Of a DNA stretch of 59,713 nucleotides, positions 1 to 59,713 are shown piece after piece. The notes beneath the pieces were generated by a model. The model was not told the origin of the DNA, made no database searches, and saw only the letters and a program-made list of their open reading frames with translations. The stretch is from positions 1-59,713 of the forward strand of contig JAFGEW010000030.1 of assembly GCA_016931415.1 (NCBI GenBank). The letters are read 5' to 3'. Made by a program: the position numbers and the translations under genes. Source of the DNA: Verrucomicrobiota bacterium (lineage in GTDB: Bacteria; Auribacterota; JABMQX01; JAFGEW01). The first letter of the stretch is position 1; every line of letters begins with the position of its first letter.

Positions 1-1
1 C

Positions 2-1465
2 CACATCCAGAAGCTGAGCGTGAGCTTCTTCAGCAAGATGAAGACGGGCAGCATCATCACGCGGGTCAGCAGCGACACCGACCGGCTCTGGGACTTCATC
101 GCCTTCGGCATCGTCGAGGCGGGGCAGGCGGCGCTCATGCTCATCGGGCTGACCGTCGTGCTGCTCGCGAGCGACTGGCAGCTCGGGCTCGTGCTCGTGC
201 TGCCGCTGCCGATCGTGATCTGGTCGCTCGTGGGCAACACGAAGCGGATGCGCACGGTGTTCCTGCGCTGCTGGCGCAAGTGGTCGGCGGTCACCGAGGT
301 GCTCGCCGACACGATCCCCGGCATGCGCGTGGTCAAGGCGTTCAACCGCGAGGAGAAGGAGAAGGAGCGGTTCAACGTGCGCAACGAGGACGCGATGAAC
401 TTCTTCAACACGGCCCACGCGATCTGGACGCGGTTCTGGCCGATGCTGGGCCTCGGGCTCCAGGCGCTGACGCTCGTCGTCTGGGTCATCGCCGTGGTGC
501 GCCTGCTGCCGGGCGGCGGGGCGAAGCCGACGCTGACGGCGGGCCAGTTCGTCGCCTTTCTGCTCTACATGGGCATGTTCTTCGCGCCCATCGACATGAT
601 CGGGATGATGACGCGCATGATCTCGCGCGTCACCAGCGCCGCGCACCGCGTCTTCGAGGTGCTCGACACCAACCCCGAGGTCGAGGACGCGCCCGAGCCG
701 GTGCGGCTCGAGCCGATCGAGGGCCGGGTCACGTTCGAGAACGTCACCTTCGGCTATGACGGCGTGCGCCAGGTGCTCAAGGGCGTCTCGTTCGACGTCA
801 CGCCGGGCGAGATGATCGGGCTGGTCGGCCCCTCGGGTGCGGGCAAGACGACAGTCACCAACTTGATCGTGCGCTTCTACGACGCCACGGGCGGGCGGAT
901 CCTTATCGATGGGGTCGACGTGCGCCATCTCGACAGCGGCCACCTGCGCCGCCAGATCGGCATGGTGCTCCAGGACCCGCACCTGTTCTGCGGCACGATC
1001 GCCGACAACATCCGCTACGGCAACCCCGAGGCAAGCATCGAGCAGGTGATCGAGGCGGCCCGAACGGCCAACGCGCACGACTTCGTCTGCGCGCTGCCGC
1101 TCGGCTACGACACGATGGTCGGCGAGCGCGGCCACACGCTCTCGGGCGGCGAACGCCAACGGGTCTCGATCGCGCGCGCGATCCTCAACAACCCGAGGAT
1201 CCTGATCCTCGACGAAGCGACGAGCAGCGTCGACACCGAGACCGAGCGCAAGATCCAGGAGGCGCTCGAGCGGGTCGTCGAGGGGCGCACGGTGTTCGCC
1301 ATTGCCCACCGCCTCTCGACGCTGCGGCGCGCGACGCGGCTGTTCGTCATCGAGGAGGGGCGGCTCACCGAGCAAGGCACGCACGCCGAGCTCATCGAGC
1401 AAGACGGCACGTACGCCAAGCTGTTCCGATTGCAGCACGAGCTGCACGAGATGTTTGCACTCTAG
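2..1465 (+). CDS. ABC transporter, fused permease/ATPase (5' truncated by window edge)
   Basis: This is an ABC exporter half-transporter (MsbA/LmrA-like) with the membrane domain preceding the ATPase on one chain. The reading frame is open from base 2, encoding HIQKLSVSFF before the first possible internal GTG at 20, so the true start lies outside the window. About 225 residues of membrane domain remain. The ATPase follows with Walker A GPSGAGKTT, Q-loop VLQDPHLF, signature LSGGERQR, Walker B ILILDEATSSVD and H-loop AIAHRLSTL, so it should be catalytically competent. A DUF1854 gene follows 18 bp downstream. In other bacteria ABC genes paired with DUF1854 genes are annotated as cyanophycin-metabolism-associated transporters. 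No cyanophycin synthetase is visible here, so the substrate is unknown. Confidence 0.93.
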   Translation, partial: HIQKLSVSFFSKMKTGSIITRVSSDTDRLWDFIAFGIVEAGQAALMLIGLTVVLLASDWQLGLVLVLPLPIVIWSLVGNTKRMRTVFLRCWRKWSAVTEVLADTIPGMRVVKAFNREEKEKERFNVRNEDAMNFFNTAHAIWTRFWPMLGLGLQALTLVVWVIAVVRLLPGGGAKPTLTAGQFVAFLLYMGMFFAPIDMIGMMTRMISRVTSAAHRVFEVLDTNPEVEDAPEPVRLEPIEGRVTFENVTFGYDGVRQVLKGVSFDVTPGEMIGLVGPSGAGKTTVTNLIVRFYDATGGRILIDGVDVRHLDSGHLRRQIGMVLQDPHLFCGTIADNIRYGNPEASIEQVIEAARTANAHDFVCALPLGYDTMVGERGHTLSGGERQRVSIARAILNNPRILILDEATSSVDTETERKIQEALERVVEGRTVFAIAHRLSTLRRATRLFVIEEGRLTEQGTHAELIEQDGTYAKLFRLQHELHEMFAL

Positions 1466-1483
1466 GCAAGGGAGGCCCATGCC

Positions 1484-2074
1484 ATGACACAGATACGGCC
1501 GGGCAAACGACGAGACACCGACACCGATCTCGCAACGCTCAAGCTCGAACGCCGTGCCGACGGCCAGCTCTGGCTTTGCCGCAATGCAGAAAGCGATCCG
1601 TGGTACGCGGCTGCCGTCGAGAAGGCCAAGCCGGCGGACAACAAGGGCGCGACCAGAGACAGAGGTGATGGCGACGCCGTCGCCGTGCGGGTGGCGCCGT
1701 GCTTCCCGTGGTCGCAAGCGGGCCAGTACATCTCACTGCGGACGACGGACGACAAGGAGGTGGCCCTGATCGGCCACCTCGACGAGCTGGCCGACGACAC
1801 GCGCCGCCTCGTCGAGCAGGCGCTGGCTGAGGTTGGGTTTGTCCTTGAGGTCACGCGCGTCGAGTCGGTGCGCACCGAGATCGAGATCCGCAACTGGCAG
1901 GTCGAGACGCGCCAAGGGCCGTGCACGTTCCAGACCAAGCTCGACGACTGGCCGCATCCGCTCGGCGACGGCACGTTCGTGCTACGCGACGTGGCCGGTA
2001 ACCTGTTCCTGATCCCGAAGCCGGCCACGCTCGACGCCCGGAGCAACAAGCTCCTCTGGCCGTTCATCGGGTGA
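1484..2074 (+). CDS. DUF1854 family protein
   Basis: A 196-aa soluble protein whose second half matches the DUF1854 pattern: a GHLDELADDTRRLVEQAL segment, a central NWQVETRQGPCTF strand, and the C-terminal LDARSNKLLWPF. It starts at ATG 1484 behind AAGGGAGG and sits 18 bp after the ABC transporter, so the two are probably cotranscribed. The family is commonly adjacent to this type of fused ABC transporter, and NCBI labels some members cyanophycin metabolism-associated. Its biochemical role is not known. The first about 60 residues are charged, low-complexity and not obviously conserved. Confidence 0.85.
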   Translation: MTQIRPGKRRDTDTDLATLKLERRADGQLWLCRNAESDPWYAAAVEKAKPADNKGATRDRGDGDAVAVRVAPCFPWSQAGQYISLRTTDDKEVALIGHLDELADDTRRLVEQALAEVGFVLEVTRVESVRTEIEIRNWQVETRQGPCTFQTKLDDWPHPLGDGTFVLRDVAGNLFLIPKPATLDARSNKLLWPFIG

Positions 2075-2098
2075 GAGCTGCCGAGCCGCGGCAGCCAT

Positions 2099-2206
2099 GT
2101 AGCGCCCCGCCTGTGGCAGAGCTGTCGCGGGGGCATCTTGCCGCCTCATGGATATCAACCGGAGGGCAAGATGCCCTCCGTACAGCCGGCGGGACGCCGG
2201 CGCTAC
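2099..2206. repeat. Palindromic REP/MITE-like element
   Basis: The ends are an 8-bp inverted repeat, GTAGCGCC at 2099-2106 and GGCGCTAC at 2199-2206. Inside are triloop hairpins: GGAGGGCA-AGA-TGCCCTCC (2161-2179) and GCCGGCG-GGA-CGCCGGC (about 2185-2201). On the left is a related arm, GGGGGCATCTTGCC, facing GGGCAAGATGCCC. The element fills most of the space between the DUF1854 and CbrC-like genes and encodes nothing convincing. A related hairpin occurs at 20613-20631. Confidence 0.6.
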
Positions 2207-2297
2207 GACCAGACTCCGGCACTTCATTGTGGGGCAGGGACCGTGCTACGATACCGGCATGCAGGCTGAGGCGGCACATGCCCGAAGGGAACCGAGT

Positions 2298-3101
2298 ATG
2301 ACGACGTCTGCCGAGCCGGGGACGCTCTTCCCATTGTTCGAGGCGCCTCTGGACGAGGCGGCGCGGTTCAATCCCGAAGGGCACTGCTCGATCTGCCTGT
2401 ACCTGCCGAAACCGACACTCAGACTCGGCGCCGGCGCGGGCGTCGTCGTGCGTTGCCGCGCGTGCGGCACGACGCATGCGCTCGACGCCGACGTGCAGGA
2501 GCACACGCCGTGCCGCGCCTGCGGCCACACGGTGAAGTTCCCGCGCCTCGAAGAGCTGTGGGACTTCATCGGCCCGACAAGGAAGCAGACGGTCGTCACC
2601 TGCTTCGACTGCCTGCGCCGGGGCCGCACGGCGATCACCAAGCTGACCGAGTACGGCGTCGTCACGTGGGAAAGCGCCATCGAGGGGTTGATCGACTGGG
2701 TGCCCGAGGGCACACAATGCCCGATGCGCGTCGTGCGTCTGGGCGGCGGGCAGGTCGCACGGCTTGGGGCACTCGTGCCGGGCCGCGCGCTGTTCGACCT
2801 GGTCTGCACCCCCATGTACCGCAGTTGGACCACGCCCGTGTGGCTCTTCTGCTGCGGCACGCCGATGGCCTACATCGGGGCATGGTCCAAGCATCACTTC
2901 GAGCGCCTCGCGCCCGGAGACGGCGAGGCTCTGTTCGCCAACGCCCTCAACGACACCCGGCCCGGCATCGCTGGCGCGCTGTGGCACTACGGCTTCGGCT
3001 ACGACCCCCGCGTCTACGTCTTCCGCTGCCGCCAGTGCGGCCGCCTCCGCGCCAACTGGGACCGCAACCCCTCCTACAGCCGCCCACCACGGAACGTTTG
3101 A
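2298..3101 (+). CDS. CbrC-like (UPF0167) zinc-ribbon protein
   Basis: A 267-aa soluble protein starting at ATG 2298. I chose this start because the longer open frame runs back into the palindromic repeat. It has four cysteine pairs: CSIC near residue 25, CRAC (about 53), CRAC (about 73) and CRQC near 250. The segment TPMYRSWTTPVWLFCCGTP followed by AYIG, and the C-terminal YVFRCRQCGRL, resemble the core of the CbrC family (linked in E. coli to colicin E2 tolerance; molecular role unclear). The N-terminal zinc-ribbon region is extra relative to the short family members I recall. Membership is inferred by eye from these motifs. Confidence 0.6.
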   Translation: MTTSAEPGTLFPLFEAPLDEAARFNPEGHCSICLYLPKPTLRLGAGAGVVVRCRACGTTHALDADVQEHTPCRACGHTVKFPRLEELWDFIGPTRKQTVVTCFDCLRRGRTAITKLTEYGVVTWESAIEGLIDWVPEGTQCPMRVVRLGGGQVARLGALVPGRALFDLVCTPMYRSWTTPVWLFCCGTPMAYIGAWSKHHFERLAPGDGEALFANALNDTRPGIAGALWHYGFGYDPRVYVFRCRQCGRLRANWDRNPSYSRPPRNV

Positions 3102-3222
3102 GAGCCCGCAGCAACGCGGCGGGAAAAGGCGGGCCCCGCCTAGGCGCGAAAAGACAGACAGCGTGAAAGGCGGTGCCTCCCCGCCGTTGCGTGCCCGCTT
3201 GGCGAGCGGTGTGTCGTGGCGG

Positions 3223-4131
3223 TCACTTCCCCTTGCGCAGGCGCAGGGCGAGCAGCCCGAGGCCGGGCGCGAGGAGCAGCAGGAGCGACGGCTCGGGGAC
3301 CGGGCTGGCCACGATGGCGCCGACGATCCAGCCGCCGGCCCCGCCGTTGATGGCGAGCGCGGTGCCCTGGGGCGCGCCGCCCACGATCGTCAGGTTCCAC
3401 GTGATCTTCGACGCGGCGGGCACGGCCGGGAAGAAGTGGCCTGTGCCGAGGGCCGCATCATCGGGATCGTGGATCGTGATCGTGCCGGGATACGGCGCGA
3501 TGTTGTAGGCCGTCATCGTCACGAGGTGGCCACCGACCGAGTCGAGCTGGGTGAAGTCCACCTGGGAATCATCCACCGGCGGGCCCTGGTAGCCGCCCGC
3601 GCCGGGCAGCCAGATGATCGGCAGCACGTCCTCGCAGTTGAACAGCTCGTTGGTCATGAAGTTCCACAGGTTCTGCGCCGACGGCGCGCCCGTGACGTCG
3701 AGGAACGTCCAGGCGTTCACGTAGGACACGACGAACGGCGTCGTCGTGTTCGCGTTGAAGTAGGCCTGGAGCCCGTTGACGCAGTTGGCGATCGTGGTGC
3801 CGTTCGGGTCGGCCGTGCCCATGAACCCGCCGAGCGTGCTGATGAGCGCGTCGGCGTTGGCCACGTTGCCCCCGACATTGGGGATGAGCTCCGGATACCC
3901 GGCGTTGCCGAAGTACCAGACGCTGTTGGCGGCGGCCGTCGGCGCACACCAAGTCACCTCGGGGTTCGCGTCGCCCGTATAGTCGCGGTTCTGGTCGAGG
4001 TCCGGAAACCGCGCCACGGGCGAGTCCTTGTCGAACGAGTTTGCCGGCGGCTGCGGGATGGCGATCGCCAGCGCCGGCGCCGCGACGAGTGCCGCAATCA
4101 AGAGGACCGGCAGCCAAAGAAGCTTTCTCAT
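3223..4131 (-). CDS. PEP-CTERM sorting-domain protein with C39-like segment
   Basis: A 302-aa secreted protein. The start at 4131 gives a signal peptide MRKLLWLPVLLIAALVAAP and has a G-rich ribosome-binding region (GAGGGGGGACTTACA) just upstream. The C terminus is a textbook PEP-CTERM tail: VPEP, a hydrophobic leucine-rich helix, and basic end RLRKGK. It should therefore be an exosortase substrate (an exosortase is encoded at 14356-15612). The mature part contains VTWCAPTAAANSVWYF and, later, GGHLVTMTAYN and TIHDPDD. This Cys...His...Asp order resembles C39-like/papain-fold domains; activity is untested. It is transcribed divergently from the C25 peptidase. Confidence 0.88.
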   Translation of the reverse strand: MRKLLWLPVLLIAALVAAPALAIAIPQPPANSFDKDSPVARFPDLDQNRDYTGDANPEVTWCAPTAAANSVWYFGNAGYPELIPNVGGNVANADALISTLGGFMGTADPNGTTIANCVNGLQAYFNANTTTPFVVSYVNAWTFLDVTGAPSAQNLWNFMTNELFNCEDVLPIIWLPGAGGYQGPPVDDSQVDFTQLDSVGGHLVTMTAYNIAPYPGTITIHDPDDAALGTGHFFPAVPAASKITWNLTIVGGAPQGTALAINGGAGGWIVGAIVASPVPEPSLLLLLAPGLGLLALRLRKGK

Positions 4132-4392
4132 TGTAAGTCCCCCCTCTCCATGCTTGACCAATGTCCGTATCGTCGCCGGACGAGCTGGACCCCGGCGGGT
4201 GGCCGTACGCGGGCACTACACGAGTGCCCGGGCCGCCCGCGTCGACGCGCGGCTCGTCGGGTGTACCCGCAGTGTGTGAGTGGCCCAGCGGAGGCTCCGA
4301 TCCGCGCTGGCTCGTGACATGGCCGACCCGGACGCTCAAGGAGCTTGGGCGGTGCAGAACGAGAAGATGCAAAACCCTACTTTGGCGCACAG

Positions 4393-4421
4393 ACTGTACC
4401 AGAACTCCCCTTGTTTGTCAA
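4393..4421 (-). promoter_or_regulatory. Sigma70-type promoter for the PEP-CTERM gene
   Basis: On the minus strand TTGACA (4416-4421) is followed after exactly 17 bp by TACAGT (4393-4398). The -35 is perfect and the -10 matches 4 of 6. It would create an untranslated leader of about 250 nt before the start at 4131. That leader contains hairpins such as GGGCACT-CGTGT-AGTGCCC. Confidence 0.55.
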
Positions 4422-4438
4422 CCACTTCCGAACAGAGA

Positions 4439-4468
4439 TTGCCAGGAGAGGGTGATCTGTGCTATCCT
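4439..4468 (+). promoter_or_regulatory. Candidate promoter for the C25 peptidase gene
   Basis: TTGCCA (4439-4444), an 18-bp spacer and TATCCT (4463-4468) lie 77 bp upstream of the peptidase start. The match is moderate (5/6 and 4/6). It sits back to back with the minus-strand promoter at 4393-4421, so the two secreted-protein genes share one divergent control region. Confidence 0.42.
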
Positions 4469-4544
4469 TTTACAGCAGAGCGAGCTTCGCTGGCTTCACG
4501 CCCGCGCCGGCGCTGCACAACAGATGGAGAGGCAGACCTGCACC

Positions 4545-6638
4545 ATGAGCCGCACAGCCGTTTCCCATGTCTGTACCCTAGGCCTCGCGCTGCTGCTGCC
4601 GCTGACCGCCGGGGCACAGGTACGCGTCACCCAACATAGCGCCAACCGGATCACGCTCACGTGCACAAAGGACGCCAAGCCGTCCACTCCCGACAAGCAA
4701 GCCACCGGCGACGTGGCCGATCCCCTGAACCTTCCCGGCGCCGCGCCTATCTGGGAGCTTGGCAAGCCGGCTGTGCCCGTTTACCGCGTGACGCTGGCCG
4801 TGCCACATGGGGCGGAGCTGACGCTCTCGAGGAACATGCTGGGCGAAACGATCGTGGCCCTCGACCGCGAGATCCCGCCCATGCAGCCGCTGCCGTCGAC
4901 GTCGGGTGCGGGTAACATCCAGCGGTTCGTCAAGAACCGCAGGCTCTATGCCTTGCCCGCGCGGTACCCGGCCAAACGCGCTCGCATCGTCAACCGGGGG
5001 TTCGTGCGCGACGTAGAGGTCGTCACCATCGAGATCGCGCCCGTGCAGTACCGGCCCAAGACGCGCCAGCTTGTCGTGGCCGAAGGACTCGAGATCACCG
5101 TCGAGTGCATGGGCGGCGGGCGGCTGCTCTCGCGGGCGCTCGAGCTGGGCCAGCTCCCCGTTTACCGCGCCATCGTGGCCAACGTCTCAGCCGTCGAGGC
5201 CGAGGGCGCCGCGATCGAGGCCGAGCAGGCCGAAGCCGCGCCCGCCAACGTCACGCCGCCAGTCCCGTCGCCGGACACCGGCGCCGACATCCTCGTGATC
5301 GTCTACGACAGCTTTCTCTCGGCGATTGCGCCGCTGGTGACGCACCGGGAGGGCCAGGGCTACGACGTGGAAGTCGCACGCATCAACGCCGACATCTATA
5401 CGCCTGCCGGGGCGACAACCGCTCAGCAGAGAGTGGATGCGCTCTACAACTACATCCGCGACGCCTACGCAACCTGGGACCCGCGCCCGAGCTTTGTGCT
5501 GCTCGTCGGTGACAGAGCCGAGATCGAGCCGCACGAGTTCACGGGCACGTACGGCGACACCGGCTACACCGACCACTACTTCGCGTGTGTCTCGCCGGGC
5601 GTGCCGCCAACGAGCGGCGGCGACTGGTACGCCGATCTGGCGATCGGCCGCTTCTCGGCGTCCAGCGCCACAGACGTAACCAACCAGGTCAACAAGACGC
5701 TTTTCTACGAGCAGAATCCACAGGCCCGCACGGGAGTAGCCGGCGCCTCCGGCGCGATTGACGATGACTTCGAGCGCTGCGAGGACTGCAAGCTCCAGCT
5801 CCTGATGGAGCCGGGCGGGCTGTTCGCCCAGACCAACTACAACGGGCGTGATGGCTCGAACGAATATACGTTTGTCCGCGCCATCAACGGCACCGTCGAC
5901 AAGGCGGTCACGAACAAGGACTTCGCGCCCGGCACGGGGATCATCACCGTGGACACTCACGGCAACTCGAGCGTCTGGGGCGGGCTCCTCTCGATCAGCT
6001 CGTGCACCGACGCGACGATGACCAACCGCCACTACTTCCCGCTCGCGTTCATCAGCGCGTGTTGGTGCGGCCAGTTCGACGTCGAAGACTGCATCCAGGA
6101 GAGGCTGCAGACGATCCAGGGCGGTACGGTGGCCAACAGCGGCTCGGCGACGCTGGCCTGCGGCGGCACGAGCGACCAGCTCCTCAACATCGCCGTGCAG
6201 GGCCTGCTGGGCGTCAATCCACCCTACCACCCGACGCTGTTCGAGTACATGATCTCGCCCGACATCGGCCACGTGCCGATCGTGGGCCAGGCGATGATGA
6301 TCGCCCGCAACGAATACCTCGCCCACTTCGGCGATCCGAACGGCTGGAACGTCAAAGAGTGCATGATGCAGTACAACCTCTTCGGCGATCCGGCGCTCAT
6401 GACCGATTTCCTCTCGCCGCCCAAGATCACCTCGTTCGAGCAGCAAGGCGCAGGCGTCGCGCTCGAATGGACGCCCATCTTCCCGCGCTACACGGTGCAG
6501 TACCGCGACAGCATGACCGGCGCCTGGGAACCCGTACCCGGCACGACGTGGCCGGCAAAGCCGAACACCTGGGCGGGCGACAGCATCACTGCGCCGTCCA
6601 AACGTTTCTACCGTGTGATTGGCAACGCGGCGCAATAG
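4545..6638 (+). CDS. Gingipain-like cysteine peptidase (family C25), secreted
   Basis: A 697-aa protein. ATG 4545 is preferred over the in-frame ATG 4524 because GGAGAGG lies upstream and it opens directly into a signal peptide (ending TAGAQ). Residues about 25-235 look like a C25 propeptide region. The peptidase domain begins ADILVIVYDSF (about 247), continues SFVLLVGD, and carries the catalytic His in TVDTHGN (His472) and Cys in FISACWCGQFD (Cys506). The C-terminal about 70 residues end in FYRVIGNAAQ, a beta-sandwich-like tail. No type IX secretion tail is evident and no PEP-CTERM motif is present, so its location after export is uncertain. It could mature neighbouring surface proteins; that is inference from position only. 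Confidence 0.88.
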   Translation: MSRTAVSHVCTLGLALLLPLTAGAQVRVTQHSANRITLTCTKDAKPSTPDKQATGDVADPLNLPGAAPIWELGKPAVPVYRVTLAVPHGAELTLSRNMLGETIVALDREIPPMQPLPSTSGAGNIQRFVKNRRLYALPARYPAKRARIVNRGFVRDVEVVTIEIAPVQYRPKTRQLVVAEGLEITVECMGGGRLLSRALELGQLPVYRAIVANVSAVEAEGAAIEAEQAEAAPANVTPPVPSPDTGADILVIVYDSFLSAIAPLVTHREGQGYDVEVARINADIYTPAGATTAQQRVDALYNYIRDAYATWDPRPSFVLLVGDRAEIEPHEFTGTYGDTGYTDHYFACVSPGVPPTSGGDWYADLAIGRFSASSATDVTNQVNKTLFYEQNPQARTGVAGASGAIDDDFERCEDCKLQLLMEPGGLFAQTNYNGRDGSNEYTFVRAINGTVDKAVTNKDFAPGTGIITVDTHGNSSVWGGLLSISSCTDATMTNRHYFPLAFISACWCGQFDVEDCIQERLQTIQGGTVANSGSATLACGGTSDQLLNIAVQGLLGVNPPYHPTLFEYMISPDIGHVPIVGQAMMIARNEYLAHFGDPNGWNVKECMMQYNLFGDPALMTDFLSPPKITSFEQQGAGVALEWTPIFPRYTVQYRDSMTGAWEPVPGTTWPAKPNTWAGDSITAPSKRFYRVIGNAAQ

Positions 6639-6657
6639 CGGGTCTACGAAACAAAAC

Positions 6658-6700
6658 GGAAGGCGGGACCGGGTCTCCGGCCCCGCCTTCCCTGTTTCTC
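6658..6700. terminator. Intrinsic terminator between convergent genes
   Basis: A perfect 10-bp stem, GGAAGGCGGG (6658-6667) with CCCGCCTTCC (6682-6691), and an inner CCGG/CCGG pairing around GTCT. It is followed by a T-rich CTGTTTCTCTG. It lies 20 bp after the C25 peptidase stop and before the end of the decayed minus-strand gene, so it can serve both directions. Confidence 0.75.
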
Positions 6701-6716
6701 TGCTGTTCGCACGGGC

Positions 6717-7133
6717 TTACGCGACACGCCTCAGGCCGAGCAGGGCAGCCTCACCAATATGTGCTCAATCAGCCCCGGCTCGAAGATTGGCATCGCCGCG
6801 GCCCGGAAGCTGTCGAACCCAGTATTGTTGTCTCCGCCGATCACCCAGCTCCATACGTCATACGCGACATTGGCCTGGACGATCTCGGCGGCCAACTGCC
6901 CGGCGGTCTCGGTCGAGTCGGCCAAATGGAAGCCGGATCAGCCTCTCAACGTCCCATCGTTGGCTCTTGCGAATCCGGCCTGATCGGCCTAACCCCGCTG
7001 GGACCCCAGTCGCCAATAGCATGGTACAAGCCGAACGGGTTTCCCTCGATATCGGCGTTGTCCGGCACGACGCTGGTTGCCCAGGCACCTGTGCTCAACA
7101 GCAGCGCGCACAGGAGAAGGAAGTTTGCCTCAT
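6717..7133 (-). pseudogene. Decayed PEP-CTERM protein gene
   Basis: Start ATG 7133 follows GAAGGAGGGACT, the same type of ribosome-binding region as the intact PEP-CTERM genes. Its own frame stops after 12 codons. Shifting frame restores a signal peptide (FLLLCALLLSTGAWA) and mature sequence (VVPDNADIEGNPFGLYHAI). A second shift gives STETAGQLAAEIVQ through GFDSFRAAAMPIFEPG. A third gives the short tail GEAALLGLRRVA and stop. An FEPG turn, a hydrophobic stretch and the terminal RR fit a degraded PEP-CTERM tail. All three frames are used and one internal TGA is present, so multiple lesions are more likely than one sequencing error. Confidence 0.62.
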
Positions 7134-7473
7134 AGTCCCTCCTTCAGCCCCGATGTGCCTTTGGCCGTCCGCCGGTCGGCCTCATCCTTTTCGCAAGGTT
7201 ACGAACCTATATTGTTTCCTGTTGGCCCGTGCCCGGCGGCTCGACACCCGATTGCCGTAGCGCCTCGTGTGGCATCTATGTGAACCGTAACAAGTTATGT
7301 CGGATGGATGATACTCCACGCCCGACGACTGGATACATCCCCAAGCATTCCTAACAACCCCGCGAAGGCTCGCTTCGTTCCGTGCTTTGCCGGTTTCCAG
7401 GTTCTGCCGTTTCTGGTAGCGTAGGCTGAAGGACCGTACACGAATTACTTGGCGCGACTGAGGAGGCGAAGCG
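7134..7473. other. Intergenic region, no gene recognised
   Basis: This 340-bp stretch separates the decayed PEP-CTERM gene from the divergent isomerase gene. It is less GC-rich in places (around 7195-7215 and 7280-7315) than its neighbours. It should hold the upstream signals for both genes. I found no convincing -35/-10 pair, hairpin or short ORF in it. Confidence 0.4.
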
Positions 7474-8439
7474 ATGAAACTCGGGGTGTTCACCGTCTTG
7501 TTCTCGGACCTGTCGTTCGAGGACATGCTGGACAAGGTTGAGGAGGCCGGCCTCGACTGCATCGAGTTGGGCACCGGCAGCTATCCGGGCGACGCGCACT
7601 GCAAGCCGGCCGCGCTGCTCGACGACGAGCGCAGACTCGAGGCGTTCCAGCGGGCGATTGCCGAGCACCACCTCGAGATCAGCGCGCTGGCGTGCCACGG
7701 CAACCCGCTACACCCTGACGGGAAGGTCGCCAAGGCTCACGACGAGACGTTCCGTAAGGCGTGCGAGCTTGCGGGCAAGCTTGGAGTCGAGCGCGTGACC
7801 GCGTTCTCCGGGTGCCCCGGCGGGAGCGACGGAGACACCCGGCCCAACTGGGTCACCTGTCCCTGGCCGGACGATTTCTCCGAGATCGTCAAGTGGCAAT
7901 GGGAGCAGAAGGTCATCCCGTACTGGAAGGAGGCCGCCGCGTTCGCCGGCAAGCACAAGGTGACCAAGATCTGCCTCGAGATGCACCCCGGCTTCGTCGT
8001 CTACAACCCCGAGACGCTGCTCAAGCTGCGCGCCGCAGTCGGCAACGTGATCGGCGCCAACTTCGACCCGTCGCACTTGTTCTGGCAAGGGATCGATCCG
8101 ATGCGCGCGTTGCGCGCACTCAAGGGCGCCGTCTACCACGTCCACGCCAAGGACACGAAGGTCTACACCGCCAACACCGAGATCAACGGCGTGCTCGACC
8201 TCAAGCACTACGCCCAGGCACTCGATCGGAGCTGGATGTTCCGCACGGTGGGCTACGGCCACGACTTCGATTGGTGGAAGGACTTCGTCAGCACGCTGCG
8301 TCTCATCGGCTACGACGACGTGCTGAGCATCGAACACGAGGACTGCCTCATGAGCATCGACGAGGGCTTCTCCAAGGCCGTCGAGTTCCTCCAGCAGATC
8401 ATGTTCGCCGAATCCCCGGGCGAGATGTGGTGGGCGTAG
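7474..8439 (+). CDS. Sugar phosphate isomerase/epimerase family protein (AP-endonuclease-2 fold)
   Basis: A 321-aa TIM-barrel protein beginning MKLGVFTVLFSD, with ATG 7474 behind GAGGAGGCG. Family motifs in order are CIELGTGSYPG, ALACHGNPLHP, GVERVTAFSGCPGG, KICLEMHPGFVVYNP, GANFDPSHLFWQG and YHVHAKDT. The Glu, Asp and His residues in the last three are the usual divalent-metal ligands. The substrate is probably a sugar, inositol derivative or sugar phosphate, and cannot be fixed from sequence. It appears to be a single-gene unit with a possible hairpin terminator at 8496-8517. Confidence 0.88.
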   Translation: MKLGVFTVLFSDLSFEDMLDKVEEAGLDCIELGTGSYPGDAHCKPAALLDDERRLEAFQRAIAEHHLEISALACHGNPLHPDGKVAKAHDETFRKACELAGKLGVERVTAFSGCPGGSDGDTRPNWVTCPWPDDFSEIVKWQWEQKVIPYWKEAAAFAGKHKVTKICLEMHPGFVVYNPETLLKLRAAVGNVIGANFDPSHLFWQGIDPMRALRALKGAVYHVHAKDTKVYTANTEINGVLDLKHYAQALDRSWMFRTVGYGHDFDWWKDFVSTLRLIGYDDVLSIEHEDCLMSIDEGFSKAVEFLQQIMFAESPGEMWWA

Positions 8440-8495
8440 ACCCGGCGCTGTCGGCAGGGGAACGCTTGGGGCCGGTAGCACGTTCTGAGTGCCGT

Positions 8496-8517
8496 CGCAC
8501 GGCCGCTCCGCCGTGCG
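8496..8517 (+). terminator. Candidate hairpin terminator
   Basis: Perfect 8-bp stem CGCACGGC (8496-8503) with GCCGTGCG (8510-8517) and a 6-nt loop, 57 bp after the isomerase stop. There is no run of T after it, so it is only a candidate. Confidence 0.35.
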
Positions 8518-8637
8518 TCTGGCAGGCACAATGGGCAAGCTTCGGGTGACACTCGCCGAAACCGCGCGGCGGCACACAAGACAGATCCGCGAGTCAGACT
8601 CCGGGCCTGAGGTCCGTTCTGAGGAAGGGGGCGACGC

Positions 8638-9828
8638 ATGGAGACACAGAACCAGAGACGCGGCATCCCCGCGAGGGACACGAAACGTACACAGACGTGG
8701 CGTTCAGCAGTGGGTCTGGCGGCCATTGTGGCTTTGGCCGTCGCAGGCGTTGCGCTTGTTGGCTGCGGCGAGAAGGCGTCACAGGACAATGGGAGAGACA
8801 CGACGAAGAGCAGCACGAAGAAGAGCGACCCGGTAGACGACGTCAAGGCGAAGGAGCGCGGGCCATTCGAGATGCCCATCGTTGTCGTGAAGTACTTCCC
8901 GCTCAAAGACGGCGAGATCGACTTCGGTGTCACGCGCGAGTTCCGCGGCACGCTGGATGCGGCGCGCAAGCACACCGACTCAATCACAGCCGACGTGATC
9001 ACCGCCCTCGAACAGGGCTCGCGCTACCACGCCTACAGCAACCCGAACGCCACGCCGAGCATGGACTACACCGTGCTTCAGACCTACGAGTACTTGGAGT
9101 CAATGCCGACCGTCGAGAAACGCGGGCACACCGTCCCGTTCCCCGATTACGCCAGGATCATGGAGCGTATAGACGCCCGGTCCTGGGTCGAGGAGAAGGG
9201 CGTCAAGGAGATCTGGATCTTCGGCTATCACGGCACCATCGGCCTGTGGGAATCGAACATGTCGAGCCCGTACGGCGACATCAGCAACAGCGACCGCGAC
9301 CCCAAAGACTTGCCTGTGTTCAAGAAAACCTACACGGTGTATCACTACAACTACGGCCGGGGCCGCAACGAAGCGCTCGAAAACCACATACACCAGATCG
9401 AACACGTGCTCAACTTCATCGGCGACCGCGACGTGACGCCGCAGGATCAGTGGGCCTCGCTGCTGTTCTGGGGCAAGTTCGTCGGCAGCGACATCTCGCA
9501 CAAGATGATTCCCACCGAGCAGGGGTTCTACCGCTGCGGTTGGGCCCACTATCCGCCCAATGCCGAGAGCGACTACGACTGGCGCAATGAGCGCGTCGTC
9601 ATGTCCGACATCGAGGACTGGAAGCCGGACGGCTCGGGCGAGAAGAAGCCGGTCACCTCGGCGATGTGGGATGGCGACAGCTACAAGTGGTTCATCTACT
9701 GGATGCAGAGCATCCCGGGCATGGATAACGGCTTGACCTACAACGGCAAGCCGCTTCGCAACTGGTGGCTGTTCGTCGCCGACTTCGACACCGCCATGGC
9801 GAACAAGATGAAGCTCGTTGCCGAGTGA
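8638..9828 (+). CDS. Hypothetical lipoprotein
   Basis: 396 aa, ATG 8638 behind GAGGAAGGGGG. A long basic n-region (about 20 residues) is followed by a hydrophobic helix and lipobox LVGC with Cys43, then a low-complexity Ser/Thr/Lys linker, so it should be lipid-anchored. The main domain starts near residue 75 (PIVVVKYFPLKDGEIDF) and includes VKEIWIFGYHGTIGLWESN, YHYNYGRGRNEALENHIHQ, WASLLFWGKFVG and a tryptophan-rich C terminus. The HIHQIEH stretch could bind metal. I do not recognise a characterised family. The conserved-looking WIFGYHG and RNEALENHIHQ blocks suggest an enzyme-like secreted domain. Confidence 0.75.
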   Translation: METQNQRRGIPARDTKRTQTWRSAVGLAAIVALAVAGVALVGCGEKASQDNGRDTTKSSTKKSDPVDDVKAKERGPFEMPIVVVKYFPLKDGEIDFGVTREFRGTLDAARKHTDSITADVITALEQGSRYHAYSNPNATPSMDYTVLQTYEYLESMPTVEKRGHTVPFPDYARIMERIDARSWVEEKGVKEIWIFGYHGTIGLWESNMSSPYGDISNSDRDPKDLPVFKKTYTVYHYNYGRGRNEALENHIHQIEHVLNFIGDRDVTPQDQWASLLFWGKFVGSDISHKMIPTEQGFYRCGWAHYPPNAESDYDWRNERVVMSDIEDWKPDGSGEKKPVTSAMWDGDSYKWFIYWMQSIPGMDNGLTYNGKPLRNWWLFVADFDTAMANKMKLVAE

Positions 9829-9889
9829 TCGCCGGCCGAGGCGGGCCGCTGCATCCAGGATCCGACAGGAGGAGGGTTGCCAGAACACC

Positions 9890-11269
9890 GTGACGCTTGA
9901 GCTCTTCGACAGCCACAATCACCTCTATCTCGAGAGGTTCGACGAGGACCGCGAGGCGGTGATCGAACGGGCGGGCGCGTCGGGCGTGGTCGGGATGGTG
10001 TGCGTCTCGGAGAATGCCGCAACGGGGCGCCGCTGCCTCGATCTGGCCAACGCGCATCCGGAGATCTGGGCCGCCGTCGGCCTGCACCCGCACGAGGCGA
10101 AGGCGGACTCCGCCGCGCACCTTGATGAGACCCGGGCGCTCGCGCGGGAGTCGCGCGTGGTGGCTATCGGCGAGATCGGCCTCGATTACTACTACGACCA
10201 CTCGCCGCGCGACGTGCAGTGCGACGTGTTCCGCCGCTACCTGCGGCTCGCGCACGAGGTGGGCAAGCCGATCATCGTCCACTGCCGCGACGCCTTCGAT
10301 GATTGCCGGCGCATCCTTCAAGAGGAGCAGCGGGGCCATCACCTGGGCGTGATGCACTGCTACACGGGGACAGCCGAGCAGGCCGTGCCGTTCCTCGATC
10401 TGGGGCTCTCCATCTCGTTCGCGGGGCCGGTCACGTTCAAGAACGCCCGGCAGGCGATCGAGGCGGCACAGGCGATCAAGATCGAGCGAATGCTCGTTGA
10501 GACCGACGCGCCGTTCCTCGCGCCGCAACGCGTGCGCGGCGCGCGCTGCGAGCCAGCCCATGTGCTCGACGTGGCGCAGAAGATCGGCGAGGTCAAGGGG
10601 CTAAGCGTCGAGGATGTGGGGCGCATCACGACGCGCAACGCGCGGCGTCTTTTCGGCCTCGGGCTCGCCGAGCATGAGACGATCGCCTATCCCATCCGCA
10701 ACTCGCTCTATCTCAACGTGACCAACCGCTGCACGAACGCGTGCATCTTCTGCGCCCGCGCACGCGATCCGGTGGTCAAGGGCCACAACCTGCGGCTTGA
10801 GCACGAGCCCGGCGCGGCGGAGATCGTCGCCGCCGTGGAGGACCCAAAGGCGTACAAGGAGATCGTCTTCTGCGGCTACGGCGAGCCGCTCATCCGGCTC
10901 GACGTGGTCAAGGAGGTCGCTGCGATGCTGCGCGCGCGTGGCGCAAGGCGGATCCGCATCAACACAAACGGCCAGGCCAACCTCGTGCACGGCCGCAACG
11001 TGCTACCCGAACTGGCGGCGTTCGTCGACGAGATCAGCATCAGCCTCAACGCACCGAGCGAGGCCGAATATGCGCGCCTGTGCCGGTCCGAGTTCGGCAC
11101 ACGCGCCTTCGAGGCGGTCAAGGAATTCATCCGCGAGGCGACCAAGCGCATTCCGACGGTGACCGCCACGGTCGTCGCCGTACCGGGGCTCGACATCGAG
11201 GCCTGCCGCGCGCTCGCTGAAGAACTGGGTGCACAATTCCGCGTCCGCCCATACAATGAGGTCGGATGA
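9890..11269 (+). CDS. TatD family metallo-hydrolase fused to a radical SAM domain
   Basis: A 459-aa two-domain protein. I chose GTG 9890 because AGGAGGAGG lies upstream and the protein then begins at the first TatD strand. Residues 1 to about 260 are TatD-like: DSHNHL, AAVGLHPHEA, AIGEIGLDYYY, IIVHCRDAF, MHCYTG and VETDAPFLAP, which supply the metal-binding His, Glu and Asp. After a linker, residues about 275-459 form a radical SAM domain with NRCTNACIFCAR (CX3CX2C for the 4Fe-4S cluster) and VFCGYGEPL. The second half matches the TatD-associated radical SAM family, normally encoded as a separate neighbouring gene. The product of the radical SAM half is unknown. Confidence 0.9.
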   Translation: MTLELFDSHNHLYLERFDEDREAVIERAGASGVVGMVCVSENAATGRRCLDLANAHPEIWAAVGLHPHEAKADSAAHLDETRALARESRVVAIGEIGLDYYYDHSPRDVQCDVFRRYLRLAHEVGKPIIVHCRDAFDDCRRILQEEQRGHHLGVMHCYTGTAEQAVPFLDLGLSISFAGPVTFKNARQAIEAAQAIKIERMLVETDAPFLAPQRVRGARCEPAHVLDVAQKIGEVKGLSVEDVGRITTRNARRLFGLGLAEHETIAYPIRNSLYLNVTNRCTNACIFCARARDPVVKGHNLRLEHEPGAAEIVAAVEDPKAYKEIVFCGYGEPLIRLDVVKEVAAMLRARGARRIRINTNGQANLVHGRNVLPELAAFVDEISISLNAPSEAEYARLCRSEFGTRAFEAVKEFIREATKRIPTVTATVVAVPGLDIEACRALAEELGAQFRVRPYNEVG

Positions 11270-11329
11270 GACGGACCTTACGCAAAGGCGCACGAGGAAG
11301 CGCGTGCGCGCAAAGGCCGCAGAGGAAGA

Positions 11330-12538
11330 ATGAGTGACGAGTTGCGACAGCGTGCTGACGAGATCCGAGGGCTGTTCCGCGAGTGGTTCGGCGCCGAGCC
11401 GGAGGTGACGGTTCAGGCACCGGGGCGCGTCAACCTCATCGGTGAGCACACCGACTACAACGACGGCTTCGTATTCCCGATGGCCATCGAGCGGAGCATC
11501 ATGATCTGCGGCCGGCGCCGGAACGACGCCCGGCTCGTCATGCACCAGCCGGCGATGGCGTCAATGCACGGCTCGACGGCCGAGGCGTCCCTCGAAGACA
11601 TCGTTAAGGACCCGAAGCACCGTTGGGCCAACTATATCCTTGGTGTGGCACGCGAGTTGCTAAAACTGGGCTGTTCGCTCTGCGGCGCCGAACTGGTGAT
11701 CGCGGGCAACGTGCCGATCGGCTCGGGGCTGAGCTCGTCGGCGGCGATCGAGGTGGCGACCGCGACGTTCTTCGAGGCGCTGTGCGGCCTGGAGATCGCG
11801 CCGAAAGAGGTGGCGTTGCTCTGCCAGCGGGCCGAGAATCAGTTTGTCGGCGTGAACTGCGGCATCATGGACATGTTCATCTCAACGCTGGGCCATGAGG
11901 GGCACGCGCTCATGATCGATTGTCGCAGCCTCGAGTACACGCAGGTGCCGTTCGACGATCCTGACGTGCACGTTGTGGTGGCCGACACCGGGGTGCGTCG
12001 TGGGCTTGTGAGCAGTGAGTACAACGTGCGCCGCGCCGAGTGCGAACAAGGCGCGCGTCTCATCGGCAAGGCGCTCGGGAAGCCCGTGGCGGCGCTCCGC
12101 GACGTGTGCGGGGCCGGGTTTCGGCGCGTCGAGGCCGAGTTGGCGGACCCCGTGCGCAAACGGTGCCGCCACGTGGTGACCGAGAACGAACGCGTCGTAC
12201 AGAGTGTCGCCGCGCTCGAGGCCGGCGACTGGAGATGCTTTGGGCGACTGCTCAACGAGTCGCACGTGAGCCTGCGCGACGATTACGAAGTGAGCTGCGA
12301 CGCGCTCAACCTGATGACCGACTTGTTGCGCCAGCAGGACGGCGTACTCGGCGCCCGCATGACAGGTGCCGGATTCGGCGGGTGCGCCATCGGCGTGTTT
12401 CGTGGAGTGGATGATCCGGCCGTGCAGGCAACGTGCGCACACGTCGCGGCGCGCTACCGCGAGCGTACAGGCGTCGAACCGAGCTTGTTCCCGACGCGGG
12501 CGGCAGCGGGCGCAGGCGTCGTGAGGACGGAGACATAG
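11330..12538 (+). CDS. galK: Galactokinase
   Basis: 402-aa GHMP kinase phosphorylating galactose at C1 in the Leloir pathway. Signature blocks are PGRVNLIGEHTDYNDGFVFP (galactokinase signature and sugar site), VPIGSGLSSSAAIEVATA (ATP-binding GHMP loop), NCGIMDMFIS with the catalytic-base Asp, and MTGAGFGGCAIG near the C terminus. Length is close to the family norm. It starts at ATG 11330 behind AGAGGAAGA. No galT or galE is adjacent; the next gene, 12 bp on, is a GT39-like membrane protein. Confidence 0.93.
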   Translation: MSDELRQRADEIRGLFREWFGAEPEVTVQAPGRVNLIGEHTDYNDGFVFPMAIERSIMICGRRRNDARLVMHQPAMASMHGSTAEASLEDIVKDPKHRWANYILGVARELLKLGCSLCGAELVIAGNVPIGSGLSSSAAIEVATATFFEALCGLEIAPKEVALLCQRAENQFVGVNCGIMDMFISTLGHEGHALMIDCRSLEYTQVPFDDPDVHVVVADTGVRRGLVSSEYNVRRAECEQGARLIGKALGKPVAALRDVCGAGFRRVEAELADPVRKRCRHVVTENERVVQSVAALEAGDWRCFGRLLNESHVSLRDDYEVSCDALNLMTDLLRQQDGVLGARMTGAGFGGCAIGVFRGVDDPAVQATCAHVAARYRERTGVEPSLFPTRAAAGAGVVRTET

Positions 12539-12550
12539 AGGCACCCCGCC

Positions 12551-14356
12551 ATGACCGACAAGAGCGCCAGACACGTCGATGACCAGCCGAAAGGGACCAA
12601 GCACTATACGGTCCGCATCGACGAAATCGGGATCATGGCGGCCAAGGTATTCGTCTGGGCGGTGCTCGTCGGCTTAGCCGTATTCTACTTCTGGTACAAG
12701 TACACCGAGCGGCTCGGAGTCGCCTCGCCCGAGGCGTTCGAGTTCGCGCAGATCGCGCGCAACAACCTGCGCGGCGAGTGGTTTCAGACCGACGTGATCC
12801 GGCCCATCGGCCTGTGGCTCAACCCCGATGTGCATCATCATCCTGATCTTTTCCATCCGCCTGCCTACTCCGTGGCGCTTGCCGGGGTGATGAAGATCTT
12901 CGGAGTGCACCATCGGGCGATGCTCTGGGGCAGCGTGGTCTTCTATGTGCTCACGATACCGGTGCTTTACTTTGCCGTGCGCTCGATGTACAGCCGGCGG
13001 GTGGCGCGGCTGTCTTTGTTTTTCTACGCCATTATGCCGGCCGTCGGTATCGCCGCCGTCAGCGGCACGCCGGCGATGCTGGCGGTCTTCTTGGTCACCT
13101 CGTTTTTCGCGCTCCTCTCGATCGTCCGCGAGAAGCGCTATCTCGCCACCGTCGCGGCGGGGCTCGCGTTGGCGGCGTGCGCGCTCACGGCGACACGCTA
13201 TGTGTTTCTCGTCGTACCCGGAGTGGCGTTCCTCGTACTCACGCTCAAGCGCCGTGCCTGGGTGCACGTGCCGATCCTGCTCGTGGTGGCCACGCTCGGC
13301 CTGCTGCCGTGGGCACTACGCAACGCGCAGCTCACGGGCAGCCCCTGGGCGCCGATGGAGTGGACAGCGTCCTACCAGCTCTCCGAGGAGAGCAAGCACC
13401 GCGCGGTGAGCGAGATGCGCGCCACGCTGGCCTCCTCGCACGAGATCGAGCATTCGTTCTCGCCCGAGGCGCTCGAGATTACGCTGCTCGGCAAGGAAGG
13501 CGCCCGGGCGCTGGCGCGCAACCTGCGGCTCGGCCTCGGTGACTTGGTGCGCTATGGCGGGCAGAGCATTCTGATCGTGCTGTGCGTAGCGGGCGTGCTG
13601 GTTCGGGCCGAGAAGCACCAGACCGAGTGGCTGCGCATCGTGTTGTACGGGGCGGTATTCATCGAGCTCATCTACGGGGCGGTGGCCCGGCCCGACAGCT
13701 TCCTGCTCTTGCCGTTCGTTCCCTTGATGCTCGTGATCGGCACAGCAACGATGCTCGAGCTCATCAGGCGGCTCGGCTACACGCAGCCGATCTCGCGATT
13801 TGCGCTCATTGCCGTCGGGCTCACCTTGGCCGTGCTCCAGATGCTCGTCGCGACCAATCCGGCCGAGGCGTTCACCGAGACCGACCGCGAGCGCTACATC
13901 ACGTGCTGGGCGCTTGACAACGTGTTGCGCGAAACGCCCGGACCCAACGCCGTGGTGCTGAGCAATGTGCCCTGGCACACAGCGTGGTACCTTGACCGGC
14001 CTTCGATCTGGCTGCCGCCCAGCTACGACGATTTGATGCGGCTCCGGATGCAGACGGGTGAGGAGTTCACCCTCGCGTTCCTGGCACGCTATGCGCTCGA
14101 CGAGCGAGCGTCGTCGCACACGATCTGGGAAGAGGGCGCGGAACGCGGCCGCATGCCGGACAGCTTCGGCTTGGGCTACTTCTACCCGCCGGCGCGCCAG
14201 CAGGAAGGGACGTTCTCGGCCTACATTTCCGCCCAGCGATTCGAGCAGCTCCTGCGCCAGGCGCGGACCCGGGAAGAAAGCACGGAGCCGGCTGGAGACG
14301 ACACACGTTCTAGAGAAGAAAAACCGCCGGCGAGCCCGGCGAATAAGAGGGATTGA
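12551..14356 (+). CDS. GT39/ArnT-like membrane glycosyltransferase family protein
   Basis: A 601-aa integral membrane protein: cytoplasmic N terminus of about 45 residues, first membrane helix around 34-50, and at least ten hydrophobic segments to about residue 440, then a soluble C-terminal part of about 160 residues. The first luminal loop after helix 1 contains the EFAQIARNN region and DLFHPPAYSVALAG. This resembles GT-C enzymes that use polyprenyl-phosphate sugars. The stop overlaps the exosortase start (TGATG), so the two are translationally coupled. The C-terminal 40 residues are charged and low-complexity. The sugar donor and acceptor are unknown; acting on the exported polysaccharide or on exosortase substrates is inference. 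Confidence 0.75.
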   Translation: MTDKSARHVDDQPKGTKHYTVRIDEIGIMAAKVFVWAVLVGLAVFYFWYKYTERLGVASPEAFEFAQIARNNLRGEWFQTDVIRPIGLWLNPDVHHHPDLFHPPAYSVALAGVMKIFGVHHRAMLWGSVVFYVLTIPVLYFAVRSMYSRRVARLSLFFYAIMPAVGIAAVSGTPAMLAVFLVTSFFALLSIVREKRYLATVAAGLALAACALTATRYVFLVVPGVAFLVLTLKRRAWVHVPILLVVATLGLLPWALRNAQLTGSPWAPMEWTASYQLSEESKHRAVSEMRATLASSHEIEHSFSPEALEITLLGKEGARALARNLRLGLGDLVRYGGQSILIVLCVAGVLVRAEKHQTEWLRIVLYGAVFIELIYGAVARPDSFLLLPFVPLMLVIGTATMLELIRRLGYTQPISRFALIAVGLTLAVLQMLVATNPAEAFTETDRERYITCWALDNVLRETPGPNAVVLSNVPWHTAWYLDRPSIWLPPSYDDLMRLRMQTGEEFTLAFLARYALDERASSHTIWEEGAERGRMPDSFGLGYFYPPARQQEGTFSAYISAQRFEQLLRQARTREESTEPAGDDTRSREEKPPASPANKRD

Positions 14357-15612
14357 TGGACTTGGCGGTACACAGGAGACAGCCGGACCGAACAGGCTAC
14401 GTCCTGATGGGCGTGCTGCTGGCGATGTTGGCCGTCTCTTTCTACGAGCAGTGGTATTGGTGCTCCGAGTCGTGGTTCCGCATGGGCCTCCTCGGCGAGG
14501 GCGATAACGCTGGCTACTCGCCTGGGCCGCTCGTGCCCATCCTGGTACTGCTCATGCTGAGCACCCGGCTGCGCCGGGTCACGCCGACGCCGGAGCTGGC
14601 CAAGGAAGACCTGTTCCACGCCGCTTACATGAAGCTGATCCACCCGGTTGTGGTGCGCGTGGTCGCCTTCTGGCAGAGCTTCCGCGGCGCAAAGAGTAAC
14701 GCCGAGGAGCTTCAGAAGCTCGCCTACGGCAGGCGCGCCGTCGCGGTCTGGGTCGTCTGGCTCCTGCTCGCAGCGCTCACGGCAGTCACGCTCAGCTCCG
14801 AGCCAAGCGGCGTTACCGCAAAACCGCCATACGAGCTGTCGCGTCCAGGTTGGATGCTTCTGTTCGTTGAGATCGTGCTGTTCGGTGCGGCCGTTATGTA
14901 TGTGGCATGGCGCCTCTTCCGAGGTGACGCAGAGACCGTGGCGGCGGCACGCCACCCAGGCCACGTCGTAGCTGGCGCGATCATCCTCGTCGGGTCGTTG
15001 CTCGCGCATTTCGGGGCGGTACGCGGGCTGATGCCACAGGTCTCGATTGTTGCCTTCATGGGATCTCTGATTGGGTTGCTCTGGATGCTCTACGGGTGGC
15101 GCGTGGTGCGGGTACTTGTGTTCCCACTCTTGTTCATGGTGCTGACGATTCCGATGGACTGGGTCGAGATGCATGTCGGCCTGCCCGCCCAGATCTTCGC
15201 CACGAAGTACTCCGTGGCCATCATGCAGTTCATCGGTCTCAACGTCGAGATTGTCGGGCGCACGGCCTTCGACGTCATCCGGGCCGGCCAGCACGTGGAC
15301 TTCAAGGTTGACGCCCCGTGCAGCGGGCTTAAGTCCCTCGTGGCGCTCACGGCAATCTCGGCCACATACGGTTACCTGACGCAGAAGACCACGCTGAAGG
15401 TGGTCATCATCATGGCGTGCGGGCCATTCTTGGCAATCATCACGAACATCATCCGGCTCGTCGCCGTCGGTGTCACGGCACACTTCTTCGATCGCACCGC
15501 AGCGATGTGGGTCCACGACCACGCGCTGCCGATCTATATCTTGGCCATTCTGTTCCTGATGTTGATTGACAAGGCGTTGAACTCGAAATGGCTCAAAATC
15601 GAAGACTTCTGA
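14356..15612 (+). CDS. Exosortase (PEP-CTERM processing transpeptidase)
   Basis: A 418-aa polytopic membrane protein. ATG 14356 overlaps the preceding stop. It has the N-terminal YSPGPLVPIL motif of exosortases and the proposed catalytic residues: Cys322 in APCSGLKSL, Arg367 in NIIRLV and a His (387 or 389) in WVHDHALP. By family knowledge, exosortases cut PEP-CTERM tails at the membrane and attach the protein to a surface acceptor. It is longer than minimal exosortases: a hydrophilic stretch (about 75-130) and extra helices precede the core. An EpsI-like gene overlaps its 3' end by 25 bp, the usual partner arrangement. Candidate substrates in this window lie at 3223-4131 and 39379-40008. Confidence 0.92.
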   Translation: MDLAVHRRQPDRTGYVLMGVLLAMLAVSFYEQWYWCSESWFRMGLLGEGDNAGYSPGPLVPILVLLMLSTRLRRVTPTPELAKEDLFHAAYMKLIHPVVVRVVAFWQSFRGAKSNAEELQKLAYGRRAVAVWVVWLLLAALTAVTLSSEPSGVTAKPPYELSRPGWMLLFVEIVLFGAAVMYVAWRLFRGDAETVAAARHPGHVVAGAIILVGSLLAHFGAVRGLMPQVSIVAFMGSLIGLLWMLYGWRVVRVLVFPLLFMVLTIPMDWVEMHVGLPAQIFATKYSVAIMQFIGLNVEIVGRTAFDVIRAGQHVDFKVDAPCSGLKSLVALTAISATYGYLTQKTTLKVVIIMACGPFLAIITNIIRLVAVGVTAHFFDRTAAMWVHDHALPIYILAILFLMLIDKALNSKWLKIEDF

Positions 15613-16493
15613 TCGCCATCGCTCTCGTCGCCGCATTCGGCCTGGTGCTCCAGTTCGGATTCCGGAACGTGCACCTCAACAACGAGGTGTACTACTCGTC
15701 GGCGCCCGATGAGCTACCTGGGTTTGTGGCTGTCGAGATGTACGTCTGCCCCGAGTGCGAGGCGGAGATTCGCACAGCGTGGGCGGCCCGGCACGATACG
15801 AGCTCCCAGAACAAGCTGCCCGAAGGCATGTCGCTTGCCTATGAAGAACCGACCGAGGACGGCTTCTGCCGGTTCCACTCCGGCACGAGGCTCGAGGCCA
15901 GGAGAGACCTCCCGATCGAACCAGGCGTCATCACAGGACTACCCGCGCAGACCGAGTTCATCAATCGCCGCTACGTCGAGAGAGACAGGAATAGGACCAG
16001 CGTCGATTCGATCCACCTCACTATCGTGATCAGCCAACGCGACCGGCGCAGCATCCACCGGCCCGAGAGCTGCCTCTACTCGCAAGGCTGGAACCAGACG
16101 GTCCCGCCAACAGAAATGAACGTTCCTTGTTCAGGCCGACCGAACAACGAGATCAGGGTTCGGAAGCTCCTCATGGAGCAAACCGTCAAAACCAGAAGCG
16201 GCCAACCGGCGCTGCTGCACCTTGTTGTGAATACCTGGTACGCGGCTCCGCCCGACCGGGTCACCCCAACGGAACTCAACTACCTGCTGCAGATGTTCTA
16301 CGACCGCCTGTTCAACGGGATCAATTATCGGTGGTCGTCCGTGCTGATCTCCTCAAGAGCGTTCCCAGGCGAGGACAAGGACAGGGCGGCGGGCCGGCTC
16401 AAGCAGTTCGTTCAGGAGTTCTCGGAGTGGGCCGAAGCCGAACGTCACGACGCGGAACGGGCGAACGAATTGGAGGGCGGCGGCGCAAATTAA
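15588..16493 (+). CDS. EpsI-like exosortase-associated protein
   Basis: 301 aa, one N-terminal membrane segment (LLIAIALVAAFGLVLQF) and a periplasmic remainder. The block RRSIHRPESCLYSQGWNQ, followed later by LLHLVVNTWY and a terminal PGEDKDRAAGRLKQF segment, matches the EpsI/DUF3485 pattern found fused to or next to exosortases. The start overlaps the exosortase gene by 25 bp. Between residues about 48 and 95 it has an insertion with CPEC and later CRFH, possibly metal-binding, that I do not associate with standard EpsI. It is probably the last gene of the GT39-exosortase-EpsI operon; a new promoter follows at 16587. Confidence 0.82.
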   Translation: MAQNRRLLIAIALVAAFGLVLQFGFRNVHLNNEVYYSSAPDELPGFVAVEMYVCPECEAEIRTAWAARHDTSSQNKLPEGMSLAYEEPTEDGFCRFHSGTRLEARRDLPIEPGVITGLPAQTEFINRRYVERDRNRTSVDSIHLTIVISQRDRRSIHRPESCLYSQGWNQTVPPTEMNVPCSGRPNNEIRVRKLLMEQTVKTRSGQPALLHLVVNTWYAAPPDRVTPTELNYLLQMFYDRLFNGINYRWSSVLISSRAFPGEDKDRAAGRLKQFVQEFSEWAEAERHDAERANELEGGGAN

Positions 16494-16586
16494 GGCACAT
16501 ATGACACCATCACTCACACATTTCTGGTGGGGTTCAGACCGCTTGTGGGAAGCGCTGGGACTTGCCCGATATCAGGAGTGTATGGG

Positions 16587-16615
16587 TTGACAATTCGGAA
16601 CCCTTGTGGTATAAA
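16587..16615 (+). promoter_or_regulatory. Strong sigma70-type promoter
   Basis: TTGACA (16587-16592), a 17-bp spacer and TATAAA (16610-16615), matching the consensus at 11 of 12 positions. It lies about 100 bp upstream of the secreted SLH-like protein gene at 16717 and should begin a new transcription unit covering some or all of 16717-27192. Confidence 0.78.
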
Positions 16616-16716
16616 TGGTGGTGTTTAGGGTGGATTGCGACATAGAGGTATCGGGGTAAGGATCGCGTGCTTCGGGTTGCGCCTTCCTTTTTCCCTCTGC
16701 GAGAAGGAGTCCTTCC

Positions 16717-17259
16717 GTGTTCAAACTGATTTGCCTGTTTCCAATGGTAGTGGTCTTAGCGATGTCCGCTGCGTTCGCGGCGGAGCCTGCCGCCAACGGC
16801 GATGAGGCGCCCGGGGATGCGGAGCAGCCGGTTGTTGAGGAGAAGCCGATGACGCAGGCCGAGTTGGCGGTCATCATCGTACGCATGCTTGGCCTTGAGA
16901 GCGAGATCGACAGGAGCATCGGCGGGAAGGCAACGTTCGACGTTCGTCCAGACATCTGGTACATGGCTCACATCAACTTCCTTCGCCGGATGGGCATCTA
17001 TCCGCTGCCGGACTGGGACCCCAACGCCGAGGTGACCAAAGAGGTGCTTGCCGTCGTGCTCGTGCAACTCCTTGGGCTGCTTGGCGAGGTAGAGGACCTA
17101 AACGTGCCGGGTGATTACGTTGCCGCGCTCGAGGCGCGAGACATTGAGCTGACCAACGTGCGGGATGTGCTCAGCGAGATCGACATCATCAATCCGGTCG
17201 TGCAGATTCCAATTGGCGGAATGTTCCAGGACAACCTGTCAACCACACGCGGACGGTAG
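16717..17259 (+). CDS. Secreted protein with SLH-like module (short paralogue)
   Basis: 180 aa, GTG 16717 behind GAGAAGGAG, with a signal peptide ending AAFAAEP. After an acidic linker, the rest is one module: TQAELAVIIVRMLGLESEI, FLRRMGIYPLPDWDP, TKEVLAVVLVQLLGLLGEV, then a tail ending FQDNLSTTRGR. The paired A-V-V-L-V-x-L-L-G-L helices recall S-layer homology domains, but the canonical TRAE motif is missing. The same module, including the Q-N-x-S-T-x-R-G end, closes the next gene (residues about 495-623). There is no PEP-CTERM tail or lipobox. Function unknown; placement between EpsI and the beta-barrel suggests a periplasmic or surface scaffold. Confidence 0.8.
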   Translation: MFKLICLFPMVVVLAMSAAFAAEPAANGDEAPGDAEQPVVEEKPMTQAELAVIIVRMLGLESEIDRSIGGKATFDVRPDIWYMAHINFLRRMGIYPLPDWDPNAEVTKEVLAVVLVQLLGLLGEVEDLNVPGDYVAALEARDIELTNVRDVLSEIDIINPVVQIPIGGMFQDNLSTTRGR

Positions 17260-17320
17260 TCCGCGCCGTGCCGGGCGCGAGGCGGGTCAAGAGGAACTGC
17301 TCGGGGGGGAGTGAGGGGTG

Positions 17321-19192
17321 ATGAGGCGAGTTATTGTGAATGCCGCCATGGCGGCCGCCCTCGTGGCGGCCGTCTTCGCGTCGAGCGGTCGTGCCGGGGC
17401 CACCGAGGAAGAAGCCTCGGCAAACGATCAGGAGGGAACGCGGGTCACCGCACAGCGGGGAACGGCCGAGGCCTTGCTGCTGGGCGCGGCCGAGTGGGTC
17501 GCCACGCAGATCGACTCCAGCTACCCGTGCGGGTGCGAGCTTCGCACGGGGCGGCGCTCGTACATGGAAGTCTACTTTGACGAGGCGAACAGCTTCCGGA
17601 TCAAGGCCGATACGCACGTGCGCGTCGGCAAGGTGCTGGAGACCGTCGAGGGCGAGTCGGGCAGCATCGTGCGCCTCGTCGAGATCGAGATGGTCGACGG
17701 TGAGGTCAACGCCCGGCTGGGCCGCCTACCCGACGACGTGCGTGTCAACGTCACCTCGCCCAGTGCGGTGGCCGGGGCGACGGGCACCGGCTTCACGTTC
17801 ATCTTCAACAGGCGCGAGCAGGAGACGCTCGTCAAGGTCACGCACGACAGTGTGCTCGTCGGTGCGCGCGACCGGGCCGACAAGCAGGTGGCGGTGGCTG
17901 CGCTGCAGCAGGTCGAGGTGCGCCCGTGGGCTGACGGCGAGCTGACCGCCGTGGGCCGCGCCGCGCTGGACGAGAAGGAGCTTGGCAAGGAGTCAGTCGC
18001 CCGGTTCCGCCAGAAAGAGGGCGCCGATCTCACGGTGAGCGCCGTCGGCACGGCCCCGGCGCTCGACGAGGCGCTGCCCCAGGGGGCAACGGCCGCCGAG
18101 CGTGCCCAGCGCCGCGGCGAGTCGCTGGCAGCCGCGACCGACGCGGCTCGTTCGGCGCTGGCCGACCTTATCTACGGGCTGGCGGTTGACGCCCCCGCGG
18201 AAGCGCCCATGACGACCGTGGCCGACGTGTTGGCACAGGACAGTGGGTTGGCCTCCAAGGTCTACGAGTTGATCAACAACGCAGCGATAGCAGGTCCCAC
18301 GTTCACCGATGACGACGCCTGCACGGTCGTAGCCCAGCTCGAGCTGGCTGCGCTGGGCGAGGCGCTCGGGCAGGAGCTGGGCACGGGGCTTCGCGGCGTG
18401 CGCGAGATTACCGAAGCCGGCTACTTGGCCACCTTCGGCGCCGACGCGCTCGCCGCGACACGCAAGGCGGCTGAGGCCGACGGCAAGAGACGGTTGCGAC
18501 TCAAGCTCAACAAAAGCATCATCGACCGGGGCCGCACACTCGAAGATGAGGCGAACCGCAACGCCAACGTCCGGTTGACGATCCTGGGCGTAATCGATAA
18601 GGCCGTCGTCAAGGAGACGCACTTCTACTCCGATGGGTCGCTCGGGCTGCTCATGAGCTGCATCTTGAGCACGATCGCGGAGAACCATCCCGAGATCGTC
18701 GGCACGCTTTACATGTCGAGTCCCGAGCCCGTGTTGCTTGGCGACTTCATGGACTATCGCTTCGTGCGCGAGCACCTGGCCGCCGTGCGCGAGGACGGTG
18801 GTGGCCAGAGCCAGGGGGCGCTCGCCAAGGCAATCGTCAAAATGCTTGGGCTCGAGGACCGGATGGATCCGAACGCGACGGATCAGGACTATGCCAACTT
18901 CCTCGCGGCGATGGGGGCATTCCCGATCGGCGGGTGGCGCGTGGGCCACGTGGCGACCGAAGAAGACCTTGCCGTTGTGCTGGTCAAGATGCTAGGCTTG
19001 CTTCCCGAGGTGGATGATCCGGACGATCCGGAGGGCTACCTGGCGCTGCTCCGCGAGCGGGGCCTTGTGCTGGGCAACATCCGCAACCTCCTTGGCAATA
19101 CGGGAGCGGTGAATCCGCTATTGCAGGTGGTCGGTGGGACGCCGTTGAGCGGGCTGTACCAAAACAACGTCTCCACCGTTCGTGGTTTCTAG
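17321..19192 (+). CDS. Secreted FecR-domain protein with LPP20-like repeats and SLH-like C-terminal module
   Basis: A 623-aa protein; GTG 17318 two codons earlier is an alternative reading (GTGATG). A signal peptide (AAVFASSGRAGA) is followed by a FecR-like beta domain, about 55-205, with EVYFDEANSFRIKADTHVRV, RLPDDVRVNVTSPSAVAGATG and TLVKVTHDSVLVGA. Two LPP20-like alpha/beta segments follow: around 265-350 (DAARSALADLIYGLAVD ... CTVVAQLEL) and around 380-450 (RKAAEADGKRRLRLKL ... GLLMSCIL). The last about 125 residues repeat the module of the upstream gene and end LYQNNVSTVRGF. The FecR part lacks a transmembrane anchor, so it is unlikely to be an anti-sigma regulator and is more likely structural. 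Confidence 0.82.
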   Translation: MRRVIVNAAMAAALVAAVFASSGRAGATEEEASANDQEGTRVTAQRGTAEALLLGAAEWVATQIDSSYPCGCELRTGRRSYMEVYFDEANSFRIKADTHVRVGKVLETVEGESGSIVRLVEIEMVDGEVNARLGRLPDDVRVNVTSPSAVAGATGTGFTFIFNRREQETLVKVTHDSVLVGARDRADKQVAVAALQQVEVRPWADGELTAVGRAALDEKELGKESVARFRQKEGADLTVSAVGTAPALDEALPQGATAAERAQRRGESLAAATDAARSALADLIYGLAVDAPAEAPMTTVADVLAQDSGLASKVYELINNAAIAGPTFTDDDACTVVAQLELAALGEALGQELGTGLRGVREITEAGYLATFGADALAATRKAAEADGKRRLRLKLNKSIIDRGRTLEDEANRNANVRLTILGVIDKAVVKETHFYSDGSLGLLMSCILSTIAENHPEIVGTLYMSSPEPVLLGDFMDYRFVREHLAAVREDGGGQSQGALAKAIVKMLGLEDRMDPNATDQDYANFLAAMGAFPIGGWRVGHVATEEDLAVVLVKMLGLLPEVDDPDDPEGYLALLRERGLVLGNIRNLLGNTGAVNPLLQVVGGTPLSGLYQNNVSTVRGF

Positions 19193-19246
19193 ACGTCGTG
19201 AAGACCTGGCAAAGCACTTCAGCGTGTGCAGGGAGAGACAGATCTT

Positions 19247-20542
19247 ATGAAATGGACCGTTGTGCTTGCCGCTGCAGCGGTAGTAATGGCGTTCGTGATG
19301 GATGCCGAGGGAGCTCAGTTCGTCGGCGGCCCACTGTTGGGTGGCGCTTATGACGAGTTGTTGCCCGTGTTGGTGCGAGGCCGAACGTTTGTGCCGTCGT
19401 TCAAGGCTCGCATCGAGTACGACGACAACATCTTCACAGAAGAGACCGACCCGGTCGAGCAGTGGAAGCTGGTGATCGAGCCCAAGCTCGACCTGCACAT
19501 TCTGCGCGAGACGACCTACCTGGGCCTCTCGTACCAGTACTCGCTGCAGATCTACGAGGATCGCGATCCCGACACCGATCAGTCGCACGACGCTTCGTTG
19601 ACCTTCAACCACAAGTTCTCCGAACGTGTCGAGCTGCGCGTGCGTGACCGGTATCGCCGGATGTTCGAGCCGGAACTGGTCGAGGCCACAGTAACCGACG
19701 AGGTTGCCGGCGAGCGGGTCGTCACGCGCCGGCTCCGCAATGACCGCGACTACAACATCTTCAGTCCGACCGTGATCGTCGGGGTGACCCCGAAGCTCAA
19801 CGGGAGCGTTACCTACGAGAACGTCTGGGTCGACTACGAGGACCCCGAGGTCAGCATCTCGGGCGACTACATGCAGAACAGCGGCTCGCTGGCGGGCAAC
19901 TACATCCTGTCGCAGCAGACCTATCTGACCTTTTTCTATCGCTACCAGGACATCGACTATGACTCGGACGAGACCAAAGTGGACTCGACTTCGAACATCG
20001 CCTCGATCGGGGGCACGCACCGCTTCTCGCCGACGCTGAGCGGCACGCTCCAGGTCGGCGTCGAGCGGCGCACGTTCGCCGATTTCACGCGAACGGCCGA
20101 GGACGGCACCGAGGAGCGCATCACCGACCAGACGCAGACGGCGCCCTACATCAGCGCCAGCATCCGGGCGCCGCTGAGCGAGACGATCTCGACCGAGGTG
20201 GGGTACTCCTATCGCATCGAGGAGACGACTGAGGCAGCCTTCCTCTCCCAGGAGCTGCAGTCGGTCTACCTGGCGGTGTCGCAGTCGTTCACGGACCGGT
20301 TCTCGACCACGTTCAACGCCACGCTCGATTTCAGCGAGTTCAGCATCGACGAGGCACGTTTCCCGGAAACGCAGAGCACGTTCGACGAGCAATCGATCGC
20401 TTTCGCGCTTGTTTTCCGCTACGCGATCAGTTCGAACTGGCACGTCGAGGCCGGCTGGCGTTTCACGGACGTGGACTCGGACTTCCCTCGACAGTCGTAC
20501 AGGAGAAACCGGCCGTTCGTCGGCGTCAGCGCCATCTTCTAA
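19247..20542 (+). CDS. Outer-membrane beta-barrel protein of the exosortase/EPS locus
   Basis: 431 aa, ATG 19247 behind GGGAGAGA, with a signal peptide ending DAEGAQ. Beyond residue 45 it is a string of amphipathic beta strands separated by short turns (PSFKARIEYDDNIF, YLGLSYQYSLQIYED, LTFFYRYQDIDYDSD, STEVGYSYRIEETTE). It ends NRPFVGVSAIF, a C-terminal strand with terminal Phe typical of outer-membrane barrels. Similar barrels (putative beta-barrel porin 2 type) occur in exosortase/EPS loci. It may be the outer-membrane conduit or an accessory to Wza-type export; that is inference. Confidence 0.82.
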   Translation: MKWTVVLAAAAVVMAFVMDAEGAQFVGGPLLGGAYDELLPVLVRGRTFVPSFKARIEYDDNIFTEETDPVEQWKLVIEPKLDLHILRETTYLGLSYQYSLQIYEDRDPDTDQSHDASLTFNHKFSERVELRVRDRYRRMFEPELVEATVTDEVAGERVVTRRLRNDRDYNIFSPTVIVGVTPKLNGSVTYENVWVDYEDPEVSISGDYMQNSGSLAGNYILSQQTYLTFFYRYQDIDYDSDETKVDSTSNIASIGGTHRFSPTLSGTLQVGVERRTFADFTRTAEDGTEERITDQTQTAPYISASIRAPLSETISTEVGYSYRIEETTEAAFLSQELQSVYLAVSQSFTDRFSTTFNATLDFSEFSIDEARFPETQSTFDEQSIAFALVFRYAISSNWHVEAGWRFTDVDSDFPRQSYRRNRPFVGVSAIF

Positions 20543-20612
20543 CCTAAGAGCGGCAAGTCGGCCAACACAAGGAACCGGGCAGCGGTGTGGCTCGTTTCCA
20601 GAGCATGGGACT

Positions 20613-20631
20613 GGGGGGCATTCTGCCCCCC
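20613..20631. repeat. Triloop hairpin, REP-like
   Basis: Perfect 8-bp stem GGGGGGCA / TGCCCCCC around a TTC loop, 70 bp after the beta-barrel stop. It resembles the GGGGGCAT-TGCC arm of the palindromic element at 2099-2206. No T-tract follows, so it is either a REP-type hairpin or a weak terminator within the operon. Confidence 0.5.
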
Positions 20632-20780
20632 ATCGCGTGAGCTTCCGGCGTCCCGAGTGCAGCCTATGCCGACATGCCACGCGAAGGTCGAAAGGCCTAA
20701 ACCGGGGGCGGGCCGGTGCCGTTGAGTTCCCTGGTGAGGTATTGTCCTGCTACTGAGTCGAAGCAAGGAGCGTGAGGACT

Positions 20781-23111
20781 GTGAATTCCTCCCCCGTTCA
20801 TCCGCCTCAAGCCGAACAAGACAAACTGCACTTCCTCGACTACTGGCAGGTGATCGCCAAGCGCAAGGAAGTCATCATCGCCACGGCCGTGATCCTGATC
20901 TTCGCCGTGACGGTGTATTCGTTCGTCGTGCGCTCCGAGTACACGGCGACGGCGCAGATCCGCATTGACACGCCGGCAGCGAACACCAACCCGTTCGGGG
21001 GACCGATGGCGGAGCTGTACACCCGGCCGCTTGACGAGGCCGAGTATAACACCCACCAGATCCAGATCACCTCCGACCCGGTGCTGCGGCGCGTGATTGA
21101 GGGCAGACTCAGCGAGGGGCAATGGATCTGTGATACCTGCGGCCGCGAGTACAGCGAGGAAGAGGTCGAGAGGCTCGGCGAGTTGTCCTGCATCTCCCAC
21201 GGGTGTGATGGACGGATCCGGCGCGAGAGCGGAGAGAAGTACCCCACATGGGTTCCGCTCAACGAGACTTGGGCCCGTTTCGACAACGAACCGGAGAAGT
21301 ACGATACGGGGTACGCCATCTACCTGCTGCGCAAGCGGGTGCGCGTCCGCCCCGAACGCGGCACGCGGCTCATCAACATCTCCTATACGAGCCCCGACCA
21401 GAATGAGGTGGCCACGGTCGCGAACATGGTGGCCCAGGTCTACCAGCAGGAGCAGGAGGATCAGTCCAAGAGGAAGGTCCGTCGGGCGCTGTCGGCATTA
21501 CTCGAGGAGATCGAGGATCTGCGCCGCGGCGGCGCGGGCCCCAACGCCAAGGGTCTCGACCAGCTCGAGAAGGAGCGCGACCAGTTCAAGAAGGACAATG
21601 CGCTCATCTTCACCAACCAGGGCGTGCTCGAACACATGGACCTCAACCAGTGGCGTGCCGAGCGGCTGCGGCTTGAGGTGCAGATCGCCAGTCGGACCGA
21701 GCGGCTCAAGCAGCTCGAGGGGCTGCAGAAGGAGGAGCTCATCGATGCGCTCCAGGGCGACCAATCGCTCTATGACTACAAGCGCATGAAGGCCCAGCAG
21801 GAAATTTCCCTGAAGCAGGCTCTGGTCGACTACGGCGTGAGTCATGATGCCGTCACTCGGCTCACAGAATCCATCGCCGACCTGCAGTCCAAGATCGAGA
21901 AGCAGGCCGACGGGGTCCTGAACGCATTGCGCATCGATCTGGCCGGGTTCCTGATAGAGAAAGCCAAGCTCGATGAGCGAATCGCCAAGCTCGAGCTGGA
22001 TATCTACACCAAAGAGGAGGCCATGACCAAGTATCGCCGGCTGTCCGACGAGGTAGAGCGGCTCCGCGCGATCTACGATCAGATCACGGCCAAGAAGGTC
22101 ACTGAGACGATCAAGCAGGCCATTCCCGAGTCGCAGGTGGTCATCACGCAGAACGCCTCGCCGCCGATGACGCCGTCAAAGCCCAACCGGATGGTCAACA
22201 TCATCATCGGCGTCGTCGTTGGGCTCACCGTCGGCACCGGGCTCGCGTACTTCATCGAGTACCTTGATACGAGCGTCAAGACCATCGACGACCTCGAGCG
22301 AAGCCTGGCCATGCCGATCCTGGGGGTGATCCCACAGCGGGTCAAGCTGCTCACCGAGGTCACACACAAGTCGCCGGCCTACGAAGCCTACCGGATGCTG
22401 TGGACCAACATCGACTTCGCGCGCCAGGAGAGCAAGCTGCGCACGCTGCTGGTAACCAGCGGCGGCGTAGGCGAAGGCAAAACGACCAGCCTGGCCAACC
22501 TGGCCATCGTCGCCGCGCGCGAGGGCAACAAGGTACTGGTGATCGACAGCGATTTCAGGCGCCCGCGCGTGCACAAGCTGTTTGGGATCTCGAACCACGA
22601 GGGGCTCACCGACGTGCTGCTGCGGAGCGTCGATCCGGACCGGGTGTGCATCGAGACCAAGGTGCCCAACCTCTGGGTCATGCCAAGCGGCAAGCTGCCT
22701 CCGAGCGCGATGGGGCTCCTCAACTCGCGCAACATGCGCGAGTGCATCGAGTACCTGCATGACCGCTACGACATCATCCTGTTCGACTCGCCGCCGGTGA
22801 TCGGCGTGAGCGACGCTTCGGTGCTTGCCGGCCTTGTGGACCGCATCGTGCTCGTTGTCGAGTACCGGAAGTACCCGAAGACGGTGGCCACACGGGCCAA
22901 GAGGATCCTCGAGAACGTCGGCGGCAAGATTCTCGGCGGCGTGATCAACAACCTCAACATCATCAAGGAAGACTACTACTACTACTCGCAAGTCTATCAC
23001 TACTTCCAGGCCTCCGGCGAAGACGCCGAGGACCAGGAAGCTACCGATGCGACCCCGGCCGATGAGGCATCGGCATCGAGCGACGAGAGCGAGAGCGAGA
23101 ACAAGGGCTAA
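20781..23111 (+). CDS. Polysaccharide chain-length determinant/tyrosine autokinase (Wzz-BY-kinase)
   Basis: 776 aa. GTG 20781 is chosen because AAGGAG lies 10 bp upstream; GTG 20772 is too close to it. Topology: membrane helix around 30-50, periplasmic Wzz domain and coiled coil (about 210-430), second helix around 475-490 preceded by a proline-rich ASPPMTPSKPNR, then the cytoplasmic kinase. Walker A is SGGVGEGKTTS (Lys567), Walker A' VLVIDSDFRRPR and Walker B ILFDSPPV. A tyrosine cluster (EDYYYYSQVYHYF) near the C terminus is the expected autophosphorylation site. Residues 117-142 contain CX2C-X16-CX4C inside the Wzz domain, an unusual likely zinc-binding insertion. It controls polymer length and export with the Wza-like proteins downstream. 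Confidence 0.92.
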   Translation: MNSSPVHPPQAEQDKLHFLDYWQVIAKRKEVIIATAVILIFAVTVYSFVVRSEYTATAQIRIDTPAANTNPFGGPMAELYTRPLDEAEYNTHQIQITSDPVLRRVIEGRLSEGQWICDTCGREYSEEEVERLGELSCISHGCDGRIRRESGEKYPTWVPLNETWARFDNEPEKYDTGYAIYLLRKRVRVRPERGTRLINISYTSPDQNEVATVANMVAQVYQQEQEDQSKRKVRRALSALLEEIEDLRRGGAGPNAKGLDQLEKERDQFKKDNALIFTNQGVLEHMDLNQWRAERLRLEVQIASRTERLKQLEGLQKEELIDALQGDQSLYDYKRMKAQQEISLKQALVDYGVSHDAVTRLTESIADLQSKIEKQADGVLNALRIDLAGFLIEKAKLDERIAKLELDIYTKEEAMTKYRRLSDEVERLRAIYDQITAKKVTETIKQAIPESQVVITQNASPPMTPSKPNRMVNIIIGVVVGLTVGTGLAYFIEYLDTSVKTIDDLERSLAMPILGVIPQRVKLLTEVTHKSPAYEAYRMLWTNIDFARQESKLRTLLVTSGGVGEGKTTSLANLAIVAAREGNKVLVIDSDFRRPRVHKLFGISNHEGLTDVLLRSVDPDRVCIETKVPNLWVMPSGKLPPSAMGLLNSRNMRECIEYLHDRYDIILFDSPPVIGVSDASVLAGLVDRIVLVVEYRKYPKTVATRAKRILENVGGKILGGVINNLNIIKEDYYYYSQVYHYFQASGEDAEDQEATDATPADEASASSDESESENKG

Positions 23112-23179
23112 CGGGTGTGAGGGCGGGCCGGACGCCTGGTGGTGCGTTGCAGGCTGCGGACAGGAGAGGAGATTGGGCC

Positions 23180-23800
23180 ATGGCGTGGTTGCGTTTGGTT
23201 GTGCTCGCCGCAACGGCGACAGTCCTGTTGTCGGGTTGCCCGATCCCGGGCAATTCCATCAAGTATGAGGAGGGCCTGCCCCCGCTGCCCGAGGGCGATC
23301 CGGCGCTCAACTACCGGATTGTTGTGGGCGATGTGCTTTCCATCGAGGGTGGTAAGAACGCCGAGCTGGCCAAGGACTCGGTGCAAGTCGACGAGAATGG
23401 CGAGATCAACCTGATCTACATGGGCAAGATCAAGGTGGTGGATCTGACCAAGTCCGAACTCGAGGCCGCCATCAACAAGGCCTACATGGAATCGGGCAAG
23501 TACCAGGACGCCCAGATCACGGTGAGCGTGCTCACGCTCTACTATTTCGTCGACGGCGAAGTCCGGATCCCAGGCCGGAAGCAGTACCTTCGCCAGATGA
23601 CGCTGTACCGGGCCATCGTCGATGCCGGCGGGTTCACCGAGTTCGCCGCGCCGACGCGCGTCACGCTGCTCCGGCCCCAGCCGGACGGCACACACAAGGT
23701 GTGGAAGATCAACATAAGCCAGGTCATGCGCGGGAGCAAGCCGGACAACGTGGTCATCTTGCCCAACGATGTGATCCGCGTGCCGAAGAGCGTGTTCTGA
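23180..23800 (+). CDS. Polysaccharide export lipoprotein, Wza-like (copy 1)
   Basis: 206 aa. ATG 23180 follows AGGAGAGGA and gives a lipoprotein signal with LLSGC (Cys20). The Poly_export domain starts NYRIVVGDVLSIEGGKN, followed by a SLBB-like segment (TLYYFVDGEVRIPGRKQY ... TLYRAIVDAGGFTEFA) and the terminal LPNDVIRVPKSVF. It lacks the C-terminal amphipathic helix of E. coli Wza, so another protein such as the beta-barrel upstream may supply the outer-membrane pore. A close paralogue follows 20 bp downstream. Confidence 0.9.
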   Translation: MAWLRLVVLAATATVLLSGCPIPGNSIKYEEGLPPLPEGDPALNYRIVVGDVLSIEGGKNAELAKDSVQVDENGEINLIYMGKIKVVDLTKSELEAAINKAYMESGKYQDAQITVSVLTLYYFVDGEVRIPGRKQYLRQMTLYRAIVDAGGFTEFAAPTRVTLLRPQPDGTHKVWKINISQVMRGSKPDNVVILPNDVIRVPKSVF

Positions 23801-23820
23801 AGCGGCGGGGAGGACGAAGC

Positions 23821-24426
23821 GTGCACAAGGTTGTGTTTCTTTTGCTGCTGCTGACGGCGGGGGTGCTGGCCGGCGCCGGCTGCAACGGCGGGCGGCCGGA
23901 ACCACTTCCTCCGCCCACCACTGACAATCCGATCGACACCTACCAGATCACCGTGGGCGACGTGCTGTCCATCGACGGCGGCAAGAACCAGGAGGTGTCC
24001 AAGGACCAGGTCCGCGTTGACGAGGAGGGCCAGATCAACCTGATCTTCATCGGCAAAGTCAAGGCGAAGGGTGTGACCAAGAGCAAGCTGGAAGACGAGA
24101 TCAACCGGAGATACAAGGAAGCGGGGCACTTCACCGATCCGCAGGTGAGTGTAACGGTGCTGACCCTGTCCTACTTCGTGGATGGACAGGTGCTGTTGCG
24201 CGGCCAGAAAAAGTACGTGCGCCAGATCACGCTATACCAGGCCATCATCGACGCCGGCGGCTTCACCGAGTACGCCAGTCGCGGCAGGGTAGCCGTGCTC
24301 CGGCGCCAGCCCGACGGCACCGTGAAGCGCTACGTTGTCAACGTCAAGCGGATTATGTCGGGGCGCGCTCCGGACAGCTTCGTCGTGCGGCCCAACGACA
24401 CCATCGTCGTGCCACGCGGGTACTGA
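23821..24426 (+). CDS. Polysaccharide export lipoprotein, Wza-like (copy 2)
   Basis: 201 aa. GTG 23821 follows GGGGAGGAC; the lipobox is AGAGC (Cys21). It is collinear with copy 1 over the whole mature region: YQITVGDVLSIDGGKN, QINLIFIGKVKAKGVTKSKLE, LTLSYFVDGQVLLRGQKKY, TLYQAIIDAGGFTEYA and RPNDTIVVPRGY. This is a clear tandem duplication. The divergence is moderate, so both copies are probably functional, possibly as a mixed oligomer or as separate periplasmic and outer-membrane adaptors. Confidence 0.9.
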   Translation: MHKVVFLLLLLTAGVLAGAGCNGGRPEPLPPPTTDNPIDTYQITVGDVLSIDGGKNQEVSKDQVRVDEEGQINLIFIGKVKAKGVTKSKLEDEINRRYKEAGHFTDPQVSVTVLTLSYFVDGQVLLRGQKKYVRQITLYQAIIDAGGFTEYASRGRVAVLRRQPDGTVKRYVVNVKRIMSGRAPDSFVVRPNDTIVVPRGY

Positions 24427-24586
24427 GCAAGCAGCCCTCGTGTGCCGGGCTCGGCCAAGCGCGGCGCGGCGAAGGGCGGACGAGGGTCTTTGTTCGACCG
24501 GATTCTGGTCATTCCAGGCCCGCGATTTGCTAGACTGTGGCAGTCGTTCGGGCCTTTGTCTTGCCATGGAGAAATCGAGGGAAACT

Positions 24587-27052
24587 ATGCCGCGTCTGCC
24601 GCAACCCGAGGAACAGCCGGAAGATGAGACGCGGTGGAACGAGTCGCGCCTCCCGGAGCCGCGGCTGCGCCGACGGGGAATTGAGCGGATCGAGACCATC
24701 TGCGATACGATCGTGCTCGTGCTGCTGTTGAGCGTGCTCGTGCTGACGCCGCTCGCCTTCGGCGGAGCCGACCAGGATCTCGCGCCGTTTTCGAAGACGC
24801 CGTTCGCGCCGGCGTTGTACTACTTCAACTACTTCGTCGCGGCCGCGGCGGTGCTCATGGCGGCAGCGTGGGTAATCAAGATGCTCCTCACTGAGCGCCT
24901 TGTGCTCGCACGCACGCCGGTGGACGCTCCGCTTCTCCTGTTTCTCGCGTACGCCGTGTTGCGTGCGGCAACGTGTGCGTCGCCGACCGTGGCGTTTCGC
25001 GAGGTCGGCTGGCTCATGGCGTACGCGGCGATCTTCTACGTCACCGTCAATGTGCTGCGGACGCGGCGCCGGCAACAGGTTGTGGCGGGCGCCGTCGTGA
25101 TCACGGCACTTGCCCTGACGACCATGGGGCTGGTCATGTGGCTCAAGCCGGAGCTTCGCGACATGGCGCTGACGCTGCGCCGGACGGTGCAGTACAGCGG
25201 ACGGCTAGGGGCGAGCTACGTGTGCCCGAATCACTTCGCGGGGCTGCTCGAGATGGCGATCCCCCTTGTCCTTGCGTTGGTGATGGTGTCCAAGGCACGC
25301 GTGGTCACGAAACTGGTCGCTGGGGCGGTGGGCGTCGTGCTCGTAGTCGGGCTGATCCTATCGATGTCGCGCGGGGGGTGGATCAGCCTCGCGCTCGGCA
25401 TTGTGTTCATGCTCGCCATGGCGACGTGGCAGAAGCGCATCAACCTGATTGCCTGGATTGTGCCGCTTGTGGTTCTCGTGGCCGTTGTTGTGGGCGTTGT
25501 GCGGTCAGACGAGGGTGTGCAGAAACGGTTCGAAAGCGTCTTCGACAGTGAGGACTCGAGCTACGCGGGCCGCGCGGTCGCGTGGAAGCACACGCTCGAC
25601 CTGGCGCGCCGGCACCTGCTGTTCGGCACGGGACCGGGCACGTACCGCTGGGCGTTCACGCGCGAGCAGCCGGCGGACTTGCCGCTCGACGTGCGCTACA
25701 CCCACAACGACTATCTCCACACATGGTCCGACTACGGGCTGGTCGGGCTTGGGCTCCTGCTCTGGGGCGTGGGCGCGTTTGGCTACCGGGGCGTGCGTGC
25801 GCTACGTCGAGCGAAGAAGAGCGCCGATTTTGCGCTCATCCTGGGCGTGCTCGGGAGCACGACGACGATCGTGGCGCACTCGTTTGTCGACTTCAATATG
25901 CGTATTCCAGCCAACCTGATCACGATGCTGGTGCTCGCCGCCGTGCTCGTGGCCGCGCGTCAGTACCAGCTCCGGCGCATGGCCGAGATCAGCATGTTCA
26001 AGCGTTCGGACACAAGACGGCTGCCGGCGCCGACGAAGGTGCTCGGCGTCACAGCGGCGGCCGTGGCAGCCGTGGCCATCCTCATCATCAACGGGGGCAA
26101 GCACGAGGCGCGCGTGGCCTGGCACCGCGGGCGCATGCTCGACGTGACGCTGCCCAAGCCGATCGGCCTGAAGGAGCGCACGCTTGAGGAGCTGGACAAG
26201 TTGAGCGGCATCCCTCCCGAGGCGATCGAGGCGATCCGTGGGGCCATCAAGCAGATCGAGTCCCCCACAGCCTGGCAGGTGCGCCGTCAGGTTGAGCTTG
26301 CCGGCCGGCGCAACGGGCTCGACAATGACGGAGTCATGCGCGTCACCGACGCGCTGCTGCGCGTGCAGGCGATCGAGGAATCCGAGGAGAAGGTCATTGC
26401 CGCCTACCGGAACGCAGCACGGCTGGACGACTCGAACTTCGAGTTCCACGCCGCGCTGCAGAACTTCAACTACTTCAAAGGCGAGGTGCGCAAGCGCAGC
26501 TATGAGCAGCTCATCGCGCAGCTCGCCCGCCCGAAGGGGCGAGAGCTGGTGGACGTCAAGATCGAAGCGCTCCGGGCGTTGACCGAGTCGATCGGAGCGG
26601 GGCGCCGCGCCTTCACGCTGAACCCGATGTCGGGCTCCGTCGCCTTTGGGCTGGGCGAGGCGCACAAGCAGATGTACGACATTCTCAAGCGCGACGACCT
26701 GCCGGGCCGGCTCGCCGGGTTCGATGCCTCGCACTACGATCCGCCCGAGTACCATCAGCAGCAGGCGCGCGAGTGGTACATCAGGGCTGTCGAGCTGCAC
26801 CCGAACAACGCCGTGTTCCGCGACGGGTACGGGGGATTCCTCCAATGGACAGGCGAATACGGCTCCGCCCTTGAGCAGTATGAAATGGGAATGAAGCTTC
26901 TCGAGAAGAGACCATTGGACCAATCCTCGTTCAGCAAGCGGATCGAGCCGATCGAGGAGCGGCTGCGCAGACGCCGAGAGAGAGCGCAGCTTGCTCCGCC
27001 GGCAGACACGCCGAACGCCGATGCAACTGGGCCGGTCGAGAACGAAGACTGA
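24587..27052 (+). CDS. O-antigen ligase/polymerase (Wzy/WaaL type) with C-terminal TPR-like region
   Basis: 821 aa. ATG 24587 has a GAGGG-type site; ATG 24566 is a weaker alternative. After a charged N terminus there are about 12 membrane helices (residues about 45-520). Family blocks are VCPNHFAGLLEMAIPLVLAL, LSMSRGGWISLALGIVFMLA (with the Arg used by ligases/polymerases) and THNDYLHTWSDYGLVGLGLLL. Residues about 540-821 are soluble and helical, with tetratricopeptide-like stretches (WYIRAVELHPNNAVFRDGYG ... ALEQYEMGMKL). It should assemble repeat units into the polymer that the Wzz kinase and Wza-like proteins handle. The last codon overlaps the next gene. Confidence 0.88.
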   Translation: MPRLPQPEEQPEDETRWNESRLPEPRLRRRGIERIETICDTIVLVLLLSVLVLTPLAFGGADQDLAPFSKTPFAPALYYFNYFVAAAAVLMAAAWVIKMLLTERLVLARTPVDAPLLLFLAYAVLRAATCASPTVAFREVGWLMAYAAIFYVTVNVLRTRRRQQVVAGAVVITALALTTMGLVMWLKPELRDMALTLRRTVQYSGRLGASYVCPNHFAGLLEMAIPLVLALVMVSKARVVTKLVAGAVGVVLVVGLILSMSRGGWISLALGIVFMLAMATWQKRINLIAWIVPLVVLVAVVVGVVRSDEGVQKRFESVFDSEDSSYAGRAVAWKHTLDLARRHLLFGTGPGTYRWAFTREQPADLPLDVRYTHNDYLHTWSDYGLVGLGLLLWGVGAFGYRGVRALRRAKKSADFALILGVLGSTTTIVAHSFVDFNMRIPANLITMLVLAAVLVAARQYQLRRMAEISMFKRSDTRRLPAPTKVLGVTAAAVAAVAILIINGGKHEARVAWHRGRMLDVTLPKPIGLKERTLEELDKLSGIPPEAIEAIRGAIKQIESPTAWQVRRQVELAGRRNGLDNDGVMRVTDALLRVQAIEESEEKVIAAYRNAARLDDSNFEFHAALQNFNYFKGEVRKRSYEQLIAQLARPKGRELVDVKIEALRALTESIGAGRRAFTLNPMSGSVAFGLGEAHKQMYDILKRDDLPGRLAGFDASHYDPPEYHQQQAREWYIRAVELHPNNAVFRDGYGGFLQWTGEYGSALEQYEMGMKLLEKRPLDQSSFSKRIEPIEERLRRRRERAQLAPPADTPNADATGPVENED

Positions 27053-27192
27053 TGCGGATCTACGAGTTTGAGTGCACGGTATGTGGCCATCAATTCGAGG
27101 ATCTCGTCGGCCTGTCGGCCAAGGTGCGCATGGTCACCTGCCCCAAGTGCGGCAGGAAGAAGGGCGCAGGCTGCTGTCAGTCTTCGCCGTGA
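27052..27192 (+). CDS. FmdB-type zinc-ribbon small protein
   Basis: A 46-aa ORF whose ATG at 27052 overlaps the preceding TGA. It begins MRIYEFECTVCGHQFEDLV and contains CTVC and CPKC pairs 22 residues apart, the exact layout of the FmdB regulatory/zinc-ribbon family. It then ends in a short CC-containing tail. The role of the family is unclear; it is translationally coupled to the O-antigen ligase gene here. Confidence 0.8.
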   Translation: MRIYEFECTVCGHQFEDLVGLSAKVRMVTCPKCGRKKGAGCCQSSP

Positions 27193-27204
27193 GCACTCAC
27201 GGCG
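27185..27204 (+). terminator. Hairpin at the end of the exopolysaccharide operon
   Basis: Perfect 8-bp stem CGCCGTGA (27185-27192) and TCACGGCG (27197-27204) with loop GCAC, overlapping the FmdB stop codon. Poor T-tract downstream. It is a candidate end point or attenuator before the HIT gene. Confidence 0.4.
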
Positions 27205-27282
27205 ACGGCCGTCCTTCATCGTCACACTGCACCACATGCCGCTCTCACCATTGCTCGACGTGCCACTGAGAGGAGACATCGC

Positions 27283-27798
27283 GTGACCGAGCCGAACAAC
27301 GAACGCCTCGACCGGATCTGGGCGCCATGGCGCCTCGACTACGTCAAGGCCATCCATCAGGCCAACGACGAGGGCTGCATCTTCTGCATCGGCGAGGACA
27401 CGGCCCGCGACCGCGAGCGCCACGTCGTGGTCCGCCAGCCCACGTGCTTCGCGATGCTCAACCTCTACCCGTACAACAACGGCCACCTGCTCGTGGCGCC
27501 GCGGCGCCACGTAGGCGATCTGGAGGCACTATCCGACGACGAACTCACGGCGCTCATGCAGCTCGTGCGCGACTGCACCGCGCTGCTTGACGAAACCCTG
27601 CGCCCGCAGGGCTACAACATCGGTCTCAACCTTGGGCGGGCCGCCGGCGCCGGCATCGTCGAGCACCTGCACTTCCACATCGTCCCGCGCTGGGTGGGCG
27701 ACACCAACTTCATGCCCGCCACGGCCAACACGAAGGTCATGCCCCAATCGCTCGATGCGCTCTGGCAACTGCTGCGCGAGCAGGCGGGATCCGAGTAG
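27283..27798 (+). CDS. HIT family nucleotide hydrolase/transferase
   Basis: 171 aa, GTG 27283 behind GAGAGGAGA. The histidine triad HLHFHIVPRW (H-x-H-x-H-x-x) is present at about residues 126-135, preceded by GYNIGLNLGRAAGAGIVEH. Two cysteines in GCIFCIGED near residue 32 correspond to the N-terminal zinc site of many bacterial HIT proteins. It resembles the AP4A phosphorylase/hydrolase-like branch, acting on nucleotide phosphoanhydride or phosphoramidate bonds. Precise substrate unknown. Confidence 0.9.
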   Translation: MTEPNNERLDRIWAPWRLDYVKAIHQANDEGCIFCIGEDTARDRERHVVVRQPTCFAMLNLYPYNNGHLLVAPRRHVGDLEALSDDELTALMQLVRDCTALLDETLRPQGYNIGLNLGRAAGAGIVEHLHFHIVPRWVGDTNFMPATANTKVMPQSLDALWQLLREQAGSE

Positions 27799-27812
27799 CG
27801 CCGCTCCCTTCC

Positions 27813-28784
27813 CTACCGGACGCCGGCAAGCCGCTCGATGTCGGCCACGCGCGCCTGCCACGTCGTCGTGCCCAGACTGCCGATGCAGACGGCGCTGACG
27901 GCCGAGGCGAAGCGCGCGCAGCGCTCGAGGTCCCACCCGCGCAGATGGGCCGCGAGGAAACCGGCCACGAAGGCGTCGCCCGCGCCCGTGGTGTCCACGA
28001 TGCCGCGGGGCTTCACGAGCGACGGCACGAAGTGGGCGCGCTCGCCGTCGGTGACGTAGGCGCCGCGCGGGCCGAGTTTGACACCGACGATGCCAATGCC
28101 GTAGTTGAGGAAGAAGCGGCCGATCGCCTCGGGCTCGTCGAGGCCGGCGATCTCGCGCGCCTCGTCGTGGCTCGGGAGAAAGATGTCGAGGTGCTCAAGG
28201 CACGGCGCGATCTTGCCGAGCCACCGGCCGCTGGTGTCCCACGCGACGTCCATGCTTGTCGTGATCCCGCGCCGGCGCGCCTCCTTCAGCACGCCGGCGA
28301 GCGGCTCGCCGTCGAGGCCGCCGAGCAGCAGTGTGCCACCCGTGTGGAGCACTGTGCTGCGCGAGACGTAGTCGAAGTCCACGTCGCCGGACGTGAGCCT
28401 GTCGTTTGCGTCGCCCTTGTAGAAAAACGAGCGCTCACCGTCGGGCCGCACCAGCGCGAGGCAGGCGGCGGTGGCGACGTTTCTGTCGACGATAACGTGC
28501 GAGGCTTCGACGCCGTTTTCGCGCAGCGCGGCGGTCAGGAACGCCCCGAAGTGATCGTCACCCACCTTGCAGATGATGCCGGAGCGAACGCTGAGCTTGG
28601 CGAGGTTGACGGCGACGTTCGACGTATCACCTCCGTTGTGCAGGTTGAGGTAGTCGACTTCCCGTGTGTCGCCTTGCTCGGGGAGGCCGGCGACGGGCTT
28701 GGCGACGACGTCGGCAACGATCATTCCGAGGCACACCACGTCGAGCGTGCCCTCGTCTCTCCCCGCAGCAGCCTTGGATGCCAT
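27813..28784 (-). CDS. PfkB/ribokinase family carbohydrate kinase
   Basis: 323 aa. Start ATG 28784 is behind AAGGAG; the upstream open frame lacks support. It has both PfkB signatures: NLHNGGDTSNVAVNLAKL near residue 48 (substrate glycines) and DTTGAGDAFVAGFLAA near residue 265 (catalytic Asp and anion hole). It should phosphorylate a sugar or related compound with ATP. It lies 23 bp downstream of a class I aldolase gene on the same strand, so the pair likely forms a short catabolic route in which the kinase product or substrate is cleaved by the aldolase. Substrate not determinable. Confidence 0.9.
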   Translation of the reverse strand: MASKAAAGRDEGTLDVVCLGMIVADVVAKPVAGLPEQGDTREVDYLNLHNGGDTSNVAVNLAKLSVRSGIICKVGDDHFGAFLTAALRENGVEASHVIVDRNVATAACLALVRPDGERSFFYKGDANDRLTSGDVDFDYVSRSTVLHTGGTLLLGGLDGEPLAGVLKEARRRGITTSMDVAWDTSGRWLGKIAPCLEHLDIFLPSHDEAREIAGLDEPEAIGRFFLNYGIGIVGVKLGPRGAYVTDGERAHFVPSLVKPRGIVDTTGAGDAFVAGFLAAHLRGWDLERCARFASAVSAVCIGSLGTTTWQARVADIERLAGVR

Positions 28785-28807
28785 GACACCCGTGCTCCTT
28801 GTACGGC

Positions 28808-29635
28808 TCAGTCCTTGATGCCGGCGAGCTTGGAAGCCTCGGGAGCCGAGGCCCCGTCGTGCACGATGGCGCGGATGGCGCGCGTCATCGCGACGACGTC
28901 CTTGCGCTGCCACAGATTCCGGCCAACGCAGACGCCGGCGGCGCCGGCGTCCATCGCGTCGCGGATGCTCGTGAGCAGGCTCGCGTCGTTACCCGTCTTG
29001 GGACCGCCGGCCATGAGCACGGGGCGGATGGCGGCGCGGGTAACGCGCTCGAAGCTCTCGCGCGTGCCGGTGTAGTTGGTCTTGATGATGTCGGCGCCGA
29101 TCTCGGCCCCGACGCGCGCGGCGAGCGCGATGTACTCGGCGCGCTTGTCGGGCGTAAGGTCGTTGCCGTCCTTTCCGTAATGGGCGGCGAGCACGGGCTC
29201 GGGAATCATCTCGGCCACGAGCGGCATACCCCACTCGCGGCAGTCGCACGCCACATCGGCGAGCTTGCCGAGGAGCACGTCCTCGTTGTCGGTGCCGATG
29301 AAGACGTTGATCACGACCGCATCGACGCCGAGCCGGGCCGCGTGCTCGACGGTGGCAATGAGGTCGATGCGCTCGAGGTGCTTGCCCAGCTTCGTGTGCG
29401 TGCCGTCGAGCCGCAGCACGATCGAAAGGTCTTTGACCACGTCGGCGGCAGTCTCGAGCGCGCCCGGCGTGATGAGCAGGCCATCGGCGCCGCCCTCGGC
29501 CACTTTGCGCACAATGTCTCGGGGGGCCTCGAGGCCTTCGACCGCACCCATGTAGACCGGGTGGTCCATCGGCACGATAACGGCCCGCCCGCCGCACAGG
29601 ACTCTGCGGATTCTGAGTTGCTTGCCAAGATCCAT
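28808..29635 (-). CDS. Class I (DeoC/LacD/Fba-type) aldolase
   Basis: 275 aa. Start ATG 29635 is preceded by GGGAAAGGGAT. A TIM barrel with MDHPVYMGAVEGL near the N terminus, LLITPGALE, LRLDGTH, GADIIKTNYTGT (Schiff-base Lys), VLMAGGPKT and GAAGVCVGRNLWQR (phosphate-binding C terminus). This is the archaeal-type class I fructose-bisphosphate aldolase/LsrF/ADH-synthase superfamily. It is upstream of, and probably cotranscribed with, the PfkB kinase. It could act as an ordinary fructose-bisphosphate aldolase or on an LsrF-like substrate; the kinase context favours sugar breakdown. Confidence 0.88.
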   Translation of the reverse strand: MDLGKQLRIRRVLCGGRAVIVPMDHPVYMGAVEGLEAPRDIVRKVAEGGADGLLITPGALETAADVVKDLSIVLRLDGTHTKLGKHLERIDLIATVEHAARLGVDAVVINVFIGTDNEDVLLGKLADVACDCREWGMPLVAEMIPEPVLAAHYGKDGNDLTPDKRAEYIALAARVGAEIGADIIKTNYTGTRESFERVTRAAIRPVLMAGGPKTGNDASLLTSIRDAMDAGAAGVCVGRNLWQRKDVVAMTRAIRAIVHDGASAPEASKLAGIKD

Positions 29636-29988
29636 TGCTGATCCCTTTCCCTGGAGAACGTGACTGCCCCGAGCCGCCCCGCTGCCTTCGAGACGAGGGC
29701 GCACAATACCACACTCACCCACCCCAAAGAAGGGCGTGCGCTTCTGCCCGCTCCGGAACACGGGATCACGCGCCGGTGGCGGGATGGTGTGAGGCACGAT
29801 CACGGCCTCAAGTGAACCGAATGCACGCGGCGGCATAGGGGGTTCCCGGCATTGAGAATCGGGCGGGGGCTGTCTCGAGGCCAGATGCCGTTTTGGCCTC
29901 GCCGGGTGTTCGCCTCCAACACACGTGTTCAGAGCATGTTAGCATGCCCGACCGGGAAGTCACGCATTGCTCCCCCAACCTGTCGGTC

Positions 29989-30017
29989 TTGAACGCCGAC
30001 CGCCGGTGTGGTAAAAG
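29989..30017 (+). promoter_or_regulatory. Candidate promoter for the DUF4145 gene
   Basis: TTGAAC (29989-29994), a 17-bp spacer and TAAAAG (30012-30017) lie 90 bp upstream of the chosen start. The match is moderate (4/6 each). The remainder of the 29636-30106 gap between the divergent aldolase and DUF4145 genes shows nothing else I can name. Confidence 0.35.
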
Positions 30018-30106
30018 CTCATGCAGGGTATGGGCAGGCCGTTATCAGAGGTAGAGGCGTCTGCCCTGCCCTTTTGCCGTTTCCAGGACCGGTGGAGAAC
30101 GAGTTC

Positions 30107-30766
30107 ATGTTGGCGATCAGGAAGAAGAAAGCACAAGACAACGAGCCGATCGGGAGCTCGGTAGAGGGGATGCCCGTGGACGGGCCGCGGGTGGCGGCCC
30201 GGTGCCCCTCGTGCGGGCACGAGGCGGTGTTTGACCGGTTCGAGGCGATGAAGGACCTGCTCTACGGCGGCCACGTCTACGGCCAGCGCAAATGCCCGAA
30301 CCCAGACTGCAGGGGCCACCTCTTCTTCGTGAGCCGGGGCAAGGAGGGCGTCACCACCTTTCCGGCGCAGCGCGTCGACTTCGAGAAGGATGGCGTGCCC
30401 GCACACGTGATGGCGCCGCTCGAGGAAGCGCTCGAGTGCCACGCCAACGGCTGTTACACGGCCGCGGCGATGATGACCCGCCGCGCGCTCGAGCTCATCT
30501 GCGACGACCGCGCCGCTTCGGGCCAGACGTTGCTTGAACGGCTCAAGGATCTGAGCCGCGAGATCGTGCTGCCCGACAAGCTGCTCAAAGAGGTCAACGT
30601 CCTCAGCGTCTTTGGCGACGAGAAGGCCGATGCCCGCTTGAGCACCTTTCCACAGGTCGGCAAGCCAGAGTCCGAGGCCGGCCTCGCGCTCACCAAAGAG
30701 ATCCTCAAGGCCGCCTACCAGTACGATAAGCTCATCGACAAGCTCAGCGCCCTCCGGGAGAAGTAG
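30107..30766 (+). CDS. DUF4145 domain protein
   Basis: 219 aa. ATG 30107 is chosen for its GGAG site and because the open frame before it is unlike coding sequence. Residues about 30-75 hold a zinc-ribbon-like set (CPSC and CPNPDC). The following helix-rich domain has LEEALECHANGCYTAAAM followed by MTRRALELICDD, which matches DUF4145, a domain found with restriction-type and defence proteins as well as alone. No restriction or defence gene is next to it here. Function unknown. Confidence 0.78.
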   Translation: MLAIRKKKAQDNEPIGSSVEGMPVDGPRVAARCPSCGHEAVFDRFEAMKDLLYGGHVYGQRKCPNPDCRGHLFFVSRGKEGVTTFPAQRVDFEKDGVPAHVMAPLEEALECHANGCYTAAAMMTRRALELICDDRAASGQTLLERLKDLSREIVLPDKLLKEVNVLSVFGDEKADARLSTFPQVGKPESEAGLALTKEILKAAYQYDKLIDKLSALREK

Positions 30767-30948
30767 CTCGGTCGAGGCCGCGCTGGGCGCGCATGCTTCC
30801 GGACACAAGGCCCTGGGGGTCCTTCTGCTTACGGATGGGCGGCCGTCAGGGCTATCTGACCGAGCAGGTTTCAGCGCCCAGGACCGACTGGATTCGGGTA
30901 AACTTGCCAGCGTTCGGGACGTTCAAATGAGCGATAGGGATTGGGGCC

Positions 30949-31548
30949 TTGACGCGCGAGGAAGAGCTGAGGCTGATTGAGGGCTTCCGCGCCGGCGATA
31001 CCGGTGCGTTCGACGCGTTGGTCGAGGACTTCCGCGCGAAGGCCTACTCTTTGGCATATCGGTGGACACAGAACCGCGAGGACGCGCTCGACGTCTGCCA
31101 GGACGCGTTTGTGCGCCTGTACCGGGCGCTGCCGAACTGGTCGGTGCGGGCGTCGGTGTTCACGTGGCTCTACCGGGTCATCATCAACCGCGCGATCGAT
31201 ATGAAGCGCAAGCGGATACGGCGCAAGACAGTCTCGTCCGACGCGGCTCGCCGGTACGGCGACGAGGAGCACGCCATGCCCGAGCCCGCGGCGAGCGGTC
31301 TGGTGAATCCGGAACGGCTCGCATCGTCCGGGGAATTGGACGGCCGAATCCGTGAGGCGGTGATGCGGTTGCCACCCAAGCAGCAGCAGGTGTTCGTGCT
31401 ACGGCACTTTGAAGACCTGCCGCTCAAGGAGATCGCGGCGATCCAACAGACGAGCCTCGGGGCGGTCAAGGCGACGCTCTTTCAGGCCGTACGGAAACTG
31501 CGCGGCATGCTGGCCGACTACTGGACGACGCGCTCAACGGAGGAATAG
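30949..31548 (+). CDS. ECF-type sigma70 family RNA polymerase sigma factor
   Basis: 199 aa, TTG start at 30949 behind AGGGATTGGGG; no better start is in frame. Region 2 includes ALVEDFRAKAYSLAYRW, DVCQDAFVRLYRAL and FTWLYRVIINRAIDMKRK. Region 4 includes RLPPKQQQVFVLRHFEDL and AIQQTSLGAVKATLFQAVRK (helix-turn-helix). It is immediately followed by a membrane protein with anti-sigma-like layout and then a secreted coiled-coil protein, consistent with an envelope-stress type regulatory operon. Target promoters cannot be read from this window. Confidence 0.93.
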   Translation: MTREEELRLIEGFRAGDTGAFDALVEDFRAKAYSLAYRWTQNREDALDVCQDAFVRLYRALPNWSVRASVFTWLYRVIINRAIDMKRKRIRRKTVSSDAARRYGDEEHAMPEPAASGLVNPERLASSGELDGRIREAVMRLPPKQQQVFVLRHFEDLPLKEIAAIQQTSLGAVKATLFQAVRKLRGMLADYWTTRSTEE

Positions 31549-31558
31549 GAACAGGGCA

Positions 31559-32221
31559 ATGAACAGAACGCGCTGTAATCGGCTCATGAAGCGGCTGAGC
31601 ACAGGTGAGATCAGCGCTGCCGAACGCCGCGAGCTCGACGAACTGTGCGCGGCTGACGCGGTGCTGCGCGCCGAGGTGCTTCAGACCGAGGCGATCCTGG
31701 CCACGGCGCACGCCACCGCGCACGCCACCGCGCACGCCACGGCGCACGCAGCGGCGCACGAAACGGCGATCGAGCAGCCCAGCGACTTCGAGTGGGCAGC
31801 GTTCTCGACGAGGCTTCGGGCCGCGATCGAGGCGGAACGGCCGCGGCCCTACGGGCGGTTCAAGCTGTGGCTCGAACGCGTGCGGGCGCCGTTCAGACCG
31901 GTGCAGGTGGCCGCCGCCGCGGTTGGCGTGGTCGTGGCGGTGGTGACGGTCGTCATGGTCGAGCGGGCCTTCCAGCCGAGGTCGGAGTCTTCGGTCTTGG
32001 CCGGTGTACTGCCCGTCGAGCTGCCGGATCCCGAGTGGCAGTGGGACGACATCGAGGTACACTACGAGCTCGCCGTCGTGCTGCCGAATGTCGACCTGGT
32101 CGAGCTTGAGAACAAGGTCGACGCCGAGCTGATCCAGGTGCGGCAGCTCATCGCGGACGCGCCGTCGCTCGACGGCGAAGATGAACCGACGGTGGACGAG
32201 ATCCTCGGCCTCGGCGTCTGA
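31559..32221 (+). CDS. Putative anti-sigma factor with His-rich repeat
   Basis: 220 aa, ATG 31559, 10 bp after the sigma factor gene. It starts like zinc-finger-less anti-sigma proteins (RCNRLMKRLSTGEISAAERR, an acidic helical segment), then has a TAHA repeat (four copies and a variant), a cytoplasmic helical region, one membrane helix (about 122-145, VAAAAVGVVVAVVTVVMV) and a periplasmic tail of about 75 residues. The CXXC/HXXXC zinc motif of classic ZAS proteins is absent. Position and topology support pairing with the upstream sigma factor; sequence alone does not prove it. Confidence 0.72.
   Translation: MNRTRCNRLMKRLSTGEISAAERRELDELCAADAVLRAEVLQTEAILATAHATAHATAHATAHAAAHETAIEQPSDFEWAAFSTRLRAAIEAERPRPYGRFKLWLERVRAPFRPVQVAAAAVGVVVAVVTVVMVERAFQPRSESSVLAGVLPVELPDPEWQWDDIEVHYELAVVLPNVDLVELENKVDAELIQVRQLIADAPSLDGEDEPTVDEILGLGV
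31703..31762 (+). repeat. 12-bp tandem repeat inside the anti-sigma gene
   Basis: Five copies of a 12-bp unit (ACSGCGCACGCC, last two diverged) lie in frame and encode TAHA-TAHA-TAHA-TAHA-AAHE. Because the unit is a multiple of three, copy-number change would lengthen or shorten a histidine-bearing linker without breaking the frame. Confidence 0.85.
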
Positions 32222-32260
32222 AGCGCTACGGCCGGTGACGCGATGCGAGGTGAATGAGCA

Positions 32261-32923
32261 ATGAAACGGATGGTCCCCATCAGCACGGTGTTCGCGCTGG
32301 CGACAGCAATGGTGCTCACGGCAACGACTGTCGTGGCTCAGGACGGCAACAACAACGGGCGCGAACACGCAGGCGAACGTGACAGGCCGCCCGGCCCCGG
32401 ACCTGGTCCCGGCGACCGTCCCCATCCAGGCAGCCCTCCCGGCCCCGGTGACGGATCTCCCCCAAGCCCGCCACAGCAAGGCCCTGACATCGAGGCGATG
32501 GAGCGCGCTTACGCTGAGGAACTGCGTCTGGCACACGAGCAGATCGCCGGAATGCGCATTCGGCTCGAGGAGCTCCACAAACGGCTGCACGAGATCCGGA
32601 ACATGCGGAACCAGGCGATGACGGCGGAGGAGACCGAGAAGCTCCGCGAGGAGTTTCAGAGCCTCCTGGATGAAAGCGGCAAGATCGAGATTGAAATCGC
32701 GGAGCGCCAGCTTGAGGTCGCCAGGAAGGGCATGGACCTTGCCCTCGAGCGCCTCGTGCAGGCCCGCGTGGCCCTGCAGGAAGCGCGCATCAAGCAGATG
32801 CGGCTCCGGGACTGGGTTCGCAGCGGGCGCTTCCGCGAGTTCCGCGAGCGGCGTCGCGACGATGGCCCACCCCAGGAAGACAGGGTCAAGCCCGACGAGC
32901 AGCCGGAGGGAACAGGTCGCTAG
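32261..32923 (+). CDS. Secreted Pro/Gly-rich coiled-coil protein
   Basis: 220 aa, ATG 32261, third gene of the sigma operon. A signal peptide (ends TTVVAQD) is followed by a Pro/Gly-rich segment (about 35-78, repeated PGPGPG and PGDG). A long charged helix then runs from about 80 to 195 (ELRLAHEQIAGMRIRLEELH, ETEKLREEFQSLLDE), ending in a basic/acidic tail. The layout recalls periplasmic sensors of the CpxP/Spy/ZraP sort, but no LTxxQ motif is visible. It could be the signal-sensing partner of the sigma/anti-sigma pair; that is inference from position. Confidence 0.7.
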   Translation: MKRMVPISTVFALATAMVLTATTVVAQDGNNNGREHAGERDRPPGPGPGPGDRPHPGSPPGPGDGSPPSPPQQGPDIEAMERAYAEELRLAHEQIAGMRIRLEELHKRLHEIRNMRNQAMTAEETEKLREEFQSLLDESGKIEIEIAERQLEVARKGMDLALERLVQARVALQEARIKQMRLRDWVRSGRFREFRERRRDDGPPQEDRVKPDEQPEGTGR

Positions 32924-32944
32924 GGCCGTCTCAATCATACACGG

Positions 32945-32997
32945 CGGGCGCTGCGAGGCATGCATTTCTGGCGGCGCCCGTTGCCCTTTTCTCTTCA
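32945..32997 (+). terminator. Terminator after the sigma operon
   Basis: Stem CGGGCGC (32945-32951) with GCGCCCG (32974-32980), followed by the pyrimidine-rich TTGCCCTTTTCTCTTC. The loop of 22 nt is long but the T-rich tail and position 21 bp past the stop support a terminator. Confidence 0.5.
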
Positions 32998-33028
32998 CTC
33001 CTCATGCAGCACGCCTTCTGCCAACTCT

Positions 33029-33057
33029 TTGACGGGAGCGCCTCGGAGTGCTATAGT
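33029..33057 (+). promoter_or_regulatory. Sigma70-type promoter for TPR-pta unit
   Basis: TTGACG (33029-33034), a 17-bp spacer and TATAGT (33052-33057): 5/6 at both hexamers with optimal spacing. It lies about 108 bp upstream of the TPR protein start and just after the preceding terminator. Confidence 0.7.
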
Positions 33058-33164
33058 ATGTTTTTACGCAGGCGGGCAGGACACCGGCTGCGCCCGCGCG
33101 GGCGGTCGTGGCGCCGTCCGCATACACGGCGGACCATTTGAAGAGGCAGCGGCTCAACAGTCCC

Positions 33165-34076
33165 ATGGACGACAAAGCACGGTCATTGCTCGAGGCCGCC
33201 CGGCGGGAGATCGCCCGACACAAGCCGAAGAAGGCGGCCCGCTTCTTGGCCCAAGCCGTTGAGGCCGACCCGGGGTCCCACGAGTTGCTGGCGGAGCGTG
33301 CCGCGATAGCCATCTCGTCGCTGCGTGAGTACCACATGGCCGTCGAGGACCTGACGCGGGCCCTTGGCGTAGCGCCGGGCAGAGGGGCCTACTACGATAT
33401 GCGCGGCCAGGCCTACTGGTATCTTCGTGAGTACGAGCGGGCGCTCGAGGACTTCAACAAGGCAATCGAGGTCGACCCGGACTGCGCCTCGGCCCACTAC
33501 CACCGCGGGAACTTCTACGACAAGCTCCAGCGCTACGAACAGGCAATAGGCGACATGCTCCGCGCCGTCGAGATCGAGCCGGAGAACCAGAGCTACAAGC
33601 GCCGCCTCGACGAGCTCAAGCGCGCGGCAATCCGCAACGCCGAGCGCCTCGGCGAGGAGCCGCCCGCCGTGGCGTTCGCCGAACCGGCAATAGTCAAGAG
33701 GCCGAAGCCGGTCGAGGCGCCACCGGGTCTCGATATCCAGGAGGAGATCAAGGCTGAGGAGCCGGCTGTCGAGCCCGTACCGGTCGCACCAGCGGCGCAG
33801 GCACGCGATGAAGCATCCGAGCCCGCCGTTGGCGTCGAACCACCGGCAGAGAAAGCCGGACCGGGACTCTGGTCGCTGCGCATCCCAACCGGCGAGCTGT
33901 TCGGCCCGGTCAGTCTCGAACTGCTCAAGTTGTGGGCACTTGAGCTACGCGTCAAGGCCGAGGACGAGCTGTTGCCGCCCGGCGGCGAGTGGGTGCCGGC
34001 GCTTGCCGTGCCGGAGCTCGCCGCTGTTTTGGAAGAACTCAGGACCATGCGCAAGCCGCCGGTCCGTCCGGACTGA
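33165..34076 (+). CDS. TPR repeat protein with C-terminal GYF_2-like domain
   Basis: 303 aa. ATG 33165 is a best guess, since no good ribosome-binding site is within range and the frame is open to 33108. Residues about 1-145 contain three to four TPRs ([60 protein letters not shown]). An acidic Pro/Ala/Glu linker follows. The last about 60 residues ([20 protein letters not shown], then [19 protein letters not shown]) match the GYF_2 pattern, a small binding domain. There is no signal peptide, so it is a cytoplasmic scaffold. pta follows 19 bp downstream. Confidence 0.82.
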
Positions 34077-34095
34077 AGCCAGGGGAACGTACACG

Positions 34096-35097
34096 ATGAG
34101 CATCCTTGCTGCGATCCGTAAGAAGGCCAAGAAGCTGGGCAAAACGATCGTCCTGCCTGAAACCTATGATGAGCGCGTACTCGATGCGGCGGACCGCGTG
34201 TTGTCCGATGGCCTCGCCAAGCTCGTTCTGATCGGCGACCGGCACGAGATCCTCGAGAAGGCGGCCGACCTCCCGCATCTCGAGCACGCCACGTTCATCC
34301 GGCCCGATGACCCGCGTTACCTCGATGCGTTCGTCAAGGAATACGTCGAGCTGCGCAAGCACAAGGGCATGACGCCGGACGAGGCGCGCGAGACGATGGC
34401 CGACCACGTTTACTTCGCCGCGATGTGCGTGCGCCAGAAACTCGGCGACGGCTTCGTCGGCGGCAGCATCGCGCCGACGCCCAAGATGCTTCGCGCCGTG
34501 CTGCACATTCTCAAGACGACGCCGGGGATCGAGACGCTGTCGAGCTGCTTCCTCATGGTGGTGCCCGACGAGCAGTTCGGCGAGAAGGGGGCGCTGATCT
34601 ACTCGGACTGCGGCGTGGTGCCCAACCCGACGGCCGAGCAGCTTGCCGACATTGCGATTGCCGCGGCCGGCTCGTGCCGAGCGCTCATCGGCGCTGAGCC
34701 GCGAGTGGCCCTGCTCAGCTTCTCGACCAAGGGCAGCGCGCAGGACGAGATCCTCGACAAGGTCCCCGCTGCGGTCGAGATACTCAAAAAGCGCAACGTG
34801 GACTTCGTTTTCGACGGCGAGCTGCAGGCCGACGCGGCCCTCGTGCCGGGCGTGGCCAAGCGGAAGGCACCCAGCAGTCTGATCCAGGGCAACGCGAATG
34901 TGCTTGTCTTCCCCGACCTCAACGCCGGCAACATTGCCTACAAGCTCACTGAGCGGCTCGCTGGCGCCGACGCAATCGGCCCGCTGCTCCAGGGCGCGGG
35001 CAAGCCTGCCAACGACCTGAGCCGCGGCTGCGATGCCGAGGACATCGTCAACGCGGTCGCAATCACGGCGCTCCAGTCGACCATGGTGCGCGCGTAG
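34096..35097 (+). CDS. pta: Phosphate acetyltransferase
   Basis: 333 aa, ATG 34096. It interconverts acetyl-CoA and acetyl phosphate. Typical Pta_PTB blocks are [93 protein letters not shown] and [20 protein letters not shown]. It is the short form (catalytic domain only, without the regulatory DRTGG part). Acetate kinase is encoded 2.6 kb away on the opposite strand, so both halves of the Pta-AckA route are in this window. Confidence 0.95.
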
Positions 35098-35167
35098 GCA
35101 GCCGGTACAACGGGGTTCTGAGCCCAGCGTGGACCACGGATCCACACGAAGGTACTCGGCTCCGCAG

Positions 35168-35212
35168 GAACCGGACTCGTCGAGAGGAGTCCGGCCTCCG
35201 CGGGGCCGGTTC
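35168..35212. terminator. Structured region between convergent pta and HEAT-protein genes
   Basis: Nested inverted repeats: CCGGACTC (35171-35178) with GAGTCCGG (35187-35194), and an outer GAACCGG with CCGGTTC ending about 35212, followed by GTTGTT. It lies in the 236-bp space between two converging genes and could terminate both. The rest of this gap shows nothing else clear. Confidence 0.5.
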
Positions 35213-35333
35213 GTTGTTGGCGGCATCGCCTGTCCGTGAGGCTGCGGCCACTCACCCTGCACACCTTCGGAACGAGGCCTGGGCGGTGGGTGGGTCTGGA
35301 AGGACGGAGCGTTCTCGTCGCCGCCGACCGGCC

Positions 35334-37178
35334 TCAGGCCCCCGGCGCTTGATCCGGTTGGGTCGCGGCGAGGGCGATCTCCTGAAGGGCCTGGCTGATA
35401 GCCGCGCGCACGTCGGCCGGTGTGTCTTTCGCCTCGAACATCTGCTCGAGCGCGGCCTTGACCTGGGGATCGGCGATCTTGCTGAGCACGGAGATGAGCA
35501 GCAGGCGCCTGCGTCCGTCGCCGGCGCCGACGAGTTCGAGCAGCGTCGGCACGGCATCCGAGCCCATGGACACAAGCGCGTTCTCGGCGTTGCGGCACAC
35601 CTTCCAGTGCGCGTCCCCGAGCGCGGCCACAAGCGGCTCGACGACGCGCAGGTCCTCGAGCCGGCCGAGCATGCGGGCCACCGGCACGCGCACTTGGGGA
35701 TCTTCGTCCTGGAGTCCGGTCAGCAGCATGCTCGTGTAGACGGGGTCTTCGATCTCGACTTGAGCGAGTGCCTTGGCCGCCTCGGCGCGGACGACCGCAT
35801 CGGCGTCTGAGACGAGCACGAGGGCGAGCGCGCCGGCGACGTCCTTGCTTGAGATGCGGCCCAGGGCACGCACGGCGCCGTAGCGGACGATGGGGCTCGG
35901 GTCACCAAGCACCGAGAGCAGCGGCCTGACACCGCGAGGGCTGCGGATACGGCCAAGCACGTGGGTGGCGTAGTAGCGCGCCCAGGTCGCGCCCTGGACT
36001 CTGAGGAGCGCCTCTTCGGCGGTGCGGGCGATCGTATCATCGGGGTGGCCTGCCAGATCGCGCAGGGCATCGAGCGTCTTGGGGTTCTTGAGTTCGCCGA
36101 GACTGCGGATAGCGCGGAGCCGCATGCGCTTGTTGCCTTCATCAACGGCGCACTCGAGCAACGGACCGACGGCGACCCGGGGCAGCGACAGAAGCTCGCT
36201 GACTTGGGCCATCACCGCCTCGCCGTGCTCAACGAGCGCATCGGCCGCGGCGCGCCGCACACGGAAGTACGAGTCCGACAGGGCGTCGATGAGCGGAAGG
36301 ACGGCGGTTGAGTCGCGGCCCTTGCCGAGCACGGCGATGATGCTGGTGCGCATGTGGCGGCTGCGGCTGTGGCGGAGCCTGTTGAGGAGGTACGGCGTGG
36401 CACGGCACCCAAACCGGCTCAGCGCCTCGACGGCGGCGGCGACAACGCGGCTGTCGCGGTCGCCAAGCCGTTCGACAATGGCATCGATCGTGCCCGCAAC
36501 GTCAAGCCGGCCGAGGCTGCGGATGGCCGGTTCGCGAACAAGCGGCGACTCGTCGTCGATCACTTCGACAAGGGCCGGCGCCACGCTCGGGTTGCCGATC
36601 CGGCCGAGCACGTCACAGATGCCCGAGCGCAGCGCGACGCTGCGCATTTCGAGCGCCTCGACGAGCGGAATAACTGAGATGCGCTCGAGCCGGCACAGCG
36701 TCTGGATGACGTGCTCGCGCACCTCGACGTTGTCGACAACGAGCAGCCGGAGCAGGCGGCGGACGGTCTCGACGGTCTCGGTGCGGGCCATCTCGCTCAC
36801 GAGCAGCTTGAGGGCTTCGGCCGCCTCGTTGCGCACGATCCATTCCTCGTCGCCCAGGGCGTCGGCCAGTCCTTCGATCACCGCGGGATCGCCGAAGCGC
36901 CCGAGCGCAGAGGCGGCAAACCAGCGGGTGACGGGGTTATCGGAGCGGGAGACTCGCGGCTTGAGTAACGCGGCGCCGGCCGAGGGATCGCCGATCTGGG
37001 CAAGCCCCTTGACGGCGTACTGCTGGACCTCGTCATCGAGATCGTCAAGCGCCTCGACGAGCGCTTCGACCGCCTCGGGCGTCTTGAAGGCGGCAAGCCG
37101 GCGCGCCGCCTCGCGGCGCACCTCCCAGTCGATGTCGCCGCGGAGTTCGTCGGCAAGCTGTCTGAGGTCCTCGCCCAC
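35334..37178 (-). CDS. HEAT-repeat protein
   Basis: 614 aa, GTG start at 37178 behind AGGAG. Almost the whole protein is a run of HEAT/PBS-lyase-like repeats of about 30 residues (for example DWEVRREAARRLAAFKTPEA, SPLVREPAIRSLGRLDVAG, DPQVRVPVARMLGRLEDLRV). There is no signal peptide or membrane helix, so a cytoplasmic scaffold is likely. The three-gene order ackA, Cys-rich protein, HEAT protein has only 9 bp before this gene, and the upstream pair overlap by 4 bp, so they are an operon. Partner unknown. Confidence 0.9.
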   Translation of the reverse strand: MGEDLRQLADELRGDIDWEVRREAARRLAAFKTPEAVEALVEALDDLDDEVQQYAVKGLAQIGDPSAGAALLKPRVSRSDNPVTRWFAASALGRFGDPAVIEGLADALGDEEWIVRNEAAEALKLLVSEMARTETVETVRRLLRLLVVDNVEVREHVIQTLCRLERISVIPLVEALEMRSVALRSGICDVLGRIGNPSVAPALVEVIDDESPLVREPAIRSLGRLDVAGTIDAIVERLGDRDSRVVAAAVEALSRFGCRATPYLLNRLRHSRSRHMRTSIIAVLGKGRDSTAVLPLIDALSDSYFRVRRAAADALVEHGEAVMAQVSELLSLPRVAVGPLLECAVDEGNKRMRLRAIRSLGELKNPKTLDALRDLAGHPDDTIARTAEEALLRVQGATWARYYATHVLGRIRSPRGVRPLLSVLGDPSPIVRYGAVRALGRISSKDVAGALALVLVSDADAVVRAEAAKALAQVEIEDPVYTSMLLTGLQDEDPQVRVPVARMLGRLEDLRVVEPLVAALGDAHWKVCRNAENALVSMGSDAVPTLLELVGAGDGRRRLLLISVLSKIADPQVKAALEQMFEAKDTPADVRAAISQALQEIALAATQPDQAPGA

Positions 37179-37187
37179 GGCGCGCTC

Positions 37188-37685
37188 CTATGCCACCTCG
37201 ATTATGCCCTTGCAGCCCGCGCCGGGCGTGGTCGAGGTCAGCTCGTAGTTGCAGGCGATGCCGGTGAGAATCTCGACGGCGGCCTTGAAGCACCCGACCC
37301 GGGCGCAGGTGAGGTTCTGGAGCGGCACGGCCTGCGTCGCCAGGTCGCGGCAGCTCTCGCCGTAGAGGCACGAGGCGACGTCAATCTCAACGCGGTACGG
37401 ATCGAGCTCCTCGACCTTGAACTGGCTCACGTCGTCGAGGAGGCCGATCTTGACGCAGAGCTCGATGTAGCTCTGAATCGCTTCCTTGATCGTCGTCGCT
37501 TGGCGCGGCCGGAGACCGTATTCCTCCTCGAGGATGCGCAGCAGCGTCTCGGTCGCGTGCCGGTAGGCGCGTTCGATGAACGCGCGGGGCCGGATGCCGT
37601 GGAAATCGCGCGCGGTCTCCTCGAGCGCGTCGAGCCAGACGCGGGCAACAACCCAGCCGGTCGCGGTCTTGTCAGGTGTTTTCAT
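37188..37685 (-). CDS. Uncharacterised cysteine-containing protein cotranscribed with ackA
   Basis: 165 aa, ATG 37685 overlapping the ackA stop by 4 bp (ATGA). The N-terminal half is helical (RAFIERAYRHATETLLRILE). The C-terminal half has SCLYGESCRDL, LTCARVGCFKAAVEILTG and ACNYELTSTTPGAGCKGIIEV, giving six or seven cysteines in a pattern reminiscent of 4-vinyl-reductase/V4R-like or other small-molecule-binding domains, though I cannot assign it. Tight coupling to ackA and a HEAT protein suggests a dedicated function, perhaps cofactor binding. Confidence 0.72.
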   Translation of the reverse strand: MKTPDKTATGWVVARVWLDALEETARDFHGIRPRAFIERAYRHATETLLRILEEEYGLRPRQATTIKEAIQSYIELCVKIGLLDDVSQFKVEELDPYRVEIDVASCLYGESCRDLATQAVPLQNLTCARVGCFKAAVEILTGIACNYELTSTTPGAGCKGIIEVA

Positions 37686-39133
37686 CGCTCGCTCACGGGG
37701 GTCGGCGTTTCGTTCCGTTCGGGTTCGGGCCCGGCACCCAGCAGGCCCATGCGGTCCAGGAGCACCTCGAGCGCGCGAGGTGTCAACGCGATCTTGTGGT
37801 CGCGCTGGAGCTGCTTGACGAGGTAGTCGATGCCGGCGTCGCGGTTGTCGGACCAGAGGATGGCGATCTTGGCTTTGTCGTGGTCGCTGAGTGCGGCGAG
37901 CTTCTTGTTGATCGTCTCCTCCTCGATGCGCTCGGCCTTGACCTCGAGCATGTGGCTGAGCACCTCGACCGTGGCGCGACCGATGGCCAGTTCCTCGTTG
38001 GTCGGAATGACGAGGACCTTGACCGGGCCGGTGCTGATGGTGGTTTCGTTGGCGGCGTTCTTCGCCTCGTCCACCACGATGCCGAATGCCTCGAGGCCCT
38101 CGCAGGTCTTGGCGCGCACGGGTGTCGCGTTCTCGCCGATGCCGCCGGTGAAGACCACGGCGTCGAGTCCGCCGAGCACGACCATGTAGGAGCCGATGTA
38201 CTTGCGCACACGGTAGCAGAAAATGTCGAAGGCGAGCTGGTGCTGGGCGTTGCCTTCGTTGGCGCCGGCGATGATCTCGCGCATGTCATTGGTCGTCTCG
38301 CTCACGCCGAGCAGGCCGCTGTACTTGTTCATGAGCGTGTCGACTTCCTGGGGCGAAAGGCCTTCGCGCTGCATGAGGTAGGGCACGAGCGCCGGGTCAA
38401 TGTCGCCGCAGCGCGTCCCCATAGCCAGCCCCTCGAGCGGCGTGAAGCCCATCGAGGTGTCAACGCTCACGCCACCCTTGATCGCCGTGATCGAAGCGCC
38501 GTTGCCAAGGTGACACGTGATGAGCCGGCAGTCAGCCAGCGGCTTGCCAAGCACTTCGGCGGCTTTCTGGGCCACGTGCATGTGCGACGTGCCGTGGAAG
38601 CCATAGCGCCGGATGCCGAGCTTGCGATAGAGGGCCATCGGCAACGCGTAGGTGTAGGCGTGGCGCGGGATGTTCTGATGGAAGGCCGTGTCAAAAACAG
38701 CGACCTGGTCCTTGCCCGGCAGCAGCGCCGCACACGCCTCGATCCCCTTGAGGTTGTGCGGGTTGTGCAGGGGCGCAAACTGGCTGCAGGCCCGGATGCC
38801 GTCGAGCACCTCGTCGGTAATGAGCACGCTGTCGGCAAAGCGCTCGCCGCCATGAACGACGCGGTGGCCGACGGCACCGATCTCGTCGGCCGACGTGATC
38901 ACGCCGTGGCGGCCGTGGGTCAGCGTTTTGAGCGTCAGCTCGATGGCCGTCTCGTGGTCGAGGACTTCGAGCACTTCCTTGATGCCTCGGCCCGTCTGCG
39001 GCGTGTAGCGCAGGATGGCGCTCGAGGTGCCGATCTTCTCGACGATGCCTTTGGCGATCGCCGTCTCGGACTCCATGTCCAGAAGCTGGAACTTAACCGA
39101 CGAACTCCCGCAGTTGAGGACGAGAACTTTCAT
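37682..39133 (-). CDS. ackA: Acetate kinase
   Basis: 483 aa. ATG 39133 is behind AGAGGAGG and opens MKVLVLNCGSSSVKFQLLD, the N-terminal acetokinase signature. Others are HRVVHGGERF (second signature region), VFDTAFHQNIPRHAY, RRYGFHGTSHMHVAQKA, TCHLGNGASITAI, DTSMGFTPLEGLAMGTRCGD and VFTGGIGENATPVRAK. It converts acetyl phosphate and ADP to acetate and ATP. At 483 residues it is about 80 longer than typical (about 400). The extra length is a C-terminal helical tail, from about residue 400, rich in charged residues. Confidence 0.95.
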   Translation of the reverse strand: MKVLVLNCGSSSVKFQLLDMESETAIAKGIVEKIGTSSAILRYTPQTGRGIKEVLEVLDHETAIELTLKTLTHGRHGVITSADEIGAVGHRVVHGGERFADSVLITDEVLDGIRACSQFAPLHNPHNLKGIEACAALLPGKDQVAVFDTAFHQNIPRHAYTYALPMALYRKLGIRRYGFHGTSHMHVAQKAAEVLGKPLADCRLITCHLGNGASITAIKGGVSVDTSMGFTPLEGLAMGTRCGDIDPALVPYLMQREGLSPQEVDTLMNKYSGLLGVSETTNDMREIIAGANEGNAQHQLAFDIFCYRVRKYIGSYMVVLGGLDAVVFTGGIGENATPVRAKTCEGLEAFGIVVDEAKNAANETTISTGPVKVLVIPTNEELAIGRATVEVLSHMLEVKAERIEEETINKKLAALSDHDKAKIAILWSDNRDAGIDYLVKQLQRDHKIALTPRALEVLLDRMGLLGAGPEPERNETPTPVSER

Positions 39134-39315
39134 GGCCTCCTCTTGCTCGCGTGTCTGACAGGAAAGGCGGCCCCGGGCAAGCCGCATGCAGGCCCAGCGT
39201 TCGTGAATGCCGGGTCAGAACAGGTTCCTTCACGTGGTGAAGACAAGTGGTATCCTCGCACACCCTGACGCGGCGCGTCAACGGATATGCGAGGGCGATG
39301 GCCACAGAGACAAGA

Positions 39316-39349
39316 CGGCCGGAGCGAGCGTCTCGGCTCGCTCCGGCCG
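39316..39349 (-). terminator. Strong hairpin terminator of the PEP-CTERM gene
   Basis: A perfect 14-bp stem, CGGCCGGAGCGAGC (39316-39329) with its complement (39336-39349), and a 6-nt loop. On the minus strand it is followed by GTCTTGTCTCTG. It lies 30 bp past the stop of the PEP-CTERM gene and also separates it from ackA upstream sequences. Confidence 0.75.
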
Positions 39350-39378
39350 CTGTTACTCTCAGCGTGTGCTCGGGCCGG

Positions 39379-40008
39379 CTACTTCTTCTTGCGGAAGAAC
39401 AGCAGCGTTCCGAGACCCGACAGGGCCAGCAGGCCCGGCTCCGGGATCGCCACGCAGCGGGTATGCACGACGACCTCGTCAATCACCGTGCATTCGGGGA
39501 ACGTCAACGTGATCCACTCCACCGGCGGATTGCCGGGGATCGAGATCAGGTAGTTGTACGTGTAGAAGTTCGTCCCCTCGTGCCAGATCTGCGGATTCGG
39601 GCTCGTTATGGACGACTCCGGCGGGGCCGCGCAGATGTTCCCCGGTGCCTTGCTTGAGGTCACCTGGAGGAACACCTCTTTGACAATCCCGGGTTCCGGG
39701 TTGTTGTGCACCTGGATCGTGATGCAGCCCACAGGGAAATCGAAGATGTGCCAAGTGTCGAAGCCCCCTTGGAGGCCTTCCCACTCGCCCCACTCGCCGC
39801 CCGTGATTTCGATCGACGCGGGCCCATACGGGTTTTGGATCTCCGTCGGTAAGGCCGGGTTGTCAGGCATGTAGAACTCCCAGATCTGGAAGGTGGCCGT
39901 CGGGTACGTCAGGTCCCACGGCGGATCCCAGAGGTTCTCCGCCTGAGCCACGGGCGCCACCAGCAGCACCGTCAGCACCGCTGCGGCAAGCGCAAGCTTT
40001 TTCATCAT
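39379..40008 (-). CDS. PEP-CTERM sorting-domain protein
   Basis: 209 aa, ATG 40008 behind AGGGGGACT (ATG 40005 is possible). Signal peptide MMKKLALAAAVLTVLLVAP ending AQAE; C-terminal tail IPEP, a hydrophobic Leu/Gly segment and FFRKKK, a clear exosortase signal. The mature region is a predicted beta-rich domain with many aromatic residues (WDLTYPTATFQIWEFYMPDN, GGFDTWHIFDFPVGCITIQV) and two possible disulfide cysteine pairs. Function beyond surface display is unknown. It has its own promoter (40227-40256) and terminator (39316-39349), so it is monocistronic. Confidence 0.9.
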   Translation of the reverse strand: MMKKLALAAAVLTVLLVAPVAQAENLWDPPWDLTYPTATFQIWEFYMPDNPALPTEIQNPYGPASIEITGGEWGEWEGLQGGFDTWHIFDFPVGCITIQVHNNPEPGIVKEVFLQVTSSKAPGNICAAPPESSITSPNPQIWHEGTNFYTYNYLISIPGNPPVEWITLTFPECTVIDEVVVHTRCVAIPEPGLLALSGLGTLLFFRKKK

Positions 40009-40226
40009 AACTCAGTCCCCCTAATCTGATGTGAAACGGAATAAAACCGGACAACGCCATGCATCACCACCTCGCTCCACAAAGGACAGCGAGTTAGGCA
40101 ATGCGGGCTATCGCTCCAGAATCCCCCTCCAGCATGTGCTCAGCACCACAGCAATGCCCACTACAACGCATCGCAGGCCAAATAACAGAACGGGGGAAGA
40201 GCACAGAACCCCCCTTACTAAGAGAA

Positions 40227-40256
40227 ATCATACTACGGTCGCTCATGTTCTGTCAA
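40227..40256 (-). promoter_or_regulatory. Sigma70-type promoter for the PEP-CTERM gene
   Basis: On the minus strand TTGACA (40251-40256), an 18-bp spacer and TATGAT (40227-40232). It predicts an untranslated leader of about 210 nt before ATG 40008, similar in length to the leader of the other PEP-CTERM gene (about 250 nt). Confidence 0.65.
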
Positions 40257-40259
40257 CAC

Positions 40260-40597
40260 ATACTTGTCGCAAAATGTGCCCCCCGTCAGGTGCATGTGAG
40301 CAGTACGCTCGGACAGGGCATCGGGCCATGCAGAGCGGGAGCCCGGCGGGGTGGCATCCGAGACTGACACCACATCCTCGTTGCCTCAAAGGCGCAGAAT
40401 CAAAGCAGACCGTCAGCGGTCGCGTTCCACAGCGGCAGAGGACGGATGCCCCGCTGTTAGCGATCACGCCTCGACGACCAGGGTGGATCGCCTTCACGAG
40501 GCGGGGCACATTGTCCACACACATATTGCGGACGTTGTTCCAGATCACAGCCGAATAGGCTAGACTGGCCGCCGGACCCGGGGGAAAGGAGTCGAGG
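40260..40597. other. Intergenic region upstream of DUF169 gene
   Basis: About 340 bp with no convincing ORF. It contains scattered inverted repeats (TGCCCCGC near 40447 with GCGGGGCA near 40500; CGCCTCG with CGAGGCG). The strong ribosome-binding site AAAGGAGTCGAGG directly precedes the DUF169 start. No clear promoter was found for that gene. Confidence 0.4.
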
Positions 40598-41338
40598 ATG
40601 CCGACCAAGGAAGCGATAGACCGCCTCAGAAAGCAGCTACGGCTCGAGACGCCGCTCATCGCCGTGTACGACGCGGCGCCGGGCGAGGCGTTCAAGCCGA
40701 TGGTCGAGGCGAAGGGGCGCGCCTGCTGCTTCGCCTACTACACGCAGTGGCTCGACGGCCAGACGGTAGTGTTCAGGAAGGGCGGCGGGGGGTGTCCGGG
40801 CGGGCACCGCGCGTTCGGCCTCGAAAAGGAATACCCCGAGTACATGGCCGGCTTCCTCACCACGGGCGAGGGCGTGCCGCCGGGCTCGGAGATGACCGGC
40901 GGCGAGGGGCTGAAGGCGACCGCCGAGCTGGCGCAGGAGTTCCTCGACAACGCCGCGCCGCCCGAGGTCTCGGGCGACACCGTTCTCATCGGCCCGCTCA
41001 GGCTCGATCAGTGGGACGACGTAATGACCGTGACGTTTCTCGTCGATCCGGACCGGCTCGCGGGCGTCATGACGCTTGCAGGGTTCTGGTCGGGGCGCGA
41101 TGTGGTCAGGGCGCCGTTCTCGTCCGGCTGCGGCATGATGTGGCGATCGGTCATCGAGGAGACGTGGGACCCGGCCGTCATCGGCTGCACCGACCTGGCC
41201 ATGCGCCGCTACGTGCCGGCCGAGATCCTGTCGCTCACCGTCAGCCCCGAGCGCTTCGAGCAAATGCTCACCTTCCCCGACAACGCGTTCCTCTTCAAAG
41301 ACTGGTGGAACGGGCTAATGGAAAGCCGTGGACTGTGA
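40598..41338 (+). CDS. DUF169 family protein
   Basis: 246 aa, ATG 40598. The pattern of an early RACCFAYYTQWLDG with paired cysteines, GGGGCPGGHRAFGL, a central IGPLRLDQWDDVMTVTFLVD, then SGCGMMWRSVIEE and a terminal RYVPAEILSLTVSPERFEQM matches DUF169. These proteins are cytoplasmic and of unknown function; the conserved cysteines and glycines hint at metal or cofactor binding. It stands alone between unrelated genes. Confidence 0.82.
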   Translation: MPTKEAIDRLRKQLRLETPLIAVYDAAPGEAFKPMVEAKGRACCFAYYTQWLDGQTVVFRKGGGGCPGGHRAFGLEKEYPEYMAGFLTTGEGVPPGSEMTGGEGLKATAELAQEFLDNAAPPEVSGDTVLIGPLRLDQWDDVMTVTFLVDPDRLAGVMTLAGFWSGRDVVRAPFSSGCGMMWRSVIEETWDPAVIGCTDLAMRRYVPAEILSLTVSPERFEQMLTFPDNAFLFKDWWNGLMESRGL

Positions 41339-41362
41339 TGGTGTAACCACGGGGACACGGAG

Positions 41363-41399
41363 AGCACGGGGAAGGGAGGGAGCCGTTCTCCCCCGTGCT
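41363..41399. repeat. Low-complexity inverted repeat before mfd
   Basis: AGCACGGGG (41363-41371) pairs perfectly with CCCCGTGCT (41391-41399). The region around it (from about 41347) is a repetitive CACGGGGACACGGAGAGCACGG phrase, a microsatellite-like style of sequence. It could act as a terminator for DUF169, although no T-tract follows. Confidence 0.42.
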
Positions 41400-41484
41400 G
41401 CCCGTGCGCCCCGCAGTTGGCCGGTTCTACCCTTGCCGAAGGTGCCCGTTCCCTGGCATACTTCGTGTTGAGTTCGAATCCTGC

Positions 41485-44712
<3,228 letters not shown>

Positions 44713-44818
44713 CCTAGATTCGGTGCATCGGGGTCGAGCGCCTCGATGCCCGGCTGGGCGGACCCGCGGCGTCGCGCCGGGTTGCGAGCGTGAGCAGAGG
44801 AGGAGCGAAGAACCAGCC

Positions 44819-46102
44819 ATGCTATGTACCCGATCCATTGTCCTCGCGTGCGTCTGCGCAGGCCTGATCGTGGGCGGCGCCGGCTGCGGCTGCGGCAAGA
44901 AGCCCGCGGCTGAGAGATCCGGGGACCCGACGATCGCGACGGTCGATGGGCGCGAGATCCTTGCCAGCGACCTCGTCGACGAGTACCTCAAGGTCCCGAA
45001 GGAGCACCAGGCGCAGTATGAGAAGGACCCCCAGGGGCTGCTCGACTTCATCATCAACCGGTACGTGATCGTCGCCGAAGCGCACAAGCAAGGCGTGCAC
45101 ACTGAGCCTGAAGTCCTCGAGCGGATCGAGGAGGCGCGCGGGTTCGCGCTGCGCATGGCCCTCGACCAGGAGCTTCTGCGCGGGTGCGAGCCGGCGACGA
45201 ACCAGGGCCGCGCGCGTGAGCAGCTCGAGAAGGTACGAGCCGCCGCCATCGAATCGGCGCGCGCCGCGGCAACGATCGAGACCTCTGCGCTGCGGTGGAC
45301 CAATGACGCGGCGGATACGGAAGTCGTCGCCACGGTGGACGACACAACGCTGACCGTGGCCAACGCGCGCCGCACGTTCGAGCTCTTGCCCACGCGCGAG
45401 CAAGCGGCGTGCAGGGCCGATCCGGCGCGGCTGGTCGACGTGCTGGTCAACAACGAACTGCTCACCAGGGAAGCGCTTCGCCGCGGCCTTGACAAGAGCC
45501 CTGAATTCGACCTCCGGATGGTCCGGGCGCGCGACATGGTGCTCGTGAGCGAGATGCGCCGGCGCGCACTCGAGCAGATCAAAACCGGGCTCTCCGACGA
45601 GGAGATCCGGCGTCTGGCCGCCGAAGGGGCCGGGGGCGAGCTGCCTGAGGAGCTCATCGTGCTTTACGCGATCCTCAACGCGAACAGGCCGATGATCGAG
45701 AAGGCCGTGGCGGAGCTCGACGCCGGCAAGCCGTTCAGCGAGGTTCACGCGGCCTGTTCGGCCGAGAAGAACCCGGACTTCGGCACGTACTCCGACATCA
45801 CGATCAGGACGGCCCCGGAGGCGATCCGGTCAGCCATCGCCGGAATCGAGGACGGCCAGCACACGGACGTGCTCGAGATCGACGGCCAGTACGCCGTGCT
45901 TCAGGTGACGCGGCGCTCGACCGTGGTCGACCTCGAGCCCTTCCGCGAGCAGATTTTCGCGCGACAGCGCGACGCGCTATTCCTGGACTGGGTTCTGCGC
46001 AAGCGGGCGGAACACAAGGTCGAGGTGAATACAACCAACCTCGACGCGGTCAAATTGGCGGGGAACGCGATGTCGCCGGCCCCAACACGCGAAGGTTCGT
46101 GA
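44819..46102 (+). CDS. SurA-like peptidyl-prolyl isomerase lipoprotein (degenerate PPIase)
   Basis: 427 aa, ATG 44819 behind AGAGGAGGAG. A hydrophobic signal ends GGAGC (Cys23), a probable lipobox. Two SurA/PpiC N-terminal-like helical units follow (ATVDGREILASDLVDEYLKV and ATVDDTTLTVANARRTFELL), suggesting a duplicated chaperone core. The region about 275-385 (VLYAILNANRPMIEKAVAEL, FSEVHAACSAEKNPDFGTYS, LEIDGQYAVLQVTRRS) resembles a parvulin domain with reduced conservation. It overlaps the next SurA-like gene region closely. Likely role: folding outer-membrane and secreted proteins. Confidence 0.78.
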   Translation: MLCTRSIVLACVCAGLIVGGAGCGCGKKPAAERSGDPTIATVDGREILASDLVDEYLKVPKEHQAQYEKDPQGLLDFIINRYVIVAEAHKQGVHTEPEVLERIEEARGFALRMALDQELLRGCEPATNQGRAREQLEKVRAAAIESARAAATIETSALRWTNDAADTEVVATVDDTTLTVANARRTFELLPTREQAACRADPARLVDVLVNNELLTREALRRGLDKSPEFDLRMVRARDMVLVSEMRRRALEQIKTGLSDEEIRRLAAEGAGGELPEELIVLYAILNANRPMIEKAVAELDAGKPFSEVHAACSAEKNPDFGTYSDITIRTAPEAIRSAIAGIEDGQHTDVLEIDGQYAVLQVTRRSTVVDLEPFREQIFARQRDALFLDWVLRKRAEHKVEVNTTNLDAVKLAGNAMSPAPTREGS

Positions 46103-46116
46103 CGGGAGAGGAAGAC

Positions 46117-47229
46117 GTGGAGCAAGTACGATCCAAGTTGAGCCTGCTGTCTGCCGTGTTCTGTGCCGCGCTGATCGTGTTGGGCTGGACAGCGCCGACG
46201 TGCGCCGATCCCCCCTCCGACGCGCCGCAGAAGACGGGGGAGAACACAGACACGATCGCCGACAGCGGAGAGGCCAACGATCCTGTGGCTGATCCCATTC
46301 GCACCGCCGGCGATCCGGTCATGGTGGATGCGGTCTATCTGATAGTCGACACGCGCGTTATCACGTTTGGAGAGGTGTTCCGCAAGTCCGAGCCGATCGT
46401 TCAGCGCATCCTCGACGCGAACCCGAACCTGAGCGCATCCGACGCGAACAAGCTGCGCGCACAGGTTTTCGCGGAGGTCGCCGACGGGATGGTCACCCGG
46501 GCCCTCATCCTCAAGGCGGCTCAAGAGAAGGGTCTGAACGTCGACGAGGCACGCGTCGGCTCGCAGATCAAGCGTATCCTGCTCGCCGAGGGGCTGACAA
46601 TCGAGCAGTACCTCGAGAAGTACAAGATGACCTACCGCGGGCTGTTCCGCGAGGTCCAAGACGACATCCTCTATGCCGGCTTCCGGCAGATCGAGATCGC
46701 GCCGCGCGTCAACATCTCGCCAAGCGAGATCGGCGCCTACTACGAGGCGCACAAGGACGACGAGGAGTTCGTCTCCCCCGCGCAAGTGCACGCGCACGAG
46801 ATCGTGCTCATGGGCAGCGACCTCGCGAAGAGCCGGGCCAAGGCCGAGGAGGCGCTCCAGCTCCTGAGGAACGGCGCCGCATTCGACGTTGTCGCCAGGA
46901 AGTACTCGGAGAACCCACGGGTAGCTCAGACCGGCGGCGACCTTGGGTGGATCACGCGCAACGTGATCGGCGCGCCGAAGGTCAACAAAGCGCTGTTCGA
47001 GGACCTCGATGTCGGTGTGGTGAGCGACATCATCCAGGACGACAACAGGTTCCTCTGGATCGTCATGGCCAGCGGCCGGCGTGAAGCATCGAGGACGCCG
47101 CTCCACGAGGCGTACGCGGCGATCGAGGCGCGCCTGCGCCGCATCAAACTCGAGGAAGAGACGCGCAAGTACGCGTTCCGGCTGCGCAAGACGACGGCCA
47201 TTGTCGACCCGAACGGGGTGCTCCGCTAA
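46117..47229 (+). CDS. SurA-like periplasmic peptidyl-prolyl isomerase
   Basis: 370 aa. GTG 46117 is preferred (GGGAGAGGAA upstream); GTG 46099 is the longer option and overlaps the previous stop. Signal peptide ends TCADPP. SurA_N-like segment VDAVYLIVDTRVITFGEVFR, then helices and a parvulin domain at about 215-325: QVHAHEIVLMGSDLAKSRAK, LRNGAAFDVVARKYSENPRV, GGDLGWITRN and LDVGVVSDIIQDDNRFLWIV. This is a more complete parvulin domain than in the upstream gene. The pair is likely cotranscribed and involved in envelope protein folding. Confidence 0.85.
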   Translation: MEQVRSKLSLLSAVFCAALIVLGWTAPTCADPPSDAPQKTGENTDTIADSGEANDPVADPIRTAGDPVMVDAVYLIVDTRVITFGEVFRKSEPIVQRILDANPNLSASDANKLRAQVFAEVADGMVTRALILKAAQEKGLNVDEARVGSQIKRILLAEGLTIEQYLEKYKMTYRGLFREVQDDILYAGFRQIEIAPRVNISPSEIGAYYEAHKDDEEFVSPAQVHAHEIVLMGSDLAKSRAKAEEALQLLRNGAAFDVVARKYSENPRVAQTGGDLGWITRNVIGAPKVNKALFEDLDVGVVSDIIQDDNRFLWIVMASGRREASRTPLHEAYAAIEARLRRIKLEEETRKYAFRLRKTTAIVDPNGVLR

Positions 47230-47261
47230 CGGCTTGGTTGCCACCCCGGCTGGAGGCGCGT

Positions 47262-48317
47262 ATGCCCCCCCGCCAACTGCGAATCGGTATCACCATGGGC
47301 GACGCGGCCGGCATCGGCCCCGAGGTTGTCGTGCGCGCGCTCGCCGGTGGGCGTGTTCCCCGCGGCGCCCGCCTCGTGCTCTACGGTTCGCCGGCAGTGT
47401 TTGACGCGGCCGCGCGACACGCCGCCGTCGATCAGGACTTCACCGCCGTCAACACGATTCAGACCGCCACGGCCGTGATGCACGGCATGCCGTGCATCAA
47501 CCCGACACGGCTTAAGCGTGCTGGGGCCGGGATGGGCCGTGTCGAGGCGACGTTGGCGCGCGCGGCCATGGACTGCGTGAGCGCGGCAGTGGCCGACGCG
47601 CTGGCGGGCGAGCTCGACGCCGTCGTCACCGCACCGATCAACAAGCTCGGCCTGCGCCGCGCGGGGTACGCGGCGTCGGGCCACACGGACTTCATCGCCG
47701 CGGAGGTCGGCGCGGCGTGCGGCGGCCGAACGCCCAACGTGGCCATGCTGTTTGTCGGCGGCGGCCTCCGCGTCGCGCTCGTGACGATCCACGAGCCGCT
47801 CAGCAACGCGATCAAGCTGGTCACCACGCGGCGCGTGTTCACAACGATCGGTCTGATGCGCGAGTCGCTCGAACGCGACTTCGGCATCGCATCGCCGCGC
47901 ATCGGCGTGTGCGGCCTCAATCCACATGCCGGCGAGAGCGGGCTCATGGGCAACGAAGAGGGGCGGCGCATCGTCCCTGCGATCCGCATGGCGCGCGCAT
48001 GCGGCCTCGACGTGCAGGGCCCACTGCCGGCTGACACGCTCATCGCCCGCCACCATGCGGGGGAGTTCGACGGCGTCGTGGCCATGTACCATGACCAGGG
48101 ACTCATTGCCGTGAAGCTGCTTGCCTTCCACAGCGGCGTGAACGTCACCCTTGGCCTCCCGTTCGTGCGCACGTCGCCCGACCACGGCACGGCGTACGAC
48201 ATCGCGCCGAAGTTCGCCGCGAACCCGGGAAGCATGGAGGCCGCCATCCGGCTTGCGGCGCGCCTTGCGCGCCAGCGCTCACGCCGGACGCGCGGGCGGA
48301 GGACGCGCCCGTGCTGA
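47262..48317 (+). CDS. pdxA: 4-hydroxythreonine-4-phosphate dehydrogenase
   Basis: 351 aa, ATG 47262 behind TGGAGGCG. PdxA oxidises 4-phosphohydroxy-L-threonine in the DXP-dependent route to pyridoxal phosphate. Blocks: ITMGDAAGIGPEVVVRAL, TAPINKLGLRRAGYAASGHT (substrate and metal His), VTIHEPLSNAIKLVTT, GLNPHAGESGLMGNEE, PADTLIARHHAGEFDGVVAM and MYHDQGLIAVKLLAF (metal His), GLPFVRTSPDHGTAYDIA. The last 25 residues are very arginine-rich and overlap the start of rsmA by 7 bp, probably a non-conserved tail. Confidence 0.94.
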   Translation: MPPRQLRIGITMGDAAGIGPEVVVRALAGGRVPRGARLVLYGSPAVFDAAARHAAVDQDFTAVNTIQTATAVMHGMPCINPTRLKRAGAGMGRVEATLARAAMDCVSAAVADALAGELDAVVTAPINKLGLRRAGYAASGHTDFIAAEVGAACGGRTPNVAMLFVGGGLRVALVTIHEPLSNAIKLVTTRRVFTTIGLMRESLERDFGIASPRIGVCGLNPHAGESGLMGNEEGRRIVPAIRMARACGLDVQGPLPADTLIARHHAGEFDGVVAMYHDQGLIAVKLLAFHSGVNVTLGLPFVRTSPDHGTAYDIAPKFAANPGSMEAAIRLAARLARQRSRRTRGRRTRPC

Positions 48318-49183
48318 CGCGCGCCGAGCTGAGGACTGTCCTCCGCGCCCGCGGCTTGCGACTCACGAAACGGTTCGGGCAGAACATCCTGGTCAACCGC
48401 GGCATCCGCGACCGCCTCGTCGAAGCCATGGCGCTGCAACCGGACGATCTGGTCGTCGAGATCGGCGCCGGCACAGGCGCGCTCACCGAGGCGTTGGCGG
48501 CACGCGCCGCGCACGTCGTTGCGTTCGAGATCGACCGCGGGCTCGAAGCGTTGCTGCACGAGCAGCTCGCCGAGACCTCGAATGTCGAGGTGCGCGACGA
48601 GGACTTCCTCGATGCCGATCTGCACGAGCTCGCCGGGCGGGCCGGCGGGACACGGCTCGTCATCGCCGGCAATCTCCCCTACTCGATCACGACGCCGGCG
48701 ATCACGCGCGTCCTCGAGTCGGGCGTGGCGTTTCGGGCGGCGTATTTCACGATTCAGCGCGAGGTGGCGCATCGGCTGCTCGCCGGGCCGGGCACGCGCG
48801 AGTGCGGAGCGATCTCGTGCCTCATCGAATACCACACCGAGGCGCGGCGGCTCGTCAAAGTGCCCCCGTCGGCCTTCGAGCCCGTGCCGAAGGTCGAGTC
48901 GGCGCTGCTCGGTCTCGTGCGGCGCGAGCGTGCGCCGGTGGCGCCGCGCGATCCGGCGCTCATGTTCGCCGTGATCCGGGCGGCATTCGGCGCGCGGAGA
49001 AAAGCGTTGAAAAACGCGCTCCGTCGCTTAGAATGGGGTTTGCTTTCCGACGACGATGTATCCACGGCAATGCGTGCGTGCGGTCTCGCGCCCGGTGCTC
49101 GGGCCGAGCAGCTGGCGCTCCAGCAGTTCGCCGACCTGAGCGACGCGCTACTGTGCCAGGCGGCGGGCAGAGGAAGTCCATGA
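48311..49183 (+). CDS. rsmA: 16S rRNA (adenine1518-N6/adenine1519-N6)-dimethyltransferase
   Basis: 290 aa, GTG 48311 overlapping pdxA. It dimethylates two adenines near the 3' end of 16S rRNA. Motifs: LTKRFGQNILVNRGIRDRLV, VVEIGAGTGALTEALAARAA (SAM-binding motif I), AFEIDRGLEAL, and the catalytic NLPYSITTPAITRVL. C-terminal PPSAFEPVPKVESALLGLV and RAAFGARRKALKNALRRLE are typical. The order pdxA-rsmA is common in bacteria. Its stop overlaps gatC (ATGA). Confidence 0.95.
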   Translation: MLTRAELRTVLRARGLRLTKRFGQNILVNRGIRDRLVEAMALQPDDLVVEIGAGTGALTEALAARAAHVVAFEIDRGLEALLHEQLAETSNVEVRDEDFLDADLHELAGRAGGTRLVIAGNLPYSITTPAITRVLESGVAFRAAYFTIQREVAHRLLAGPGTRECGAISCLIEYHTEARRLVKVPPSAFEPVPKVESALLGLVRRERAPVAPRDPALMFAVIRAAFGARRKALKNALRRLEWGLLSDDDVSTAMRACGLAPGARAEQLALQQFADLSDALLCQAAGRGSP

Positions 49184-49470
49184 AGGAAATCGGTATCGAG
49201 GATGTCGAGCACGTGGCGATGCTCGCCCGGCTCGAGCTGAACGATGACGAGAAGCGCGCGATGACCGCACAGCTCGGCGAGATCCTGCGCTACGTCGCGA
49301 AGCTTGACGAGATCGACACCGGCGCGGTCGAGCCGACGGCCCACATCCTGCCGCTGCGCAACGCGCTTCGCGACGATGCGCTTCGGCCGTCGCTCGACCT
49401 CAACGCCGTGCTCGCCAACGCTCCGAAACGCACGGGCGACCTGTTCCAGGTCCCGCGCGTCGTCGAGTAA
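49180..49470 (+). CDS. gatC: Asp/Glu-tRNA amidotransferase subunit C
   Basis: 96 aa, ATG 49180 overlapping the rsmA stop and behind GGCAGAGGAAG. Typical GatC sequence: [55 protein letters not shown] and the C-terminal LFQVPRVVE. It stabilises the GatAB complex that converts misacylated Glu-tRNA(Gln) or Asp-tRNA(Asn). First of the gatC-gatA-gatB cluster. Confidence 0.94.
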
Positions 49471-49502
49471 CAGCCGATACGCACACCGGCCGGCAGAACC
49501 CG

Positions 49503-50975
49503 ATGAGTCTTCTCGAACAGAGCCTATCTGACGCCGCCAAGGCCGTCCGCGCGGGCACGGTCAGCTCGACGGAGCTGACACGCGCGGCGCTCGACGCCAT
49601 CGAGCGCCTCGATCCAACCCTTCGCGCCTACATCTCGGTCGACGCCGACGGCGCCTTGGCGCGCGCGGCCCAGCTCGACGCCCGCCGCGGCAAGGGCGAA
49701 CCGCTCGGCCTGCTCGGCGGCGTGCCCGTGGCGATCAAGGACAACATGGTCGTGCGCGGGGGCGCAACGACGTGCGCCTCGCGCATCCTTGACGGCTTCG
49801 TCTCGCCGTACGACGCGACGGTGATCGAACGGCTACGTGAGGCAGGAGCCGTATTCCTCGGCAAAACGAACATGGATGAGTTTGCCATGGGCTCCTCGAC
49901 GGAGAACAGCGCCGTGGCCGCTACGCGTAACCCGTGGGACACCGGGCGCGTGCCTGGCGGATCGAGCGGCGGCTCGGCGGCGGCCGTGGCGGCACGCATG
50001 GCGTTCGGCGCGCTCGGATCGGACACCGGCGGCTCGATCCGCCAGCCGGCATCGTTCTGCGGCGTTACGGGACTCAAGCCGACCTACGGCCGCGTGTCGC
50101 GCTACGGGCTCGTGGCATTCGCTTCGTCGCTCGACCAGATCGGCACGTTCTCGCGCGACGGGCGCGATGCAGCACTGCTTCTCGGCGCCATCGCGGGACA
50201 TGATCCGCGCGACTCGACGTCCGTCAAAGAGACGGTACCCGACTATGGAGCCGCGCTCGACGGCGGGGTGGCGGGGCTGCGCGTCGGCATGCCGGCCGAG
50301 TACTTCGGCGAGGGCATCTCGGCCGAGACCGAGCAGGCCGTGCGCGCCGCGATTGCGAAGCTCAATGACCTCGGCGCCGAGGTCGTCGAGGTCAGCCTCC
50401 CGCACCTCGACTACGCGGTGGCGACCTACTACATCATCTGTACGGCAGAGGCGTCCTCGAACCTTGCCCGCTACGACGGCGTGCGCTACGGCAGGCGCCT
50501 CGACGGCGAAGGCGTCCACGACATGTACCGCGCGAGCCGCGAGGCGGGCTTCGGCGCGGAGGTGAAGCGCCGCATTCTGCTCGGCACCTACGTGCTGAGT
50601 GCCGGCTATTACGACGCCTACTACCTCAAGGCGCTCAAGGTACGTACGTTGATCAAGGCGGACTTCGACCGCGCGTTCGAGCACGTTGATTGCATCGCGG
50701 CACCGACGTCGCCGACCACGGCGTTCAGACTCGGTGAGAAGCTCGATGACCCGCTCACCATGTACCTCCTGGATATCTACACGATTTCGGTCAACCTTGC
50801 CGGGCTGCCGGGGATCTCGGTGCCGTGCGGCTTCGACCAGGCCGGATTGCCCATCGGGTTGCAGCTTATCGGCAAGCCGTTCGACGAACCGACGCTCCTG
50901 CGCGCTGCGCACGCGTACCAGCAAGCGACCGACTGGCAGAGGCGCGTGCCGCCGATCGTGGACGGAGGCGCGTGA
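49503..50975 (+). CDS. gatA: Asp/Glu-tRNA amidotransferase subunit A
   Basis: 490 aa, ATG 49503. It is an amidase supplying ammonia from glutamine. The catalytic Ser-cisSer-Lys set is visible: Lys in [20 protein letters not shown], and the serines in [20 protein letters not shown] and [20 protein letters not shown]. Length is standard. Its stop shares one base with the gatB start (TGATG). Together with GatB and GatC it implies that this organism lacks a dedicated glutaminyl- and/or asparaginyl-tRNA synthetase; the window does not show which. Confidence 0.96.
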
Positions 50976-52411
50976 TGGACTACGAAGTCGTCATCGGCAT
51001 GGAGGTGCACGTGGAGCTCAAGACCGAGAGCAAGGCATTCTGCGGCTGCTCGACGGCATTCGGCGCCGCGCCGAACACCCACGTCTGCCCCGTCTGCCTG
51101 GGGCTACCCGGTGTGCTGCCCGTGCTCAACCGCAAAGCCGTCGAGCACGCGGTGCGCGTCGGGCTGGCGCTCGGGTGTGAGATCTCGGCGTTCAGCAAGT
51201 TCGACCGGAAGAACTACTTCTACCCCGACATGCCGAAGAACTACCAGATCTCGCAGTACGACAAGCCGTTGACAAGCACGGGCCGGCTGCCGATTCTCGT
51301 CGACGGCGCGATCCGCGAGATCCGGATCCGGCGAGCGCACCTCGAAGAGGACGCGGGTAAGCTGCTCCACCTCGACGACGGCACGACGGGCGTCGACTTC
51401 AACCGGGCCGGCGTGCCGCTGCTCGAAATCGTCTCCGAGCCCGACCTGCATTCAGCCGATGAGGCGGTCGAGTACCTCCTGCGGCTCAAGACGCTGCTCG
51501 AGTACCTCGGCGTGAGCGACTGCAACATGGAAGAGGGCAGCATGCGGTGCGAGGCGAACGTCGACGTGCGCCCCACTGGAGGCGGGCCGATCGGCGACAT
51601 CGTCGAGATAAAGAACGTCGCCTCGATCACGGGTGTCAAGCGTGCCATCGAGTTCGAGTTCGAGCGCCAGCGCGACCTGCTCGAGATGGGCGGCACCGTC
51701 AAGCGCGAGACGCGCCGCTGGAACCCCGACAGCGCGCGCACCACCGTGATGCGCACCAAGGAGCTCGCGCACGACTACCGCTACTTCCCCGAGCCGGACC
51801 TCGTGCCCGTCGTCCTCGACCGCGAGACAATCGAGCGCATGCGCGAGACGCTGCCCGAGCTGCCGCTCGCGCGCCAACTGCGCTATATGAATGAGCATGG
51901 ACTCTCCGAATACGACTCAGGGGTGCTCACCGCGCAACAGGCGGCGGCCGACTTCTACGAGTCGTGCGCGCGGCTCTACGGCCAGCCCAAGGTGGTCTGC
52001 AACTGGGTCATGGGCGAGCTGTTCCGGCTCATGAAGGAGCGGCGGGTCGGTTTCGACACGCTCCAGGTGACCCCGACAGCGCTTGTGGACATGCTCAAAC
52101 TCATAGACAACGGCACAATCAGCGGTACAATCGGGAAGACGGTCATCGAGGCGATGTTTGCGACCGGCCTGCCGCCGGACCGGATCGTCGTCGACCGGGG
52201 CCTCATGCAGATCAGTGACACGGCGGAACTCGAGAAGACGATCACCGCCGTGCTCGAGGCGAACTCCAAACCGGTGGCCGATTACCGCGGCGGTAATGAG
52301 AAAACCTTCGGGTTCCTTGTCGGCCAGGTCATGCGGGCCACGAAAGGCAAGGCGAACCCAAAGCTTGTGAACGAGCTCTTGCGCAAGGCGCTCGATACAG
52401 GCGGAGAATAG
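50975..52411 (+). CDS. gatB: Asp/Glu-tRNA amidotransferase subunit B
   Basis: 478 aa, ATG 50975. GatB binds the misacylated tRNA and activates it with ATP. Hallmarks: YEVVIGMEVHVELKTESKAF, the zinc-site cysteines CGCSTAF and HVCPVCLGLPGVLPVLN, FDRKNYFYPDMPKNYQISQY, ISEP-like IVSEPDLHSADEAVEYLL, and MRCEANVDVRPTGGG. The C-terminal tail domain ends KANPKLVNELLRKALDTGGE. The stop codon is the first base of a REP-like element. Confidence 0.96.
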   Translation: MDYEVVIGMEVHVELKTESKAFCGCSTAFGAAPNTHVCPVCLGLPGVLPVLNRKAVEHAVRVGLALGCEISAFSKFDRKNYFYPDMPKNYQISQYDKPLTSTGRLPILVDGAIREIRIRRAHLEEDAGKLLHLDDGTTGVDFNRAGVPLLEIVSEPDLHSADEAVEYLLRLKTLLEYLGVSDCNMEEGSMRCEANVDVRPTGGGPIGDIVEIKNVASITGVKRAIEFEFERQRDLLEMGGTVKRETRRWNPDSARTTVMRTKELAHDYRYFPEPDLVPVVLDRETIERMRETLPELPLARQLRYMNEHGLSEYDSGVLTAQQAAADFYESCARLYGQPKVVCNWVMGELFRLMKERRVGFDTLQVTPTALVDMLKLIDNGTISGTIGKTVIEAMFATGLPPDRIVVDRGLMQISDTAELEKTITAVLEANSKPVADYRGGNEKTFGFLVGQVMRATKGKANPKLVNELLRKALDTGGE

Positions 52412-52490
52412 GGACCGTCACCTGCTCTCCAATGCTGTCTGACACGACATGCGCTGTGTTTGGTAACGAGGGAAAGCAAGTGACTGTCCC
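52411..52490. repeat. REP-like imperfect inverted repeat
   Basis: Left arm GGGACCGTCACCTGCTCTCC (52411-52430) pairs with right arm GGAAAGCAAGTGACTGTCCC (52471-52490) with three mismatches across a 40-nt spacer. Arms of this GGGACNGTCAC type are found as dispersed palindromes in other genomes. It fills most of the gap between gatB and accD and begins at the gatB stop codon. Confidence 0.6.
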
Positions 52491-52522
52491 TCTTTCCCGC
52501 GTCCCGTCCGGAGGAGACAACG

Positions 52523-53425
52523 ATGCCACTCTTCGGCAAGCCCCGTTACTCGACGATCAAGGTCAAACGCGTCCAAGTGCCCGACGGGCGCTGGATGAAA
52601 TGCGGCGCGTGCAACCAGATCATCGACGTCAAACAGATCGAGGAGACGCTCAACACCTGCCCGAAGTGCAAGTTCCACTTCAAAATGTCGGCGCGCGAGC
52701 GTATCCGCCTGCTGCTCGACGAGGGTTCGTTCGTCGAGATGGACGAGGACCTTACGCCGCAGGACCCGATCGAGTTCGTCGACACCAAGCCGTACCGCGA
52801 GCGCCAACTGAGCGCAACGAAGGGCTCGGGCCTCAACGAGGCGATCATCACCGGCCTCGGCACGATGGACGGGGTGCGGCTGGCGTTCGGCTCGATGGAC
52901 TTCGGCTATCTCGGCGGGAGCATGGGATCGGTCGTCGGCGAGAAGATCACTCGGCTTATCGAGCGCGCCATCGTTGAGCGCATCCCGGTCGTCATCACGT
53001 GCACCTCGGGCGGGGCGCGCATGCAGGAGGCGGCGCTGAGCCTGATGCAGATGGCCAAGACGAGCGCGGCGGTCGCCCGCCTGCACGACGCCGGCCTGCT
53101 CTACATCACGCTGCTCGTCAACCCAGCCATGGCGGGCGTTATGGCGAGCTTTGCATCGCTCGGCGATATCGTGATCGCCGAGCCGGGCGCGCTCATCGGG
53201 TTCACCGGGCCGCGCGTCATCGAGCAGACGATCAAGCAGCAACTCCCCGAGGGCTTTCAGCGCTCGGAGTTCCAGGTCGATCACGGGATGGTTGACATGG
53301 TCGTGGCGCGTAAGGACTTGCGCGTCACGCTCGCCAAGATTCTCCACTTCTTCACGGAAGGCGCCCACACAGGGAGCCACGAAGGCGCGCACGTGAGCAA
53401 CGGCGGGACCGTTCAGCGGCAGTAG
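52523..53425 (+). CDS. accD: Acetyl-CoA carboxylase carboxyltransferase subunit beta
   Basis: 300 aa, ATG 52523 behind GGAGGAGACAACG. N-terminal zinc finger: WMKCGACNQII and NTCPKCKFHF. The carboxyltransferase core has LTPQDPIEFVDTKPYRERQL, FGSMDFGYLGGSMGSVVGEK, ITCTSGGARMQEAALSLMQM, NPAMAGVMASFASLGDIVIA and GFTGPRVIEQTIKQQLPEGF. It transfers the carboxyl from biotin to acetyl-CoA for fatty acid synthesis. Its end overlaps the converging PHP gene by 13 bp. accA is not in this window. Confidence 0.96.
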   Translation: MPLFGKPRYSTIKVKRVQVPDGRWMKCGACNQIIDVKQIEETLNTCPKCKFHFKMSARERIRLLLDEGSFVEMDEDLTPQDPIEFVDTKPYRERQLSATKGSGLNEAIITGLGTMDGVRLAFGSMDFGYLGGSMGSVVGEKITRLIERAIVERIPVVITCTSGGARMQEAALSLMQMAKTSAAVARLHDAGLLYITLLVNPAMAGVMASFASLGDIVIAEPGALIGFTGPRVIEQTIKQQLPEGFQRSEFQVDHGMVDMVVARKDLRVTLAKILHFFTEGAHTGSHEGAHVSNGGTVQRQ

Positions 53426-54297
53426 ATCGGGTTGGTCCAGGCGGTGCCGCCGGCGGCATCCCAGACCTCGATGCGCACGTACGTCTCCTCGCCCGTGAAC
53501 CGGTAGTGCGCCTCGTGCAGGCGGTAGCCGGGCTCGGCGACAAACCGCCGGCCGTGGTAGCGCTGGGCGATGAACGTGACGCTCGTCGCCGGTGAGCAAC
53601 GCACGCGGATGTGGCCATCGGTGATCGTCACCTCCTCGATCCGCGGACCCGTCGTTGAGTAGAACGCGCCGCGGCGCAGCGCGTCGACGACGGCCTCGCG
53701 CGTGAGCGCCTGGGCGCGCACCATGACCCAGCCCATGAATGTGTCGCCCTCGCCGTGGTGGCAGTCGTCAACGGCCACACCGTGGAGGCGGACGCCCCAG
53801 TCGAGGGCGTCGTCCCAGTGCACGCGCGACGTACCCTTGCCGACCGCGAGCGTGGTCGCGTTGAACACCTCCATCGCCCAGAGCCCGTCGTAGATATTGA
53901 GCGAGCGCTGCACGGTGTTGCCCGACCAGTACGGATGCGCAAACACGGTCAGTGCGCCCGCGTCGAGCAGCACGGCCTTGATCTCTTCGACGGACATCGC
54001 CCGGTCCACCGGCAGGGCGGGCGGCACGTCGATGCCGACGAGGTGCCACACCTCGCCTAGCTCGGGTCCGACGGCGTGACACTCCACGCCGTCGAGCACA
54101 AGGAACTCGCTCGTCGAGCGCCCGGCGTCGCTCGACACGACGAAGTGGTCGGTCAGCGCGATGAAATCGTAGCCCGCCTCGCGATACGCATCGAGGCGTT
54201 CGTCGACGCCGACGCTCCCGTCGCTGCGCGTCGTATGCGTGTGCAGATTGCCTTTGAGCCACCGCCCGCGCATCTCAAATGGATTCGTCCAGTGCAT
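53413..54297 (-). CDS. PHP domain metallo-hydrolase
   Basis: 294 aa, ATG 54297 behind GAAGG. PHP motifs: KGNLHTHTTRSDGSVGVDER (motif I H-x-H), FIALTDHFVVSSD (motif II), VLDGVECHAV (motif III Glu and His), LTVFAHPYWSG, and VAVDDCHHGEGDTFMGW (C-terminal metal ligands). Residues about 215-294 form a beta-rich tail (GPRIEEVTITDGHIRVRCSP). The order is that of stand-alone PHP phosphoesterases of the CehA/McbA sort; the substrate is unknown. It converges with and overlaps accD by 13 bp and probably follows mqnC and a small ORF. Confidence 0.88.
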   Translation of the reverse strand: MHWTNPFEMRGRWLKGNLHTHTTRSDGSVGVDERLDAYREAGYDFIALTDHFVVSSDAGRSTSEFLVLDGVECHAVGPELGEVWHLVGIDVPPALPVDRAMSVEEIKAVLLDAGALTVFAHPYWSGNTVQRSLNIYDGLWAMEVFNATTLAVGKGTSRVHWDDALDWGVRLHGVAVDDCHHGEGDTFMGWVMVRAQALTREAVVDALRRGAFYSTTGPRIEEVTITDGHIRVRCSPATSVTFIAQRYHGRRFVAEPGYRLHEAHYRFTGEETYVRIEVWDAAGGTAWTNPIYCR

Positions 54298-54519
54298 CGG
54301 CCTTCATGCCCTCGGCAAAATTGACAAGACTCTCCGGTGTTCTTCTTGCCTGGATAACGATCCAACTCGTCACGAAACCGACAACGCTCCAGACAGACCA
54401 AGCGATCTTGGCCCGACTTCTTGTGGCCCCAGCGCCTTGCCCCCGCCCCATTCAATGAACGCGACGCGGAGCGGAATCAGGCCGTCCATGCAAGCCGCGT
54501 TCTGCAAGAACTCTTTCAT
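54275..54519 (-). pseudogene. Small ORF split by a frameshift, downstream of mqnC
   Basis: ATG 54519 lies 15 bp after the mqnC stop behind GAGAGGCGGG and reads MKEFLQNAACMDGLIPLRVA, then FIEWGGGKALGPQEV, stopping at 54370 (49 aa). An overlapping frame (open 54451-54275) continues with a membrane helix, AKIAWSVWSVVGFVTSWIVI, and a tail NFAEGMKADALDESI ending inside the PHP gene start. Joining the two near 54415 gives a plausible about 80-residue membrane protein. It could be one gene with a frameshift lesion, a programmed shift, or chance. Low to moderate confidence. Confidence 0.4.
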
Positions 54520-54534
54520 CCCCGGCCCGCCTCT

Positions 54535-55617
54535 CTAGGCTTCCACGTGCTCGTACAATGTCGTGCGTTGGCGCGGTTCGAAGCCGGCATCGGCTATGGT
54601 GCGGCGGATCTCGTCGATGCTCATGCGAAAGCGGACGCCGGCGGCGGCCACGACATTCTCTTCGAGCATTGTACCACCGAGGTCGTTGGCGCCAAAGCGT
54701 AAGGCGACGCTCGCGATCCTGGCGCCCTGGGTGACCCACGAGGCCTGGATGTTGTCAACGTTGTCGAGGAAGAGGCGCGACACGGCCAGCGTGCGCAGGT
54801 AGTCGTGCCCGCCGACGGTGCGGCCTCCCAGGGCGGTGTTCGCCGGCTGGTAGGTCCACGGGATGAAGGCCGTGAACACGCCCGAGCCCGGGCCGCCCGT
54901 CTCGTCCTGCAACGTGCGGATCGCCTCGAGGTGCTCGATGCGCTGGGCGAGCGTCTCGACGTGGCCGAACATCATTGTTGCCGTCGCGCGCATGCCAAGC
55001 GCGTGCGCGGCGCGCATCACATCGAGCCATTGGGCCGCCGTGCACTTGTGCGGGCTGACGGCGTGCCGCACGTCCTCGACGAGGATCTCGGCCCCGCCGC
55101 CAGGCAGCGAGTCGAGACCGGCGTCGCGCAGGCGCCGGAGCACGTCGCCCACGCCCAACTCCTCGAGCCGGGCGAGGTGGACGATCTCGGGCGGGGAGAA
55201 CGAGTGGACATGCACGGGGAACGCCGCCTTGATGTGGCGAAGCATGGCCTCGAAGAACTCGAGCCGCAGCGCCGGGTGCAGGCCGCCCTGCATCAGGATC
55301 TGCGTGCCCCCGACGGCGACGGTCTCGGCGATCTTCTCGTCGAGCTCGTCGCGCGCGAGCACATACCCGCGCGGGTCGTCCGGCGCAACATAGAACGCGC
55401 AGAACCGGCAGCCGGAGACGCAGATATTTGTGTAGTTGATGTTGCGGTCGACGACGTAGGTGGCGATGCGCTCGTTGGTCTTGGCGCAGCGGACCGCGTG
55501 CGCCGCGGCGGCGAGCGCGGGAAGCTCGGCCTGCTCGAGCAGCATGAGGGCGCCGTCCGCGCTGAGGCGCGCCCCGTCGACGGCGCAATCAAGCTGCCGC
55601 TCAACGCCAGAAGTCAA
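54535..55617 (-). CDS. mqnC: Cyclic dehypoxanthinyl futalosine synthase (radical SAM)
   Basis: 360 aa. I chose the TTG at 55617: AAAGGAG lies 8 bp upstream and it restores the family N terminus (VERQLDCAVDGARLSADGAL), although it overlaps mqnA by 17 bp. The radical SAM core is VDRNINYTNICVSGCRFCAF (CX3CX2C). Further blocks are GGTQILMQGGLHPALRLEFF, LDSLPGGGAEILVEDVRHAV, ATMMFGHVETLAQRIEHL and the terminal GFEPRQRTTLYEHVE. It forms the cyclic spiro intermediate in the futalosine menaquinone pathway. Third gene of mqnE-mqnA-mqnC. Confidence 0.92.
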   Translation of the reverse strand: MTSGVERQLDCAVDGARLSADGALMLLEQAELPALAAAAHAVRCAKTNERIATYVVDRNINYTNICVSGCRFCAFYVAPDDPRGYVLARDELDEKIAETVAVGGTQILMQGGLHPALRLEFFEAMLRHIKAAFPVHVHSFSPPEIVHLARLEELGVGDVLRRLRDAGLDSLPGGGAEILVEDVRHAVSPHKCTAAQWLDVMRAAHALGMRATATMMFGHVETLAQRIEHLEAIRTLQDETGGPGSGVFTAFIPWTYQPANTALGGRTVGGHDYLRTLAVSRLFLDNVDNIQASWVTQGARIASVALRFGANDLGGTMLEENVVAAAGVRFRMSIDEIRRTIADAGFEPRQRTTLYEHVEA

Positions 55618-56359
55618 TGTCGATCTCCTTTGCCGCGAGTCCGAGCTCGACGCACAACCGGTTGAAAAGCTGGAAGCCGAACAACTCCTCGTCGCCGAAC
55701 TCGTAGCGGATATGCTCCTCATAGTAGCGACGCATGACGCGCTTGGAAAGGAGGCGCTGGCCGGCGATGATCGCATCGAGGTTCGCCAGGCCCGCCGCCT
55801 TGGCCGCGTGGAGGCGTTCGACGGTGTCGCCGAGCTCGACGCCGCGCCGGGCGATCCACACCGCGTAGGTAAACGGCACCTGTGCGAACTCATGCCAAGC
55901 GGCGCCAAGGTCGAGCTTGCGCCCGGCGTCGCGGTGCAGCAGTGCGGTGTCACCGATGAGAAGCTGTGCGTCGTACGTCGAGCGCCGCAGCGAGAGCGGC
56001 CAGGCCGGGATGAACTGCGGCGCCACGTTGTACTTCTTCGCCAACAGCGCCTTGAGCAGCATGACGGCCGTGCGCGACTCGTAGTCCACGACGACGGTCC
56101 GCAGCCGCTCGATGCGCCGCAGGTGGAAGAGCAGGACGCTGCGCACCGGCCCGCGCGAGCCGATGCCCATGCCGGGCAGAACGCAGTACTCGTCGGAATC
56201 GAAGAGCATCACCACCGGAGCGAGCGCCACGTCGATGGCCCGCGTGCGCAGCAGCTTGGCGAGCGTCACCGGCGGCACGCGGACCACTTCGTCCTCGAGC
56301 CCGTAGATGAGCGGCCGTGCGTTCAGATATGGGAGCGAACCGATACGGACCTTGGCCAC
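55601..56359 (-). CDS. mqnA: Chorismate dehydratase
   Basis: 252 aa, GTG 56359 behind GAGG. The protein opens VAKVRIGSLPYLNARPLIYG, the characteristic MqnA start, followed by LLRTRAIDVALAPVVMLFDS, GMGIGSRGPVRSVLLFHLRR, QLLIGDTALLH, and WHEFAQVPFTYAVWIARRGV. MqnA converts chorismate to 3-enolpyruvylbenzoate, the first futalosine-pathway step. It sits 7 bp after mqnE and overlaps mqnC. Confidence 0.93.
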   Translation of the reverse strand: MAKVRIGSLPYLNARPLIYGLEDEVVRVPPVTLAKLLRTRAIDVALAPVVMLFDSDEYCVLPGMGIGSRGPVRSVLLFHLRRIERLRTVVVDYESRTAVMLLKALLAKKYNVAPQFIPAWPLSLRRSTYDAQLLIGDTALLHRDAGRKLDLGAAWHEFAQVPFTYAVWIARRGVELGDTVERLHAAKAAGLANLDAIIAGQRLLSKRVMRRYYEEHIRYEFGDEELFGFQLFNRLCVELGLAAKEIDIDFWR

Positions 56360-56366
56360 AATGTCC

Positions 56367-57524
56367 TCAACGTCGTGCGTTCGATCTGCATTGACTCCGG
56401 TCGACGCGCTCGTAGAGCGTGTTGCGCTCGATGGGCACGCGGCCGGCCTCCTCGATAAGCGCGCGGAGCTCACCGACGGTGAGCGCCTGCGGCGTCGTCG
56501 CGCCGGCGGCGTGCGTGATACGCTCCTCGACCACCGTACCGTCGAAATCGTCGGCGCCGAAGCTCAGCGCGACCTGCGCAAGCTTGAGCCCGAGCATGAT
56601 CCAGAACGCCTTGAGATGCGGCACGTTGTCGAGATAGACGCGCGCCATGGCCATGATCTGAAGGTCTCGGCCGCCCGAGGACGGGCGGGCGCCCGAGGAC
56701 GGGCGGGCGCCCGAGGACGGGCGGGCAGCCTCGAGCGCCGTGTTCGCCGAATGAAACGCGAGCGGGATAAACGCCATAAGACCGCCCGTCTCATCCTGGA
56801 GCGCGCGCAGCCGGTCGAGGTGATCCACGATCTGCGCGTCGGTCTCGATGTGGCCATAGAGCATCGTGGCGTTGGACCGGATGCCGAGCGCGTGTGCGGT
56901 GCGCATCACGTCGAGCCAGCTCTCGCCCGAGAGCTTGGTCGGACAAAGCTCGCGGCGCAGTTCGGGCGCGAACACCTCGGCCCCGCCGCCGGGCAGCGAG
57001 CCGAGCCCGGCCTCGCGCAGCCGCTCGAGGGTGGCGCCCACGCTCAGCCCGCCAACGCGCGCGATGTGGGCGATCTCGACCGCCGTGAACGCCTGGAGGT
57101 GGACGCCTGGCGCGATCGCCCGCAGCCCGCGCAGCATGTCCTCGTAGAACTCGAACGGGAGCTCCGGGTGCAGTCCGCCAACGATGTGAAACTCCGTGAT
57201 CGGCTGAGCGAGCGCCTCGCGCGCGACGCGGAAGATCTCATCGAGCGACATGGCATAGGCGTCGGGCGCGTCCGCGCGCCGGCTGAACGCGCAGAACCGG
57301 CACGCGTTGACGCAGATGTTCGAGTAGTTGATGTGCCGGTTGATGACGTAGTAGGTCCGATTGCCGTTCAGGCGTTCGCGCACAGCGTTCGCCATGGCGC
57401 CGAGGGTGGCGAGGTCGCGACTCGCGAGCAGTCGAAGGCCGTCGTCGGGTGCGAGCCGTTCGCCGGCGAGCACCTTGTCGTAGATGTCGGCTATGTCGGA
57501 CCGCCGCCGGGCACTGGCCAGCAC
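56367..57524 (-). CDS. mqnE: Aminodeoxyfutalosine synthase (radical SAM)
   Basis: 385 aa, GTG 57524 behind AGGAGGAGGA. Radical SAM motif VINRHINYSNICVNACRFCA (CX3CX2C), then EFHIVGGLHPELPFEFYEDM, LGSLPGGGAEVFAPELRREL, SNATMLYGHIETDAQIVDHL, FIPLAFHSANTALEA and GADDFDGTVVEERITHAAGA, all typical of MqnE. It joins SAM-derived adenosyl radical to the MqnA product. Residues about 267-284 are three copies of ARPSSG in a surface-loop position, encoded by an 18-bp tandem repeat absent from the family consensus I know. mqnB/futalosine hydrolase and mqnD are not in the window. Confidence 0.93.
   Translation of the reverse strand: MLASARRRSDIADIYDKVLAGERLAPDDGLRLLASRDLATLGAMANAVRERLNGNRTYYVINRHINYSNICVNACRFCAFSRRADAPDAYAMSLDEIFRVAREALAQPITEFHIVGGLHPELPFEFYEDMLRGLRAIAPGVHLQAFTAVEIAHIARVGGLSVGATLERLREAGLGSLPGGGAEVFAPELRRELCPTKLSGESWLDVMRTAHALGIRSNATMLYGHIETDAQIVDHLDRLRALQDETGGLMAFIPLAFHSANTALEAARPSSGARPSSGARPSSGGRDLQIMAMARVYLDNVPHLKAFWIMLGLKLAQVALSFGADDFDGTVVEERITHAAGATTPQALTVGELRALIEEAGRVPIERNTLYERVDRSQCRSNARR
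56673..56726 (-). repeat. 18-bp tandem repeat within mqnE
   Basis: Three perfect copies of GCCCGAGGACGGGCGGGC (plus-strand reading), in frame, each encoding ARPSSG. Each unit contains a GCCCG-AGGA-CGGGC hairpin. Copy number could vary without frameshift. Confidence 0.9.
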
Positions 57525-57558
57525 GCCTTATCCTCCTCCTGTGGGCTTGCGGGCTGCT

Positions 57559-57587
57559 AGTGTACTGGAGCGGCCCATCGGCGACAA
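57559..57587 (-). promoter_or_regulatory. Candidate promoter of the mqnEAC operon
   Basis: On the minus strand TTGTCG (57582-57587), a 17-bp spacer and TACACT (57559-57564), 35 bp upstream of the mqnE GTG. Each hexamer matches 4 of 6 with ideal spacing. Confidence 0.42.
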
Positions 57588-57637
57588 CAGGTCTGTTCAG
57601 CGGCCCACGGCCTCCAGACCGGCTCGTCATTCGCGGC

Positions 57638-57666
57638 TTGTTGCGGGATGCACCACAGACTATACT
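57638..57666 (+). promoter_or_regulatory. Promoter of the beta-propeller lipoprotein gene
   Basis: TTGTTG (57638-57643), a 17-bp spacer and TATACT (57661-57666; 5/6). It lies 55 bp upstream of the ATG at 57721 and is divergent from the mqn promoter. Confidence 0.55.
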
Positions 57667-57720
57667 GATTGACGCGTGCCTCAGAAGGGGCGTTCTCCAT
57701 GAACACGGGAGGAGCGGACC

Positions 57721-58599
57721 ATGTCTGCGCACAAGTTCCTGATCGTAGCCGGCGTTGTGCTTGGGTGTCTCGGGCTCTGTGGCTCGTCGTGCTGCAACAA
57801 GCAATCGGACTTCGCCAGGCCCGAGAGCTTCATCGTCGACCCGGACACGGGCGTCTGCTACGTGTCGAACGTCAACGAGTTCGGCGAGACGAAGCACCCC
57901 AACGACGGCTACATCTCGAAGCTCGACCAGAACCTCAACGTGGTCGAGCAGAAGTTCATCCAGGGGACCGAGCAGAACAAGCTCAACGACCCGAAGGGCT
58001 TGGCCATCATCGGCGACACGCTCTGGGTGGCCGACCTCAAGGTCATGCACGCCTACAACAAGACGACGGGGGAACCGGTCGCGCATATCTCGCTTCAGGC
58101 GCACGGCGCGCGGTCGCTGAACGGGGTCGAGGCCGGGCCGGACGGTCTCCTCTTTGTCTCTGACGACGTGTCGAGCGTCATCTTCACCATCAACACGCGC
58201 GAAGCCAACGCTGTCCAGGTGCTGCTGAAGAGCGCCGATCTGAGCAATCCGAACGGCCTGTACTGGGACGGCGCGGCCAAACTGCTCTACATCGCTTGCT
58301 GGCAGGGCGCCAAGGTTCTGACGGTCGCTCTCGACGGTACGATCACCACGTACGTCGAAGACGCAAACAGATTCGAGAACCTCGACGGCCTGGACGGCGA
58401 CGGCGAGGGCACCCTCTACGTCTCGGATTACACCAAGAACATGGTGTGGCGCATCACGCCGGCACAGCGCATCGAACTCGTCGCCGAGAAGCTGACGACG
58501 CCCGCCGATATCCACGTGGACCGTCCCAACAAGCGGCTGCTCATCCCCGAGATGTCGGCCAACAAGGTCTCGACCCACGACCTGGCGAAAGAGCAGTAG
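57721..58599 (+). CDS. Secreted NHL/SMP-30-like beta-propeller protein
   Basis: 292 aa, ATG 57721 behind GGGAGGAGCGG. The signal region is hydrophobic and ends in a Cys-rich LCGSSCCNK stretch, so it is probably a lipoprotein although the lipobox is not canonical. The rest is a repeated four-strand blade pattern: FIVDPDTGVCYVSNVNEFGE, GLAIIGDTLWVADLKVMHAY, VEAGPDGLLFVSDDVSSVIF, LYWDGAAKLLYIACWQGAKV, LDGDGEGTLYVSDYTKNMVW and HVDRPNKRLLIPEMSANKVS, giving about six blades. Similar propellers are lactonases or binding scaffolds. Monocistronic, with its own promoter and terminator. Confidence 0.85.
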   Translation: MSAHKFLIVAGVVLGCLGLCGSSCCNKQSDFARPESFIVDPDTGVCYVSNVNEFGETKHPNDGYISKLDQNLNVVEQKFIQGTEQNKLNDPKGLAIIGDTLWVADLKVMHAYNKTTGEPVAHISLQAHGARSLNGVEAGPDGLLFVSDDVSSVIFTINTREANAVQVLLKSADLSNPNGLYWDGAAKLLYIACWQGAKVLTVALDGTITTYVEDANRFENLDGLDGDGEGTLYVSDYTKNMVWRITPAQRIELVAEKLTTPADIHVDRPNKRLLIPEMSANKVSTHDLAKEQ

Positions 58600-58623
58600 C
58601 CCGACCTTGTCGCGGAAACACAT

Positions 58624-58656
58624 CGGGCCGCCGGCGAACACCGGCGGCCCGTTTTT
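58624..58656 (+). terminator. Strong intrinsic terminator
   Basis: 11-bp perfect stem CGGGCCGCCGG (58624-58634) and CCGGCGGCCCG (58641-58651), loop CGAACA, then TTTTT. It is 25 bp past the propeller gene stop and also lies just beyond the converging transaldolase gene. Confidence 0.92.
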
Positions 58657-58683
58657 CTCATCGTGGGTGCCGCGCGCTGGGCG

Positions 58684-59532
58684 TCACGTCCTTTCTGCGC
58701 CCGGGTCGAAGAAGGCCCGGTACTCCTCGACGACGTCGGCGACAAAGCTGCGCATCCCCTCGAACGTCTTCGGGTGGCGCAGCAGGCCGCGCAACACGCT
58801 GAACGGCACCGTGGCGATGTCGGCGCCGGCCTCGGCCACTTCGGCCACTTGGCGCGGGTTGCGCAGGCTGGCGGCGATCACCTCGCTCTCGATGCCATAG
58901 GTGCTGTAGACGTGGACAATGCCCGCGACAAGATCGACGCCGCTCACCACCCCGTCGTCGTCAAGCACGCCACTGCCGTCGGCGCGCGGCAGGCCCTCGG
59001 CGGGGAAGTAGTCGCCCTTGTCGAAGCTCAGGCCGATCGAGGTGCGCAGGAAATCATCAATGCGCCCGGCGAACGGGCTCACGTACGCCGCGCCGGCTTT
59101 GGCGGCGAGCAGCGCCTGCGTGCGGTTCATCACGAGCGTCACGTTGACGGGGATGCCCTGCCCGGCCAGCTCGGCGATGGTGCGCAGCCCGTCGGCGTCG
59201 TCGCCTCCGTCTGGCTCGAGCGTCGGATTGACGGGCACCTTGATGACGACGTTCTCGGCGACCGGGTTGAACCGCTCGTAGAGCCGGAGGGCTTCGTCGC
59301 GCATGGCCCCGTACGTGGTGCCGATCACCTCGAGGCTCACCGGCTTGCCCGGGCCGGCCGTGGTGATGATGCGTTCGAGATACGCTTCGATGTCGAGCGG
59401 TCCGCCCACCTTGGCCTGGGTCGCCGCCGCTTTCTTGAGCAGCGAGGGATTCGTCGTCACTCCATCAAGAATGCCCCACGAGTTGGCCTGTTCGACCTCG
59501 GCAATCTCAGCCGTGTCCACAAAGATCTTCAT
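58684..59532 (-). CDS. Transaldolase / fructose-6-phosphate aldolase-like (long form)
   Basis: 282 aa, ATG 59532 behind GGAGGCGA. It begins MKIFVDTAEIAEVEQANSWG and GVTTNPSLLKK, the start of the small MipB/TalC transaldolase family. The Schiff-base Lys is Lys98 (ENVVIKVPVNP), followed by VNVTLVMNRTQALLAAKAGA and YVSPFAGRIDD. Family members of this type are normally about 215 residues. Here residues about 161-195 are an extra segment (FLRTSIGLSFDKGDYFPAEG and on) before VDLVAGIVHVYSTYG, EVIAASLRNPRQ and the C terminus, and an earlier stretch is longer too. Likely transfers or cleaves dihydroxyacetone units in the pentose phosphate pathway. Confidence 0.9.
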   Translation of the reverse strand: MKIFVDTAEIAEVEQANSWGILDGVTTNPSLLKKAAATQAKVGGPLDIEAYLERIITTAGPGKPVSLEVIGTTYGAMRDEALRLYERFNPVAENVVIKVPVNPTLEPDGGDDADGLRTIAELAGQGIPVNVTLVMNRTQALLAAKAGAAYVSPFAGRIDDFLRTSIGLSFDKGDYFPAEGLPRADGSGVLDDDGVVSGVDLVAGIVHVYSTYGIESEVIAASLRNPRQVAEVAEAGADIATVPFSVLRGLLRHPKTFEGMRSFVADVVEEYRAFFDPGAERT

Positions 59533-59630
59533 CGAATCGCCTCCATCTCCGTTCCATTCCCCAGCCCGACGCAGGGCCGTGGCGGTATGCGGTCTCGACT
59601 GCGCGGAGCATACCACATGGCAAGCGGCCC

Positions 59631-59713
59631 GCGACGGGCAAACGCGCCCGCGACGGGCAAACGCGCCCGCGACGGGCAAACGCGCCCGCGACGGGCAAAC
59701 GCGCCCGCGACGG
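59631..59713. repeat. 19-bp tandem repeat running off the right edge
   Basis: Four perfect copies of GCGACGGGCAAACGCGCCC (59631, 59650, 59669, 59688) plus 7 bases of a fifth at the window end. Junctions form GCCCG-CGA-CGGGC hairpins. It lies about 100 bp upstream of the transaldolase start. No spacers are present, so it is not a CRISPR array. Confidence 0.95.

Follow-up and report, generated by a model that had tools for sequence, protein, structure and literature searches.

Within the 59,713-nucleotide stretch of an Auribacterota genome analysed here (hereafter the window; G+C content 66%), two adjacent genes in an exosortase locus encode proteins that end in the same module, raising the question of what this module is and what two such proteins would contribute to a polysaccharide-export locus. 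The answer developed below is that the module very probably represents a divergent SLH domain, and that the two proteins, at roughly even odds, serve the exporter whose genes lie directly downstream.

Two adjacent proteins and their common module

Both open reading frames lie at the positions given in a first-pass annotation of this DNA. The first protein, P1 (16717..17259, + strand), consists of a signal-like segment and the module, in 180 aa, whereas the second, P2 (17318..19192, +; 624 aa), comprises a signal-like segment, a FecR domain, an LPP20-like region and the module at its C-terminus. The common ending had been claimed in that annotation, and is borne out by BLASTP, which aligns P1 and P2 with 54 of 139 positions identical (39%, 94 bits, E 3e-27). 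The similarity is also well above background, with a Smith-Waterman score of 235 as compared to a mean of 29.5 and a maximum of 68 in 1000 shuffles, and every one of the landmarks named previously (IVRMLGL/IVKMLGL, NPVVQI/NPLLQV and FQDNLSTTRGR among them) is present. The module occupies aa 45-180 of P1 and aa 497-624 of P2 (18806..19189, +). In P2 it is a C-terminal addition, because a FecR-LPP20 paralogue on another contig of the same genome (C131) aligns with aa 5-485 of P2 and stops there; FecR-LPP20 relatives from other genomes, where examined, likewise lack the module. No similarity between P1 and P2 at the DNA level is detectable by blastn, and a recent duplication of the module is therefore ruled out. 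Both proteins have a hydrophobic segment resembling a signal at the N-terminus and no membrane segment at the C-terminus, and thus are probably exported.

The FecR domain of P2 (17540..17854, +; Pfam PF04773, aa 75-179, E 9e-5) scores 23.3 bits against a cutoff of 24, slightly under the threshold that is exceeded in relatives. For the LPP20-like region (18431..18652, +, limits approximate), PF02169 is matched in relatives only, with E-values of 2.5e-4 and 0.0045 that are both below cutoff, and Pfam makes no LPP20 call in P2 itself. Thus, of the two extra parts that had been assigned to P2, the FecR domain is supported at a slightly sub-cutoff score, while the LPP20-like part is not recovered in P2 and is weak in its relatives.

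A third copy of the module is found on contig C79 of the window genome (L035, 7624-7998, - strand), in a protein of 125 aa with a lipobox-like LLLSASC, outside any export locus. A separate scan of genome contigs with a three-row module alignment yielded two named loci, a 14-row alignment being too diverse; P2 as a single-protein query gave no match among genome contigs, and no relatives were found in viral contigs.

An exosortase and polysaccharide-export locus

The placement of P1 and P2 in an exosortase locus, also claimed previously, is upheld by an exosortase gene (14353..15612; PF09721, E 4e-33) and a gene for an EpsI-type protein (DUF3485; 15588..16493; Pfam and NCBIfam) upstream, preceded in turn by a PMT_2-type glycosyltransferase gene (12551..14356; Pfam E 1e-12). 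Following P2 by 33 bases is a gene for an outer-membrane beta-barrel of the BBP2_2 type (19226..20542; PF10082, E 2e-8), and beyond it lie genes for a Wzz/Wzc-type chain-length determinant with tyrosine kinase (20772..23111; Pfam and NCBIfam), a short OPX protein (Poly_export and SLBB, 226 aa; 23117..23797; Pfam E 1.5e-16), a second short OPX protein (240 aa; 23701..24423; Pfam E 5e-18) and a Wzy/O-antigen-ligase-type protein with TPR repeats (24335..27049; PF04932, E 2e-25). The order, all on the + strand, is PMT_2, exosortase, EpsI, P1, P2, BBP2 barrel, Wzc, OPX, OPX and ligase. An exact match to a sigma-70-like promoter, TTGACA-N17-TATAAA (16587..16615, +), stands about 100 bases 5' of P1 and had no counterpart in 100 shuffles; TTGACA is also found at -91 to -95 relative to three related module-only genes. 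Elsewhere in the window, a single open reading frame (9818-11266, +) has matches to both TatD DNase and radical SAM proteins.

The module as a probable divergent SLH domain

Neither Pfam nor NCBIfam places P1, the module of P2 or the modules of their relatives in any family above cutoff. The earlier statement that the module belongs to no named family accordingly holds for these two collections, although the superfamily itself is known. The best PF00395 (SLH) score is 14.0 bits (E 0.05, cutoff 20.8) in one relative, with none for P1 or P2, and PF00395 is above cutoff in none of the 44 genomes of the phylum. Aligned by hhalign with an SLH set picked independently through Pfam, from which G095 and G224 were omitted because the module profile had matched them, the module core reaches a probability of 96.8% and a score of 48.5, as compared to 9.9 +/- 2.4 (maximum 19) for 200 column permutations and 11 for the reversed alignment. 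In P1 the match resolves into a full SLH motif (DVRPDIW...GIYPLPDWDP...VTKEVLAVVLVQLLGL; 16939..17082, +; hhalign probability 96%, AF2 and Foldseek) and, ahead of it, the second half of a further motif (MTQAELAVIIVRMLGL, equivalent to the TRAE helix; 16849..16896, +; a second hhalign match at 49%). The remaining stretch scores only 2-4% as a third motif, leaving about 1.5 repeats where the SLH pseudo-trimer has three motifs. The common module is thus very probably a divergent SLH domain in which one complete motif follows the second half of another.

Searches of genomes and structures agree with this assignment. A profile of 16 modules, run against 384 genomes, gave weak matches outside the phylum, to canonical SLH proteins in G095, G369, G224 and G343 as well as to a small secreted module protein in G352 and a tandem module protein in G262. 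Two other weak matches, within the phylum in G016 and G023, fell on a conserved protein resembling a B12-binding/radical-SAM enzyme and were judged to be due to chance. Among PDB sequences, 3pyw and 6bt4, both SLH structures of Sap, head the list of matches, at weak E-values of 0.13-0.19. When the P1 module was modelled with AF2 (pLDDT 70), Foldseek placed SLH structures at ranks 1, 2, 3 and 5, with a best probability of 0.97 (E 0.11). In the AF2 model of P2, most of the first 90 residues have a pLDDT of about 88; the match of this model to 3pyw is weak, ranking 16th by E-value (5.6), yet first by TM-score (0.44) and probability (0.15). The earlier description of the module as SLH-like is therefore supported by profile-profile comparison, by the whole-genome profile matches and by the predicted fold of P1, with the P2 model adding weak support.

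It is highly improbable that the module is instead an unrelated small helical domain that resembles SLH through convergence or chance. The failure of Pfam SLH ever to exceed its cutoff and the weak fold match of P2 would fit such an origin, but the permutation-controlled profile match, the SLH proteins among the out-of-phylum matches, the fold of P1 and the SLH DV-W and VT signature that P1 keeps all argue for common descent. In several long proteins (L135, L067, L198, L202 and L216), SLH-like halves appear to be split by repeated beta-rich domains.

Loss of the pyruvate pocket

In canonical SLH domains, Gly29, Arg43 and Trp13 bind a pyruvylated sugar (PMC6081394). These residues have been lost from the module almost entirely: none of 16 modules has Gly at position 29; Arg43 is replaced by Gln or His in all 16 first motifs and retained in 2/16 second motifs; and Trp13 survives in a single module, that of P1. 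Nor does the polysaccharide pyruvyl transferase family PF04230 have a match in the window genome (completeness 98.9%) or in a further seven genomes that carry the module, and the module and the transferase do not co-occur significantly (p 0.51 over 44 genomes of the phylum, uncorrected for kinship). Because the ligand residues are lost and PF04230 was not found, a classical pyruvate anchor appears unlikely on residue and gene content.

For the same reasons, it is quite improbable that P1 and P2 are fixed to the wall as S-layer proteins and OmpM-type porins are, with the module binding a pyruvylated secondary wall polymer. The SLH descent of the module would suit that role, as would pyruvyl transferase matches in 4 of the 12 module genomes found first (one of them a short fragment), but a domain of some 1.5 repeats, rather than three, adds to the missing residues and the missing enzyme as evidence against it.

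Linkage to the export barrel

The first-pass annotation had proposed a docking or attachment unit of the exosortase/EPS system. Docking remains plausible, but the tie to the exosortase fails. Exosortase genes occur in 10 of 12 module genomes and in 23 of 32 others (p 0.70; 44 genomes of the phylum, kinship uncorrected), so that the expected co-occurrence is not seen and an exosortase-specific factor is rejected; numerous module genes lie in polysaccharide-export loci without an adjoining exosortase. P1 and P2 were also rejected as exosortase substrates, since neither ends in a hydrophobic sorting tail. Such a tail, of PEP-CTERM-like type (...VPEPSLLLLLAPGLGLLALRLRKGK), ends a 312 aa protein encoded elsewhere in the window (3226-4161, -), which judging from its C-terminus is a likely substrate of the exosortase of the locus.

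The BBP2 barrel, when examined over the same 44 genomes and again uncorrected for kinship, is found in 10 of 12 module genomes versus 7 of 32 others (p 3e-4). The order PMT, exosortase, EpsI, SLH protein, BBP2 and Wzc is conserved in the window, G003, G019 and G026. G003 and G019 keep the whole window order, with one SLH protein in the position of P1 and P2 and one OPX gene, and G026 has the window-like order up to Wzc, where its contig ends. In G001, exosortase, EpsI, SLH protein and BBP2 precede a contig end, and G005 and G013 each have a module-only gene 5' of BBP2 and ligase genes. In G028, and in G352 and G262 from outside the phylum, a module gene is found upstream of barrel, OPX and Wzc genes.

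A survey of BBP2_2 in 384 genomes provided 60 barrel neighbourhoods with 2010 open reading frames, against which a module profile built before the survey was run. Six of the 2010 matched at E<0.01, and none did when sequences were reversed. All six belong to loci that also encode OPX or Wzc, and precede BBP2 by 1-3 genes, a placement with a joint chance of about 2e-5. Iterating the profile added four loci (G007, G011, G003 and G026); in G158 it revealed additional tandem copies. For a diverged group from the survey, the match is 98.5% to the Auribacterota core and 87% to SLH. The survey found proteins of this kind in other phyla as well; the genomes outside the phylum with such genes are G120, G158, G295, G100, G210, G352 and G262.

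The module was found in 10 of 46 barrel loci with EPS markers and in none of 14 others, a difference that is not significant (p 0.10), and went undetected in 36 of the 46; in some loci the slot upstream of BBP2 holds small beta-rich proteins, in others a protein with FecR. Because most EPS-marked loci lack a detectable module and have other secreted proteins in its place, the slot has several alternative occupants, among them the SLH-like protein, which is not a universal part. Other proteins upstream of BBP2 include alanine-rich repeat secreted proteins (L173 and L174) and small secreted beta-rich proteins of an 'FTG..LPSGE' type (L176, L179, L182 and L188), the three scanned having weak cupin matches.

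Copies outside export loci

Of 17 strong module copies in the phylum, seven lie outside export loci: three beside putative CHASE2 genes, three in SLH-FecR genes elsewhere and one on C79. The module therefore has additional uses beyond export. These copies lend some credit to the idea that the module is a general tether between outer membrane and peptidoglycan, or an envelope scaffold, with no specific role in export and a gene order that is merely historical. SLH domains do tether outer membranes in other diderms, and in Negativicutes through a ligand other than pyruvate (PMC10628300). A general tether is nonetheless unlikely here, as it would leave aside that the module gene, in genomes that are not related, recurs in a close position immediately before the export barrel, and that G158 has tandem copies upstream of that barrel.

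FecR-LPP20 relatives and SLH-FecR genes adjoin, in many genomes, genes that are putatively of CHASE2 type, as judged from their kind of sequence. The former lie near such genes, mostly divergently, at L036, L050, L051, L053, L054, L136, L138 and L139, and the latter adjoin them at L047, L049 and L134. This neighbourhood is what would be expected if FecR and the SLH-like module sensed the envelope or the polymer and reported to CHASE2-type proteins that control polysaccharide production. Signalling is rather improbable for P1 and P2, however: neither the window operon nor the export loci examined contain a CHASE2-type gene, and the module-only proteins have no signalling domain.

A proposed role in the exporter

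The preferred reading, held with a probability of about 0.5, is that P1 and P2 act as accessory subunits that dock, in the envelope, the putative composite OPX/beta-barrel translocon encoded directly downstream. The locus combines a BBP2_2 barrel with two Poly_export/SLBB proteins of 226-240 aa, in which an outer-membrane helix is probably absent, judging from length and domain content. As putative secreted envelope proteins, P1 and P2 would serve this barrel-OPX translocon by means of an SLH-like module that, having lost its pyruvate pocket, may pack onto a periplasmic partner. Such a partner could belong to the exporter, as the barrel or the short OPX protein, or could be peptidoglycan or the polymer in transit. 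The module could in this manner keep the barrel-OPX pore aligned with the wall, and the FecR domain of P2 might give a second contact.

Somewhat short of even odds is the broader proposal that SLH-derived secreted proteins without the pyruvate pocket make up an unnamed but widespread family and form a dedicated third component of OPX/beta-barrel translocons in several phyla, in a slot interchangeable with FecR-type and other beta-rich proteins. A recurrent SLH-derived partner encoded beside the barrel is a concrete candidate for the anchoring of composite OPX/beta-barrel exporters in the envelope. If so, SLH domains would extend from wall anchors to parts of exporters, in a phylum without Pfam SLH.

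Comparison with known systems

Composite OPX/beta-barrel translocons were described in 2022, with Myxococcus EpsX/EpsY as the example (PMC9601211, PMC9603273). The window resembles them in having short OPX proteins, a barrel, Wzc and a ligase in one locus, and differs by the addition of SLH-like secreted proteins; a text search of both papers found no mention of SLH or FecR, and the literature searched, incomplete in coverage, held nothing relevant that pairs SLH with exosortase or Wzc. With the PEP-CTERM/exosortase EPS loci (TIGR03016-type OMP, EpsI and XrtA-associated kinase), the window shares exosortase, EpsI, barrel and kinase, as well as a protein with a PEP-CTERM-like tail, but the module does not track the presence of exosortase.

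The SLH domain of Sap and SpaA (PF00395) is likened to the module by its helix-loop-helix, GI loop and VT-x-x-D/E-L-A helix, by the profile match and, for P1, by the fold. The module departs from it in falling below the Pfam cutoff, in possessing one full and one half motif rather than three, in a loop, GIxPxxG(W/F), that is three residues shorter, and in the near-complete loss of Gly29, Arg43 and Trp13. Similarly, the OmpM and other SLH porins that tether outer membranes link an SLH-type module with an outer-membrane beta-barrel. In the window, however, the module is carried unfused on a separate secreted protein, whose gene adjoins that of the barrel.
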